Source of the DNA: Orobanche coerulescens
Taxonomy: Eukaryota; Streptophyta; Magnoliopsida; Lamiales; Orobanchaceae
Assembly (NCBI GenBank): GCA_033398695.1
Contig: JAWKAU010000045.1
Location: 124,001 to 188,000 of the forward strand
Length of the DNA: 64,000 nt
Reading direction: 5' to 3'
Below, piece by piece: positions 1-64,000 of this stretch. A program made the translations under genes and the position numbers. The notes below the pieces were generated by a model. That model had not been told where the DNA came from. It saw nothing but the letters and a program-made list of their open reading frames with translations, and ran no database searches. Each line of letters starts with the position of its first letter. Position 1 is the first letter of the stretch.

Positions 1-768
1 CCACAGTCGGATGGGTAATTAGAAAGAACTATACAAACTCTCGAAGATCTGCTCAGATCCTGTGTTATGGACTTTCAACGCCAGTGGAGTGAACATTTAC
101 CCCTAATTTAATTCTCCTTCAATAACAGTTATCAGAGTACAACTGGAATGGATCCTTATGAAGCTTTGTATAGCCGGAAGTGTCGATCACCAATACATTG
201 GGATGAGGTTGGTGAAGGAAGAGTTTTAGGTCCTGATATGATTCAAGAAATGACAGAAGAAGTTTCACTAATCAGAGAAAGAATGAGAACAGCTCAAAGT
301 AGACAAAAGAGTTATGCAGATACCAGAATAAGAGCACTGGAATTTGCCGTGGGTGATCGAGTATTCCTGAAAGTTTCTCCAATGAAGGGAATAATGAGAT
401 TCGGTAAGAAAGGAAAACTGAGTCCAAGATACATTGGGCCATTTCCTATTACTGAGCAGGTTGGGAAAGTGGCTTATCGACTAGAGTTTCCAGCATCAAT
501 GTCTCAGATACACAATATGCTTCACGTTTCTCTACTAAGAAAATACATTCGGAATCCATCCCACATTCTCAAGAATGAACCAGTTGAGTTAGAGATAGAT
601 TTGAGTTACAAGGAGGTACCGGTACAAATCTTACTTAGAGAAGTAAAGAAACTCAAAAATAAAGAAGTACCACTAGTCAAAGTGTTGTGGAGAAATTAAC
701 TTGTAGAAGAAGCCAATTGGGAAAGAGAAGATGAAATGAGGGCTAAATACCCTGATCTTTTCAGGTAA
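1..768 (+). pseudogene. Element W: Ty3/gypsy integrase, C-terminal part (decayed)
   Basis: This is the 3' end of a gypsy pol gene, cut by the left window edge. The first codons read into the last part of the integrase catalytic core: the glutamate of the DD35E triad is at 22-24, followed by [11 protein letters not shown]. From 148 an open stretch of 183 codons carries the integrase C-terminal domain typical of plant chromovirus-like elements ([12 protein letters not shown], about residues 90-101; VSLLRKY; VPLVKVLW). The integrase joins element cDNA to host DNA. The frame has stops at 16-18, 109-111 and 697-699. After the last one the same frame continues to the natural stop at 766-768, so this copy cannot make a full protein. 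The rest of the element lies left of the window. Confidence 0.9.
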
Positions 769-771
769 GTT

Positions 772-810
772 AAATTTCGGGGATGAAATTTTTATAAGAA
801 GGGGAGGATG
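772..810 (+). promoter_or_regulatory. Element W: pre-PPT inverted repeat and polypurine tract
   Basis: Just after the pol stop there is an inverted repeat with arms AAATTTC and GAAATTT around GGGGAT (772-791), then a purine-rich run AAGAAGGGGAGG (797-808) against the LTR. The run is the expected polypurine tract that primes plus-strand DNA synthesis. The same hairpin-plus-tract layout occurs in A, Y and Z. Confidence 0.8.
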
Positions 811-1701
811 TGATACCCGAGCCTAACACTACTCATTTGGTCAATATGATTCATGCATTACTTGTTAATTATGTGTTATTTGGATTACTTGACATTTCAT
901 GATTCAGTTGATCTTATAGTTAATTTCACTACATAGAAATGTGCTAAACATTTGAACTAAAGTCTAAAACACTATCGTGGTATATGGTACGAAACTAAGT
1001 TACGTTATTCATATTATTTATAATGCGAAAGTAAAATATATGTAAAGATCTTATAAAACTCTAAGTATACATGGTGAGCTTAGAAGTCATAAAGGTATGA
1101 ATAACGTGTCTATCGAAGGTTAACTAACTTATCTCGAGATTTTAGTTGGCGCATGTACTGGGTCACTTTAGATTGATGATTCAAGTGAACAACCATCATT
1201 TAATATACTAACACGTGTCAAGTACCTTGATTCTTCTCAATACCCTATATGATGCAATCTATGATTGCATGTCGTAACGGTGGTAAAATATTGTCATCTG
1301 TCTATACCCTATTCGTTCCAATTGCGGTAGGAATTGAACTGATCTTTTAGTTTATTGTATTAATTATATCTTATTAATAAATGAGTCCTTCCATTCTTAT
1401 CTACTGTGTCGTATTTGGGAAGTTTTAGAAAGTTTGACAATAAACTTATTCACTAGCATTTTCAACATTGTTCGCATGAGTAACCGAGTTTAAGCAATAA
1501 AAATACACCTTAAACTTCTACTAAACCCTTTGAAAGATCATCCATACACTAAAGGAGGTCAATATCTACTAGGAACCGGTCTAAACACTCCAATAACTGG
1601 ACCTAATATGCCCAAACCGGCCTACACCATGGAAGATGGTTTTCTAGAGCTTACTAAGGGTAGTTTTGTAATTTCCTTTTTAGAACCGACTTTATCTCTT
1701 A

Positions 1702-1709
1702 TATAAATA
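1702..1709 (+). promoter_or_regulatory. TATA box of LTR W
   Basis: TATAAATA lies about 890 bp into the LTR, as expected for the U3/R boundary of a long gypsy LTR. The following pyrimidine-rich stretch would hold the start of the element transcript. There is no expression evidence. Confidence 0.6.
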
Positions 1710-2812
1710 CTAAAACCGACCCTCCACCCTCATATACTGTATGGACATTATCAATAAGCTCCCCACTTCGAAAATTCACCAAAAATTCAAGGAGAAATCA
1801 TCAAAACAACAACACCTCAGTTTCTTTGACAATCAAGGTGAGTTTCCTTTGTTTCTTCCTTGTTCTTGCTATGTTTCTTAGATATTTCGAAGATGTGAGA
1901 GTTTTTATATGTTCTTATACATGTTATAATGATGTTAAGAATTCAGACATGGCTTACCCTTGTGTTTAATATGGATTTGTAAGGCTTAAAATTCATTGAG
2001 GCAATCAAGGAATTAATTCTACAACCTTTTGGAATTAATGGTATATGTTACTGGATCCGTATGTTCCAGGGGCATGAGTTTCAATATACTTGTTCTTAAG
2101 TATCGTAGGGATATTATGTCAAAAATTGGTGCAAATCCAACTTATATTCTAGTGGTTATAAGCAAAATAAAATCTAATTATGACAAGACTTTGATAAACT
2201 CTATTAAGCAAGTGTATTGTTATAAAACCTTGGAATTTTAAGTTGTGAGAGTTGAATGGACTTTATAAAAAGTGACTAATACATTAATTAATGAATTATA
2301 AGTTCAAAAAATTAATTGGTTAAATTGCTGGTATACGTCGATAAACAGACATAAAATACATAGAACACCGGTTATGCATCTACATAGGAAGTGATAAACC
2401 CTTTCGATATAAAGAGAGTTAAACCTTGCGTGTGATATGTAAATCCTTTAAACACATTCCTTGAAACATGGTTTGAATATATATCATCACAACCACATCC
2501 TATTGGTATAAACGTAAGGATATTACCCGATCAAGGTAAGTCGAAATCCATCTACAACTACAATGCATAAACATAGTATTGTTTGTATAACTAGTTGTTG
2601 AACTTGATGATATCTTGAGAGTGTTCTATTGTATTGTATGATTGACATGTATTATGCGTAAAGTGTTTATTTGCACCTTACATGATCATAACATCCATTA
2701 GCATCTCCACATGCATGCATAACAGGAGACTCACTAGTGTCTGCATGCATGGTACGATCATGGAAAGAAAGAAAGGAAAAATGTTTTGTTGGCCGCTGCT
2801 AGAGCACCGAGG

Positions 2813-2973
2813 CATGGTAGATGCATGCTTTTATGATATGTTTAGCACGGTAGATGCATGCTTATATGATGTGTGAGACATGGTAGATGCATGTTCTCAC
2901 GGTATATTTGGTGTGGTAGATGCACGCCTTATATATCTGGCATGGTAGATGCATGCCTTATAATATGATATGA
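2813..2973 (+). repeat. 33-bp tandem repeat in LTR W
   Basis: Five copies of a unit starting CATGGTAGATGCATGC begin at 2813, 2846, 2879, 2912 and 2941. Spacing is 33, 33, 33 and 29 bp. Each unit holds a palindromic ATGCAT or GCATGC core, and the copies have drifted by a few bases. It lies downstream of the TATA box, so it would be transcribed. Confidence 0.85.
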
Positions 2974-3569
2974 TATTGAGCTCATTATGGTGCTTAGTAC
3001 GTGGTTCAATGGTCCCAAGGATAAGAAAATGATTTTGAGAGATTCTCATTAATGATCATATGTCATATATTGCATCAGACATGATACATGCATGATTTCT
3101 ACTTATTGGGCTTTAGCTCACGTAGGTTATGCATTATTGGTAATCCTGATGCTTGATCATGTTCCCTCGCTGGATGGGTTGGAGTTCCACTGCTGCTGAG
3201 GGTCTATGTACATGGATGATGACCTATCGGGCTTAACTATGGGCTTAACATGTTTTAGTTCTTGTTTCTGAACCTTGTTTTATAAATAGGTGTGGTGGTA
3301 ATGTACTCATTCGTTCGAGTGTCGTTGATGGTATGAGGTGTACTTTAAGTTTTCTTAGTATGTTTATGTAGCTGGTGAGGTTGTTTAAATATCATAATGT
3401 AAAATAAATAAGTGAGTGATTTGGGAAAACTAGAGTTTTATTATTTACTAATCTCTTCTGGTTATAGCTACGGGGATATTGATGTCATGAGTTTGATTCG
3501 TATTGAGACTAGATGTCTTTGTCTGATACTTGTGTTGGTTTTAAATCACAGGTTTTGGGATAGGTACCA

Positions 3570-4779
3570 GTTTAGGTGTATAAGGATTTGAGGAAGAATT
3601 ATTGGTGGAATGGCATGAAGAATGAGGTGGTGCAGTTTATGCCTAAGTGTTTGACTTGTCAGCAAGTCAAAATCGAATATCAGCGGCCAGTTGGATTGTT
3701 GAAACCACTTCCCATCCCGGAATGGAAGTGGAGAATGTCTCTATGGATTTTGTCATGAATTTGCTAAGGAAGAAGACGGGAGTGAACATGGTGTGGGTGA
3801 TCGTGGATCGACTAACTAAGTTGGCTCATTTTCTGGGCATCATGGACACTTGGGGACCAGAGAAATTGGCTCGTATATTTATTACGCAAATCGTGAGGCA
3901 TCATGGCATGCCGAAAACTATTGTTTCGGATAGGGATGGTCGGTTTGTATCGCATTTCTGGAAGGCGGTACATAAGGCTTTGGGGACACATTTGCGTTTG
4001 GCCAATTCCTTCTATCCTCAGACTGATGGACAGTCCGAGCGTACCATTCAAATGTTCGAGGATATGTTGCGCGTGAGTGCGCTAGACTGGAGTAGTGATT
4101 GGGAGGAACATCTGGACCTGATCAAGTTCACTTATTATAATAGCAGGCATGCATTGATTAAGATAGCACCGTATGAGGGGTTTTATGGCCGACGATGTCG
4201 ATCACCGATATGTTGGAATGAGCCATCTGATTTAGTTGGCACCGAGCTGGATCTTGTGTTGGAAACTAGGATGAGTTGATTCGAGAGAGAATGTTGGCGG
4301 CTCAGAGTCGACAAAAGTCCTATACGGATGTTAGGCGTCGACCCTTGGAGTTTGAGGTATGGGATCATGTCTTGTTAAGAGTGTCTCCGTCGAAAGAAGT
4401 TTCTCGTTTTGGGAAAAATGGAAAGATTAGTCCAAAGTATATTGGACCTTTCGAGATATTGGAGAGAGTTGGTGAGTTGGATTACCATTTGGCGTTACCC
4501 CCGTTGTTGAGCCATGTGCATAGTGTAATTCAAGTTTCTCAGTTGTGAAAGTATATTCCAGACCTGACTCACGTTATCGATTTTGGGGACATGGAAATCG
4601 AGAAGGATGTTATGTTTCAAGAGAGGCCGGTGAGGATTTTGGAACGTCGGGATAAACAGTTAAGGCACAAAACCATTCCTTTGGTTAAGGTGCAATGGTC
4701 AAGACATGGAGTGGAGGAAGCGACATGGGAATTGGAGGAGGATATGCGTGCAAGATACCCCAAGCTTTTTGATCCTTAA
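3570..4779 (+). pseudogene. A1: integrase, truncated at 5' end by element W
   Basis: The sequence begins in the integrase zinc region (MYKDLRKNYWW, then [10 protein letters not shown]). It continues through the catalytic core with D in VDRLTK, D in VSDRDGRF and E in DGQSERT, then the C-terminal domain ending YPKLFDP at the natural stop 4777-4779. A one-base change near 3735 shifts the frame in the zinc-to-core linker. Another break comes near 4270, and a TGA at 4546-4548 replaces a codon that is open in A2. The upstream part of A1 lies left of W, outside the window. Confidence 0.9.
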
Positions 4780-4814
4780 GTTTCGAGACGAAACTTCTTT
4801 TTAGAGTGGGAGAA
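4778..4814 (+). promoter_or_regulatory. A1: pre-PPT hairpin and polypurine tract
   Basis: An inverted repeat with arms AAGTTTCG and CGAAACTT (4778-4796) overlaps the pol stop. AGAGTGGGAGAA follows against the LTR start. It would prime plus-strand synthesis. Confidence 0.8.
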
Positions 4815-5333
4815 TATAATAACCTTACTTTCCATTTTTAGCATTTTTGATTTTTTGGGCGCATGTCTATTTTAACGACTCGCTTGTTACCGTTTTGATG
4901 TTGTGAATCTATTTTGTTATTGGTTATTTTACATTTTGACGAGTTTCGGAAGTGTTTTTACGTTATTCATTTTATGTTATGTTTTTGTCGCAAGTATGTT
5001 CGATTCTCATAAAACTCGTTCGATTTTGTTGTTTCTTTGTTCCCATGAGTCGGTATGATTGAGTTATTCGTGTTGTGAGTTTCGGTTTTATAAACTGACG
5101 CCGTATCATGATTTTTGGACGTTTTGGACCGTTTTGTAATTTCCTGAAGTTTAGGGACTTACTTCCATTTCTGTATCCCGAGCCGTCGAGTGGTCGGAAT
5201 CGTGCCTTCTTTTAGCGCTTAGATTCGTCGTTGCGAATACTTCGTAAATGTGCCTTTGAATTCCAACTTTTAGTTGTGTTCGGTTTCGCGCCTTCCTCAG
5301 CAGTGGGCTGCACTCAGCAGTATTGAACTGCTG

Positions 5334-5634
5334 CATGAATAGCGTACGCTATTCATGATTTCTTGTGCATGCTAGATGTACTTCAGTAGCGCCCGCTAGA
5401 ATCTCAGTAGCACGCGCCAATGTCCGGGTATTGCAGGGGACAATAGGTTCTGGACTCGGAATTATGGGTTCTTACTAGCAGGTAGCGCGCGCTAAGCTTT
5501 CATAGCGCACGCTAACGACTATCAGGTAGCGCGCGCTAAGATGTAGTAGCACACGCTAATGACACCGGGCAAAATCTACTCGACTATTGGCGATCCTGTT
5601 AGCGCACGTTATTTTCAAGAATTAGCGCACGCTA
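5334..5634 (+). promoter_or_regulatory. Palindrome array upstream of TATA box in LTR A
   Basis: A 24-bp perfect palindrome (5334-5357, centre TAGCGTACGCTA) is followed by eight 12-bp sites of the form TAGCGYRCGCTA. They start at 5387, 5408, 5483, 5503, 5527, 5547, 5600 and 5623. Neighbouring sites are 20-24 bp apart within clusters, about two turns of the helix. The last site ends 12 bp before the TATA box. A role as protein-binding sites is inferred. Confidence 0.8.
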
Positions 5635-5645
5635 ATTATACTTAG

Positions 5646-5653
5646 TATAAATA
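5646..5653 (+). promoter_or_regulatory. TATA box of the first A LTR
   Basis: TATAAATA directly follows the palindrome array and is kept in the other two LTRs (12609-12616 and 34113-34120). It is about 830 bp into the LTR and should set the start of the A transcript. Confidence 0.7.
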
Positions 5654-6278
5654 GGACTCAACAGTACACTTTTTGTCATTTTTCATCTCTTCTCATCCCT
5701 TGGGCGATTTCGAGCGATTTTGGGTGATTTATGAATATTAATCCGTGGAGTTCCTTAGTTTGTCGATTGTAGTACTCTGAAGGAAGTTACCATCATCCTT
5801 ATCATCATGTTTTGCCCGAATTCAAGATATTTTGGCATAGAACCCTAACTTTGTCAATTTTGGGGGGTTTTCGGGATTTGTCTATTTAAACTCGAGTTGT
5901 TCATTTATGTTGTGATATTTCTTATCGATTATTGTTATTGGGTGATTCCCAATCCGTTTCCATCGAGTTAAGTCCATAAAATTATTGATTCGGGGAGGTT
6001 TTGTGAAAACCTTCGCCCGTATTGATCATACGTGTATTGTTATGGTTGGTAATCAGGGTTGTGGGCGTATTCTGTTAGGTTATTGATGTCGTTTAGGACT
6101 GATTCATGTTAATCTCTCATTTAGGAGCGGACGTGTTCACTCCGTGTCATTCCTAGTCGTCGGTTATTTTCCGTCTCGTCGAAGATGTCTCAAAGGAAAG
6201 TACTTTACATTTGTATGCATATTCTAGTATTTAATTTATGGCTTCCCGTGTATGTCGTGGATGTGAATGCATATGTTC

Positions 6279-6384
6279 ACCCAGGGATGGTCTGACGGGG
6301 CCTCTGGGGATACGTAGTGCCGTGTGTATGCGTATCGTGAACTGGGGCTAACCACCCAGAGATGGTCCGACGGGGTCTCTGCGG
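6279..6384 (+). repeat. 74-bp-spaced direct repeat in R/U5 of LTR A
   Basis: Two diverged copies of a stretch of about 32 bp beginning CACCCAG and containing GATGGTCYGACGGGG start at 6279 and 6353. The same pair appears in the other A LTRs, and a related stretch appears in fragment G on the opposite strand. Confidence 0.7.
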
Positions 6385-6977
6385 GGTGCGTTGGCCGTGA
6401 GTCTCGTACCAACGGTTAACCTTTGAAATGTTTTGTTGGAGAACTATATTTTGTGCATGTGCACCTCAATATTCCAGAATATAAATATTTTTTAAATGAT
6501 TTTGGTGCATAATTCATCTGATTAGAATGGTAGTTCAAATGGATTGTACTTGCACTCGCTGTTGTCGCTAACCCCTTAAATGGGGGAAATACTTTTGTAT
6601 TTCAGGTACAGGTCATGGAGGCGATCGGGCATGCCTACAGTACGAGGATGATGGGCAATGGTGATTCTGTTCAATGGTCGTTTTCTTGGCGTCTTTTCTT
6701 TTAGTTTTATTAATTATGTCATTTGTTTCCGTATTCGGGTACTTTCTTCTTTTGCACTTGTATTTGTTTGTGGACCCTGTTTGGGAAAGATTGTATTTAT
6801 TACTGTCGGGTTCGGTCTATTTGTTTTGAATGTCTTAAAATTGTGGTATCGTTTGTATGTTGATGATGTTTGTCATCAGTCATGGTGTCGAGTTGGTGCG
6901 TTAGCCTGGTGGATTCCAAAGAGTTGGATCCACGGTGCTGTAATATGACCTGAACGTCTTGGGGGTGTTACAGAATA

Positions 6978-6989
6978 TGGTATTGTAGC
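6978..6989 (+). promoter_or_regulatory. A2: degenerate primer binding site
   Basis: Five bases inside the LTR lies TGGTATTGTAGC. It matches the usual plant initiator-tRNA-Met site TGGTATCAGAGC at 9 of 12 positions. A3 has the same variant at the same place, so it belongs to the family and is not a private mutation. Confidence 0.55.
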
Positions 6990-7189
6990 TTAGGCTTATG
7001 GATACCTAGGCTGTCGGTTATTTGGCTCTAGTCGAGTGTCATTTCCGAACAGTATCACTACTGTGCTATCATCTCAGTACGCCGGTGCTCGTAAGTTTTC
7101 CTATCTTGACTCGTTGCGTTTCCCTGTGTTGTTCCTTTCTTAATATCGTGATGTGTTTTGCATTTGAACTGTACTCACTAGTTACTTCT
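6990..7189 (+). other. A2: 5' leader
   Basis: This is untranslated leader between primer site and gag. I see no conserved reading frame in it. A homologous leader lies at 29104-29299 in A3. Confidence 0.6.
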
Positions 7190-8480
7190 TCAGAGTGCTT
7201 GCTGGTAGGGGAAGCGGACGTGGACGCAGTAGGGGATGTGGCACAGACGGTGGTGTGGCCATTTCCAATAGCTCTGAGGCTAGTTCGGCAACACCGTCTT
7301 TGTCGAACAGTGTTTAGCCTAGTGCCGAAGGTGAGCAGTATCAGTCTGCTAGCTTTGGTAATGTTAATGATAACGTCGGTGTAGGTAAAATTCTACAGCA
7401 AGTAGCGAATCAGATGGCGCTACTAACTCAGACGGTCCTGGTTAATCAGGCTAATGCTACTGCAGTTTTGCCTACTGGTTCTGGTACCGACAAGTTGCTT
7501 CAGGATGTGATTCGTATGCGTCCTCCACAGTTCAATGGTACTTCTGACCCCTCTGGTTAGGAGAGTTGGATATTTGAGATGGAAAAAGTATTTGAGGTAG
7601 CAAACTGCTCCGAGGAGAGGAAAGTATCAATTGCTCAGTCCTTTTCACCAAGAAGGCGGCCACGTGGAGGCAGGCAGTGAAACCGCGTGACTGGGAAGCT
7701 ACGTGGGATGAATTTAGGGAATTGATGGAGGCTGATTATTGTCCGTGGCCAGTGAAATAGGGAAGCATTAGAGCTTTCTTTGAGTCAAAACCCCAGGATG
7801 TTCCCCTCTATCAAGCAATCAAAGATTATAACCAGCAGCTACATTTCATGAGGAATTAGGTCCGGGATGAACAGGACAAGATCTGCCTCTTCGACATGCG
7901 GATGAAACCGAGGATTCGCCATTATATGTTAGGCCTTGGGTGTGCGACTTTGAAAGACTATCAGAACAAGGCGATGGCCTATGACATGTCTTTTTCTGCG
8001 ATGGAGATGGCAGCAGAGGGTAAGAAGCAGAATACTTCCGGTTAGTTTTCAGGAAGTAAGTTTGGCGGGCACCAGAAGACTCAGTCTGGACCGCGAGCCT
8101 TTGTGAATCATTCCCAGTAATTTGGGCGAGGCCATGGTTCTAAGTCTTCTCCGACTATTCCTGTTTGTGGTCATACGTGTTTTAATTGTGGTGGTCCGGG
8201 ACATATGATGAGTGATTGTGACAGGCCGCCGCTATAGTGTAATAATTATGGTCATATGAGGCATCGTGCTGCGTACTGTGGAGATGCGAGTCGGGCACCA
8301 GTTACTCAAGTGTCGATACCGGATACGAGAGAACCGAGTGTGAATTAGGCTCCGACAGTTAATCAGCCTCAGCAGAGTTTCGGCAGCGGTCGAGGACGTG
8401 GATAGTTTTATAGAGGGGGAGCGTCTAGTGTGGGGTCTGTTCCGCCCGTGTGTTTGAGATGAGATGAGCTGGAGATCCTA
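7190..8480 (+). pseudogene. A2: gag (decayed)
   Basis: The region encodes a gypsy capsid/nucleocapsid protein, which packages element RNA. Visible pieces are an Arg/Gly-rich N-terminus near 7200, a capsid stretch with PPQFNG (about 7530) and WIFEMEKVFE (about 7570), and a zinc knuckle CFNCGGPGHMMSDC at 8178-8219. A second knuckle is degenerate, having lost a cysteine. Many stops break the frame, for example in WIFEM upstream, at 7858-7860 and at 8044-8046. A3 shows the same order and shares several of the stops. Confidence 0.85.
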
Positions 8481-8488
8481 ACGCGACA

Positions 8489-8863
8489 GTGGCTACAGGT
8501 ACCGTTCACATCATTGACCATCCTGTTTTCGTGCTATTAACTTCTGGTGCTACGCATTCTTTCATCTCTTTGGATTGTGTGCGTCATCTGTATGTTGATT
8601 GTCTAGTTACATGTGAACCGTTTCTTGTTAAACTGCCTGTTGGAGATAGCACTGTGGGGAATCGTGAGGTTAGAGATTTTTCGGTGATTATTGCAGGGAG
8701 GGCTTGGTCTTCTAATCTGATTGTGGTAGATATTAAGGATGAGGATTTTATACTTGGGGAGGATTGGTTGGATCGACATGGGGTGATCATGAATTATAGA
8801 GGGAGGATTATTTCGGTGTTAGCCTATGATGGTACTGAACACTGCTTTGTGGGACGCAAATAG
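8489..8863 (+). pseudogene. A2: aspartic protease domain with active-site change
   Basis: A 124-codon open stretch matches the retroviral-type protease that cuts the Gag-Pol polyprotein. The usual DTGATHSFI active site reads TSGATHSFI (about residues 18-26), so the catalytic aspartate is lost. The distal ILGEDWLDRHG motif is recognisable near residues 88-98. A3 lacks this domain altogether. Confidence 0.85.
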
Positions 8864-9000
8864 TGCAGTCAGAGATTCTTGGTCTGTGCTATTCCTGACG
8901 TCTTTCTGGATAAGTTCCAGTTTTGACACCAGACCGTGACGTTGAGTTCACCATTGATTTAGAGCTGGGTGCGGCCCCGATTTCGGAAATGCTGTACTGT

Positions 9001-10230
9001 ATGGCGCCTGCCGAGATGCTTGAGTTGAAGAAACAGTTGGGAGAGTTGCTAGATATGGTTACACTCGACTGAGCGTTTCGCCTTGGGGTGCACCGGTCTT
9101 GTTCGTAAGGAAGAAGGATGGGTCATTGTGTTTATCCATCGACTACCGAGAGTTAAACAAGGTGACCAACAAAAACAAGTATCCGCTTCCCAGGACTGAC
9201 GACTTGTTCGACCAATTACAAGGAGCTACTGTGTTCTCAAAGATTGATTTGAGATCGGGATATTACCAACCCCGAGTGAAGGATTCCGATATTCCAAAGA
9301 TAGCCTTTAGGACGAGATACGGCCATTACGAGTTTGTGGTTATGCCATTCGGGCTAACCAATGCCCCAGTCGTGTTCATGCAGCTAATGAACAAGGTCTT
9401 CATCGAATATCTCGATTAGTGTGTAGTCGTATTTATCGATGATATTCTGATATACTCGAGGAGCAAGGAGGAGCATGCACGTCATCTGCATATCGTGTTG
9501 GAGATCTTGAGAACTCAGCGTCTTTATGCAAAGTTCTCAAAGTATGAGTTTTGGTTGGGGGAGGTTATGTTTCTCTGTCACATGATATAGGCTGAGGGTG
9601 TTCGTGTAGACCCACACAAGATAGAGGCATTGTTGGATTGGGCGCCGCCCAAGAACGTGAAGGAAGTCCATAGTTTTCTAGGTTTAGCGGGGTATTATCG
9701 AAGGTTTGTTGAGGGTTTCTCTAAACTCGCCCGACCGCTGACTCATTTGTTGCAGAATTCAGAGAAGTTTGTGTGGACAAACGAGAGACAGAAGAGTTTT
9801 GAAGAGTTGAATAAGCGGTTGACTACCGCTCCAGTCTTAACCTTACTATGCGGTAATGAGGGCTTTTCAGTTTATAGCGATGGCCCATGCTAAGGACTTG
9901 GATGTGTACTCATGCAGCACTGAAAGACGATTGCCTATGCTTCCCATCAGTTGAAACCGTATTAGTTGAATTATCCTACGCATGATCTTGAGTTCGCTGC
10001 AGTTGTGTTTGTATTGAAGATTTGGCATCATTACTTGTATGGCTCATCATGTTAGATTTTCACCGATCATAAGAGCCTGCAATATATTCATACAGGAAGA
10101 ACTGTATATGAGACAGGGAAGGTGGCTGGAACTAATCAAGGATTACGATCTCAAAATCCTTTATCATCCGGGCAAGGCAAATGTTGTGGCAGATGCCTTG
10201 ATTCGGAAATCGGGATCGCTTCGGGCATTT
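9001..10230 (+). pseudogene. A2: reverse transcriptase and RNase H (decayed)
   Basis: The RT begins [13 protein letters not shown] at 9001. It contains [26 protein letters not shown] and the catalytic FIDD at 9432-9443. A stop at 9417-9419 lies just before FIDD. The RNase H part runs from about 9630 ([22 protein letters not shown], then [12 protein letters not shown] near 10150) with stops around 9891, 9925 and 9961 and a frameshift near 10040. Together these copied element RNA into DNA in the ancestor; this copy cannot. Confidence 0.9.
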
Positions 10231-10489
10231 GAGTTACTCACAGCTCAGCCAGGGCTCCAGCGAGAGTTGGTGGGGTTGAGTATTGAGATTGTGTTACCAT
10301 AGAATGCTGGGCGGTTGTGCGCCCTTGAGATTTCTTCGTCGCTGGTCGACGACATTAAATCAAGACAGTTAGAAGATCTGATATTTATTCAACTCTGTGA
10401 ATATGTGGTTAAGGGGAAAGCCCGGGATTTCTGATTCATGAAGATTGTGTGTTAAGATTCCAAGGTCAGCTGTGTGTTCCGAATGACCT

Positions 10490-11866
10490 GTAATTGAGGC
10501 ATGGCATTATGCGGGAGGCTCATGCATCACCTTACTCAGTCCATCCAGGCTCGAGTAAAATGTATAAGGATTTGAGGAAGAATTATTGGTGGAATGACAT
10601 TAAAAATGAGGTAGTGCAGTTTGTGGCTAAGTGTTTGACTTGTCAGTAAGTCAAAATTGAACATCAGTGGCCAGCCGGATTGTTGAAACCACTTCCCATC
10701 CCGGAATGAAAGTGGGAGGACGTCTCTATGGATTTTGTCATGAATTTGCCGAGGACGAAGACGGGAGTGAACATGGTGTGGGTGATCGTGGATCGACTAT
10801 CTAAGTTGGCTCATTTTCTGGGCATCAAGGACACTTGGGGACCAGAGAAATTGGCTCATATATTTATTGCGCAGATCGTGAGGCTTCATGACACGCCAAA
10901 AACTATTATTTTGGACAGGGATGGTCGGTTTGTATTGCATTTCTGGCAGGCAGTACATAAGGCTTTGGGGACACATTTGAGTTTGAGCACATCCTTCCAT
11001 CCTGAGATCGATGAACAGTCCGAGCGTACCATTCAGATGTGCGAGGATATGTTGCGTGCGTGTGCGCTAGACTGGAGTACTGATTAGGAGGAACATCTGG
11101 CCCTGATCGAGTTCACTTATAATAATAGCTGGCATGCGTCGATTAAGATGGCACCGTATGAGGCGCTTTATGGCCGACGATGTCGATCACCGATATGTTG
11201 GAATGAGCCATCCGATTTAGTTGGCACTGATCCGGATCATGTGTTGGAAACTAGGAGGAAAGTCTAGTTGATTCGAGAGAGAATGTTGGTGGCTCAGAGT
11301 CAACAAAAGTCCTATGCGGATGTTGGGCATCGACCCTGGAGTTTGAGGTAAGGGATCATGTCTTGTTAAGAGTATCTCCGTCGAAGGGAGTTTTCTATTT
11401 TTGGAAAAAGGGAAAGCTTAGTCCAAGGTATATTGGACCTTTCGAGATATTGGAGAGAGTTGGCGAGCTGGCTTACCATTTGGCATTACCCCCGTCGTTG
11501 AGCCATGTGCATAGTGTAATTCACGTTTCTCAGTTGAGAAAGTATGTTACAGACCCAACTCACATTATCGATTTTGGGGACGTGGAAATCGAGAAGCATG
11601 TTACGTTTGAGGAGAGGCTGGTGAGCATTTTGGAACGTCGGGATAAACAGTTAAGGAACAAAACCATTCCTTTGGTTAAGGTGCAATGGTTGAGACATGG
11701 AGTGGAAGAAGCGACATGGGAATTGGAGGAGGATATGCATGCGACATACCCTGAGCTTTTTGATCCTATAGTTTCGGGACGAAACTTCTTTTTAGAGAGG
11801 GAGAATGTAATATCCTTACTTGCCATTTTTAGCATTTTCTATTTTTTGGGCGCATGTCTATTTTAA
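10490..11866 (+). pseudogene. A2: integrase, natural stop lost
   Basis: The zinc region (about 10550-10680), core (10728-11087, with the three acidic residues of the DD35E triad in VDRLSK, LDRDGRF and DEQSERT) and C-terminal domain (11363-11764) are all present. Stops interrupt at 10648-10650 and 11086-11088, and a frameshift lies near 11350. The normal TAA after LFDP has become TAT, so the last frame reads through the polypurine tract into the LTR and ends at 11866. Confidence 0.9.
11770..11805 (+). promoter_or_regulatory. A2: pre-PPT hairpin and polypurine tract
   Basis: Arms AGTTTCG and CGAAACT flank GGA at 11770-11786. AGAGAGGGAGAA then abuts the LTR start at 11806. It is the same arrangement as in A1 and A3. 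Confidence 0.8.
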
Positions 11867-12627
11867 CGACTCGCTTGTAACCATTTCGATGTTGTGAATA
11901 TATTTTGTTCTTGGTTATTTTCCATTTGGAAGAGTTTCAGAAGTGTTTTTATCTAATTCATTTTATGTTATGTTTTTGTCGCAAGTATGTTTGATTCTCG
12001 TACTCATTTGAGTCAATATAATTGAGTTATTCATGTTGTGAGTTTCGGTTTTATAATCCGACGTTGTATCTTGATTTTCGGACATTTTGGGCGGTTTTGT
12101 GATTTCCTGGAATTTACGGAACTTACTTCCATATCCGCATCCCAAGCCGTCGAGTGGTCGGAATCGTGCCTTCTTTTAGCACTTACATTCGTCGTTGCTA
12201 ATACTTCATAAATGTGCCGTTGAAATCCAACTTTTAGTTGTGTTCGGTTTCGTGCCTTCCTCAGCAGTGGGCTGCACTCAGCAGTATTGAACTGCTGCAT
12301 GAATAGCGTACGCTATTCATGATTTCTTGTGCATGCTAGATGTACTTCAGTAGCGGCCGCTAGCATCTCAGTTGCGCACGCCAATGTTCGGGTATTGCAG
12401 GGGACAGTAGGTTCTGGACTCGGAATTTTGTGTTCTTACTAGCAGGTGGCGCACGCTAAGCTTTCATAGCGCACGCTAACGACTATCAGGTAGCGCGCGC
12501 TAAGATGTAGTAGCGCACGTTAATGACACCGGGCAAAAGCTACTGGACTATTGGCGATCCTGTTAGCGCATGTTATTTTCTAGAATTAGCGCACCTAATT
12601 ATACATAGTATAAATAGGACTCAGCAG
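11806..12627 (+). repeat. Middle A LTR, left part (split by LINE)
   Basis: The LTR starts TGTAATATCC and matches LTR 4815-6972 up to just after the TATA box (12609-12616). It includes the 24-bp palindrome (12298-12321) and the following palindrome array. It stops at the LINE target duplication TCAGCAG (12621-12627). The rest of this LTR resumes at 27772. Confidence 0.9.
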
Positions 12628-13392
12628 GACAACCTTATGTGGACCAGCATGGCCAATTCTATTAGGAGGGTGGGCGAGAAGGTGGAAGGGGTTTCTTCGG
12701 GCAGGTCTAGTGGACATAGGGAGGCATGGTGGTGGAATGAGGAGGTCCAAAAGAAGGTTAAGGCAAAACAAGCGCTATTTAAGGAGCTTTTGTCGGTTAG
12801 TGCTGGGGAGGAGAGAATCATGAAGATTGTAGCGTACAAGGTGGCGAAAAGAGAGGGTAAGAAGGCAGTGGCTAAGGCTAAAGGTGAGGCTTACGAGGAG
12901 ATGTACAAGCACCTAGACACCAAAGAAGGTGCGAATGCTATTTTTAAACTAGCGAAAGCTAGGGAAAGAGGGCGGCGCGACCTGGGTCCCATTAAGTGTA
13001 TTAAGGATGATTTGGGCCAAGTGTTAGTGAACGATGTGGCTATTAAGGAGAGGTGGAATAGGTATTTTTTCGAACTTTTCAATGAGGCTAGGGGTAGTGA
13101 CTCGGTGGTGCAAGGATTTAGTCTATTTTCTGCTCGTTCGTTTAGTTCCTATGAGAGCATAAGCAAGGAGAAAGTAAAAGGTGCCCTAATGAAAATGGAT
13201 AGAGCTAAGGCTGTAGGCCCGAATCAGATCCCTATTGAGACGTGGCTTTGTCTAGGGGAAGTCGGAGTTCAGTGGCTAGCAGAGCTGTTCAACATCCTCC
13301 TCGGAGGTTCTAAGATGCGGATGGAGTGGAGGCATAGTATTGTCGTGCCATTTTTCAAGAACGAAGGTGATGCTCAGAGTTGTAGTAACTAT
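12628..13392 (+). pseudogene. LINE ORF, linker to RT N-terminus (5' truncated)
   Basis: A frame open from the LINE's first base encodes the part between endonuclease and reverse transcriptase: WWNEEVQKKVKAKQALFK, YKVAKREGKKAVAKAK, then KAVGPNQIPIE and WRHSIVVPFFKNEGD. The last is the start of the RT domain. It ends at SCSNY where LTR X is inserted, and the RT continues at 26108. No start codon of its own is expected because the 5' end is missing. Confidence 0.88.
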
Positions 13393-14885
13393 TGTTAGGA
13401 GTATGCCCTCGAATGTCACTCAGAGGTTGTTGAGTGAGGGCATTGTACTTGTAATTATGTAAACCATTTATATAAGGCAAATGAATGTTTCTTTATTTAC
13501 TGGTAGTTACTGGCATTCCTAACTCGTAAATAAACTTATAGAAACTAGTCCATGTATTTTAGAGCAAAACGTTCCACTCCTTATTGGATAAGGGGGTCGG
13601 CACTGAAAATGTTTATAGCTCAAATACTTAATCGTTCGCAAGTCGATGAAACTTGACTGGGCGTTAAGTTTATGTGAATACTTGTATGACGTGTTCTTTG
13701 ACATGGAGAGTGCCTGTCGAACACTAATGGTTAGTGGGAGCACACGTTATAGGTATGCTTATTAGATTAGTATACTCGAACCGACTCACCCTCGATTCGT
13801 CACACGGATTTCACTCCGGGACAGTCAATGACGGAATCGAAAGGTTCTGATAGGTATTCGTGAACCTTCGACTTGAGGATTTAGTAGGGATGTGCTTGTG
13901 ACGTCAAGATTTTCATTAGAGTAGTTCGACCCTGTAAACCGGAAGGCGGGGGTCAACCTCGACGTGCATCTTGACAGGCAAGTAGCAGGTCCTACTGAAT
14001 ACCAAGATAGAATTCTTTCTCCTGTTAGTGAACGGGTTATATGTCCTATGCGGTTATTGGAAGATGAGATCATAAGTCTTTGGCCAAAGCATTGGAGCTA
14101 GCTGTATTAGATACACGAGAGCTCGATGATCTCGATTTGCATTAACGCATGCATAGCGTCAAGTACAGATAGGGTTTGACTGACCGTGACCCTATAACTT
14201 GATCGGGATATTTGAAAGAAGGGTTTATACGTATACTGGTATTCACGACAGAATGGTTCTTGAATGATCCCAATGATTCATTCTCAGTCGGGGTACAGTG
14301 TAGGCCACGAGGCTGGCTAGGTGGTGCTACTACTCTTTGGTTCCTCCCATTGCTGACTGAGACGGACCTACCGAGTCGCGCATTAGGATTGACGACGGAA
14401 TGAATTAAGCTAAGTCTCTCTTTATAAATATTGGATATTGGATATCTAATTTATTGGGACATTGGATGTCTAAATTGATTTATTGGATAAATTAATTTAC
14501 GGCCTAATGAATTAAATAAATTACTGGGTGATTAATTTAATTCGTGAATATAATTATTTCTTGGAGAAATTAATTATGTCATAATGTATTTGATATGATT
14601 AAATTAATTGGATTAATTAATTGATATAAATACATCGGAACGGAATCGGAGTTTATCTGTTTGGACTCACGGGAGTCCGAAACGAACCGAACTCGTCCGA
14701 ATTTCATCTTGGCCCCCCTCCCTCTTTCCACCTTGCTTCCTTTTGTTTCTTGTTCCACTCTTTAATGGATGATTAAGACTTGTGGGGCAAGTGTTGTAGT
14801 GGGATGAGTTGTTACCTTGGGTGGGAATAGAATAAAAGTAGAAGACATCATCTCTCAAATGATTCATTCATTTCTCACGGTTTAT

Positions 14886-14932
<47 letters not shown>

Positions 14933-15120
14933 ATTTTGAGTTCATTTCTTAAGTCTTCTTCTTGTTCTTCATTTCTTCTTGGTTTTCTTTGAGAAATTTC
15001 AAGAGATTAATTGAGAGTTGTGAGTTATACACTTAGAGTGTGATAATCTCATATTGCAAGCTTCATCACCTAGCTCTAGCCGTATCCTCGGAGGATAGCA
15101 AGGTGTTGTCATTCCGTTCG
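13393..15120 (+). repeat. Solo LTR X, left part (copy 1)
   Basis: It starts TGTTAGGAGTATGCCC right after ACTAT in the LINE and matches 24115-25820 closely. It ends at ATTCCGTTCG, where element Y begins. The undisturbed copy continues here with TTTTTCCGG. No coding capacity is evident; the short open frames are in an LTR. The TGTTAGG start and the CTTCCGCTG element near the end (in the full copy) resemble the LTR of copia element C. Confidence 0.85.
14886..14928 (+). repeat. (GA)n microsatellite in LTR X
   Basis: About 21 GA units lie in this copy. The duplicate copy at about 25606-25627 has roughly half as many. This explains most of the length difference between the two X copies. Confidence 0.9.
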
Positions 15121-16752
15121 TGTAACACCCCCAAAATATCCCGAGGTATTACAGTGCCGTGAATCCCACGTGGGACCCACAAGGCTAGTTAGAAAAATAG
15201 ACATTTTAAGAAAATCGTGATAAAACCTTAAATTCAAGGGTTACATGACAAGAAACGAAAGATTTAAGGAAAAATGTAATTCGGAGAATTATTACACAAC
15301 ATATGTTTTTCCAAAGAAAATAATTTATTCCAATTTAAGCAACGGCTAGAGATAATTCCAACACCGCTCAAGTCTGACCGACTCTGAATGTCCCGCACAT
15401 GATGAACAATTTTACAGTATGACGAGTCATACCAGGTTGCCAGGGTCAGAGAATGCATATCAAATAACAACTACTAACAACAATATGCGACATTTTTACA
15501 ATCACCGTACCTAGCAATCACAAGGAATATTTCATCATTCAACCGACGTGTCTCCCTCTTTATCACATAAACCCCCAAGGTCGCAACCAAGGGTCACGGA
15601 AGTATCCACACGGGAATACCCCGGAACATAGGTGCCCAATTCGGGTCTTACCCCCTAACACATTTCCACACGGGTACCATACAGGTTTTATCCCCAACAC
15701 ATCGGCCCATTTATAACATCTTTAGAAAAAGACAACGTCGGCTTTTATCAAAATGGCACGTACACACATACGGTATAACATTGATATTAGAAATTCACGA
15801 GCAAGATTTCACTTGCCTGTGATCCGATAGTAGGTGCTTTATGATAACGAAGTCCCCACGCCCGTTCGAGCTTAACCTAGCCACGAGACACCCGATTAAC
15901 ACTTCGTACGGATCATAATGAATAAAACTAGTCTCCCTTTCCTAACCGGATTCCTAGTGTAGTTTTAATTGTCGGTATGAGTATCGTTTCCAAGTTTTCA
16001 AGTGTCGTTTATCTCGTTCAATCTTATAGTTAACATTAGGTATATCGATTTACTCAAGAAGATAATCCTACCATTCTTCGGTTGTCAACGAATTATTATG
16101 GCGAAATCGAATCTTATGCTTTCTAATGCAATTCTATATTCCGAATACTACAATCGACGGATTTTATTGCACAATAACTCCGGTGGTTTAACAACCAATA
16201 TTAATTATACTATCAAATTACTTCCTTAGTTTGCTAAGTGTCAAAAATCACAAGGTGAGGGTGACTACGAACAATGGAACATACGGTGACGGATTACTAC
16301 GAATTTCCCCACAATTGATTCGTCAAATTTTACATTCCTAGTGATGATTTGAAGTGAAATTTCGTTTGCATGAAACGAAACATATAAGAAACGGAATTTC
16401 TGGTTACTACAATTTCATCCGACAAGATTGTCTACGAAGTTTAGCAAAATCTAACCCATACCCGCAATATAACAAGTATTAACTAAGAAAACGTCGAAGA
16501 TATAACTCCAGGGATTGGTGGCTTACCTTTTTGGAAGAAAATAGTGAAGATAGTTGACGGATTCACAAGAACTACGAGGAGAACGAGAAGTGACTTGAAC
16601 GACTTGGATAATCTTCACCGGAGCTCAAGAATCCACCTCCTTAATGTTAATTCAAGTGTTTAAGGCTTAAGAACCGGGTATAGGGCTAGGAATTTCTCCA
16701 AGGGTGGTAGTTTTGTGGTGTTGGGTCGTGCAAATGAAGAAGGGAGTTATCA

Positions 16753-16759
16753 TTTTATA
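16753..16759 (-). promoter_or_regulatory. TATA box of LTR Y
   Basis: The minus strand reads TATAAAA here, about 15 bp downstream (in element direction) of the nearest palindrome. It is retained in the other LTR. Confidence 0.6.
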
Positions 16760-16773
16760 AAACTGGATTTTGA

Positions 16774-17086
16774 TAACGTACGTTAACGATAAGAGTGTTA
16801 CGTACGTAAGGTGTATTACGTACATAACAGTGCGATGACAACGTACGTAAAGAACTAACTACCCGAAATGTGCCCAAGTGTTACGTACGTTAATTTTGGG
16901 ACATTACGTACGTAACAAACAGTTGACTCGTTTGTCATCTAGCCCGCCGAAAGTAGCCCTGTCCGTGTCAAAAGAAAGATTCTGGTCAGGAGACCGACCC
17001 ACCCGTTACGTACGTAATATGGCTGCCTTAACGTACGTAACCATTGAAATTTAGCGTATGTTAGGCATGGGTTATAGCGCGCGTTA
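16774..17086 (-). promoter_or_regulatory. Palindrome array upstream of TATA in LTR Y
   Basis: Sites of the form TTACGTACGTAA or TAACGTACGTTA start at 16774, 16798, 16816, about 16839, 16881, 16904, 17006 and 17029. Two further sites, TAGCGTATGTTA (17052) and TAGCGCGCGTTA (17075), resemble the family A motif. The last four start exactly 23 bp apart. The layout next to the TATA box parallels family A. Confidence 0.8.
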
Positions 17087-17351
17087 GACAGAAATTTTAG
17101 CCTCAACCACATTCTAACCATCTCGGGTGACCATCCCTTCCGCTCGTCAACAATTATCGGGGAACAAGACGTTGGCCACCGTCATATTCGCACCGTCGAT
17201 CGTCCCACGGCATCAAGGTGCGTCACCCCCATTTCATTCACATCGTACAATTATATAGCACTCAATGGAATACATAAATAGAAATGACGTCACATTACCA
17301 AACATTAACATAGTACAAAGTAATCAAGCATGGAATACCGGAGGAATTACA

Positions 17352-17386
17352 TATCACCCCTCTTAAAATAGTTTCGTCACGAAACT
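17352..17386 (-). promoter_or_regulatory. Element Y: polypurine tract and pre-PPT hairpin
   Basis: On the minus strand the pol stop is followed by arms AGTTTCG and CGAAACT around TGA (17370-17386), then TTTTAAGAGGGGTGA against the LTR. This is the plus-strand primer region. Confidence 0.8.
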
Positions 17387-17838
17387 TAAGAAAATAACTC
17401 GGGTTGACTCTCCTTCATGCTCGACTCGGTTTCCCAAGTCGCCTCTTCCGTGCCATGGTGCGACCACTGAATCTTCACGAGGGGTATGGCTTTATTTCTT
17501 AACATCTTCACACGCCGATCCAGAATGGCGATCGGTATATCCCTAAAGGTAGCGTCATCAGAAATTTCCACTTCTTCGAAATTGAGCGTGTGGCTCGGGT
17601 CATAGACATACTTCTTTAACTGGGAGACGTGAAAAACATTATGCACTCCATCCAGATGCGGCGGTAGAGCTAATCGATACGCGAGTTTCCCTACCCGGTC
17701 CAATATCTCAAACGGACCTATAAATCTCGGGCTTAACTTGCCCTTCTGGCCGAAACGCCGAATACATCGCATAGGTGATACTTTGACCCAAACATGATCC
17801 CCGACCGTAAATTCAAACGGCCGCCGTTTCGGCTGCAT
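17386..17838 (-). pseudogene. Element Y: integrase C-terminal domain
   Basis: An open stretch of 150 codons encodes the GPY/chromodomain-like tail: FTVGDHVWVKVSP, KGKLSPRFIGPFEILDRVGKLAYRLALPP, VFHVSQLKKYV, then IPLVKIQWSHHGTEEATWE. It ends at the natural TAA abutting the hairpin. It would guide integration. It belongs to the same polyprotein as the core domain upstream, from which a frameshift near 17850-17880 separates it. Confidence 0.92.
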
Positions 17839-17879
17839 AAGATTTCGCCGGCTCAGGCGGCCAAAGATGTGTTTCCGAA

Positions 17880-19241
17880 CTATAGAGATCTTCTTAATGG
17901 ACTCTGGATAAGATCCAACTCGGAATCGGTGTCGGAGGCATCATCCCAGCATAACGGTGACTTGCATCTTCGCCCATACTGGGCCTCAAATGGTGCCATG
18001 CCTATGCTTGCATGCCAGCTGTTGTTGTACGAGAACTCCACTAACCCCAAATGTCTAGCCCAATCCTTTCCCCAATCGAGCACGCATGCCCTCAACATAT
18101 CTTCCAAGGTTTGAATCGTCCGCTCGGTCTGTCCATCTGTCTGAGGATGATAAGTTGTGCTAAAGTGTATCTGTGTCCCCATAGCTTTATGGACGGCTTT
18201 CCAAAAACGAGACACATATCGGGTGTCCCTATCCGAAATGATGGACGAGGGAACACCATGTAGCCTTACGATTTCTCTGATGAAAATGACAGCCAGCTGC
18301 TCTGTCCCGGTTGTCTCTTGAATAGGAATGAAATGTGCTGACTTTCTCAATCGATCAACAATGACCCAAATCGTATCCTTTCCTCCCACCGCCGTAGGTA
18401 GCTTAGTGACAAAGTCCATTGATATGCTCTCCCATTTCCACTCCGGGATGGGTAGGGGTTGCATAATTCCAGCTGGTCTACGGTGTTCGATCTTTACTTG
18501 TTGGCATGTCATACATCGGGCGACGAACCTAGCAACCTCCCACTTCATGTTCTTCCACCAAAAACTCTGTCTTAGATCCTTGTACATCTTGCTTGCTCCG
18601 GGGTGAATAGAATAAGGGGTGGAGTGCGCCTCCTTCAATATAGTTTGCTTCAGTCCGTCATTCGGTGGAATACATATCCTGTTCTTGAACCTCACCAGAT
18701 CACCCTGAATCTTATAGTCGGAAACATCCCCTTTCTCGATTCTTTCACCAATCGCACGTAATTCAGGATCTTCCATCTGTGCTAGGCGTATCTCGTCTAG
18801 TAAGGACGAAAGTATATTGATTGAGCATAATCGTCCTTGCCTACGTTGTACCCATACTTCGGTGTTGCTTCTCCTGATCTCTTGCTGTAGTTCGGGCTGA
18901 ACTGTTATGCTGGATACCATCACCTCTTGTGTAGTTTTCCGACTAAGAGCATCAGCTACCACGTTGGCTTTTCCGGGATGATAGGAAATTTCCACATCGT
19001 AGTCCTTGATTAGCTCCAACCAACGCCTCTGTCTCATGTTTAGTTCTCTTTGCGTGAAGATATATTTCAAACTCTTATGATCCGTGAAAACCTTGCAAGT
19101 AACTCCGTAAAGATAGTGCCTCCAAATCTTGAGGGCATGCACCACCGCGGCTAGCTCCAAGTCATGTGTCGGGTAATTTACTTCAGACGGCCGCTTGTCG
19201 GGATGCGTACGCAACGACTCTGCCATTCTGCATGAAGACAC
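17880..19241 (-). pseudogene. Element Y: RNase H C-terminal half and integrase zinc/core domains
   Basis: A 453-codon open stretch. After about 20 out-of-frame residues it carries RNase H ([37 protein letters not shown], residues 20-102). The integrase zinc region follows ([10 protein letters not shown] and CMTCQQ, with cysteines 243 and 246), then the catalytic core with D276, D337 and E373, which fits DD35E spacing. All catalytic residues are present. The ends are set by frameshifts, so only single-base errors separate this from an intact domain set. Confidence 0.93.
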
Positions 19242-19505
19242 ATCCTAGTCCATGCTTGGATGCATCCGTGTATATAATGAATCCTTCTGTACCTTGTGGT
19301 AACACTAGTACTGGGGCAGTAGTTAACCTACTCTTGAGCTCGTCGAAGCTCTTCTCGCGCCGCATCCATACAAATTTGGTGCTCTTTCTCGAGGTTCGTT
19401 AACGGCCGGGCGATACAGAAAAAGCCTCGACGAATCTTCAATAGTATCCCGCCAATCCTAGGAAGCTCCTAACCTCCTTGACATTCTTCGGTGGTTCCCA
19501 ACTCG
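19183..19505 (-). pseudogene. Element Y: RT-RNase H connection and RNase H N-terminus
   Basis: The frame at 19183-19365 encodes [18 protein letters not shown] and [15 protein letters not shown], which hold the first RNase H acidic residue. Between 19366 and 19505 the RT thumb/connection is readable only across frameshifts. It overlaps the next open stretch in a different frame, so at least two indels lie here. Confidence 0.85.
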
Positions 19506-20138
19506 TTATTGTCTCGATCTTTTGTGGATCGACCTTGACACCTTCTCAATGAAACAACATGTCCGAGAAAATTTACCTCGGCATCCAGACCCGCACTTGG
19601 ACAGTTTCGCATAAAGTTGGTGTTGTCTTAACACGCCCAGCACTTGCCTCAAATGTTCCTCGTGTTCCTGTCGGCTTCGAGAATATATCAGGATGTCGTC
19701 GATAAAAACCACCATGTATTTATCGAGGAAATCAATCAAAACTCTATTCATCAGTTCCATGAAAACGGCTGGGGCATTAGTCAACCCGAATGATACCACG
19801 ATGTATTCGTAATGCCCATACCTCGACCGAAATGCAGTCTTGGGTATATCTTCCTCCCGAATTCTCAATTGGTGATATCCGGACCGTAAATCGATCTTTG
19901 AAAACACGACTGCCCCTTGTAACTGATCCAAGAGGTCGTCAATCCTTGGTAGCGGATAACGATTCTTGATAGTAACCTTATTCAGCTCCCTGTAGTCGAT
20001 GCACAAGCGTAGAGAGTTATCTTTCTTCTTAACGAAAAGTACCGGCGCGCCCCACGGCGAGGTGCTTGGGCGGATCAGCCCTTTCTCCAACAGATTTTCG
20101 AGCTGTATCTTTAATTCCTTCATCTCGGCCGGTGCCAT
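19506..20138 (-). pseudogene. Element Y: reverse transcriptase
   Basis: A 210-codon open stretch starts [13 protein letters not shown]. It contains [21 protein letters not shown] (about 48-68), [10 protein letters not shown] (81-90), [15 protein letters not shown] (117-131) and the catalytic FIDD (145-148). It copies element RNA into DNA. After LYAKLSKC the frame is lost near 19580, and the out-of-frame tail reads to 19506. The N-terminus is a cut in the polyprotein, not a real start. Confidence 0.92.
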
Positions 20139-20257
20139 TCTGTAAGGAGCTTTGGAAATAGGTCTCGTTCTGCCTCGAGTTCAATGGCAAGGTCAACTTC
20201 TCGGTGCGGTGGCAGCCCCGTAGTTCATCAGAAAACGCCTAGAAACTCATTCACCAC
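20139..20257 (-). other. Element Y: protease-RT linker, frame broken
   Basis: This short linker joins the protease and RT blocks. The two sides are in different frames, so at least one indel lies in or next to it. No separate gene is seen. Confidence 0.6.
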
Positions 20258-21715
20258 CTAATGTTTGTGATTGCAAGTTGTGAAGTGTCCTCTCGAAGAA
20301 CATAACACCGAGTATTCATTTCGAGAGCTGCAGGAGGCTTCGATGCGATAATGCCGAGAGAACCTTTGTACTAAAATGTTCACGTCCACGATGACATGTG
20401 AGGAACCATCAAGAGCCGAAATGGAGAAAGTCCGGAGGTAGTTATCCCAGATCGATCTGTGCAATGGCATCCAGTCCATACCTAATATGATATCTTCATT
20501 CTGGAGCGGGAAGACCATAAGATTAGCGGTCCAGCTGTGATCGTTGATGCAGATCCGACAGTCTCGAACCTTTTGATCGCCGCTTAATCTACTACCCTCG
20601 GGTAGTTTTACGGTAAAGGGTTCACAAGGTACACAAACAAGATTTAAGCGTTCAACACATTCCACAGATATAAACGAATGGGTGGCTCCGGTATCAAATA
20701 GTACATGCACTGGCTGAGAGTTAACAAGAAGAGTACCTGAAATAGCTGGCGCAGGCTGACCATCCGTAGCCCTCAGCTCAAATACACGAGACGGCACTGA
20801 CTCAGAGAAGGACGAGGTACCTCCGCCGCGCCCACGGCCTCGTCCGGCACCGTGCAGTGGTGGTTGGTTCTGGTGGAATGGAGCTCGGTAGCTGGAAACA
20901 GCAGGCGTCCTAGGGGATTGCACAGAGCCTTGTTGACTTGGTTGCGAAGCTGGGCTCTGAGTGGAATTGGCCCGCCAGCAATAACGAGACATGTGTCCAC
21001 TCTTTCCGCAAGTGAAACATTTGGTAGCCGTCTTCTGACACCGATCCTTAGTATGCCCGGTCATGCCACAATTGAAACAGTCCCTACGGTAAGGCCGATC
21101 AGATACACCCTTCTGTTGGTACGAAACCGCCGACTTAAAAGAAGATGCGGGCCCCGAATTCGTTTTGTTGTTGCTCCCAGGCTGAACTGATGTCTTCTGC
21201 TTCTTCGAGTTATGCCCGATGTCGGTATTAACAACTGTACCGGCATATGCTGTGACTACGTCCTCGTATGCTCTCAGGGTAGTGCAGTGAAATCCGGCGG
21301 CATAGCGTTGTACATCCTCCGGTAACCTCTGTGCAAGATGGCATATTCGTTGATCTTCTGATGGAACCATCTGGGAGATGTAACTTAGCTCGGTTCGGTA
21401 GGCCCGGATGATCTCTGGTACTGGCATGTTCTGTGGGCCGGCACTGAAAAAGTCTCGTGCGCGAGCGGTTCGGGCTGATCTGGGACAGTACTCGCTCCGT
21501 AGTAGTCGGGCAAATTCGGTCCACCCGACCACTCGGTCCTCTGGCCTATAAGTCCACCATCGTGCAGCAGTGTCACGAAGTTGATTAATTCCGAGCGGCA
21601 CCTTTCTATTTTCTGGGCATCCGATCACTTCGAAGGCGGTCTCCATTTCAGAAATCCAGTCGTCCACGTGTTTCTCTCCTGTCCCGTCAAATAATGGAGG
21701 CCTAGCCTTCAGCAT
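20258..21715 (-). pseudogene. Element Y: gag and aspartic protease
   Basis: A 485-codon open stretch. Residues 1-160 form the retrotransposon gag capsid domain (WISEMETAFEVIGC, RWWTYRPED, LRSEYCPRS). Two zinc knuckles follow, CFNCGMTGHTKDRC (about 213-226) and CFTCGKSGHMSRYC (about 233-246), then a Gln/Ser/Gly-rich linker. The protease active site DTGATHSFIS (340-349) is intact, as is the distal ILGMDWM motif. It packages RNA and processes the polyprotein. The true N-terminus lies upstream in another frame, and the last 40 or so residues are probably out of frame. Confidence 0.93.
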
Positions 21716-21996
21716 CTCTCCCTTCCTGCGTTTTCTTCTACATTGATGACCGGTATCCGTTCCGCCTGATTGACCTGAGCAATTCCCATGGCGATAGCCT
21801 GAGCAAGGGCCTGAACAAAAGTTGGATCCATGCCTCCCGGGTTGTTGTTCTGGCGTTCCGCCTCCTGATCATTTTGATTAACTGGTGGCGGCTAGCCCCC
21901 AGCAGGATGGGTCTCGGCAGTGTTCCCGTCATCATTGTGGTTCGCGGCGGAACCCTGAGCGTCATTCACCACCCTTCTAGCTCCTCGGCGTGCCAT
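21716..21996 (-). pseudogene. Element Y: gag N-terminus, stop and frameshift
   Basis: A likely authentic gag start ATG lies at 21994-21996, followed by MARRGARRVVNDAQG. A TAG at 21892-21894 ends it after 34 codons. The same frame then continues through FVQALAQAIAMGIAQ to a frameshift at about 21716, where the main gag frame begins. Confidence 0.8.
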
Positions 21997-22167
21997 CACT
22001 AACGGTATTAATCTAAAGCCAGTTCCACGCATGGTTTACAATTAAATGTTGCACAAAATAGAAACACACACATATCACTTACTTGCATTCCCATGAGGAG
22101 CTTCGATCGCTTGGGGTGTTGGACTTTGAAAAAGAATTAGGAGAAAGTTTATTCAAACCAGGAGTTT

Positions 22168-22180
22168 CGCTCTGATACCA
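22168..22180 (-). promoter_or_regulatory. Element Y: primer binding site (tRNA-iMet)
   Basis: The minus strand reads TGGTATCAGAGCG five bases inside the LTR. It is a perfect complement-type site for the initiator tRNA-Met that primes minus-strand synthesis in many plant retrotransposons. Confidence 0.9.
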
Positions 22181-22185
22181 TTTTC

Positions 22186-23939
22186 TGTAACACCCCCAAA
22201 ATATCCCGATGTATTACAGTGCCGTGAATCCCACGTGGGACCCACAAGGCTAGTTAGAAAAATAGACATTTTAAGAAAATCGTGATAAAACCTTAAATTC
22301 AAGGGTTACATGACAAGAAACGAAAGATTTAAGGAAAAATGTAATTCGGAGAATTATTACACAACAAATGTTTTTCCAAAGAAAATAATTTATTCCAATT
22401 TAAGCAACGGCTAGAGATAATTCCAACACCGCTCAAGTCCGACCGACTCCTGGGAATGTCCCGCACATGATGAACAATTTTACAGTATGACGAGTCATAC
22501 CAGTTGCTGTGGTCGAGAATGCATATCAAATAACAACTACTAACAACAATATGCGACATTTTTACAATCACCGTACCTAGCAATCACAAGGAATATTTCA
22601 TCATTCAACCGACGTGTCTCCTTCTTTATCACATAAACCCCCAAGGTCGCAACCAAGGGTCACGGAAGTATCCACACGGGAATACCCCGGAACATAGGTG
22701 CCCAATTCGGGTCTTACCCCCTAACACATTTCCACACGGGTACCATACAGGTTTTATCCCCAACACATCGGCCCATTTATAACATCTTTAGAGAAAGACA
22801 ATGTCGGCTTTTATCAAAATGGCACGTACACACATACGGTATAACATTGATATTAGAAATTCACGAGCAAGATTTCACTTGCCTGTGATCCGATAGTAGG
22901 TGCTTTATGATAACGAAGTCCCCACGCCCGCTCGAGCTTAACCTAGCCACGAGACACCCGATTAACACTTCGTACGGATCATAATGAATAAAACTAGTCT
23001 CCCTTTCCTAACCGGATTCCTAGTGTAGTTTTAATTGTCGGTATGAGTATCGTTTCCAAGTTTTCAAGTGTCGTTTATCTCGTTCAATCTTATAGTTAAC
23101 ATTAGGTATATCGATTTACTCAAGAAGATAATCCTACCATTCTTCGGTTGTCAACGAATTATTATGGCGAAATCGAATCTTATGCTTTCTAATACAATTC
23201 TATATTCCGAATACTACAATCGACGGATTTTATTGCACAATAACTCCGGTGGTTTAACAACCAATATTAATTATACTATCGAATTACTTCCTTAGTTTGC
23301 TAAGTGTCAAACGGTGGAACAATGGAGGGTGACTACGAACAATGGAACATACGGTGACGGATTACTACGAATTTCCCCACAATTGATTCGTCAAATTTTA
23401 CATTCCTAGTGATGATTTGAAGTGAAATTTCGTTTGCATGAAACAAAACATATAAGAAACGGAATTTCTGGTTACTACAATTTCATCCGACAAGATTGTC
23501 TATGAAGTTTAGCAAAATCTAACCCATACCCGCAATATAACAAGTATTAACTAAGAAAACATCGAAGATATAACTCCAGGGATTGGTGGCTTACCTTTTT
23601 GGAAGAAAATAGTGAAGATAGTTGACGGATTCACAAGAACTACGAGGAGAACGAGAAGTGACTTGAACGACTTGGATAATCTTCACCGGAGCTCAAGAAT
23701 CCACCTCCTTAATGTTAATTCAAGTGTTTAAGGCTTAAGAACCGGGTATAGGGCTAGGAATTTCTCCAAGGGTGGTAGTTTTGTGGTGTTGGGTCGTGCA
23801 AATGAAGAAGGGAGTTATCATTTTATAAAACTGGATTTTGATAACGTACGTTAACGATAAGAGTGTTACGTACGTAAGGTGTATTACGTACGTAACAGTG
23901 CGATGACAACGTACGTAAAGAACTAACTGCCCGAAATGT
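22186..23939 (-). repeat. Element Y: 5' LTR, truncated
   Basis: It matches 15121-16873 with few differences, then joins LINE sequence at 23938-23940 (2-bp shared CC). Lost are the outer 478 bp of U3 and with them part of the palindrome array. The TATA box and the four proximal palindromes remain. Confidence 0.92.
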
Positions 23940-24114
23940 GCCGAATCAGATCCCTATTGAGACGTGGCTTTGTCTGGGGGAAGTCGGAGTTCAGTGGCTA
24001 GCAGAGCTGTTCAACATCCTCCTCGGAGGTTCTAAGATGCCGACGGAGTGGAGGCATAGTATTGTCGTGCCATTTTTCAAGAACGAAGGTGATGCTCAGA
24101 GTTGTAGTAACTAT
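23938..24114 (+). repeat. Duplicated LINE fragment
   Basis: This 177-bp piece repeats LINE positions 13216-13392 (from CCGAATCAGATCC to ACTAT) with several substitutions and reads PNQIPIETWLCLG. It carries the ACTAT target site directly before the second LTR X. It is part of a segmental duplication, not a separate LINE insertion. Confidence 0.92.
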
Positions 24115-26107
24115 TGTTAGGAGTATGCCCTCGAATGTCACTCAGAGGTTGTTGAGTGAGGGCCTTGTACTTGTAATTATGTAAACCATTTATATAAGGC
24201 AAATGAATGTTTCTTTATTTACTGGTAGTTACTGGCATTCCTAACTCGTAAATAAACTTATAGAAACTAGTCCATGTATTTGAGAGCAAAACGTTCCACT
24301 CCTTATTGGATAAGGGGGCCGGCACTGGAAATGTTTATAGCTCAAATACTTAATCGTTCGCAAGTCGATGAAACTTGACTGGGCATTAAGTTTATGTGAA
24401 GACTTGTATGACGTGTTCTTTGACATGGAGTTTGCCTGTCGAACACTAATGGTTAGTGGGAGCACACGTTATAGGTATGCTTATTATATTAGTATACTCG
24501 AACCGACTCACCCTCGATTCGTCACTCGGATTTCACTCCGGGACAGTCAATGACGGAATCGAAAGGTTGTGATAGGTATTCGTGAACCTTCGACTTGAGG
24601 ATTTAGTAGGGATGTGCTTGTGACGTCAAGATTTTCATTAGAGTAGTTCGACCGTAAACCTAAGGCGGGGTCAACATCGACGTGCATCTTGACGGGCAAG
24701 TAGCAGGTCCTACTGAATACCAAGATAGAATTCTTTCTCCTGTTAGTGAACGGGTTATATGTCCTATGCGGTTATTGGAAGATGAGATCATAAGTCTTTG
24801 GCCAAAGCATTGGAGCTATCTGTATTAGATACACGAGAGCTCGATGATCTCGATTTGCATTAACGCATGCATAGCGTCAAGTACAGATAGGGTTTGACTG
24901 ACCGTGACCCTATAACTTGATCGGGATATTTGAAAGAAGGGTTTATACGTATACTGGTATTCACGACAGAATGGTTCTTGAATGATCCCAATCATTCGTT
25001 CTCAGTCGGGGTACAGTGTAGGCCACCAGGCTGGCTAGGTGGTGCTACTACTCTTTGGTTCCTCCCATTGCTGACTGAGACGGACATACCGAGTCGCGCA
25101 TTAGGATTGACGACGGTATGAATTAAGCTAATTCTCTCTTTATAAATATTGGATATTGGATATCTAATTTATTGGGACATTGGATGTCTAAATTGATTTA
25201 TTGGATAAATTAATTTACGGCCTAATGAATTAAATAAATTACTGGGTGATTAATTTAATTCGTGAATATAATTATTTCTTGGAGAAATTAATTATGTCAT
25301 AATGTATTTGATATGATTAAATTATTTGGATTAATTAATTGATATAAATACATCGGAACGGAATCGGAGTTTATCTGTTTGGACTCACGGGAGTCCGAAA
25401 CGAACCGAACTCGTCCGAATTTCATCTTGGCCCCCCTCCCTCTTTCCACCTTGCTTCCTTTTGTTTCTTGTTCCATTCTTTAATGGATGATTAAGACTTG
25501 TGGGGCAAGTGTTGTAGTGGGATGAGTTGTTACCTTGGGTGGGAATAGAATAAAAGTAGAAGACATCATCTCTCAAATGATTCATTCATTTCTCACGGTT
25601 TATGAAGAGAGAGAGAGAGAGAGAGAAAAGAATTTTTGAGTTCATTTCTTAAGTCTTCTTCTTGTTCTTCATTTCTTCTTGGTTTTCTTTGAGAAATTTC
25701 AAGAGATTAATTGAGAGTTGTGAGTTATACACTTAGAGTGTGATAATCTCATATTGCAAGCTTCATCACCTAGCTCTAGCCGTATCCTCGGAGGATAGCA
25801 AGGTGTTGTCATTCCGTTCGTTTTTCCGGTGCGTGGCAAGTAGAGACGCGGTGCTTTCGGCGTTGGATCGTTCAAGGGCTTGAAGCGGAAGAGATTCGTA
25901 GAGATCAAGCAAAGCTTGGGGAATAGCTCAAGAGAAGGTTATCCATTTAATCAACGGACTACGAGGGTATGTTTCTTGTATCTCTTGTGTTTCGTTTTTG
26001 ATATTCGTATATACTTAGCTCGATCGATCCTCGTAGGGATTCGGATCGAATTAATTTTCGTTTTACCGCTTCCGCTGGGCCTTCGTTTTAGGCACCGAAT
26101 CCCAACA
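24115..26107 (+). repeat. Solo LTR X, complete (copy 2)
   Basis: It is 1,993 bp, starts TGTTAGGAG, ends AATCCCAACA, and is flanked by ACTAT at 24110-24114 and 26108-26112. No internal region is present, so this is a solo LTR left by LTR-LTR recombination. A CTTCCGCTG stretch close to the end resembles the end of LTR C. That suggests a Ty1/copia parent, an inference. Confidence 0.88.
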
Positions 26108-27470
26108 ACTATAGGGGTATTAAACTCCTCAGTCATACTATGAAACTTTGGGAAAGAGTGGTAGACTGCAGGGTTAGAAGAGAAGTTGGGATCTCAGAGA
26201 ACCAATTTAGCTTCATGCCGGGGAGGTCCACGATTGAGGCCATTCATCTCGTCAGACGTCTTTTGGAGAAGTTTAGAGAGCGGCGTAAGGACCTCCATAT
26301 GGTGTTCATAGATCTAGAGAAGGCTTATGATAGCATTCAGTGCGATGTTATTTGGAGGAGCCTAGTAGAGAAGAGGGTGTCGTTGCCGTTCATTAAGGCG
26401 ATCCAAGACATGTACTCCCAATCTAGGATGTGCGTTAGGAACCTAGTTGCTGACACCTAGTATTTCCCGATTGAGATAGGGCTACACCAGGGGTCGGCGC
26501 AAAGCCCTCTTTTCTTCGATCTAATCCTTGACGTCATTTCGCGGGGATTTAAGATGGCGTCCCGTGGTGCATTCTTTTTGCTGACGACATTATGTTAGTG
26601 GTGGAGTCGAGGAGGGAGGTGAAATCGAAGTTGGAGCTATGGAGGTCTAAGTTAGAATCCCAGGGCTTGCGTGTGAGCCGGTCTAAGACCGAGTATCTCT
26701 GGTATAACTTTAGTGGTGAGGCCAACGAGGAAGATATAGAGGTAATGATTTTGGATCAGATCGCACCCCATACGGATAAGTTTAAGTATTTGGTTTCGAC
26801 CATTCAGAAGGAAGGTGAGTGTGAAGATGATATCACTCATCGCATCAAGGCGGGGTGGCTAAGGTGGAGAGCAGCGACAGGGGTCCTGTGCGACAAGAAA
26901 GTCCCTCTAAAGTTGAAGGGTAAATTCTATAGAGCGGCAATCCGACCTGCAATGTTGTATGGCTCCGAATGTTGGGCGATGAAGAATCCGCTTGAGAGCA
27001 AGTTGGAAGTGGCTGAAATGAGAATGTTACGTTGGTCGTGTGGTCGCACAATGTTAGATAGAATCACAAACGGGATTTTCAGGAATGCGCTGGAAGTGGC
27101 TCCTATTTCAGCGATAGTTAGGGAAGGAAGATTGAGATGGTTTGGCCACGTCCGCAGGAGGCAGGTATCTACTACGGTGAGGAGGGTCGAGAGTTTATTG
27201 GTTGTCGGGGAGAGGAGGAGAGGCAGACCAATGAGGACGTGGGAGGAGCAGCTGAGATTAGATTTGAAGGCCTTAAACCTTTTCGAGACCGTGACTGTTG
27301 ATAGGTGCGCTTGGAGGCGCCAGATCAGAGTTGTGGATTCTTTTGTAGGGTGCGGTGCCGTAGTTGAGAGCCTCAGGGTTGGGTTGTCTCGGTTTGACCT
27401 AGAGCATTGCATTTTTTTTACTTTTATTGTATATTTTATCCTATTGTCTTTGCGTGTGGTGTATTGTTGA
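26108..27470 (+). pseudogene. LINE ORF, reverse transcriptase and C-terminal region
   Basis: The RT continues after ACTAT as YRGIKLLSHTMKLWERV, FSFMPGRSTIEAIHLVRRL and MVFIDLEKAYDS, then GLHQGSAQSP and the catalytic FADD at 26577-26588. The C-terminal region includes RVSRSKTEYLWY, YGSECWAMK, MLRWSCGRT and RLRWFGHVRRR, which are hallmarks of plant RTE elements. A TAG at 26458-26460 and a frameshift near 26557 break the frame. From 26592 it is open for 292 codons, with the last 50 or so probably beyond the original stop. Confidence 0.92.
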
Positions 27471-27771
27471 CAAGGAGCTGTGCGCAGAGTCAACCTCTCT
27501 TCTGTTAGAGCAGCGTTCATCGGGAGTGAAGTAGCCAATTCTGTTAGGTAAGTCCCATTTGGATTAAGACATGGGCTCAGGTATAGTATCGAGCTTTTTC
27601 GAATCATATGCTTTCCTTTGTATTTATCACTCAATATTCTGCTGTACACTAAGCTGGGGGTCTTCACGGAAACAGCCTCCCTACCATAATAAGTAGGGGC
27701 ATGGTTTGTGTACATCTTACCCTCCCCAGACCCTGCTCTGAGCGGGATATACTGGGTATGTTTGGTTTGGT
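27471..27771 (+). other. LINE 3' untranslated region
   Basis: This noncoding 3' tail ends CTGGGTATGTTTGG, next to the target duplication. Plant RTE elements typically end in a TTG-rich tail of this kind. Confidence 0.75.
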
Positions 27772-29086
27772 TCAGCAGTACACTTTTCGTCATTTTTCAT
27801 CTCTCTCATCCTTTAGGCGATTTCCAGTGATTTTGGGTGATTTGTGAATATTAATCCGTGGAGTTCCTTAGTTTGTCTATTGTAGTACTCTGAAGGAAGT
27901 TACCATCATCCTAATCATCATGTTTTGCCAGAATTCAAGATATTTTGGCATAGAACCCTAACTTTGTCAATTTTGGGGGTTTTTCGGGATTTGTCTATTT
28001 AAACTCGAGTTGTTCATTTATGTTGTGATATTTCTTATTGATTATTGTTATTGGGTGATTCCCAATCCGTTTTCATCGAGTTAAGTCCATGAATTATTGA
28101 TTCGGCGAGGTTTTGTGAAACCCCTCGCCCGTATTGATCATACGTGTATTGTTGTGGTTGGTAATCAGGGTTGTGGGCTTATTCTGTTCGGTTACTGATG
28201 TCGTTTAGGACTGATTCTTGTTAATCTCTCATTTAGGAGCAGACATGTTCACTCCATGTCATATCTACTCGTCGTTTATTTTCCGTCTCGTCGAAGATGT
28301 CTCAAAGGAAAGTACTTTACATTTGTATGCATATTCTAGTATTTGATTTATGGCTTCCTGTGTATGTTGTGGATGTGAATGCGTATGTTCACCCACGGAT
28401 GGTCTGACGGGGCCTCTGGGGATACGTAGTGCCGTGTGTACACGTATAGTGAACTGGGGTTAACTACCCAGGGATGATCCGACGGGGCCTCTGTGGGGTG
28501 CGTTGGCCGTGAGTCTCGTACCAACGGTTAACCTTTGAAATGTTTTGTTGGAGAACTATATTTTGTGCATGTGCACCTCAATATTCCAGATTATAAATAT
28601 TTTCTAAAATGATTTTTGGCGCATAATTCATCTGATTAGAATGGTAGTTCAAATGGATTGTACTTGCACTCGCTATTGTCGCTAACCCCTTAAATGGGGG
28701 AAATACTTTTGTATTTCATGTACAGGTCATGGAGGCGATCGGGCATGTGGACAGTACGAGGATGATGGGCAAGGGTGATTCTATTCAATGGTCGTTTGCT
28801 TGGCGTCTTGTCTTTTAGTTTTATTAATTATGTCGTTTATTTCAGTACTCGGGTACTTTCTTCTTTTGGACTTGTATTTGTTTGTGGATCCGGTTTAGGA
28901 AAGATTTTATTTATTACTGTCGGGTTCGGTCTATTTGTTTTGAATGTCTTAAAATTGTTGTATCGTTTGTATGTTGATGATGTTTGTTATCAGTCATGAT
29001 GTCGATTTGGTGCGTTAGCCTGGTGGATTCCAAAGGGTTTGGTCCACGGTGCTGTAATATGACCTGAACGTCTTCGAGGTGTTACA
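27772..29086 (+). repeat. Middle A LTR, right part
   Basis: The LTR resumes from TCAGCAGTACAC and matches 5660-6972, ending GAGGTGTTACA at 29086. It contains the paired direct repeat seen in the first LTR (near 28390-28495). Together with 11806-12627 it makes one complete LTR serving as the 3' LTR of A2 and 5' LTR of A3. Confidence 0.9.
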
Positions 29087-29091
29087 GAATA

Positions 29092-29299
29092 TGGTATTGT
29101 AGCTTAGGTTTATGGATACCTAGACTGTCGGTTATTTGGGTCTATTCGAGTGTCGTTTCCGAACAGTATCACTACAATGCTATCATCTCGGTACGCCTGT
29201 GCTCGTAAGTTTTCCTAACTTGACTCGTTGCTTTTCCCTGTGTTGTTCCTTTCTTAATATCGTGATGTGTTTTGCGTTTGAACTGTAGTCACTAGTTAC
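29092..29299 (+). other. A3: degenerate primer site and 5' leader
   Basis: TGGTATTGTAGC at 29092-29103 is the same variant primer site as in A2. The rest is untranslated leader homologous to 6990-7189, with no gene visible. Confidence 0.6.
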
Positions 29300-30555
29300 T
29301 TCTTCAGAGTGCCTGCTGGAAGGGGAAGCAGACGCGGACGCGGTAGGGGACGTGGCGCAGCCGGTGGTGTGGCCATTTCCAATAGCTCTGAGGCTGGTTC
29401 GGCAACACCGTCTTTGTCGAATAGTGTTTAGCCTAGTGCCCGGGGTCAGCGGTATCAGTTTGCTAGCTTCGGTAATGCTAATGATAACGTCGGATAGGTA
29501 AAATTCTACAGCAAGTAGCGAATCAGATGGCTCTACTAACTCAGACGGTCCTGGTTAATCAAGCTAATGCTACTCCGGTTCCGCCTACTGGTTCTGGTAC
29601 CGACAAGTTGCTTCAGAATGTGATTCGTATGCGTCCTCCACAGTTTAATGGTACTTCTGACCCTTCTGGTTGAGTGAGTTGGATATTTGAGATGGAAAAA
29701 GTATTCGAGGCAGCAAACTGCTCCGAAGAGAGGAATGTATTAATTGGTTAGTACTTTCTCGCCAAGGAGACGGCCACGTGGTGGCAGGCAGTGAAACCGC
29801 GTGACTGGGCAGCTACGTGGGATGAGTTCAGGGAATTTATGGAGGCTGAGTATTGTCCGTGGCCAGTGAAAGAGGGAAGCATTCGAGCTTTCTTCGAGTC
29901 AAAACCCTAGGATGTTCCCCTCTATCAAGCAATCAAAGATTATAACCAGCAGCTACATTTCATGAGGAATCAGGTCCGGGACGAACAGGACAAGATACGC
30001 CTCTTCCACATGCGGATGAAGCCGAGGGTTTGCCATTATATGTCAGGCCTTGGGTGTGCGACTTTGAAAGACTATCAGAACAAGGTGATGGCCTATGACA
30101 TGTCTTTTTCTGCGATGGAGGTGGCAGCAGAGGGTAAGAAGCAGAAGACTTCCGGTTAGTTTTCAGGAAGTAAGTTTGGCGGGCACCAGAAGACTCAGTC
30201 TGGTCCGAGAGCCTTTGGGAATCAGTCCCCGTAATTTGGGCGAGGCCATGGTTCTAAGTATGCTCCGACTGTTCCTGTTCGTGGTCATACGTGTTTTAAA
30301 TGTGGTTGTCTGGGACATATGATGAGTGACTGTGACAGGCCGCCGTTATAGTGTCATAATTGTGGTCGTATGAGGCATCGTGCTGCGTACTGTGGAGATG
30401 CGAGTCGGGCACCAGTTACTCAAGTGTCGACCCCGGATACGATAGAACTGAGCGTGAATTAGGCTCCGACAGCTAATCAGCCTCAGCAGAGTTTCGGCAG
30501 CGGTCGAGGATGTAGACAGTTTTATAGAGGGGGAGCGTCTAGTGTGGGGTCTGTT
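29300..30555 (+). pseudogene. A3: gag (decayed)
   Basis: It follows A2 gag in order: Arg/Gly-rich start near 29320, MRPPQFNG near 29630, a 65-codon open piece at 29962-30159 (MRNQVRDEQDKIRLFHMRMK), and a zinc knuckle CFKCGCLGHMMSDC at 30292-30333. Stops are numerous. At about 30555 the sequence jumps to the RT leader, and the protease that follows in A2 is missing. Confidence 0.85.
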
Positions 30556-31174
30556 CTGGCCCCAATTTCAAAAATGCGATACCGTATGGCGCCTGCCGAG
30601 ATGCTTGAGTTGAAGAAATAGTTGGGAGAGTTGCTAGACATGGTTACATTCGACTGAGCGCTTCGCCTTGGGGCGCACCGATCTTGTTCGTAAGGAAAGA
30701 GGATGGGTCATTGTGTTTATGCATCGACTACCGAGAGTTAAACAAGGTGACCATCAAAAAAAGTATCCGCTTCCGAGGACTGATGACTTGTTTGACCAAT
30801 TACAAGGAGCGATTGTGTTCTCAAAAATTGATTTGAGATCGGGATATTACCAACCCCGAGTGAAAGATTTCGATATTCCGAAGATGGCCTTCCGGACGAG
30901 ATACGACCATTACGAGTTTGTGGTTATGCCATTCAGGCTAACCAACGCCTCAGTCGTGTTCATGCAGCTAATGAACAAGGTCTTCATTGAATATCTCGAT
31001 AAGTGTGTAGTCGTATTTATCGATGATATTCTGATATACTCGAGAAGCGAGGAGGAGCATGCACGTCATCTTCATATTGTGTTGGAGATCTTGAGAACTC
31101 AGCGTCTTTATGCAAAGTTCTCAAAGTATGAGTTTTGGTTGCGGGAGGTTATGTTTCTCGGTAACATGATATAG
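30556..31174 (+). pseudogene. A3: reverse transcriptase, protease deleted upstream
   Basis: MAPAEM starts at 30586. [17 protein letters not shown] and the catalytic FIDDILIYS (FIDD at 31017-31028) are visible in a 168-codon open stretch from 30668, whose first 25 codons are out of frame. Unlike A2, the aspartate-lysine codon before VVVFIDD is intact. Stops and a frameshift remain near 30618-30720. Confidence 0.88.
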
Positions 31175-31866
31175 GCCGAGGGTGTTCGTGTAGACCCACA
31201 TAAGATAGAGGCAGTGTTGGATTGGGCATTGCCCAAGAATGTGAAGGAAGTCCGTAGTTTTCTGGGTTTGGCAGGGTATTATCGAAGGTTTGTCGAGGGG
31301 TTCTCTAAACTCGCCCGATCGCTTACTCATTTGTTGCAGAAGTCAGAGAAGTTTGTGTGGACAGACGAGAGACAGAAGAGTTTTGAAGAGTTGAAGAAGC
31401 GGTTGACTACCGCTCCAGTCTTAACCTTACTGTGCGGTAATGAGGGCTTTTCAGTTTATAGCGATGGCCCAGGCCAAGGACTTGGATGTGTACTCATGCA
31501 GCACTAAAAGACGATTGCCTATGCTTCCCATCAGTTGAAACCGTATGTGTTGAATTATCCTACGCATGATCTTGAGTTGGCTGCAGTTGTATTTGCATTG
31601 AAGATTTGGCGTCACTACTTGTATGGCTCATCATGTTAGATTTTCACCGATCACAAGAGCCTGCAATATATATTCACACAGAAAGAACTGAATATGAGAC
31701 AGAGAAGGTGGCTGGAACTAATCCAGGATTACGATCTCGAAATCCTTTAACATCGGGGCAAGGCAAATGTTGTGGCAGATGCCTTGATTCGGAAATCGGT
31801 ATCGCTTCGGGCACTTGAGTTACTCATAGCTCAGCCAGGGCTCCAGGGAGAGTTGGTGGGGTTGAG
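31175..31866 (+). pseudogene. A3: RNase H (decayed)
   Basis: The open piece 31214-31507 holds [19 protein letters not shown] and [17 protein letters not shown], then a stop. Further motifs ([37 protein letters not shown]) can be read across stops up to about 31790. Confidence 0.85.
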
Positions 31867-33250
31867 TATTGATATTGTGTTACCAGAGAATGCTGGGCGG
31901 TTGTGCGCCCTTGAGATTTCTGATTCATGAAGATGGTGTGTTAAGATTCCAAGGTCAGCTGTGTGTTCCGAATGACCTGGAATTGAGGCATGGCATTATG
32001 CGGGAGGCTCATGCGTACCCTTACTCAGTCCATCCGGGCTCGAGTAAAATGTATAAGGATTTGAGGAAGAATTATTGGTGGAATGACATGAAGAATGAGG
32101 TGGTGCAGTTTGTGGCTAAGTGTTTGACTTGTCAGCAAGTCAAAATCGAACATCAGTGGCCAGCCGGATTGTTGAAACCACTTCCTGTCCCGGAATAAAA
32201 GTGGGAGGACGTCTCTATAGATTTTGTCATGAATTTGTTGAGGACGAAGATGGGAGTGAACATGGTGTGGGTGATCATGGATCGACTAACAAAGTTGACT
32301 CATTTTCTGGGCATCAAGGACACTTGGGGACCAGAGAATTTAGCTCGTATATTTATTGCGCAGATCGTGAGGCTTCATGGCACGCCGAAAACTAATATTT
32401 TGGACAGGGATGGTCAGTTTGTATCGCATTTCAGGCAAGCGGTACATAAGGCTTTGGGGACACATTTGCGTTTGAGCACATCCTTCCATCCTGAGATCGA
32501 TGAACAGTCCGAGCGTACCATCCAGATGTGCGAGGATATGTTGCGCGCGTGTGCACTAGACTGGAGTAGTGATTAGAAGGAACATCTGGCCCTGATCGAG
32601 TTCACTTATAATAATAGCTGGCATGCGACGATTAAGATGGAACCATATGAGGTGCTTTATGGCCGACGATGTCAATCACCAATATGTTGGAATGAGCCAT
32701 CCAATTTAGTTGGCACCGAGCTGGATCATGTGTTGGAAACTAGGAGGAAAGTCGAGTTGATTCGAGAGAGAATGCTGGCGGCTCAGAGTCGACAAAAGTT
32801 CTATGCGGATGTTAGGCATCGACCCTTGGAGTTTGAGGTAAGGGATCATGTCTTTTTTAGAGTATCTCCGTCGAAGGGAGTTTTCCGTTTTGGGAAAAAG
32901 GGAAAGCTTAGTCCAAGGTATATTGGACCTTTCGAGATATTGGAGAGAGTTGGCGAGTTGGCTTATCGTTTGGCATTACCCCCGTCGTTGAGCCATGTGC
33001 ATAGTGTACTCAGTTGAGAAAGTATGTTCCAGACCCGACTCATGTTATCGATTTTGGGGCCGTGGAAATCGAGAAGGATGTTACGTTTCAGGAGAGGCTG
33101 GTGAGGATTTTGGAATGTCGGGATAAACAGTTAAGGCAGAAAACCATTCCTTTGGTTAAGGTGCAATGGTCGAGACATGGAGTGGAGGAAGCGACATGGG
33201 AATTGGAGGAGGATATGCGTGCGACATACCCCGAACTTTTTGATCCTTAA
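31867..33250 (+). pseudogene. A3: integrase
   Basis: The zinc region ([28 protein letters not shown]) lies in 31869-32198. The core (VMDRLTK, LDRDGQF, DEQSERT) lies in 32229-32576, and the C-terminal domain in 32637-33250, ending YPELFDP at the natural stop. Breaks include stops near 32197 and 32574 and an 11-bp loss near 33009. About 100 bp present in A2 (10324-10427) is missing at 31917, between GATTTCT repeats. Confidence 0.9.
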
Positions 33251-33285
33251 GTTTCGGGACGAAACTTCTTTTTAGAGTGGGAGAA
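33249..33285 (+). promoter_or_regulatory. A3: pre-PPT hairpin and polypurine tract
   Basis: Arms AAGTTTCG and CGAAACTT (33249-33267) overlap the stop codon. AGAGTGGGAGAA follows, up to the LTR at 33286. Confidence 0.8.
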
Positions 33286-35424
33286 TGTAATATCCTTACT
33301 TCCCAATTTTAGCATTTTCTATTTTTTGGGCGCATGTCTATTTAACGACTCGCTTGTAACCGTATCGATGTTGTGAATATATTTTGTTCTTGGTTATTTT
33401 CCATTTGGACGAGTTTCAAAGTGTTTTTAGGTAATTCATTTTATGTTATGTTTTTGTCGCAAGTATGTTCAATTCTCGTACTTGTTCGATTTCGTTGTTT
33501 CTTTATTCCCATGAGTCAGTATGATTGAGTTATTCGTGTTGTGAGTTTCGGTTTTATAATCCGATGTTGTATCTTGATTTTCGGACGTTTTGGGCTGTTT
33601 TGTAATTTCCTGGAGTTTACGGAACTTACTTCCATTTTCGCATCCCGAGCTGTCGAGTGCTCGGAATCGTGCCTTTTTTTAGCACTTACATTCGTCGATG
33701 CTAATACTTCATAAATGTGTCTTTAAATTCCAACTTTTAGTTGTGTTCGGTTTCGCGCCTTCCTCAGTAGTGGGCTGCACTCAGCAGTATTGAACTGCTG
33801 CATGAATAGCGTACGCTATTCATGATTTCTTGTGCACGCTAGATGTACTTCAGTAGCGCCCGCTAGCATCTCAGTAGTGTGCGCCAATGTCCGGGTATTG
33901 CAGGGGACAGTAGGTTCTAGACTCGGAATTCTGGGTTCTTACTAGCAGGTGGCGCGCGCTAAGCTTTCATAGCGCACGCTAACGACTATCAGGTAACGCG
34001 CGCTAAGATATAGTAGCGCACGCTAATGACACCGGAAAAAAGCTACTGGACAATTGGCGATCCTGTTAGCGCACGTTATTTTCAAGAATTAGCGCACGCT
34101 AATTATACTTGGTATAAATAGGACTCAGCAGTACACTTTTCATCATTTTTCATCTCTTCTCATCCCTTGGGCAATTTCCAGCAATTTTGGGTGATTTATG
34201 AATATTAATCCATGGAGTTCCCTAGTTTGTCAATTGTAGTACTCTGAAGGAATTTACCATCATCCTAATCATCATGTTTTGCCCGAATTCAAGATATTTT
34301 GGCTTAGAACCCTAACTTTGTCAATTTTAGGGGGTTTTCGGGATTTGTCTATTTAAACTCTAGTTGTTCATATATGTTGTGATATTTTTAATCGATTATT
34401 GTTGTCGGGTGATTCTCAATCCTTTTCCATCGAGTTAAGTCCGTGAATTGTTGATTCGGGGAGGTTTTGTGAAAACCCTCGCCCGTATTGATCGTATGTG
34501 TATTGTTATGGTTGGTAATCGGGGTTGTGGGTGTATTCCATTTGATTATCGTTTATGACTTATTCATGTTAATCTCTCATTTAGGAGTAGACGTGTTCAC
34601 TCTAGGTCATTCCCAGTCGTCATTTATTTTCCATATCGTCGAAGATTTCTCCAAGGCAAGTGCTTTACATTTGTATACATATTCTAGTATTTGATTTATG
34701 GCTTCCCGTGTATGTTGTGGATTTGAAGGCATATGTTCACCGAGGGATGGTCTCTAGGGATACGTAGTGCCGTGTGTATACGTATTGTGAACTGGGGTTA
34801 ACCACCCAGGGATGGTCCGACGGGGCCTCTGCGGGGTGCGGTGGCCGTGAGTCTCGTACCAACGGTTAACCTTTGAAATGTTTTGTTAGAGAACTATATT
34901 TTGTGCATGTGCACCTCAATATTCCGGAATATAAATGTTTTCTAAAATAATTTTTGGCGCGTAATTCATCTGATTAGAATGGTAGTTCAAATAGATTGTA
35001 TTTGCACTAGCTGTTGTCGCTAACCCCTTAGATGGGGGAAATACTTTTGTATTTCAGGTATAGGACATGGAGACGATCAGGCATGTGGACAGTACGAGGA
35101 TGATGGGCAAGGGTGATTATGTTCAATGGTTGTTTTCTTGGTGTCTTGTCTTTTAGTTTTATTAATTATGGCATTTGTTTCAGTACTCGAGTACTATCTT
35201 CTTTTGGACTTGTATTTGTTTGTGGACCTGGTTTGGGAAAGATTTTATTTATTACTGTCGGGTTCGGTCAATTTATTTTGAATGTCTTAAAATTGTGGTA
35301 TCGTTTGTATGTTGATGATGTTTGCCATCAGTCATTATGTCGATTTGGTGCGTCAGCCTGGTGGATTCCAAAGGGTTGGGTCTACAGCGTTGTAATATGT
35401 CATGAACGTCTTGGGGGTGTTATA
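33286..35424 (+). repeat. Right-hand A LTR
   Basis: This 2,139-bp LTR starts TGTAATATCC and ends GGGTGTTATA, with the terminal C changed to T. It has the 24-bp palindrome at 33801-33824, the array to 34101 and the TATA box at 34113-34120. It closes the A array. The following sequence is fragment G. Confidence 0.9.
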
Positions 35425-37750
35425 GGGTCGCACGGAGAGATGATAGCATGATGATGTTAGGATCAACAACAGACTCTTACGACCCAACTGACAGACCCAA
35501 CTTGACCGACTGAGGTATCCACAACTTAGGCTATGATACCATAAATCTAACACTTCAAATAACTCAAAGGTCATTGCACATCGTAGAACATTCCTCAAGG
35601 TCTACCAGACTAGCCAATCACATATACACACATGTCATTTAAACATAAAACACTTGACAATGTAAATTGAGTCATAAACGTTGAGTAAAAAAATGTACGT
35701 CAGGGTTTAAATAAAATCATTGTCCGCACAGGGAACTTCGACAGCAGTTCTAATAATAAACAAATATATCCAACTGACCCCATCAGACAGTAAAACAAAC
35801 TAAGAATGATATCAAAAAATTCTAGCCTTATAACATCATGACTGATCATCCTTCGCGTGCGCTTCCCATGCCTGCTCCTTGAACTGTCCATTACCTGAAA
35901 TGCATAAAGGACATTTCCCCCATTTAAGGGGTTATCATTCGAATATCTTGTGAAAGTACACAATTACACAATATTATATACATGTACATTTCAAGTATCA
36001 CTTTCTCATTTTGAAAATATTTGTAAGAAATATTCTGGAATATTATAACACATTGCAATGCACCATCATCATGAATAACAACACACAAGGTAACCTGCGG
36101 TCATACCACTTAGCATCGACCCCTAGAGTGTTGCGATTCGATGCCTAAAATGAAGGCGCAGCGGAAGCAAAAACTAATTTTACCGAACCCTAAAGAGGTC
36201 CAATCATGAAATGTATATACGAATGTAAAAGGACAAGAGTTAAGATATAAAAACATACCCTTGAAGTACTTTGATTGAATGTTGAAGTTGATGTCGATGA
36301 CTACAAATCTGATTTGATAAGCCCCCGATGATCTAAATGCCAAAAGCACCGTGTCTCTACTAGCCACGCACCGATAGATGATCCAAGCAACAACTACTCA
36401 ATTATCCTCTAAGGATACGTCTAGAAAAGAGTAGTAGGAAATGATCTCTCAAGTATATGATCACTCTAAGTGATATAAGTTTTTTTCCAGATTTTCTTTC
36501 TCTCTCTAAGAGTGTAAGAACATGAACAAAGTGAACACTATCTCTCTCTCTCTCCCTTTAGTGGTGGCCGATTTTCCTTAGTATGGTGGAGGAGGATGAA
36601 CTTAGTTTTATAACGAAGTCCACACTAACTTCCAACCATCACACATAAGGGTTGATAAAGATAAGATCACATCTTATCACTCCTTTTCCTCAAGTGTTAG
36701 GATGCCTCCTCAACACATGCAAGTAAGAGGACAAGGTCACCAACAAGGGACCTACAATGAGGTAGGCGGCCTACATTATAGTTGAGAAGGATTTGATTTG
36801 TTTCGGTCTGTGAAACGGACCTTCGTGTATCAAGTCCGGCTGATACACCTAGGTTCATCACAAATATAATTAACTAATATAATTAATTTATTATATTAAG
36901 ATATTATTTCTCCAAGAAATAATGATTCACGAATTAAATTAGTTACCCAGTAATTTATTTAATTCACTATACCGATTTAATTCATCCAATAAATTAAATA
37001 AGACATCCATTTTCTAAAATTCACAATAAGAGATCCAGTTCATATTATTTTGTCGTATCCCTAATGTGCAACTCGGTAGGTCCGTCTCAGTCAGTAATGG
37101 GAGGAACCAAAGAGTTGTAGCACCACCTAGCCAGTCCCGTGGCCTATATTGTAACCTTACTGAGAACGAATGATAGGAATCATTCAAGAACCATTCTACC
37201 GTGAATACTAGTAAATGTATAAACCCTTATTTAAAGTGTCCTGATCAAGTTATAGGGTCACAATCAGTCAAACCCTATCTGTACTTGATTCTATGTTTGA
37301 GTTAATGTAAATCGAGATCACCGAGTTCTCGTGTATCCATACAACTAGCTCCAATGCTTTGGCCAAAAATTTATTATCTCATCTGCCAATAACCACATAG
37401 GACACATAGGATATATATCTGCTACTTGTCCGTCAATACGCACGTTGAGGTTGACCCCCACCTCTCGGCTTTCTAGGTCGAACTACTCTAGTGAAAATCT
37501 TAACGTCACAACCACATCCTTACTAAATCCTCAAGGTTCACGAATACCTATCACAACCTTGCAATTCCGTCATTGGTTGTCCTGGAGTGAAATCCATGTG
37601 ACGAATCGAGGGTGAGTCGGTTCGAGTATATTAATCCCATTAGCATACCTACAACGTGTGCTCCCACTAACTATTAGTGACGACAGACAGTCACCAAGTC
37701 AAAGAACACGTCATACAAGTCTTCACACAAACTTAACCACTACCAAAAAA

Positions 37751-38169
37751 AGGACTTTAGCCGACGACACTTAAAAAACGGCCGACGACTTTTAAGTGTC
37801 GTCGGCTAAACTTTGGACTTTAGCTGACGACCCATACTGTCGTCGGCTAAAACCTTTTAGCCGACGACTTTTGTCCAGGTCGTCGACTAAACTACAACGT
37901 CATCGTCAGCTAAAGTTTAACACTTTAGCCGACGACCCAGATCTAGTCGTCGGCTAAACCTCCAATTTAAAATTATATATCGCCCCCAGCTCTCTTCGGC
38001 ACCAGAAAAAAAAAACAAAAAAATTGGGGTTTAGCCGATGACTTAGATCTAGTCGTCGGCTAAACCTCCAATTTAAAATTATATATCGTCCTCAGTTCTC
38101 CTCAGCACCAGAATAAAAAAACAAAAAAATTGGGGTTTAGCTGACGACTTAGATCTAGTCGTCGGCTAA
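37751..38169. repeat. CACTA left subterminal repeat array
   Basis: At least ten copies of the 13-mer TTTAGCCGACGAC or variants alternate with the complementary GTCGTCGGCTAAA, 10-30 bp apart, forming a chain of potential hairpins. A stretch of about 110 bp is itself repeated (37930-38050 and 38030-38170). Confidence 0.9.
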
Positions 38170-38171
38170 AC

Positions 38172-38176
38172 CTCTA

Positions 38177-38208
<32 letters not shown>

Positions 38209-38221
38209 TATATATATATAC
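38172..38221. repeat. (TA)n microsatellite inside the CACTA element
   Basis: About 24 TA units with one interruption. It is simple sequence with no sign of function. Confidence 0.9.
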
Positions 38222-38559
38222 ACCCTCTTCTCTTCTTTCTTCTTACTTTTCTTCTTTTTTCTTCCCCCATCCACCCGTCACCCGCCCGATGACACCAGAC
38301 CGCCCGTCACCCACCAGCCGGAACACCGCCGCTCGACCATTCGCCCGCCACCCGACCTCCGCACAGGTAACCCGTTTTTTTTGTGCATTTTTAGTGTATT
38401 AATTTTATATGTAATTAGGTTGTTTTTCATGTAGTTTTTATTATTTTTTAGTTTATTAGGTTAGGTTTTATTTAGTTTTTACAATTTTGTGTTTTATTTA
38501 GTTTTCATTTGTTTGATGAATTTATTATATTTGTTTGATGTATTATTGGTCTATTGTGT

Positions 38560-39000
38560 TATTAATTGGTGTACTGTCTTGAATTGTATGTATTGTTAGT
38601 GTATTGTGTTATTAATTGGTGTATTGTGTTGAATCGGTGTATTTTTGTTGATGTTGAATTGGTGTATTGTATATTTTTATTTCACCTCATGATTTCATCA
38701 GTCCGCCGCATGTTAGTTTGCCGTCTGCCGCTGTCCGCCGCCCAGCAGGTAGATTTTATTTTTTGCCCGATTTTAGTCAGATTTTGTTGGTGTATTTTTG
38801 TCTCTAATTTATTAATTGGTGTATTGTGTTGAATTGTATGAATTGTTGGTATGTTGTGATATTAATTGGTGTATTCTGTTGAATTGGTGTATTTTTGTTG
38901 CTGTTGAATTGGTGTATTGTATGTGTTATGTATTTGTGTTGAATTGTATGAATTGTTATGTATTTTTTCTCTAATTTATTAATGGTGTATTGTGTTGACT
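38560..39000. repeat. Degenerate TTGGTGTATTGTGTTGAA repeats
   Basis: Irregular repeats built from ATTGGTGTATTGTGTTGAA fill most of the middle of the CACTA element. They yield an open frame at 38566-38832 that is low complexity and not a credible gene. Confidence 0.7.
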
Positions 39001-39045
39001 ATATATTGTTCCCAAAATCTGAATTAATTTTTTTTCATATTTGGT

Positions 39046-39420
39046 TTTAGCCGACGACCTTCACAACAGTCGTCGGCTAAAGTTTATTATTTTTTTTTAA
39101 AAAATGTTTTAGTCGACGACTTTATTAAATGTCGTCGGCTAAAGTATATTACTTATCTTTTTTGAAAAAACTTTAGCCGACGACATTTACCAATAGTCGT
39201 CGGCTAAACTTTAGCCAACAACTATAAAAGTCGTCAGCTAAACTTTAGCCGACGGCTAAAGGTCGTCGGCTAAAACTCAAAGTTTAGCCGACGACTACCA
39301 AAAAAGTCGTCGGCTAAACCTTGGCCGACGAATATCGTCCGACGGTTTTTTAGCCGACGACTGATAGGATTAGCCGATGATATTTACCTTTAGGCGACGA
39401 CTTTAAGTCGTCGGCTAAAC
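39046..39420. repeat. CACTA right subterminal repeat array
   Basis: TTTAGCCGACGAC and GTCGTCGGCTAAA pairs recur about every 30-60 bp up to the right terminus, mirroring the left end. Confidence 0.9.
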
Positions 39421-39785
39421 CCCCGATTTTGGTAGTGAACGGCAAATCAAGTTTCATGAACTTGCGAACGATTAAGTATTTGAGCTATAAACTTTACCAG
39501 TGCCTATCCTCTTATCTAATAAGGAGTGGAAATTTTTCTCTCAAATACATGGACTAGTTTTTCTATATATCTTTACAAGTTAGGAATGCCAGTGATTTCC
39601 AGTAAATAAAGAAACAAGCAATTGTTTTCTGATAAGAATTTATATAATAACAAGTACAATGCCCTATCTCATACATCCTCTGAGTGGTATTTAAGGGCAT
39701 ATTCCCAACACAGAGGTCCTGTCGAGCGGTCCCCATGCGGAAAACCATGTCCATGATCCCGTGCCATTAGCGTAGATCTTCATAG

Positions 39786-41186
39786 TGTTAGGATTGTATA
39801 CTGCAAAGCATACTTTATGCTTGTATTACCTAATTTCCCTGTAACTACCTATGAGAATATTAAGCACATTTAATCACATGTTTTGCATATTTATTCACGT
39901 TATGGTTGTGCAAATGAAATATCTAATTATTTTATATTGTAGATAATATGGTGTGATGGTGTCACACGGAAGATCATATTATCGGTGCCTTATAAAATAA
40001 TATAATAGTTCACAACCTATATAATTATTAGACAAATTATATAAAAGGTTGTAGTGTATGCTTGAGATTAGTTGGTCTTGACTATTAGCATACCTTAGCG
40101 TATTTGCATACGTTGAACTGTGATCGAGGTGAGATAGTGTCTTCTGTACTAACTGTAAGAAGAGCGTAAATCTCAGATAATTATTATTTCTTAATTCTAA
40201 GTATATAATATTTAATTATATATTTATAATACTTATTGATTTGAGAAATCATGTCCCGACTCGTGCGGGTTGATGATGTCCCCTTGAGGAGCTCGATAAT
40301 GATTATTATATTAAACCCTGCAGGTGGATTTAATTCCGATATAATAATAAGGTTCGAGTGGTACTACTCTTAGATAAGATATTAATTAATTAAAGCTGTT
40401 AGTAGCTTATAATTAATTAATAAACAACCGATATCTTAAACACGGGAAATAATATATTTAATAAGGAGCCCAATTTCGTAATTTGGGATTTTGATAGGAG
40501 GTGCAATATCAACCTTTTAGTGGACTAAGTTGATATTAATAAATTCATTGTATATTAGGAAGAGTCCTAATAAGTTAAGATGAATTTATTGAGAGTCCTT
40601 CCATAATCCTCCTTAAGATCCCTAGTAGTAGTCCAAGAGCCTATATATAGGACATAGAGGGTTGGCCGATTTTTGTATCATTCATACACAAGAAATTTCG
40701 ATTTTTTCTTCCAAGTGTTTAATTGTGAATCTTGACTTGTGTCTTTGATTCCACAATTGAGAGAACACTTTTATTCTTGCTACATATCGGAATTACTTGA
40801 AGAAAAGAACATCGAGAATTGTGAGGGATAGAATTTCAGCCGATCCCAAGGTTGTCCAAGAAAGATTCGGTAGCTCGTTGCCCACACAACGTCCGGGTTA
40901 AGGCAGATCATACTCTAGAAGTTCTCAAGGTAGAAATACAAGGCGATCAAGAAAAAAGCAACTAACACTCTTCAAAAGGTAATATCCTATGACATTTGGA
41001 TCTAGATTAGGATATTTTAATAATCAACATATTTAATTAATAAATAATAAATAATATTTAAATTGCTTATGAGTCTTAGTAATTGATTAATTAGCATGCC
41101 TAAATAGATCTTATGCTCGTGGATGCGTGAAACGCGATTATCCAAATTTACCAAACTTCGCTTCCGCTGCGTCTTCACTTCCAACA
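39786..41186 (+). repeat. Element C: 5' LTR
   Basis: It starts TGTTAGGATTGTATACTGC and ends CACTTCCAACA, 1,401 bp, followed at once by the primer site. A TATA box TATATATA lies at 40642-40649. The partner LTR is outside the window. Confidence 0.85.
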
Positions 41187-41187
41187 A

Positions 41188-41201
41188 TTGGTATCAGAGC
41201 T
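41188..41201 (+). promoter_or_regulatory. Element C: primer binding site (tRNA-iMet)
   Basis: TTGGTATCAGAGCT lies one base after the LTR, the canonical plant initiator-tRNA-Met site. Confidence 0.92.
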
Positions 41202-42576
41202 GGATTTTTGGGCTTTTTGTTATTTTAATTAATTTTTGTGATTAATTGATAACAATTTAAATATTCATATATTTTGATGTTGGAATATTTTGCTAGATGT
41301 GTTCTTGCAGGTGATATGATCCAATTATCATGGTTTATGTGAATGGTTTATTTATTTAATTTTATTATTTATGCAATTGTTGGTTTGGCCCGGTTTTGAG
41401 GTATGTAATGGTTTTTCCCATGAGAAAATCTGCGGGTAGTTCTAGGTATTTTATTTTTCGTGTACTCTTGTTGTAATTTCGATGTATTTTATTTTGTATA
41501 AAATTGTAATAGAATTCGGAAAAGACGGGATCACGAAGAAATAGAAGCGAGCAGGCTAATTTTAGAGCCCGGCCAAGCAGCGGTGGCGGCAAAGCCGGCA
41601 GCACATGGTACTGCCGGCGGCGCCGGCATGCCAGAGCCTCGGACAGCTGATGCAGGCCGATTATTTGGTTTGGGTCGGGTCGTCCAGTTTTTGGTTCGGT
41701 CCGTTTCACCGCCGTTCATTGCGTCCGTTGGAGAGTCGGGATTTAAAATTAAATTTTTTTTATGTAGTTAATTTTGCATAAAAGTGAAATTTTAATTTTG
41801 GAAATCCATGGCCCGGCTGGGGAGGAGCGACGAGATGCTTAATTCAGTGGGAGAGATCGAGTCGAAGATTTTCTCAGTTTCAACTCAAGGAAGAAGAGCA
41901 TGATAATTGGATAATTTAATTGTGCATGCTTTATTTTGGTTTTTATTGTTTTGATGTATGGCATGTATGGATGTATGCGTGATATGTTTCCTTGCATGTT
42001 AGGACGAGAAAATTAAAAACCTTAAGGCTAAAATAACTAAGTGATTAAATTAATTTATTTTTTAAAATAAAATCAAATTGGCCTCCATAATTAATTTAAA
42101 TTGTGAAGTAATTAGCATGCGCGTTGACATTAGAGTATTCCTCCATTTCGGATGTGTTAATTATAGGTTCACTAGTTTTAAATTTCAAAATGATAACATA
42201 AGGTAAATATTACTTTTTATGATAGGACCTCTCCATATGTAGGACTATTATTTAAAAGATAATATTTTAAGGATGTTAAATTATGGTGTTCACTTAGGTG
42301 TATTAATTAATAAGCTCTCCATCAGAATCTATGTTAATTAATACATGGCCAAGAGGAACCAACTATTAATTTTACTTGTCATAACGTAAGTTGACTAGAC
42401 AGTAAAATTAAATACGTAAAACTCTACTTGAAAAATGTGTGTAAACGTCCACACGATCGTGGCTTGCATGTGCGGATTTTTCGAGGAGTTGGTTGCTAGC
42501 ATATATATTGTGTTTTGAGGTTTTTCGATATATTTTGCTATGCATTATGTGATGGATGTTTTAATTTTTATCTCAG
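41202..42576 (+). other. Element C: long 5' leader
   Basis: About 1.4 kb separates the primer site from gag. It includes a GC-rich island (about 41570-41720) with the inverted repeat GCCGGCAG/CTGCCGGC. No gene was found. Frames at 41365-41771 on both strands are products of the GC-rich island. Confidence 0.6.
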
Positions 42577-43385
42577 GTGTCTTTTAATCCACTAGCTGTT
42601 ATTCTCAAAGAAAATAAACTTGATGGCACTAACTTTGCCGATTGGAAAAGGAATCTTGACATTGTCGTGACTGCTGAGGGGCATAAATTTGTCTTAATTG
42701 AGGAGAGCCCTCTAGAACTAGAACCGGATGCCACTCCTGAAGAGTTGGCTGAATTCCGAAAATGGAAAAGTCTGATTAGATGGATCGCTGTTACATTTTG
42801 GCTTCACTGACGAATGTATTGCAGCATCAGCATCGGACAATGGGCTCGGCCGCGGAAATGAGGAAAAGTCTCACCGAGATGTTTGGTCATCAGAACCGGG
42901 CGGATAGACAAAATGCAATGAGGGTGTTGATGACAACCCAAATGTCTGAAGGGACCCCAGTAAGGGATCATGTTCTAAAAATGATGTCTCATTTGAACGA
43001 ACTGAGCATACTGGAGGCTACTATCGATGCGGAAATGCAGGTCGATATTATTCTGGGCAGTTTACCAAGAAGCTTTGAGCAGTTCCGCCTTAACTACAAT
43101 ATAAACCGTAGGACATATAGTTTGGCAGAACTTCTGACATAGCTTCAATCTGCTGAAGGTCTCTTCAAACAAGGTTATCATCAAATTCTTGCGGCAACCG
43201 GTGCTACTTCTTCCAAACCCAAATGGGGAAAGAAGAAAAAGCAGGTTGGCCAAAAGCAAGTGGCAACCCTCAAGGTGAAAATCAAGGCTCCTCACCCCGA
43301 GGAGAACAAAAATCCAAAGGGATAGTGCTACAAGTGCGGTCAGAAAGGACATTTTAAAGCGGACTGCCCTGCTCTTAAGAAAGGT
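42577..43385 (+). pseudogene. Element C: gag (start codon GTG, frameshifted)
   Basis: The copia gag reads SFNPLAVILKENKLDGTNFADWKRNLDIV from 42580. Its first codon is GTG where ATG is expected. A frameshift near 42790 moves into a second open stretch (LLHFGF-like junction, then MFGHQNRADRQNAMRVLM and LGSLPRSFEQFRLNYN). A stop follows at 43140-43142. The zinc knuckle CYKCGQKGHFKADC is at 43326-43367, with a TAG just before it. Confidence 0.88.
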
Positions 43386-43409
43386 ATGTCGCGTGCACTA
43401 GTGGTCAAA

Positions 43410-44026
43410 ACATGTTTGGCAGCTAGTTCTTCTACTTTGTGGATAGTTGATTCAGGCTCCACTGATCATGTTTGCTTTGACTCGCATGGTTTTTAGGTAA
43501 CCAAGCAGCTTAGTGCGGGCGAAATTACAATCAACTGGGGCGATTATTCAAGGCTTATGGCTGTTGCAGTGGGAGTCGTGTACCTGAAGATTAATGATAA
43601 ATTATTAGTCCTCAATAATGTATTACTAGTACCGGATTTTAGAATGAATTTAATTTCGGTTTCTAAATTAAAAGGCGATGGTTATTCGGTTTCTTTTAAT
43701 GAAGATGCCATTATTAAGAAAAGCAGCGGTGAATATATTTGCAAAGGTATTTTTAATGATGGACTATATGTCGTTAATACTGCACAAACTCCTATGCATA
43801 AATCACTTAACTCTTTGTCTAAATCTAAAAAGAGAAAAGAACCTTCAAGCATAAACCAAACATATCTATGGCATTTACGGTTAGTGCATGTAAACCTTGG
43901 AAGAATTCAAAGATTGGTAGATGATGGCCTATTGGATGATCTCCAAGTTGAGTCATTTCCAATTTGTGAATCCTGTCTCGAATGTAAGATGACCAAAAGG
44001 GTTTTTAAAACCAACGGAAACTGTGC
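43410..44026 (+). pseudogene. Element C: protease and GAG-pre-integrase domain
   Basis: The copia-type protease active site DSGSTDH is at 43449-43469. A stop at about 43495 interrupts, then a 157-codon open stretch (43557-44030) carries VLNNVLLVPDFRMNLISVSKL and the pre-integrase zinc region. That region comprises WHLRLVHVNLGRIQRLV, followed by CESCLECKMTKRVF with paired cysteines. The original order is Ty1/copia. Confidence 0.88.
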
Positions 44027-44136
44027 TTAGAATGTGTTAGAATTGGTTCATACGGATGTATGTGGTCCAATGAATATCCAGTCTAGGGGTGGTTTCGAAT
44101 ACTTCATCTTGTTTATAGATGATTATTCGAGATATG
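44027..44136 (+). pseudogene. Element C: integrase N-terminal core, cut by V
   Basis: After a TAG at 44028-44030 the frame reads [14 protein letters not shown] and [12 protein letters not shown]. Both contain core aspartates of the integrase. It breaks off at 44136, where LTR V starts. Confidence 0.85.
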
Positions 44137-45297
44137 TGTTGGCCACTAAGTATACTGGATACAGCTTGGAAAGTGTTTTAAACAACAAGCTGTACTAATT
44201 TTAAATCTGAGTGCGTAACGGATGTCTTAAATATAGTAAGTTGTTGTGGATACAGCAACTCGATGTGCAGTGTATACTTAAATAATCACAGTAATTAAAA
44301 CAAGTAAGGCAGAAGGTAAATAACGCAGTATTTAAAGTGGTTCGAGGTAAATCCCTCTACGTCCACTGGTCCTCCACACAGGAGTAAAAAGTTTATTATA
44401 ATTACTACGTAATTATAACAAGACACAATCAATATATCGTTCACACAGTTTTATATAAAGATCTTAGCTTCAACCGTTCACACAGATTGGTTTGAGCTAA
44501 TGCTTTGGCTGGCTTCTTCACACACAGTTCTGAAGCTTCGTCTTCTTCGATGCAAATCCTTCACACACAGTTCCGGAGAAGCAAAGATTACTCAGTCCAC
44601 ACAGGGCTGATCTGGGTTTGTTCAAAGGATAGAACAGGGTATGAACAACAGCTTTGACTTTCTGAGCTTCTAGCTGATGAAGTGTTGTTCAAGTTTTTGA
44701 GCACTGTATATCTCTTAGATCTTAGTTGCAGTAAACTTCTGGAGATATGTTTTGCTCTAATGTATATAATAATAAATTTTTCACTTGGTAACTGATCTTC
44801 AACGCCTTGATGAGATATATATAATATTCTGAAATATATCCGTTGAGATAAATCCGTTGAGCAAGATTCCGTTCCAACGGGATGAAAAGCACGATCCGGA
44901 TTTTACGGGATTTGAAGATCTGTTGACTTACAGTATTTAAATAATTCTATATCAACGGGACTTGACTTCTAGTGAGAAACGAAGATTCCTTCTTTGTCCT
45001 GTTGAGAGCTGTATGGAAGATCACTGTATTGTTGATTCGAGATAGCTTCCATACTTAGTCTTTATAAGACTTCTTTGCTATATTGAAGGTTCCACTATAT
45101 GCTGGATCTTTGATAGGTCTTCGATACAGGTTGACACTTCAACTTTTCGATACAGTTTCCTTACTGTATTGAGGATTGGCATATTGTCAAAACCTCTTAT
45201 CATCGCTATTCGATACAGGGATTGATTATCCTGGCTGTTTCGATATCGAATATTGTTATCCCAACAATTTCGATATGGGGTATTTGTTATCCCAATA
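44137..45297 (-). repeat. Element V: 3' LTR
   Basis: On the plus strand it starts TGTTGGCCACTAAG at the break in the C integrase and ends TTATCCCAATA next to the polypurine tract. A duplicated 31-bp end unit means the boundary could instead be CCCAACA at 45266. It carries no gene. Confidence 0.75.
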
Positions 45298-45787
45298 ATT
45301 TCCCCCTTTATGACAATTTGTCAAGACTTTAAATCTTTCAAGTCTTCTTGATGATGCCAAAACCTTCTTCATGAAATAATCTTCTTTGATGACTTCTGGC
45401 AGATTTCTTGGTCTTCTTGTCAAATGATCTGGCTTTCAGCAACTTAGTCTAATTTATGAACTACTCGCAGGCGAGTTCGATATAGCTAAGACTTTTTACA
45501 ACTTAAGCTTATGATTGGCGCGCAGGCACAATCTTAGAATGTATTCTAGATGCATACAACTGAAATTATGAACTGTTTGGAGACAAGTTCATACAACTTA
45601 ATTTTCAAACAAGTTTCTATACTTGTGATTGTTATCCCAACAATTTAAGTTATGTAATCATACAATAACACAGTAGATTACGAGTTGTAATCTTTCAAGA
45701 CAGGCAATCATTTTTATTGATATTCAAAAATAGAGTACAAGGATTGCTGTTTTGAAAATAAAATTATAAGCAAAAATTACAAGGATT
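45298..45787 (-). other. Element V: polypurine tract and 3' untranslated region
   Basis: The minus strand reads AAAGGGGGAAAT against the LTR (45298-45309), the polypurine tract. The remaining 480 bp up to the ORF stop is AT-rich and noncoding, with repeats of TTATCCCAACAAT. Confidence 0.7.
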
Positions 45788-45865
45788 TCAGCTCCTATAG
45801 TTCGCGTGTCTCCATGGCCTTTTCGCTGGATCATTCTCGGTTCCACGCCACCAGTGCTGTAGGGA
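45788..45865 (-). pseudogene. Element V: C-terminal tail of the extra ORF
   Basis: Directly beyond the left target duplication of Z, the minus strand continues in the same frame as the ORF at 54923 for about 25 codons to a TGA at 45788-45790. This places the Z insertion close to the 3' end of the reading frame. It is too short to be found on its own. Confidence 0.75.
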
Positions 45866-45870
45866 GTCAT

Positions 45871-48223
45871 TGTAACACCCCAAACTAGGCGGATATTACA
45901 GTGCCGTAGATCCCCAATTGGGACCCACCAGGCAAATGAAAATGAATGAATTACACAGGATAAATGTAGTACCGAACCACATTACAACAATAATTACTCC
46001 AATGAGGAGTTTAGTTACAACACACCAGGACAATACCGAATACTAGTGTATTTTATATGAAGATAAAATATACAACACTGAATGAAACGGAGTATCCAAA
46101 TGAAAGTCTGCAGCGGAAAATAAAGGATAATAACATGAATAGCTGAAAGATCGGGGCCCTCTACTAGTATCACTAGGACTCCTCGACATCAACATGCTAT
46201 TCCCGTGCGTTTGCCTTGCCATGACCTGAAAAACAAAATCCCCAGCCGGGGTCAGTTAAACAGAACAACAATCCTCAAGGGTTGAAAATACACAAACATG
46301 ATTTAACTGAAGTTATGAAATATCCTTAGTTATGAATTACGCTGAAGAGGAGCATCATAGTACGCCCGTAGTGTTCTGTGCAAGTGTACAAGACGGATGA
46401 CCGGACCCACCCATCCTTGTACCTAATTAGTCTCACGGAGGTAATCGTTACCGTGTGCACAGTCCAATGTATCACTCCCAATACATGGCCCTCATGTGCC
46501 CGACTAAAAATTCCACACATCCGCACCCGGCAACGCAATATGAACCCAGAAGGTCATATGAACGAGAATGACCGTAATGAATATCAATGAATAAATAATA
46601 ATCTGACAAAGTCAAGAATGACTCACCGAGATGAGAGTAATAATGAAGTGATTGATAGTTTCAATGGAATGATTGGAACCGCCGTTCCCGTTAATGAAGT
46701 GATTGTTCAACAATTACAAGTCTCAATATGATTAATACAATGATGAATGAGTTATGATTATGAATGATCAACAACAAAAGGAATTAATATCCTTTTAACC
46801 GAGTAAGAATTAACTTACACAATACCGATGAAGAATGTCCTTCCACGAACAAACGTCCTAAATGAAGTGTCGGTCACTCGAACAACCTTGAATAACACAA
46901 TTACCAACAATCCGCTCAATAAACAAATCAAACACGATTATAACGAACTCAAGGCGTCAAAACGACTAAACCAAGTTCATTGGGGCATTATATCGAACAC
47001 TTTGTCGCCAACTTCGATTGTTCATAACCAAACTTCAAAAATACCAACATCAAATCCCCAAGAAGTGTTTCAAACCATCAAAACATCTTCAATACGATCA
47101 ATAATCCATTATGAATATCCAAAATCGTGATTACAACGACAATTAATCGAAAACCTCCAAATCAAACTTAATATTCAAAGTGTTCTTGAATAATTCTTCA
47201 ATAATCCAATGCATAATCATACATATTCATAATCATGCGTACATCACTTCATACAACATGATTTAAACGGCTAAAACAACATATCTCAATACAAAATCGA
47301 AATCCAAGATGTTTGATGAAGATTACCGTTGAAGATTCAAGCACTATGATTCGAAGAACACGCGATAGATCGATGATCCGAGCTTCACAACCGAATGAAA
47401 ATGATTAAAAACCACACTCAAGTGATAATTGATGAAGAAATCTCTCCCTCAAGACTCTCTCTCTCGTATGAAGGTGGAAGAAAAGGAAGGAATGAGCTGA
47501 AATGCTCAAAAAACGAAATTATAGGGGTTGACTGGTCTGTCGGACACGGCCCGTGCCGATCGGCACGGCCGCGGCGCGCAACTGGCCGGCAGGGACTCGA
47601 CCGTGTCCTGCTTGACCCGGTCGCGGCGCGAAGGGGCCTTTCGATAGTGACCTGTCCGACAGTGACTCGGTACCGCTACGGCAATGACTCGACCGTGTCC
47701 TGGAACACAGTCGGGCGTCTGGGCAGTCGGTTCTGGCTTATCCGGAAGAGTTCGACTCGGCCGTGCCAGATGACACGGTCGGGTCCTGTGGCAGAGACTT
47801 CGGAATTTCCGGACGAGTACAGCACGGCCGTGTCGGACGACACGGCCGAATTCGGTCGGCAGTGATCGGCCAAAAACTGAAAAATGAGTGGGTGAGCTAA
47901 AACGACCATAACTCTCTCGTCCGGACTCCGATTGACTCACCATTTGAACCATTGGAAAGCTAACTCGATGCTCTATAATATTGCAAAGATTCAGAATTTT
48001 TTGAGTTACCAAAAATTAATGGTGATTTAACAAAATCGAACTCATATGTGGAAAGTTGAAACAATGTACAATAACGATACACAACTCGAAGTTTTTCCGA
48101 ACGGTGAACACGGGTGAATGAACATGATTGATGAATGATTATAAATGAGTGAAAATCCACTGAGTGACAATCACCGAATGAAATTACTGAATGATAATGA
48201 CTGAATTACAACCGAGTATTACA
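45871..48223 (-). repeat. Element Z: 3' LTR
   Basis: It starts TGTAACACCCCAAACTAGG and ends GAGTATTACA on the plus strand, 2,353 bp. A TATA-like CTATAATT lies on the minus strand near 47517-47524, with GC-rich dyads at 47543-47860 just upstream. GC-rich frames here are on both strands and not credible genes. Confidence 0.93.
47543..47860 (-). promoter_or_regulatory. GC-rich dyad array upstream of TATA in LTR Z
   Basis: The array opens with an 18-bp perfect palindrome, CCGTGCCGATCGGCACGG (47551-47568). It then repeats CGACCGTGTC or CGGCCGTGTC followed within 10 bp by GACACGGTCG or GACACGGCCG. The other LTR keeps the set (54236-54556); its dyad at 54384-54407 has 9-bp arms CGACCGTGT and ACACGGTCG. 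Confidence 0.75.
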
Positions 48224-48258
48224 TACACCCCCCTTAAAAGAGTTTCGTCCCCGAAACT
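48224..48258 (-). promoter_or_regulatory. Element Z: polypurine tract and pre-PPT hairpin
   Basis: The minus strand has arms AGTTTCG and CGAAACT around GGGG (48241-48257), then TTTTAAGGGGGGTGTA against the LTR. Confidence 0.82.
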
Positions 48259-48679
48259 AAGGGTCAAACAACTCGGGATAACTCTCCCGCATACTATCCT
48301 CGGTTTCCCAAGTAGCCTCTTCGACTCCGTGTCTAGACCACTGAATCTTGACCAAAGGAATCGACTTATTTCTCAACTGTTTGATTCGCCGCTCTAAGAC
48401 TCGTACAGGACGCTCCTCATATGAATGGTCATCGGCGATCTCGATTTCGTCGAACTGAAGTATGTGACTCGGGTTGGCAACATACTTCCGTAACTGAGAG
48501 ACCTGAAACACATTATGAATTCGGCTCAATGCCGGAGGTAAGGCTAAACGATAAGCTAGCTCGCCTACTCGTTCCAAAATCTCAAACGGTCCAATAAATC
48601 TCGGACTCAACTTTCCCCGTTTTCCGAAACGGAAAATACCTCGGCTCGGGGATACTTTGACCAAAACGTGGTCACCCAT
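48257..48679 (-). pseudogene. Element Z: integrase C-terminal domain
   Basis: A 140-codon open stretch: [56 protein letters not shown] and [19 protein letters not shown], ending YPELFDP at the natural stop. It is intact as a domain and very like the A and Y tails. The segment upstream to 49093 holds the rest of the core in pieces, for example the counterpart of PQTDGQSERT near 49010. Confidence 0.9.
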
Positions 48680-49093
48680 CTCGAACTCTAGTGGTCGACG
48701 ATTATCTGCATATAATTTCTATCGACTCTGAGCAGTCAACAGACGACTCCTGATCAAAGATACCTTCTCCCGGGCGGCTATAAGTATATCGGGCTCGGTG
48801 CCGATTGACTCTGATGGGTCGTCCCAACACAAGGGAGATCGACAACGACGACCATACCAGGCCTCGTAAGGTGCTACCTTCATCGCAGCATGCCAACTAA
48901 ACTGTACGTGGACTCAAACAACAGTAATTGGGCTTCCCAATCGTCTACTAATCGAGGATGCATGCCCTCAATATGTCCTCCAATGTCTGAAAAGTCCTCT
49001 CTGATTGTCCGTCGGACTGAGGATAAAAAACGGTAATGATATTAAGCTGAGTTCCCAAAGCACGATGAACTGATTTCCAAAATGAGACACGAA

Positions 49094-49915
49094 TCACCCG
49101 TCACGATCAGAAACGATACTCTTAGGAGTACCGTGCAATCTCACCATCTCTTTGATGAACAGCTGGGTAAGTCTCTCGGGACCCCACGTATCCTTAATCC
49201 CAAGGAAATGAGCTGACTTAGTTAAGCGGTCCTCGATCACCCAGATCGTATTCATGCCACGACGACTAGAGGCATCGGCAACCACGTTCGCCTTACCCGG
49301 GTGGCACAGGATCCCGATATCATAATCTTCGATTAGTTCCCACCACCGCCTCTGTCGCATGTTTAACTCCTTTTGAGTAAATATGTACTTCCAACTCTTA
49401 TGATCGGTGAATAACTGACAGGTGATGCCATAAAGGTAATGACGCCAAATTCCCAACGCGAAAACCACGACTGCTAGCTCCAGGTCGTGGGTCGGATAAT
49501 TAACCTCGTAAGGTCGCAATTGCCGTGAAGCATAGGCAATAACCTTCCCATCCTGCATTAATACACATCCGAGACCGTGTCCGGACGCGTTACTAAAAAC
49601 CACGAATCCTTTCGTCCCTTCTGGCAAGGAAAAGACAGGTGCTGAAATTAACCGGTTCTTGAGTTCCTCAAAACTCCGCTGACACACATCGGACCACGTG
49701 TATTTCTTACCCTTTCGCAAAAGGTTCGTCATTGATTTAGCGATTTTAGAAAACCCTTCCACAATTCGCCGATAACAACCGGCTAATCCGAGAAAGCTTC
49801 GGATTTCCTTAACATTCTTCGGAGGTAACCAATCTAGGATAGCCTCCGTCTTCTGAGGGTCGACACGAACTCCGTCTGATGAAATTACATGTCCGAGAAA
49901 AGTCACTTCGGACAT
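49094..49915 (-). pseudogene. Element Z: RT connection and RNase H fused in frame to integrase core
   Basis: A 273-codon open stretch. The connection ([20 protein letters not shown], residues 4-23) and RNase H (residues 100-215: [44 protein letters not shown]) run straight into the integrase core ([17 protein letters not shown] from about 219, then SDRDG). The linker and integrase zinc region are missing, about 170 residues by comparison with Y. The first RNase H aspartate is N in SNAS and the first integrase core residue region is altered (VIEDR), so activity is unlikely. Confidence 0.9.
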
Positions 49916-50490
49916 CCAGAACTCACATTAAGAAAATTTTCCATAAAGTTGCTCTCGTCTCAACACGTCGAGAATCTGATGAAAATGAACCTCGTGTTCC
50001 TCTCGGCTACGAGAATAAATCAAAATGTCATCGATGAAGATAACAACAACTTATCTAAAAAGTCGATGAAAACCCAATTCATTAACTCCATGAATACCGC
50101 AGGTGCATTAGTTAGCCCGAACGGCATAACTACGAACTCATAATGACCATAGCGTGTTCGAAACGCCGTCCTCGCGATATCCGGCTCTCGAATCCGCAAC
50201 TGGTGATATCCAGATCTTAAGTCGATCCTGGAAAATACTGAAGCTCCCTGAAGTTGATCTAAAAGATCATCAATACGGGGTAAGGGGTACTAATCTTGAT
50301 TATCACCTTGTTCAACTCTTGATAATTAATACACACACGAGACGAGCCATCCTTCTCCTTGACAGATCACACTGGTGCTCCTCTCGGGGACGCAATCGGT
50401 CGGAGATAACCTTCCTCGAACTATTCCTCAAGTTGAATCTTCAACTCCTGCATTCTGGTCGGGGCCATCCGATACGGTGCCTTCGATAAA
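49916..50490 (-). pseudogene. Element Z: reverse transcriptase (decayed)
   Basis: On the minus strand MAPTRMQELKIQLEE starts near 50470. It is followed by [36 protein letters not shown] and MELMN, with stops and frameshifts throughout. The FIDD catalytic site near 50040 is disrupted. Plus-strand frames over this stretch are mirror images. Confidence 0.8.
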
Positions 50491-50589
50491 GGGGCGTGAC
50501 GGCTCCAACTCACTCCGAATTCCACTACTCTATGTGAAGGCAACCGGATAACTCGTGCGGAAATACATCGTCAATCGATGACAATAATA

Positions 50590-50960
50590 CCACAAATGAT
50601 TGAACATTTCGATTGCCCTAGAATGGTCAATCGATAAAAAGTGACACAATGAATGATTGAACATCTCGATTGCCTTAGAAAGGCCAATCGATGAAAATGG
50701 TACAATGAATGTTTGAATAACTCGATTGCCTTAGAAAGGCCAATCGATGAAAATGATACAATGAATGATTGAATAGCTCGATTGCCTTAGAAAGGCCAAT
50801 CGATGAAAATGATGCAATGAAGGATTGAATAACTCGATTGCCTTAGGAAGGTCAATCGATGAAAATGATACAATGAATGATTGAATGACTCGATTGCCTT
50901 AGAAAGGCCAATCGATGAAAATGGTGCAATGAATGATTGAATAGCTCGATTGCAGAATTT
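50590..50960 (-). repeat. 56-bp tandem repeat, about 7 copies, inside element Z
   Basis: Units beginning CTCGATTGCCTTAGAAAGG start at 50608, 50665, 50721, 50777, 50833, 50889 and 50945, i.e. 57 then 56 bp apart. Each unit ends with an ATGAATGATTGAAT stretch. The repeat lies between protease and RT and replaces coding sequence; 56 is not a multiple of three, so it breaks the polyprotein frame. Confidence 0.95.
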
Positions 50961-51310
50961 CTCTGCTTCCGCCATAATAATAATTCTACTGGAACAACGG
51001 GGATTACTTCCCTGAAGCACACATTCGACAACCAACGATGGAAAGATAGCGATCAAACGCTTACAAACACTGAGGATAGTATCAAGATGATTAAACCAAC
51101 TAATACCGAAAATTGCATCGTCCTAAGATAAATTCACCACGATTAGGTCCACCAACCAATCGCGGTCACTAAGCTTACTTCAGTATGATTTCGAAAATTC
51201 TTCCATCGTCAGGTAGACCGATGGTATGAGGTCCACAAGCAATAGGACTATCCCGAAATAAGTATATTCAAGCATGATTCGAAAATGAATGAATGCGGTG
51301 TACCAGCATC
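50961..51310 (-). pseudogene. Element Z: aspartic protease remnant
   Basis: The minus strand reads DAGTPHSFI at about 51284-51310 (DAG codons at 51302-51310), in place of the usual DTGATHSFI. Downstream the protease fold is only partly readable through stops as far as the 56-bp repeat. Confidence 0.65.
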
Positions 51311-52040
51311 AAAAGGTACACACAAGTTGAAATAAAATTACGAGTATACCTAAAATCATTCGGGCCACCGGATCGTTGATCCTCCTCATCACATGAATCT
51401 GGGCCTTGCCGGCGAACCGACGCTCCGTCTCGATAAATACGACTCCAACTCTATTTGCTTCCATTGTCTTAAACGCAGCGTTGACAAAGCGATCGATTAA
51501 AGCATTGGTTGCTTGGGCTGAGATGCCGCCGAGCCGACTTGGAGTCCTTTCGGCAAAAGCGGGCCTTATGCCCAAAATTCCCACAATTATAGCACGTGAT
51601 AGACGGTTTGAGACACTCTGTCTTTGTAATGACCAGCGTTCCACAATTGAAGCAGTGATGGCGAGCAGGCGCTCGGGGCGAGATCCCGCACGATTTTGCG
51701 CCGTAGGAGGTCGCTCGAAGCGATAGGACTCACGAGGCTTCTTGAAGGTTATTGATCGCCTTGGATTGATTACGCCGTTGATTTCTTGGCTGAGATGAAG
51801 GTTGTTGTTCGATGCGGTGGCTCATACGGGAGTTCTCTCGATTAATCCGGCGAGTGGCGCAATGATGATTGAGAAAGCGCACATGGGTCATCATGGCTGC
51901 ATAAAAGTGAGTGGATCAACCCGAACATCTTCTCGATCGAGCCGAGTCACAGGCACGATTTCCGGCCAGTGATTATTTCTCGGGTTTCGGCCCGCACCGC
52001 GCCTCTTCCGTGCATCCTCGACTCTCTCCATATCAAGTAG
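51311..52040 (-). pseudogene. Element Z: gag remnant with zinc knuckles
   Basis: A zinc knuckle CYNCGNFGHKARFC is at 51553-51594. Before it, a second, degenerate knuckle (CFNCGTLVITKTEC) lacks its histidine. The gag N-terminus may be the MERVEDARKRRGAGRNP stretch near 52020. The capsid part between is very short, so most of it appears to be deleted. Confidence 0.7.
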
Positions 52041-52553
52041 GAAGGTCGCATAATGATTATATTTCCCGCATGATTATCACGTTATGATTACGTCATGAGA
52101 TGATGAAAATGAGTATACATGCTCTAACTTAGTGATTATACGAATGATTTACTGAAGTGACATGATTATCTGACGAAATTCTTGAAATGATTATTTTTAA
52201 TAACTTAACAAGATTAATAATATGATCATCGGATCGACAATCGAGTAATGAAATGAATTGAGTAATTAATGAATTAACATGATCGTCACGATCAATAAGC
52301 GAGTAATGAAATGAATTAAGTGATTAATGAGTTAACATGATCGTCTAATCACAATGAATGATGATGTTTGAGGATTGTTAAATGATGAATGATGAATGAA
52401 TGACTATTGCGAGAAATTATACCATGGCGTTAGAAATCTTACGATTCTTAGGTCGATTGGCTCGGCATTTGCACAGTCACACGTGACGCGAAAGTCAATG
52501 ATACTAGTCGATGACGATGATTTCAAATGAGACATGACTCGGAAGGTAGTATT
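52041..52553 (-). other. Element Z: 5' leader with 57-bp repeat
   Basis: This is AT-rich noncoding leader. A unit beginning ATGATCATCGGATC or ATGATCGTCACGATC starts at 52222, 52279 and 52337, two full copies and a partial third. I see no gene. Confidence 0.7.
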
Positions 52554-52561
52554 CAAAACCA

Positions 52562-52576
52562 CACTCCGATACCAAC
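52562..52576 (-). promoter_or_regulatory. Element Z: primer binding site
   Basis: The minus strand reads GTTGGTATCGGAGTG two bases inside the LTR, matching the initiator tRNA-Met site TGGTATCAGAG with one change. Confidence 0.8.
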
Positions 52577-52578
52577 TC

Positions 52579-54917
52579 TGTAACACCCCAAACTAGGCGG
52601 ATATTACGGTCTGTAGATCCCCAACCAGGACCCACCGTGCAAATGAAAATGAATGAATTACACAGATAAATGTAGTATCGAACCACATTACAACAATAAT
52701 TACTCCGATGAGGAGTTTAGTTACAACACACCAGACAATACGAATACTAGTGTATTTTATATGAAGATAAAATACACAACACCGAATGAAACGGAGTATC
52801 CAAATGAAAGTCTCAAGCAGAAAATAAAGGACAATAACATGAATAAGCGAAAGATCGGGGCCCCTACTAGTATCACTAGGACTCCTCGACATCAACATGC
52901 TATTCCCATGCGTTTGCCTTGCCATGACACGAAAAACAAAATCCCCAGGGGTCGGTTAAAGCGAACAACAATCCTCAAGGGTTGAAAATACACAAACATG
53001 ATTTAAGCGAAGTTATGAAATATCCTTAGTTATGAATTACGTGAAGAGGAGCATCATAGTACGCCCGTAGTGTTACGTGCAAGTGTACAAGACGGATGAT
53101 CGGACCCACCGTCCTTGTACCTAATTAGTCTCACGGAGGTAATCGTTACCGTGTGCACGATCGATGTATCACTCCCGATACATGGCCATCATGTGCCCGA
53201 CTAAAAATTCCACACATCCGCACCCGCCACGCAATATGAACCGAGAAGGTCATATGAGCGAGAATGACCGTAATGAATATCAATGAATAAATAATAATCT
53301 GACAAAGTCAAGAATGACTCACCGAGATGAGAGTAATAATGAAGTGATTGATAGTTTCAATGGAATGATTGGAACCGCCGTTCCCGTTAATGAAGTGATT
53401 GTTCAACAATTACAAGTCTCAATATGATTAATACAATGATGAATGAGTTATGATTATGAATGATCAACAACAAAAGGAATGAATATCCTTTTAACCGAGT
53501 AAGAATTAACTTACACAATACCGATGAAGAATGTCCTTCCACGAACAAACGTCCTAAATGAAGTGTCGGTCACTCGAACAACCTTGAATAACACAATTAC
53601 CAACAATCCGCTCAATAAACGAATAAAACACGATTATAACGAACTCAAGGCGTCAAAATGACTAAACCAAGTTCATTGGGGCATTATATCGAACACTTTG
53701 TGGCCAACTTCGATTGTTCATAACCAAACTTCAAAAATACCAACATGAAATCCCCAATAAGTGTTTCAAACCAACAAAACATCTTCAATACGATCAATAA
53801 TCCGTTATGAATATCCAAAATCGTGATTACAACGACAATTAATCGAAAACCCCCAAATCCAACTTAATATTCAAAGTGTTCTTGAATAATTCTTCAATAA
53901 TCCAATGAATAATCATACATATTCATAATCATGCGTACATCACTTCATACAACATGATTTAAACGGCTAAAACAACATATCTCAATACAAAATCGAAATC
54001 CAAGATGTTTGATGAATATTACCTTTGAAGATTCAAGCACTATGATTCGAAGAACACGCGATAGATCGATGATCCGAGCTTCACAACCGAATGAAAATGA
54101 TTAAAAACCACACTCAAGTGATAATTGATGAAGAAATCTCTCCCTCAAGACTCTCTCTCTCGTATGAAGGTGGAAGAAAAGGAAGGAATGAGCTGAAATG
54201 CTCAAAAAACGAAATTATAGGGGTTGGTAGTGCAGCCGGACACGGCCCATGCCGATCGGCACGGCCGCGGCGCAGCGGCGGCAGCGGGGACTCGGCCGTG
54301 TCTGCCCGACACGGTCGCGGCGCGAAGGGGCCTTCCGATAGTGACCTGTCCGACAGTGACTCGGTACCGCTACGACAATGACTCGACCGTGTCCTGGAAC
54401 ACGGTCGGGCGTCTGGGCAGTCGGTTCTGGCTTATCCAGAAGAGTTCGACTCGGCCGTGCCAGAAGACACGGTCGGGTCCTGTGGCAGAGTCTTCGGCAT
54501 TTCCGGATGAGTACAGCACGTCCGTGTCGGACGACACGACCGAGTTCGGTCGGCAGTGATCGGCCAAAAACTGAAAAATGAGCGGGTGAGCTAAAACGAC
54601 CATAACTCTCTCATCCGGACTCCGATTGACTCACCGTTTAAACCATTGGAAAGCTAACTCGATGCTCTATAATATTGAAAAGATTCAGAATTTTTGGAGT
54701 TACCAAAAATTAATGGTGATCTAACAAAGTCGAACTCATATGTGGAATGTTGAAACAATGTACAATAACGATACACAACTCGAAGTTTTTCCGAACGGTG
54801 AACACGGGTGAATGAACATGATTGATGAATGATTATAGATGAGTGAAAATCCACTGAGTGACAATCACCGAATGAAATTACTGAATGATAATGACTGAAT
54901 TACAACCGGGTATTACA
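52579..54917 (-). repeat. Element Z: 5' LTR
   Basis: This 2,339-bp LTR matches 45871-48223 along its whole length and ends GGGTATTACA. Differences between the two copies cluster in the first 700 bp at CTG, CAG and CCA positions. It carries the same TATA-like site and dyad array (54236-54556). Confidence 0.93.
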
Positions 54918-54922
54918 GTCAT

Positions 54923-57900
54923 TGCCTCGATCTAGGTATATTGCTCTACCTTCGTAGGATCTGTCAAAGGCAAGAATCCAGTCTTCTAGATGGGTGATCC
55001 GATCTCCTCTTCTATGCTTGGATTTCATTTCTTGCTGGAGAGGAAGCTTTCCTTCTTCTAACATCTTCGTGAATTTGTCTGCAGCCTCCGCTAATGTTTT
55101 ATAACCTTTAAAGATGGGGGATTCCCTGACGAGTTTAACAAAATATCTCATCAGTTCATTTCTCCTCCATAGCTTCACTTCTTCAGCAGTTGGATGGCGG
55201 TTGGTTGGCAGACGAATCTCAGAAGGTCTTTGGATTAAGCTTTGCCATGGGACATTGGGATCATGGAACTCAGATCGAGAACCTGAAATCCTAGAACTTT
55301 GAGAGGGAGGGGCTAGTTTATTCAGTTCAGCAGTAATGCTGTCTTGAGCAGCATTAAATTCCCTTTCGAGCTGGAGCCTTGTTCTCCTTGCTTCTTCTCT
55401 CGCTTCATCCCCCTTTTTGGCGTCATCAAGAGGTTCTAGGATCTCCAGTGCGACATCCTGTTTCGTCTCAATGTTTGTCATTCTCTCGACAAGGGTGGGG
55501 AGCACCTACGACATATCTTTAATACTTTTGTCATGGGATCGAAGCTGGGAAGATGTTTCAATCATGGCAGATGCTGTCTTGGCCTCGGATATGCGCGTTT
55601 TGGATGCCTCTTCTCTCAGGAGTTGCTCTTGTTTTTCTTGGAGATTCTTCAAGGCTTGCTTGAAGACTTCTGGAAAAACAGTGAAGGCTTGGACTATGCG
55701 AGAGACTTCATGCTGTAATCCAGTCATCTCTTCAACAGCAGAAGTGTGCATCCAATTCTTAGCTTTTTCCACTGAATACAGGGCATTAACTGCATCCTGG
55801 ATAAAGATGGTTTGAAGGCCAAGAGCACGCAATCGCTCTTTCCTAGCAGCAGTGCTGGGAGAATCCGGCTTCGCAAAATCTTCGGCTCCATTCAACCTCC
55901 TCAAATTCACGGTAGGGCGTGAATTCAGTTGGACATCCTCAGGTGTAGTACCGTCGTCGGATTCCACGGTTGATGGGGCAGGAGCAGCTGAAGCGGGTTC
56001 GGCGGCAGGAGGTGCTGCATTCTCCTGTTGCGAAGAGGTGTCTGTAGACATGGGTACAGGAGGGACTGATTCATCCTGTTGTCTCTCAGATTCTGCCTGT
56101 TCCGGCAGAGGGACTGATTCCTCTTGCTGGACGGCGCGTGATACTTCTTCTTCTTCTGCGGCAGTAGGATCGGGTGTCTGTTCCGAAATAATTTCTTCTT
56201 CCTCGACTTGAGGGACTGATTCCTCATCGTCAGGAATATTCTCTTGCTATGGCGAAGGGGGCTCACTTCAGTTTGATGGCCCTTCGTCATTCTTGGTTTG
56301 AGAGGCTTCTCTGTCCTGAGCCTCCTCAAGACTCATTCTCAGACCTGCCCGTAAGGCATCATCATCGTCGTCTGAGTCGTGGTCTTCTTTTGGATCTTGG
56401 GGAGAGTCCTCGGACTTATCTTTTCCTTTTCTTCTGGCATATGATTTTTGCAAAAGATGGCTTTCAATCAATTATTTGCAGTAGAGATTGTCCCATTGGA
56501 TCATGGCATCAACTTCGGTCGAGTCCGTCACTTCCAATACAAATCTTTCTTCATGGCTCCAGTCACTCCAGTTGTATAAGGTGTCGTATGGAGCTAGCCT
56601 GTAGCTTTTCCATTGAAGGAATCTTTCATAAGCATGATCAATCTGCACAGAGAGAAGGGTTTTGTTGATAATAGTGTCCGGGGAGGGACTGCGTATAATG
56701 TCTGAGTCCGCTGTAGTGAGGGGTTCCTCTACAGGTGTGGGATCCTGTAGGGAAGAGGGATTCCTTACAGGGGATGGTGCCTCGAAGGAAGGTGGATCCT
56801 GTACGAGTGTGGAATCCCGCAGAGGAGAGTTAGCTGTTGGCTCCAGAGGGGCAGCCGACTTGCTAGAGTCTTCCAAGTTGGCAGATGTCCGATCATCCGT
56901 CTTAGCGGCCAAAGGCTCAGGATCTACTGTTGATACAGTAGCGGGCACCTCTTCCACAGGGGTTGGGCCCTGAGGTATTTGTTCAGTAGGGTTGCGCCAC
57001 GGTAGAAGCTTCCTCGGAGGTTTTTGTGGATTTAGCTTTGGAAAGCTTCCTTAGCTTCCTTTTCGGCTTCTCAGTAGCAGTTGGTGTCTTGCTGTGAGAT
57101 CTTTTTCTTTTCCTTGAAGATTCCACAATCTGGGACTTCAAAGAAACATCCCTTGGATCTTCAGACACGGGCATACTTCGTACGGATGGATGGTTGCAAA
57201 CCAGAGTGCTCTGGTTATAGGCTGTAGGCTTGATGCCTCCTAAGTAGATCCAGGAGCTTATTTTCTTCGCATCTGCGGATTGTGAAATTCCGCATTTCGA
57301 CAAAATATGGTTTAAAAATAAACCAAACGATTTCTTTTGAGTGGCAGGATTGGATACTTCTTCCTGCAAGCGCTTCAAAATAATCTGGCACCAATTGACC
57401 TTTTAACAAGTCAAAATCGCAACCATCATTCTAAATCTCAGATTTGTGCACATTTCAAATGCACCAGTGCGATTCTTGATTATTCTGCAACAAAAATCAT
57501 GCAAGTACACATATGGCAAACATAAATTCTTCTTGTGACAGGTGGTGTGAACCACGTCAACCGTAGCTGAGCCGGTGAACAGGCCATAGTACTTGGTTAT
57601 CAGCTCTTGAGACCCAAAAGTCTCATGTTCTTCCATGGTCAGGCCATCAGCGGGCAGCCTATAAATGTTCTGAAGAAGATCTCGATTGATGCAGATCTCC
57701 ACTCCTTGAATGATAGCAGTGATGTCAGTGACGTGGCCTCCCTAGGCCAGCGACAGAAAACGAACGGCGGCGTTGTGGTAAAAGTCCTCAACCAAGTGAA
57801 CGTCGTATTTCTCGGCAGATTGACTCCCAAGGCGGTAGAGGCCTTGCTGACAAAGTCTTGTGATGATGAACTCAATTGGTTCGACATCATTGGTTTCAGA

Positions 57901-57996
57901 GAGAATATGCTCGATGACGACAGATCTTGAGAAGATCCGTCCATCGATGATGTTGGAGGATTTCTTGAGAGCGGGAGAAGATGTCTGAGCAGCCAT
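54923..57996 (-). pseudogene. Element V: extra ORF of about 1,050 codons (decayed), function unknown
   Basis: From ATG 57994-57996 one frame runs to the Z insertion with in-frame stops at 57742, 57403, 56472, 56268, 56247 and 55506 (lowest base) and one frameshift near 56985. N-terminal 330 residues look globular (LPADGLTMEEHE, FRMMVAILT, SWIYLGGIKP). A basic stretch follows (RKRKRSHSK, KPKRKLRKL), like a nuclear signal. Then come Pro/Glu-rich repeats with EESVPQ, EESVPL and DESVPP, and a charged helical region likely to form a coiled coil (about 55505-55300). I see no signal peptide or membrane segment, so an envelope role is not supported. Similar proteins may exist in Lamiales annotations; that is recollection. 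Confidence 0.75.
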
Positions 57997-58133
57997 TGGT
58001 GATTCTCAAGAAAATATGAAAGAGATTAAGAGAAATTTGTAGTAAAACACAGAAAAATTTGTAGGTTGTATTTGCTTGAGTGCTCTTAAATTTTGCAGAA
58101 AGCGTAAAGAGTCTCAAATGGTAGTATCAGTCC

Positions 58134-58141
58134 TTTTATAG
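58134..58141 (-). promoter_or_regulatory. TATA box in front of the extra ORF of V
   Basis: The minus strand reads CTATAAAA about 138 bp upstream of the ATG, leaving room for a leader of about 110 nt. This would give the extra ORF its own transcript. There is no LTR between it and the ATG. Confidence 0.6.
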
Positions 58142-58242
58142 TGGGCGGCGAAGTAGGTTTTACAGAGTAAGAATGGTCAGATTTTAATGGATGGGAGCCG
58201 GTTTTTGAAAAGAACGGTCACGATGAACAGAGTGTAACTAGT

Positions 58243-59337
58243 ACAATTGCGGGAGCACTTCCGAGAGTAGATAAATAATACAAGATTTGCCGGGTTTGTT
58301 AGGCCCGGGCTTGAATGCTCTCGCGAGATGTTATTAATACAAATATTCGTGGATACAAGTATTAATGAGAGAAATCTAAATACAATGAGTGTAAAAAGAC
58401 TCTGTTAATCCGGCTCTTGAGCGAAGCTTGGTGTTCTTCGTCCCCGCCGATAATCTGCTGGATGAGATAGGCCGGGAGAAGTAAGACCGAAAGATAGCTG
58501 TTTCCAAGAGTTGGATGTTAGCCAAGTGCTATATATTGTCTCTGTCTTGTGTGCTTGAATCGCGATATTGCGGAAGAAGTGTCCAAGTGCAGGGTGCCTT
58601 GCTTATATAGGGACAGCCGGGTCCTGTCCTTTAGTGGCCGATCGCCTGCCGGCCATTATAATAATCTGCCGATCGCCTGCCGGCAAATATTATAACGGGG
58701 CGATCTCCTGGGCTGTCGGGCTAAAGTCCAAGAAAGATGCTGGCTGTCGGGCTAAAGTCCAAGGAAGAGGCACAGTGGCGGTCCAATAAGGAGCCATCAC
58801 GTGTCCGGAATCAGTCAACATGCGGCCCTACTGACAAGCTTTCGGCGGCCTGTCGGCTGGTGGAGAGAATCTGTCAGATTGTGGTCAATGGCCCGTGATT
58901 CGCGGATCTTGTCCCGGATCTTGCACGTGGTGTCAGTCTTGAGGCTCGGTCTGCGCCGACTGGATGGCCATCGGTGGAGATCGACATGAGGCGGTCGTCG
59001 CTAGCTGATCATCAGAGGTCGCCATCGGCCAGTGGATGAAGGTCGGCAATGGTCAGTCGCCAGGAGTCGGTCGCTGAGTACCGGGAGGGGATCGTCCATT
59101 AGTAGATCGCCAGGGGTCGGTCGCCGAGTATCGAGAGGCGATCGTATCTGAGGTTGATCGCTCGATACCGGGACTTGTCCTGGGGCCTTCGGTTGGCTAG
59201 TCTAGCATGTTCGCTGGGCCAAGGCTTGGTCGCACAGTCGTGATCGGCGGACACTGCCTTGGGCGATCAGCGATGACTTCGGTCGCCCGACCTCCGAGGC
59301 GATCGCCGGTCGGAAGGTGTTAATTCTTGACACAACA
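58243..59337 (-). repeat. Element U: 3' LTR, slightly truncated
   Basis: It matches 61642-62730 and ends TTGACACAACA on the plus strand. The first 60 bp or so of the full LTR are missing at 58243. The adjacent polypurine tract reads GCTGGGGGGCAAT on the minus strand (59338-59350). GC-rich frames here are not credible genes. Confidence 0.85.
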
Positions 59338-59350
59338 ATTGCCCCCCAGC

Positions 59351-60160
59351 TTGCTCCTATGTTGAAGACATGGGGCGAGGTGGTTCTTGCTGGTGATCGT
59401 GTTCGGATGAGGACGGGCGATCTGAGCTGACTTAGGACTCGGACTTGGACTATCATGGTCGATTGGCTAGCTATCTTTCGGTCTTGTACCTGCAAAAACA
59501 ACATTGGCCGATCCTCCATGGAAACTTGGTGGTTTCGCTTGTTTGAGGGATCGTGCACAGTTGCGGAGATCGATGGACCGACTCCATGACCGTGTCTTGT
59601 TGCGCGAAGACATTGAGTGTCTCGTGACTCACTTTATTATGAGGGTCCTCTGTTAGGCTGCGCCTCGCCTCGTATTTAAACGAAGGGCGTTCGGTCTCGG
59701 TCTAGAGGAGTCCTTGCGCGGGGCAGCGTCGGATGAATCAACTCCACGCCCGCGGCTTGTTAGCTCTGCTTCCACCTCGGCCAGCCATGGAGATGGCCGA
59801 CCTCGACGGTGTACGTTGAGACGGGGTTGTGGCATGTGTCCACTGATTAATGTTGGAGAGCCCTCAGACTACGCCGGCCTCGTATTTAAACGAAGGGCGG
59901 GCGATCTTGGCCGAAAGGGACCTTGCATGACCGAAGCAGCCGGTTCCATCGACTGCCAGGGCCATGGCTTTATGATGTGCGGTGGAGGCGATCTTATGCC
60001 TTAGTCCGTCATGTTAGATGCTGGACTGTCGATGGCGATCGTGTCCACCGGGTTGCTGATAATGTTGCGATCTGGCCGGAAGACTGGCGATCGTCGCTCG
60101 GAGGCCGATCGCTTTATTCGTGGGTCGATATTGGCGATCGGGCGGTAGCTAGTCCCTCAT
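59351..60160 (-). other. Element U: interior downstream of gag, noncoding
   Basis: About 0.8 kb, GC-rich, with many CGATCG motifs. No pol domain could be read on either strand. A repeated GCCTCGTATTTAAACGAAGG stretch occurs near 59665 and 59877. Confidence 0.65.
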
Positions 60161-61062
60161 TTAAAATGGACTGTAGGCAGGGATCGAGTCCTCCGGCTCT
60201 GCTGGGTAGTAGTGATCGGGCTGGGAGACTGGAGGTCGTCGTACGGGCGCCGATCGCTCTACTCCTAGGCTGAGAAGAAGCCTCTGCCTGGACAGGAAAT
60301 CTGCGGCTCTAGCCCGGAAGGCTGCGTAGGTCGTCGGTAGGGTCTTCGTGAGATGCCTGAACATAGGCGAGAAGCCCTGAAAACCTCCTAGAACCGCGTA
60401 GAGGGCGGTCTCATCGCTTACGGGCTCGCCGTTGAGGATGATCCCGTCTACCCGGTCGATGTAGTCCGAGTCGGTCTCTTCTTCTCCCTGCCTGATTTGC
60501 ATCATGCGATGGCGACCTTCTGGCCGGCGACCACAGTGGCGAAGTGTTCGTGAAGACGTGCGCCCGGCTCGTTAAAGGAGCCAATGGACCGAGGTGGCAA
60601 TGAGGTGTACCAGGTGGGCGAGTCGTCTAGTGTCGGAGGAACATTCGGCACGGATCGCGTCGATGCCCCACACCCGGTCATGTAGATGTTGAACTTGTGC
60701 GAGTGTGTTTGGGGGTCGATCGCCCACAGTACGGGTGTCAGAGGAGGAGCGATCATGTGCTGCACCGGGGCGAGCTCGATGTCGATCGCGAGCGGCTCGC
60801 TCGGCTTCGCGATCGTCTTCATGGCGCCTGCCCCGGATTGCAGGAGCGCCTTCACGTCGTTGATCTGACGTTGCATTGCGGCAATCGCCTCGGCTCGGCT
60901 GCTTGCGGATCGGATTTGGGAGCGGGGGCCGAGGCGATCGTGTACCGACCTCCGGACTCCACTGCTGCCGATCTCGGGAATTTGGCGAGCGGGAGCCAGG
61001 CGGCTGGATCGCCTTGTGGGAGCCGGGTAGGCCGAGCTCCTGGTGACGGACACAAACTCCAT
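60161..61062 (-). pseudogene. Element U: gag
   Basis: Two overlapping open stretches (186 and 114 codons) form one retrotransposon gag. The first has a basic, Arg-rich N-terminus and ends with WYTSLPPRSIGSFNE and LHEHFATVVAGQK. The second has MMQIRQGEEETDSDYIDRVDG and LPTTYAAFRARAADFLSRQ. The join at 60502-60505 overlaps by a few bases, so one indel separates them. The order is that of the gag domain (retrotrans_gag type) of TAT-like elements. No zinc knuckle is visible. Confidence 0.82.
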
Positions 61063-61581
61063 CGTCTCGTAGCTGGGGCCGGGGCCCGATCGCCGAGTCG
61101 GAGTCGGCGCCCGTGCGATCGAGACAGACGTGCCCCAGGCCGGCGCCTCTTCTTGAGGGCGAGTGCCTCGTGGCGATCGCTAGGCCAGTAATGCCTTGTG
61201 CTTCCGCTTGGACCTCCGGCGGGAGGCAGGCGGCGGCGAGGCGCGTCGAGCACTCCGTCGCTCTTGAAGGGCGTGTGGCCTCTTGATCTGACCGTTGGTT
61301 CGAATCGCTCGAGCGAGAGGCTCGGGCCGCCATCCGTGGCGAGTCGGCGTCTCGACATGCGGCGTGCCTTCCACCATCAGTGCCCGGCTCGGGCCCCGGG
61401 GCAGGCAGGGTGCAGCCGGGCAGTGGTCGGCTTTCTTCGACGCGGAGGCGGAAGACATGTTTTTGAAGGATTTCTTTGAAGTGCGGTAAGTGTCACTTCA
61501 AGTATACGCCCGAAACAGTGAGTGTTCTTCGGGACGGTAGGTATAAAATCGAGGTTCATGCCCCCTTCCTCTAGCGCCAAT
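61063..61581 (-). other. Element U: 5' leader and primer site
   Basis: The minus strand reads TTGGCGCTAGAGGAAGGGGG next to the LTR (61562-61580), a TGG-starting primer site. The tRNA is not assigned; it is not the Met type. The rest, to the gag start, is GC-rich. Frames on both strands there are unsupported. Confidence 0.65.
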
Positions 61582-62730
61582 TGTTGTTGCCCAAAATATT
61601 TATCCGAAGATTATCTGTGGAAGACGGACAACAAACAACAATTGCGGGAGCACTTCCGAGAGTAGATAAATGATACAAGATTTGCCGGGTTTGTTAGGCC
61701 CGGGCTTGAATGCTCTCGCGAGATGTTATTAATACAAATATTCGTGGATACAAGTATTAATGAGAGAAATCTAAATACAATGAGTGTAAAAAGACTCTGT
61801 TAATCCGGCTCTTGAGCGAAGCTTGGTGTTCTTCGTCCCCGCCGATAATCTGCTGGATGAGATAGGCCGGGAGAAGTAAGACCGAAAGATAGTTGTTGCC
61901 AAGAGTTGGATGTTAGCCAAGTGCTGTATATTGTCTCTGTCTTGTGTGCTTGAATCGCGATATTGCAGAAGAAGTGTCCAAGTGCAGGGTGCCTTGCTTA
62001 TATAGGGACAGCCGGGTCCTGTCCTTTAGTGGCCGATCGCCTGCCGGCCATTATAATAATCTGCCGATCGCCTGCCGGCAAATATTATAACGGGGCGATC
62101 TCCTGGGCTGTCGGGCTAAAGTCCAAGAAAGATGCTGGCTGTCGGGCTAAAGTCCAAGGAAGAGGCTGGCACAGCTGGCGGTCGATAAGGAGCCATCACG
62201 TGTCCGAATCGGTCAACATGCGGCCCTACCGACAAGCTTTCGGCGGCTTTGTCGGTGGTGGAGAGAATCTGTCAGACTGTGGTCAATGGCCCGTGATTCG
62301 TGGATCTTGTCCCGGATCTTGCACGTGGTGTCAGTCTTGAGGCTCGGTCTGCGCCGACTGGATGGCCATCGGTGGAGATCGACATGAGGCGGTCGTCGCT
62401 AGCTGATCATCAGAGGTCGCCATCGGCCAGTGGATGAAGGTCGGCAATGGTCGGTCGCCAGGAGTCGGTCGCTGAGTACCGGGAGGGGATCGTCCATTAG
62501 TAGATCGCCAGGGGTCGGTCGCCGAGTATCGAGAGGCGATCGTATCTAAGGTTGATCGCTCGTCTGGGACTTGTCTGGGGCCTTGATTGCTTGATCTAGC
62601 ATGTCCGCTGGGCCAAGGCTTGGTCGCCTGGTCGCTGATCGGCAGACCTGCCTTGGACGATCGGCAGTGACTCGGTCGCCCGACCTCCGAGGCGATCGCC
62701 GGTCGGAAGGTGTTAATTCTTGACACAACA
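61582..62730 (-). repeat. Element U: complete LTR (shared)
   Basis: This 1,149-bp LTR starts TGTTGTTGCCCAAAAT and ends TTGACACAACA on the plus strand. Interior sequence lies on both sides, so it served two tandem copies. The palindromic units CCGATCGCCTGCCGGC are repeated near 62033 and 62063 and again in the other LTR. Confidence 0.88.
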
Positions 62731-62844
62731 ATTGCCCCCCAGCTTGCTCCTATGTTGAAGACATGGGGCAAGGTGGTTCGTGCTGGTGATCGTGTTCGGA
62801 TGAGGACGGGCGATCTGAGCTGACTTAGGACTCGGACTTGGACT
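62731..62844 (-). repeat. Element U: second copy of internal 3' end
   Basis: It matches 59338-59450 (polypurine tract and adjoining sequence) up to GGACTA, then jumps to inverted LTR. This is the remains of a second tandem copy of U. Confidence 0.85.
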
Positions 62845-63180
62845 AACATCCAACTCTTGGCAACAGCTATCTTTCGGTCTTACTTCTCCCGGCCTATCTC
62901 ATCCAGCAGATTATCGGCGGGGACGAAGAACACCAAGCTTCGCTCAAGAGCCGGATTAACAGAGTCTTTTTACACTCATTGTATCTAGATTTCTCTCATT
63001 AATACTTGTATCCACGAATATTTGTATTAATAACATCTCGCGAGAGCATTCAAGCCCGGGCCTAACAAACCCGGCAAATCTTGTATTATTTATCTACTCT
63101 CGGAAGTGCACCCGCAATTGTTGTTTGTTGTCCGTCTTCCAGCAGTATTAATCTTCGGATAAATATTTTGGGCAACAACA
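62845..63180 (+). repeat. Element U: inverted LTR fragment
   Basis: This 336-bp piece is the reverse complement of 61582-61916 with few changes and ends GGGCAACAACA. With the full LTR it forms an inverted repeat with a spacer of about 0.9 kb. Confidence 0.9.
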
Positions 63181-63584
63181 CACTTATCCATGGAATATTA
63201 AAATATGAGCGGGTCCCACTTCTGACATTTGTTGTTACCCTAAATGCCTGAAACGGCGGTTTTAAATGTTAAACAATTTGAAAATATTGCGGCTTTTGAG
63301 ATTCAGTTCTCCAGATGTCGTGTAAGGCATTTAATGTAAATGACATTTGACATTAAAATAGGGCACGTGGACAAAAATTATTTTAAAATGAAATATTATA
63401 ATATATATATATATATACTGAATCGAAATCCTATAGTATGTGCTGTATCCGCGACGATACATCGTTCCCCCTTAAAAGGTACATATAGGTTTTAATTCCA
63501 TACAACAACTTTTGGATTAATGCTGTATTCATGGGTCATACTGTATTCCCCCTTAATTATTGCACACATCAGCTGTAGGATGAT
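63181..63584 (-). other. Element V: pol-to-ORF spacer
   Basis: AT-rich noncoding spacer containing an (AT)n run (63402-63418) and several TCCCCCTT stretches, i.e. purine-rich on the element strand. No gene was found. Confidence 0.65.
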
Positions 63585-64000
63585 TCATATTTCTTTGTTC
63601 CCTACAGTGCTGTATTGAAGGCTCTGAGTGTACAGATAATTAATGGTGGATACTGTATCCTTGGTTCTTACAGCATTCCCCCTCAATTGTTGAGTAAAAG
63701 CAATAAAATACTTACAGGGAGTCGGCTGTAGCATTCCCAATTCTTGTCTAAGCATGTTGAATCTTGCTGTGTCGAGAGGCTTGGTGAAGATGTCGGCCAA
63801 CTGAATATCTGTATGAACGTTTTCAAGCCGAACATCCTTGTTCTCGACATGATTCCTTATGAAATGATGCTTCATATTGATATGCTTAGTGCGCGAGTGC
63901 AGGACAGGATTGTGCGTGATTGCAATTGCACTCATGCTATCACACATGATTGGCATCTCTCTGACTTCAATCCCATAATCTGACAACTATTGTTGCATCC
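63585..64000 (-). pseudogene. Element V: copia RNase H, C-terminal part of pol
   Basis: The frame reads SDYGIEVREMPIMCDSMSAIAITHNPVLHSRTKHINMKHHFIRNHV (given here only to mark the family by its CDSMSAI and SRTKHI motifs), then VHTDIQLADIFTKPL and the pol stop at 63585. These are hallmarks of the Ty1/copia RNase H, which degrades the RNA template. A TAG at 63987-63989 interrupts the frame just upstream, so the copy is probably inactive. The rest of pol lies to the right. Confidence 0.92.

What the first reader, a model, noticed from the sequence alone, without database searches (positions are those of the whole stretch)
5334..5653. Phased palindrome arrays sit directly upstream of the TATA box in three different gypsy families
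LTR A has nine TAGCGYRCGCTA-type palindromes (5340-5634), LTR Y has about ten, mostly TTACGTACGTAA (16774-17086), and LTR Z has GC-rich dyads with CGACCGTGTC and GACACGGTCG (47543-47860). In A and Y the nearest site is 12-15 bp from the TATA box and neighbouring sites are mostly 18-24 bp apart, near two helical turns. Y also holds two sites like those of A (17052, 17075). Same place, same geometry, different sequence: this looks like promoter-proximal binding sites for dimeric host factors, turning over while the layout is kept. The arrangement is seen; the function is inferred.
Basis: partly seen in the sequence, partly recalled or inferred. Interest (0 to 1): 0.75.

Follow-up and report, generated by a model that had tools for sequence, protein, structure and literature searches.

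The report
Paired palindrome arrays in retrotransposon promoters
Jumping genes in this plant-like genome carry, just before their start signal, rows of a 12-letter mirror-image word set about 23 letters apart, most likely docking sites for a host protein, and the same layout is found in two distantly related kinds of jumping gene.

The parts
5340..5419 (+). Array A, distal tetrad: sites at 5340, 5363 (decayed), 5387, 5408; steps 23, 24, 21
   Evidence: family support for 5363
5483..5558 (+). Array A, second tetrad: sites at 5483, 5503, 5527, 5547; steps 20, 24, 20; includes a 44-bp tandem duplication (5474-5517 / 5518-5561)
5600..5634 (+). Array A, proximal pair: sites at 5600 and 5623; step 23
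5646..5653 (+). TATA box (TATAAATA) of LTR A, 11 bp after the last site (23 bp start to start)
12304..12598 (+). Second copy of array A in the window (8 sites with at most 1 mismatch)
   Evidence: (G000:C45:136298-136616)
33807..34101 (+). Third copy of array A (9 sites with at most 1 mismatch; steps 23, 24, 96, 20, 24, 20, 53, 23)
   Evidence: (G000:C45:157801-158120)
17006..17086 (-). Array Y, distal tetrad: sites at 17006, 17029, 17052, 17075; steps 23, 23, 23; the last two are hybrid A/Y sites
16881..16915 (-). Array Y, middle pair: 16881, 16904; step 23
16774..16850 (-). Array Y, TATA-proximal tetrad: 16774, 16798, 16816, 16839; steps 24, 18, 23
16753..16759 (-). TATA box (TATAAAA on the - strand) of LTR Y, 14 bp after the last site
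23842..23918 (-). Truncated second Y LTR: only the TATA-proximal tetrad (23842, 23866, 23884, 23907) remains
47543..47848 (-). [not shown]

Best explanation
The arrays are promoter-proximal enhancers in the U3 part of LTRs. Each 12-bp quasi-palindrome (half-site T-W-R-C-G, core CG-N2-CG) is most likely bound by a dimer of a host DNA-binding protein. Two dimers 23-24 bp apart act as one pair, pairs stack into tetrads, and the nearest pair often lies in register with the TATA box. Many sites give strong and fault-tolerant transcription of the element, so replicating lineages keep the layout although spacers drift. Two site classes (A: TAGCG halves; Y: TWACG halves) replace each other as whole cassettes between related LTRs. 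Shown: sequence, pairing, pitch, TATA distance, abundance, presence in gypsy and copia, different array class between homologous flanks. Inferred: protein binding, its host origin, activation rather than repression, and the way cassettes are replaced (template switching or recombination).
For: Counts against backward-pattern controls: single A site 1,309,842 vs 108; A pairs 462,410 vs 0; Y pairs 172,866 vs 2; A site near TATAWA 77,695 + 88,545 vs 5 + 2. Pitch 23/24 in 89 of 100 listed A pairs (16-28 allowed) and 78 of 100 listed Y pairs (12-42 allowed; 16 more at 18). TATA gap 11 or 12 in 46 of 100 listed (2-32 allowed); exactly 12 in 6 of the 15 arrays; a TATAWA 9-15 bp from a site in 33 of 54 arrays. 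The 69 spacers of 11 bp from 17 arrays share 0.268 identity between arrays, chance 0.256. One representative per unlinked group (13 groups from 54 arrays): 35 of 42 blocks even, P = 5e-9 under independent steps; all 54 arrays, related ones included: 146 of 189 even. Chromodomain-type gypsy and copia RVT_2 carriers. 16 BLAST links join Y-class and A-class LTRs, 14 with no site inside the match; in two pairs homology resumes on both sides of the array. ACTGGACT boxes recur between blocks in 12 of 53 arrays, 5 groups; in 20 shuffles no 8-mer exceeded 5 arrays.
Against: No binding or expression data. Within families the site columns are not more conserved than spacers: A diversity 0.193 vs 0.203 (104 of 294 circular shifts as low), Y 0.0109 vs 0.0108; only non-CpG site columns are lower (0.128 vs 0.187; 0.0049 vs 0.0106). 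This fits decay after insertion but is no positive evidence. Three of 48 fetched A loci (L069, L070, L090), all found by the stretch downstream of the TATA box, hold 0, 0 and 2 sites. The dominant A-class centre is directional (CA 164, TG 9 in TATA-oriented arrays), which a symmetric homodimer would not require, yet some families near a TATA box have TG. Some tetrads break the rule of 23/24 outer steps: window A is 20, 24, 20, and L113, L116 and L117 hold others; over all tetrads 130 of 150 outer and 51 of 75 middle steps are 23/24. Arrays outside the window were read only from the first 4 Mb of one contig. L116 has its TATA box 38 bp from the last site.
Confidence: 0.68

Rival explanations
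1. The palindromes are structural: hairpins or cruciforms that attract or evade small-RNA silencing, as proposed for maize Sirevirus LTR palindromes.
For: Sirevirus LTR palindromes are described as sRNA mapping hotspots (PMC5311732, passages). Z contains a 10-bp-arm dyad; one of two Z stretches folds better than 199 of 200 shuffles (z -2.89; the other z -1.20).
Against: One A stretch and one Y stretch fold no better than shuffles (z -0.50 and -1.33). A sharp 23/24 pitch, even block sizes and a TATA register are not expected from independent small hairpins.
Confidence: 0.12
2. The sites are targets of an element-encoded or TE-family protein with anti-silencing function, like VANC in VANDAL elements; class A and class Y are two specificities co-evolving with two such proteins.
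For: VANC21 targets are short motifs arrayed at high density in one orientation in non-coding regions, and repeats diverge together between related copies (PMC5735166, passages). Class purity and array replacement here look similar, and the CA polarity resembles 'same orientation'.
Against: Gypsy and copia elements share the site, so a single family's own protein is unlikely, although one VANC was reported to act also on an unrelated TE. VANC targets are tandem repeats, whereas spacers here are unrelated. No candidate gene was sought.
Confidence: 0.13
3. Plain tandem duplication: the arrays are old short tandem repeats whose regular spacing is a fossil of the repeat unit.
For: One 44-bp tandem duplication is visible in A. 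Within-array spacer identity is slightly above chance (0.291 vs 0.256).
Against: If spacers have drifted to near randomness, unselected 12-mers should have too, yet exact matches exceed the control about 12,000-fold. Even block sizes and the TATA register are unexplained.
Confidence: 0.05
4. The arrays are recognition sites for host repression (a DNA-binding silencer), conserved because the host protein evolved to match them.
For: Site changes in A copies are mostly at CpG, consistent with methylated, silenced copies.
Against: Elements would gain by losing the sites; instead unlinked families hold up to 20 of them at a sharp pitch.
Confidence: 0.08

Closest known systems
Sirevirus (Ty1/copia) repeated-motif boxes upstream of the LTR TATA box (Bousios et al. 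2010, PMC2829016; section 9 read in full, other passages)
   Same: Palindromic boxes, at least 8 copies and up to 32 per element, forming CpG islands, mostly in the upper half of the LTR before a TATA box; motif differs between families while symmetry is kept; a regulatory role suggested there too.
   Different: [quoted passage not shown] Here: CG-N2-CG core, chromodomain-type gypsy plus copia carriers, 23/24/18-bp pitch, blocks of 2 and 4, often 11-12 bp to TATA, one motif shared by unlinked families.
5' CpG islands of Del LTRs (PMC4029996, passages)
   Same: [quoted passage not shown]
   Different: The word palindrome does not occur in the text (term search) and no TATA register appears in the passages seen; eudicot Del elements there had no CpG island.
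VANC target arrays of VANDAL elements (Hosaka et al. 2017, PMC5735166, passages)
   Same: Short motif accumulated many times in non-coding TE DNA, same orientation, motif class changing between related elements.
   Different: VANC21 motif YAGTATTAY is not palindromic, arrays are tandem repeats, and the binder is element-encoded.
Plant NAC factor binding sites (PMC4081100 and PMC4844398, passages)
   Same: Y half-site TTACGTA fits the core TTNCGT[G/A] and the TACGT preference of ANAC019, ANAC055 and ATAF1; NAC proteins bind as dimers.
   Different: The palindromic NAC site screened there is CGT-N7-8-ACG; here CGT and ACG abut. A-type sites with a CA or TG centre have the CGT core in one half only, and those with a CG centre lack it.
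Short interrupted repeat cassettes of Arabidopsis (PMC10342631, abstract and outline only)
   Same: Short repeats interrupted by diverse DNA, tied to mobile elements.
   Different: Direct repeats thought to derive from MITEs; no LTR promoter position or pitch in what was seen.
Drosophila gypsy Su(Hw) insulator (recalled, not looked up)
   Same: Retrotransposon carrying about a dozen spaced copies of a short site for a host protein.
   Different: Animal element, zinc-finger protein, in the 5' UTR, non-palindromic AT-rich site.

Membership tests
Sirevirus repeated-motif (RM) class | Carrier is a Sirevirus (Ty1/copia) | tested here: not met
   Y carrier has RVT_1 and SH3_Tf2-1, A and Z carriers SH3_Tf2-1, all with weak chromodomain matches, that is gypsy; copia carriers exist but their genus was not determined
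Sirevirus repeated-motif (RM) class | CGG-CCG core | tested here: not met
   A/Y core is CG-N2-CG (position table); Z dyads do contain CGGCCG
Sirevirus repeated-motif (RM) class | At least 8 palindromic copies, in the LTR before the TATA box | tested here: met
   10 sites in A and 10 in Y, TATA 11 and 14 bp downstream
NAC palindromic binding site | TTNCGT[G/A] half-site | tested here: met
   Y-type TTACGTACGTAA holds two overlapping inverted TTACGTA; A-type TAGCG halves do not fit; motif from PMC4081100 passages
NAC palindromic binding site | CGT-N7-8-ACG arrangement | tested here: not met
   CGT and ACG abut within each Y site
NAC palindromic binding site | Bound by a NAC protein | not testable with these tools
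   needs DAP-seq or EMSA
VANC-type target array | Motif units lie in tandem repeats with similar spacers | tested here: not met
   11-bp spacers 0.291 identical within arrays, 0.268 between, chance 0.256
VANC-type target array | Binder encoded by the element | not tested
   no search for such a gene; sharing by gypsy and copia argues against
Chromodomain gypsy (chromovirus) carriers of A, Y, Z | Chromodomain at the end of integrase | tested here: inconclusive
   Chromo matches of 23.1 (Y), 20.1 (A) and 21.2 (Z) bits lie under Pfam's cut-off of 25.1; the preceding SH3_Tf2-1 domain is clear in all three; one A piece (3647-4279) had no match
Z as a third member of the A/Y layout | 12-bp CG-N2-CG dyads at 23/24 bp | tested here: not met
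   no perfect A/Y-type site in 47401-48000; 12-bp palindromes within shuffle range

The most novel reading that the evidence does not exclude
Unrelated retrotransposon superfamilies in one plant lineage share a quantised promoter code: paired 12-bp dyads at 23/24 (or 18) bp, counted in twos and fours and set in register with the TATA box. It is read by a small set of host dimers, and elements switch between two specificities (A and Y) by exchanging whole U3 cassettes, so that host factors partition the genome's retrotransposons into regulons.
Probability: 0.4. Interest if true: 0.87.

Novelty: new variant of a known kind. Interest (0 to 1): 0.73.

Why it matters
A single 12-bp word present 1.3 million times, found in LTR promoters wherever it was followed up, would be an unusually large set of candidate regulatory sites. 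It offers a direct test of how a large genome came to be filled by its retrotransposons: one host factor, or one small family, may control many element lineages at once. The pairing and pitch give a clean physical prediction (two dimers, about 23 bp apart) that one binding experiment can check. The A/Y array replacement makes regulatory turnover in LTRs countable.

Tried and rejected
Rejected: helical phasing at two turns (pitch 23-24, not 21). RNA structure for A and Y, on one stretch each. Z as the same layout. Symmetry as the whole story: the A centre is directional (CA 164, TG 9), left unexplained. Within-family conservation as proof of function (negative overall). Tried without result: the dyad strings as literal text in 5.39 million papers (7 papers, none with a title on plant retrotransposons); NAC literature by motif string (nothing usable in the listings); solved structures for the L128 open frame (0 matches); identification of the host species (of 120 relatives listed, the named ones are mainly Tanacetum and Cucumis melo, with Sarracenia and Drosera; best identity 84%, to an unnamed record). 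Viral contigs: 2 contigs with a pair, assumed to be chance and not followed.

Selection to bear in mind: the 52 arrays outside the window were picked from pattern lists that start at the beginning of C1, so they cover about 4 Mb of one contig and are enriched for A or Y pairs. The gap between classes (0 of 53 arrays at 0.4-0.6) is partly due to that. Lists of 100 places hold both LTRs of some elements, and TATATATA boxes are counted twice for one site. The Y and A copy samples are best-scoring hits (40 per search), not random ones.

Full report
1. What was checked. The window is 64 kb of a contig in a 3.65-Gb genome of 1279 contigs. Most named relatives of its Y reverse transcriptase in the 120 listed are from flowering plants; the species is not known. 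A has nine readable sites plus a decayed tenth at 5363, which 68% of 44 aligned family copies match with at most one mismatch. A is therefore a tetrad, a tetrad and a pair, then TATAAATA 11 bp on; Y is a tetrad, a pair and a tetrad, then TATAAAA 14 bp on. Perfect 12-bp palindromes exceed all 500 dinucleotide shuffles in A (3, max 2) and Y (4, max 2) but not in Z (1, max 2); with one mismatch allowed A (7, max 8) does not exceed every shuffle and Y (8, max 7) does.

2. Copies. Searching with the array and, separately, with the stretch downstream of the A TATA box gave copies across the genome, 40 scored per search. Of 48 A loci fetched, 45 aligned, the window among them. The 44 others keep on average 8.84 of 10 sites with at most 2 mismatches (shifted windows: 0.00), and all 29 Y copies keep 10 of 10. 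Of 32 A loci found without using the array, 29 keep a mean of 8.55 sites and three (L069, L070, L090) hold 0, 0 and 2. The gap from site to TATA in A is 11 bp in 33 of 45 rows (window reference plus 44 copies), 10 bp in 2, and not found in 10. In A, CpG columns are the most variable; outside CpG the site columns are lower than spacers (0.128 vs 0.187; Y 0.0049 vs 0.0106).

3. The genome-wide signal. TAGCGYRCGCTA occurs 1,309,842 times against 108 for the same pattern read backwards. A pairs separated by 4-16 bp number 462,410 against 0, Y pairs separated by 0-30 bp 172,866 against 2, and A sites 2-32 bp before TATAWA 77,695 + 88,545 against 5 + 2. In the first 100 places listed of each, the A pitch is 23 (55) or 24 (34); the Y pitch is 23 (57), 24 (21) or 18 (16); the TATA gap is 11 (24) or 12 (22), the other 54 being spread from 2 to 32. 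A gap of 11-12 bp equals the spacer between sites, so the TATA box then occupies the next slot of the same lattice. Neighbouring places, the two LTRs of one element among them, are not independent.

4. Different families, same layout. Fifteen arrays read from one end of contig C1 and 37 more, with the two window arrays, make 54. By BLAST they fall into 13 unlinked groups, one of them with 38 members. The 69 spacers of 11 bp from the first 17 arrays are about as alike as chance (0.268 between arrays, 0.256 expected), while the called sites, picked at one mismatch at most, are nearly exact. With one representative per group, 42 blocks have 1 (4), 2 (19), 3 (3), 4 (15) or 6 (1) sites. Even sizes, 35 of 42, have P = 5e-9 if steps were independent. 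Over all 54 arrays, related ones included, the blocks are 1 (19), 2 (70), 3 (24), 4 (75), 6 (1). In tetrads of the representatives the outer steps are 23 or 24 in 28 of 30 cases and the middle step in 8 of 15; over all arrays 130 of 150 and 51 of 75. Exceptions include window A itself (20, 24, 20). The likely working unit is a pair of dyads.

5. Carriers. Y's open pieces match RVT_1, RNase H, integrase and aspartyl protease families plus SH3_Tf2-1; A and Z pieces match SH3_Tf2-1 (Z also RNase H); chromodomain matches fall just under the Pfam cut-off in all three. The array of L128 follows a Ty1/copia reverse transcriptase (RVT_2 in the adjoining L164). RVT_2 also lies in L165, between the L116 array and a matching array about 8 kb on. 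L121 holds an array directly beside an RVT_2 stretch. Two superfamilies sharing the same site is the main reason to prefer a host factor over an element protein. Convergent gain and ancient capture cannot be told apart here.

6. Two classes. Half-sites are TAGCG (class A) or TWACG (class Y). Of sites with both halves intact, 290 are A/A, 114 Y/Y and 36 mixed; of 53 arrays with at least 6 intact half-sites none lies between 40 and 60% A, with the caveat that arrays were picked by A-type or Y-type patterns. Y-class arrays have A-class relatives with homologous LTR sequence: 16 BLAST links, 14 of them with no site inside the match and two touching one site. In L151 against L127 and L130 the match resumes on both sides of an unalignable array (92 or 90%, and 66-70%). 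This looks like replacement of a cassette in place. A third site form, TTACG-W-CGTWA, is visible by eye in L148 and L152.

7. Polarity and partners. In TATA-oriented class A arrays with at least four such sites the central dinucleotide is CA 164 times and TG 9 times; some families near a TATA box have TG, and L142 has two of each. Class Y centres are TA, which is symmetric, in 111 of 114. The A site is thus a quasi-palindrome, and a heterodimer, an asymmetric pair or plain common descent is possible. Between blocks, ACTGGACT or its complement recurs in 12 arrays of 5 groups, and AGTTGACT, which contains the W-box core TTGAC (recalled), in 10 arrays of 3 groups; in 20 shuffles no 8-mer was in more than 5 arrays, though arrays within a group are related. 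This would fit a composite enhancer.

8. Z. The Z segment holds 24-bp GC-rich dyads (CGRCCGTGYC facing GRCACGGYCG) repeated at 67, 68, 90 and 52 bp; it has no perfect A/Y-type site. One of two stretches folds better than 199 of 200 shuffles, the other does not stand out (z -1.20). It resembles the CGG-CCG Sirevirus boxes more than A or Y and should be treated apart.

9. Compared with print. The Sirevirus repeated motifs (PMC2829016, section 9 read in full) are the clear precedent for palindromes upstream of an LTR TATA box; that section calls them Sirevirus-specific and gives no fixed pitch. Del LTRs have variable 5' CpG islands (PMC4029996, passages). VANC arrays (PMC5735166, passages) are the precedent for motif classes changing between related TEs. 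Searches for the literal dyads and for LTR palindromes showed, in the rows listed, no other report of such an arrangement; I saw titles and abstract starts of most of these, the library lacks most subscription journals, and Bousios et al. 2016 was not held. The Y half-site fits the NAC core TTNCGT[G/A] (PMC4081100, passages), but the palindromic NAC arrangement given there is different; NAC is a lead, not a finding.

10. Verdict. A real, widespread and unusually regular promoter feature of retrotransposons in this genome; the binding protein and the effect on transcription remain to be shown.

Noticed in passing
window 3577-13000 and 26592-35422: A elements look chained: LTR - internal - LTR - internal with shared LTRs (a tRNA-iMet-like primer site, recalled motif, follows the LTR end near 6973), as after unequal recombination.
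   Followed up: partly
window 13219-16874 and 22183-25821: The two Y-related blocks are permuted: segment X (13219-15121 / 23941-25821, 97.4%) and segment W (15117-16874 / 22183-23942, 98.2%) occur in opposite order; the right-hand Y LTR has lost its distal array.
   Followed up: no
window 50567-50953: Tandem repeat of about 56 bp next to the Z element (self-BLAST).
   Followed up: no
L121 (G000:C1:105400-105800): An A-type array abuts a Ty1/copia reverse transcriptase coding stretch directly, as if an LTR piece had inserted there or the two had been joined.
   Followed up: partly
L150, L154, L158, L161 and neighbours on C1: Y-class arrays about 2.6-3.2 kb apart in runs of two or three (coordinates): short elements or tandem units of an unidentified kind.
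   Followed up: no
L111, L112, L116, L122, L132: A second palindromic box, AGTCCAGT facing TACTGGACT 11 bp apart start to start, lies in the gaps between site blocks.
   Followed up: partly
L148, L152: 11-bp variant sites TTACG-W-CGTWA, one base shorter in the centre, at about 22 bp pitch (seen by eye).
   Followed up: no
L069, L070, L090: Copies of the A region downstream of the TATA box that lack the array or hold only two poor sites; whether they are truncated or belong to an array-free subfamily was not examined.
   Followed up: no
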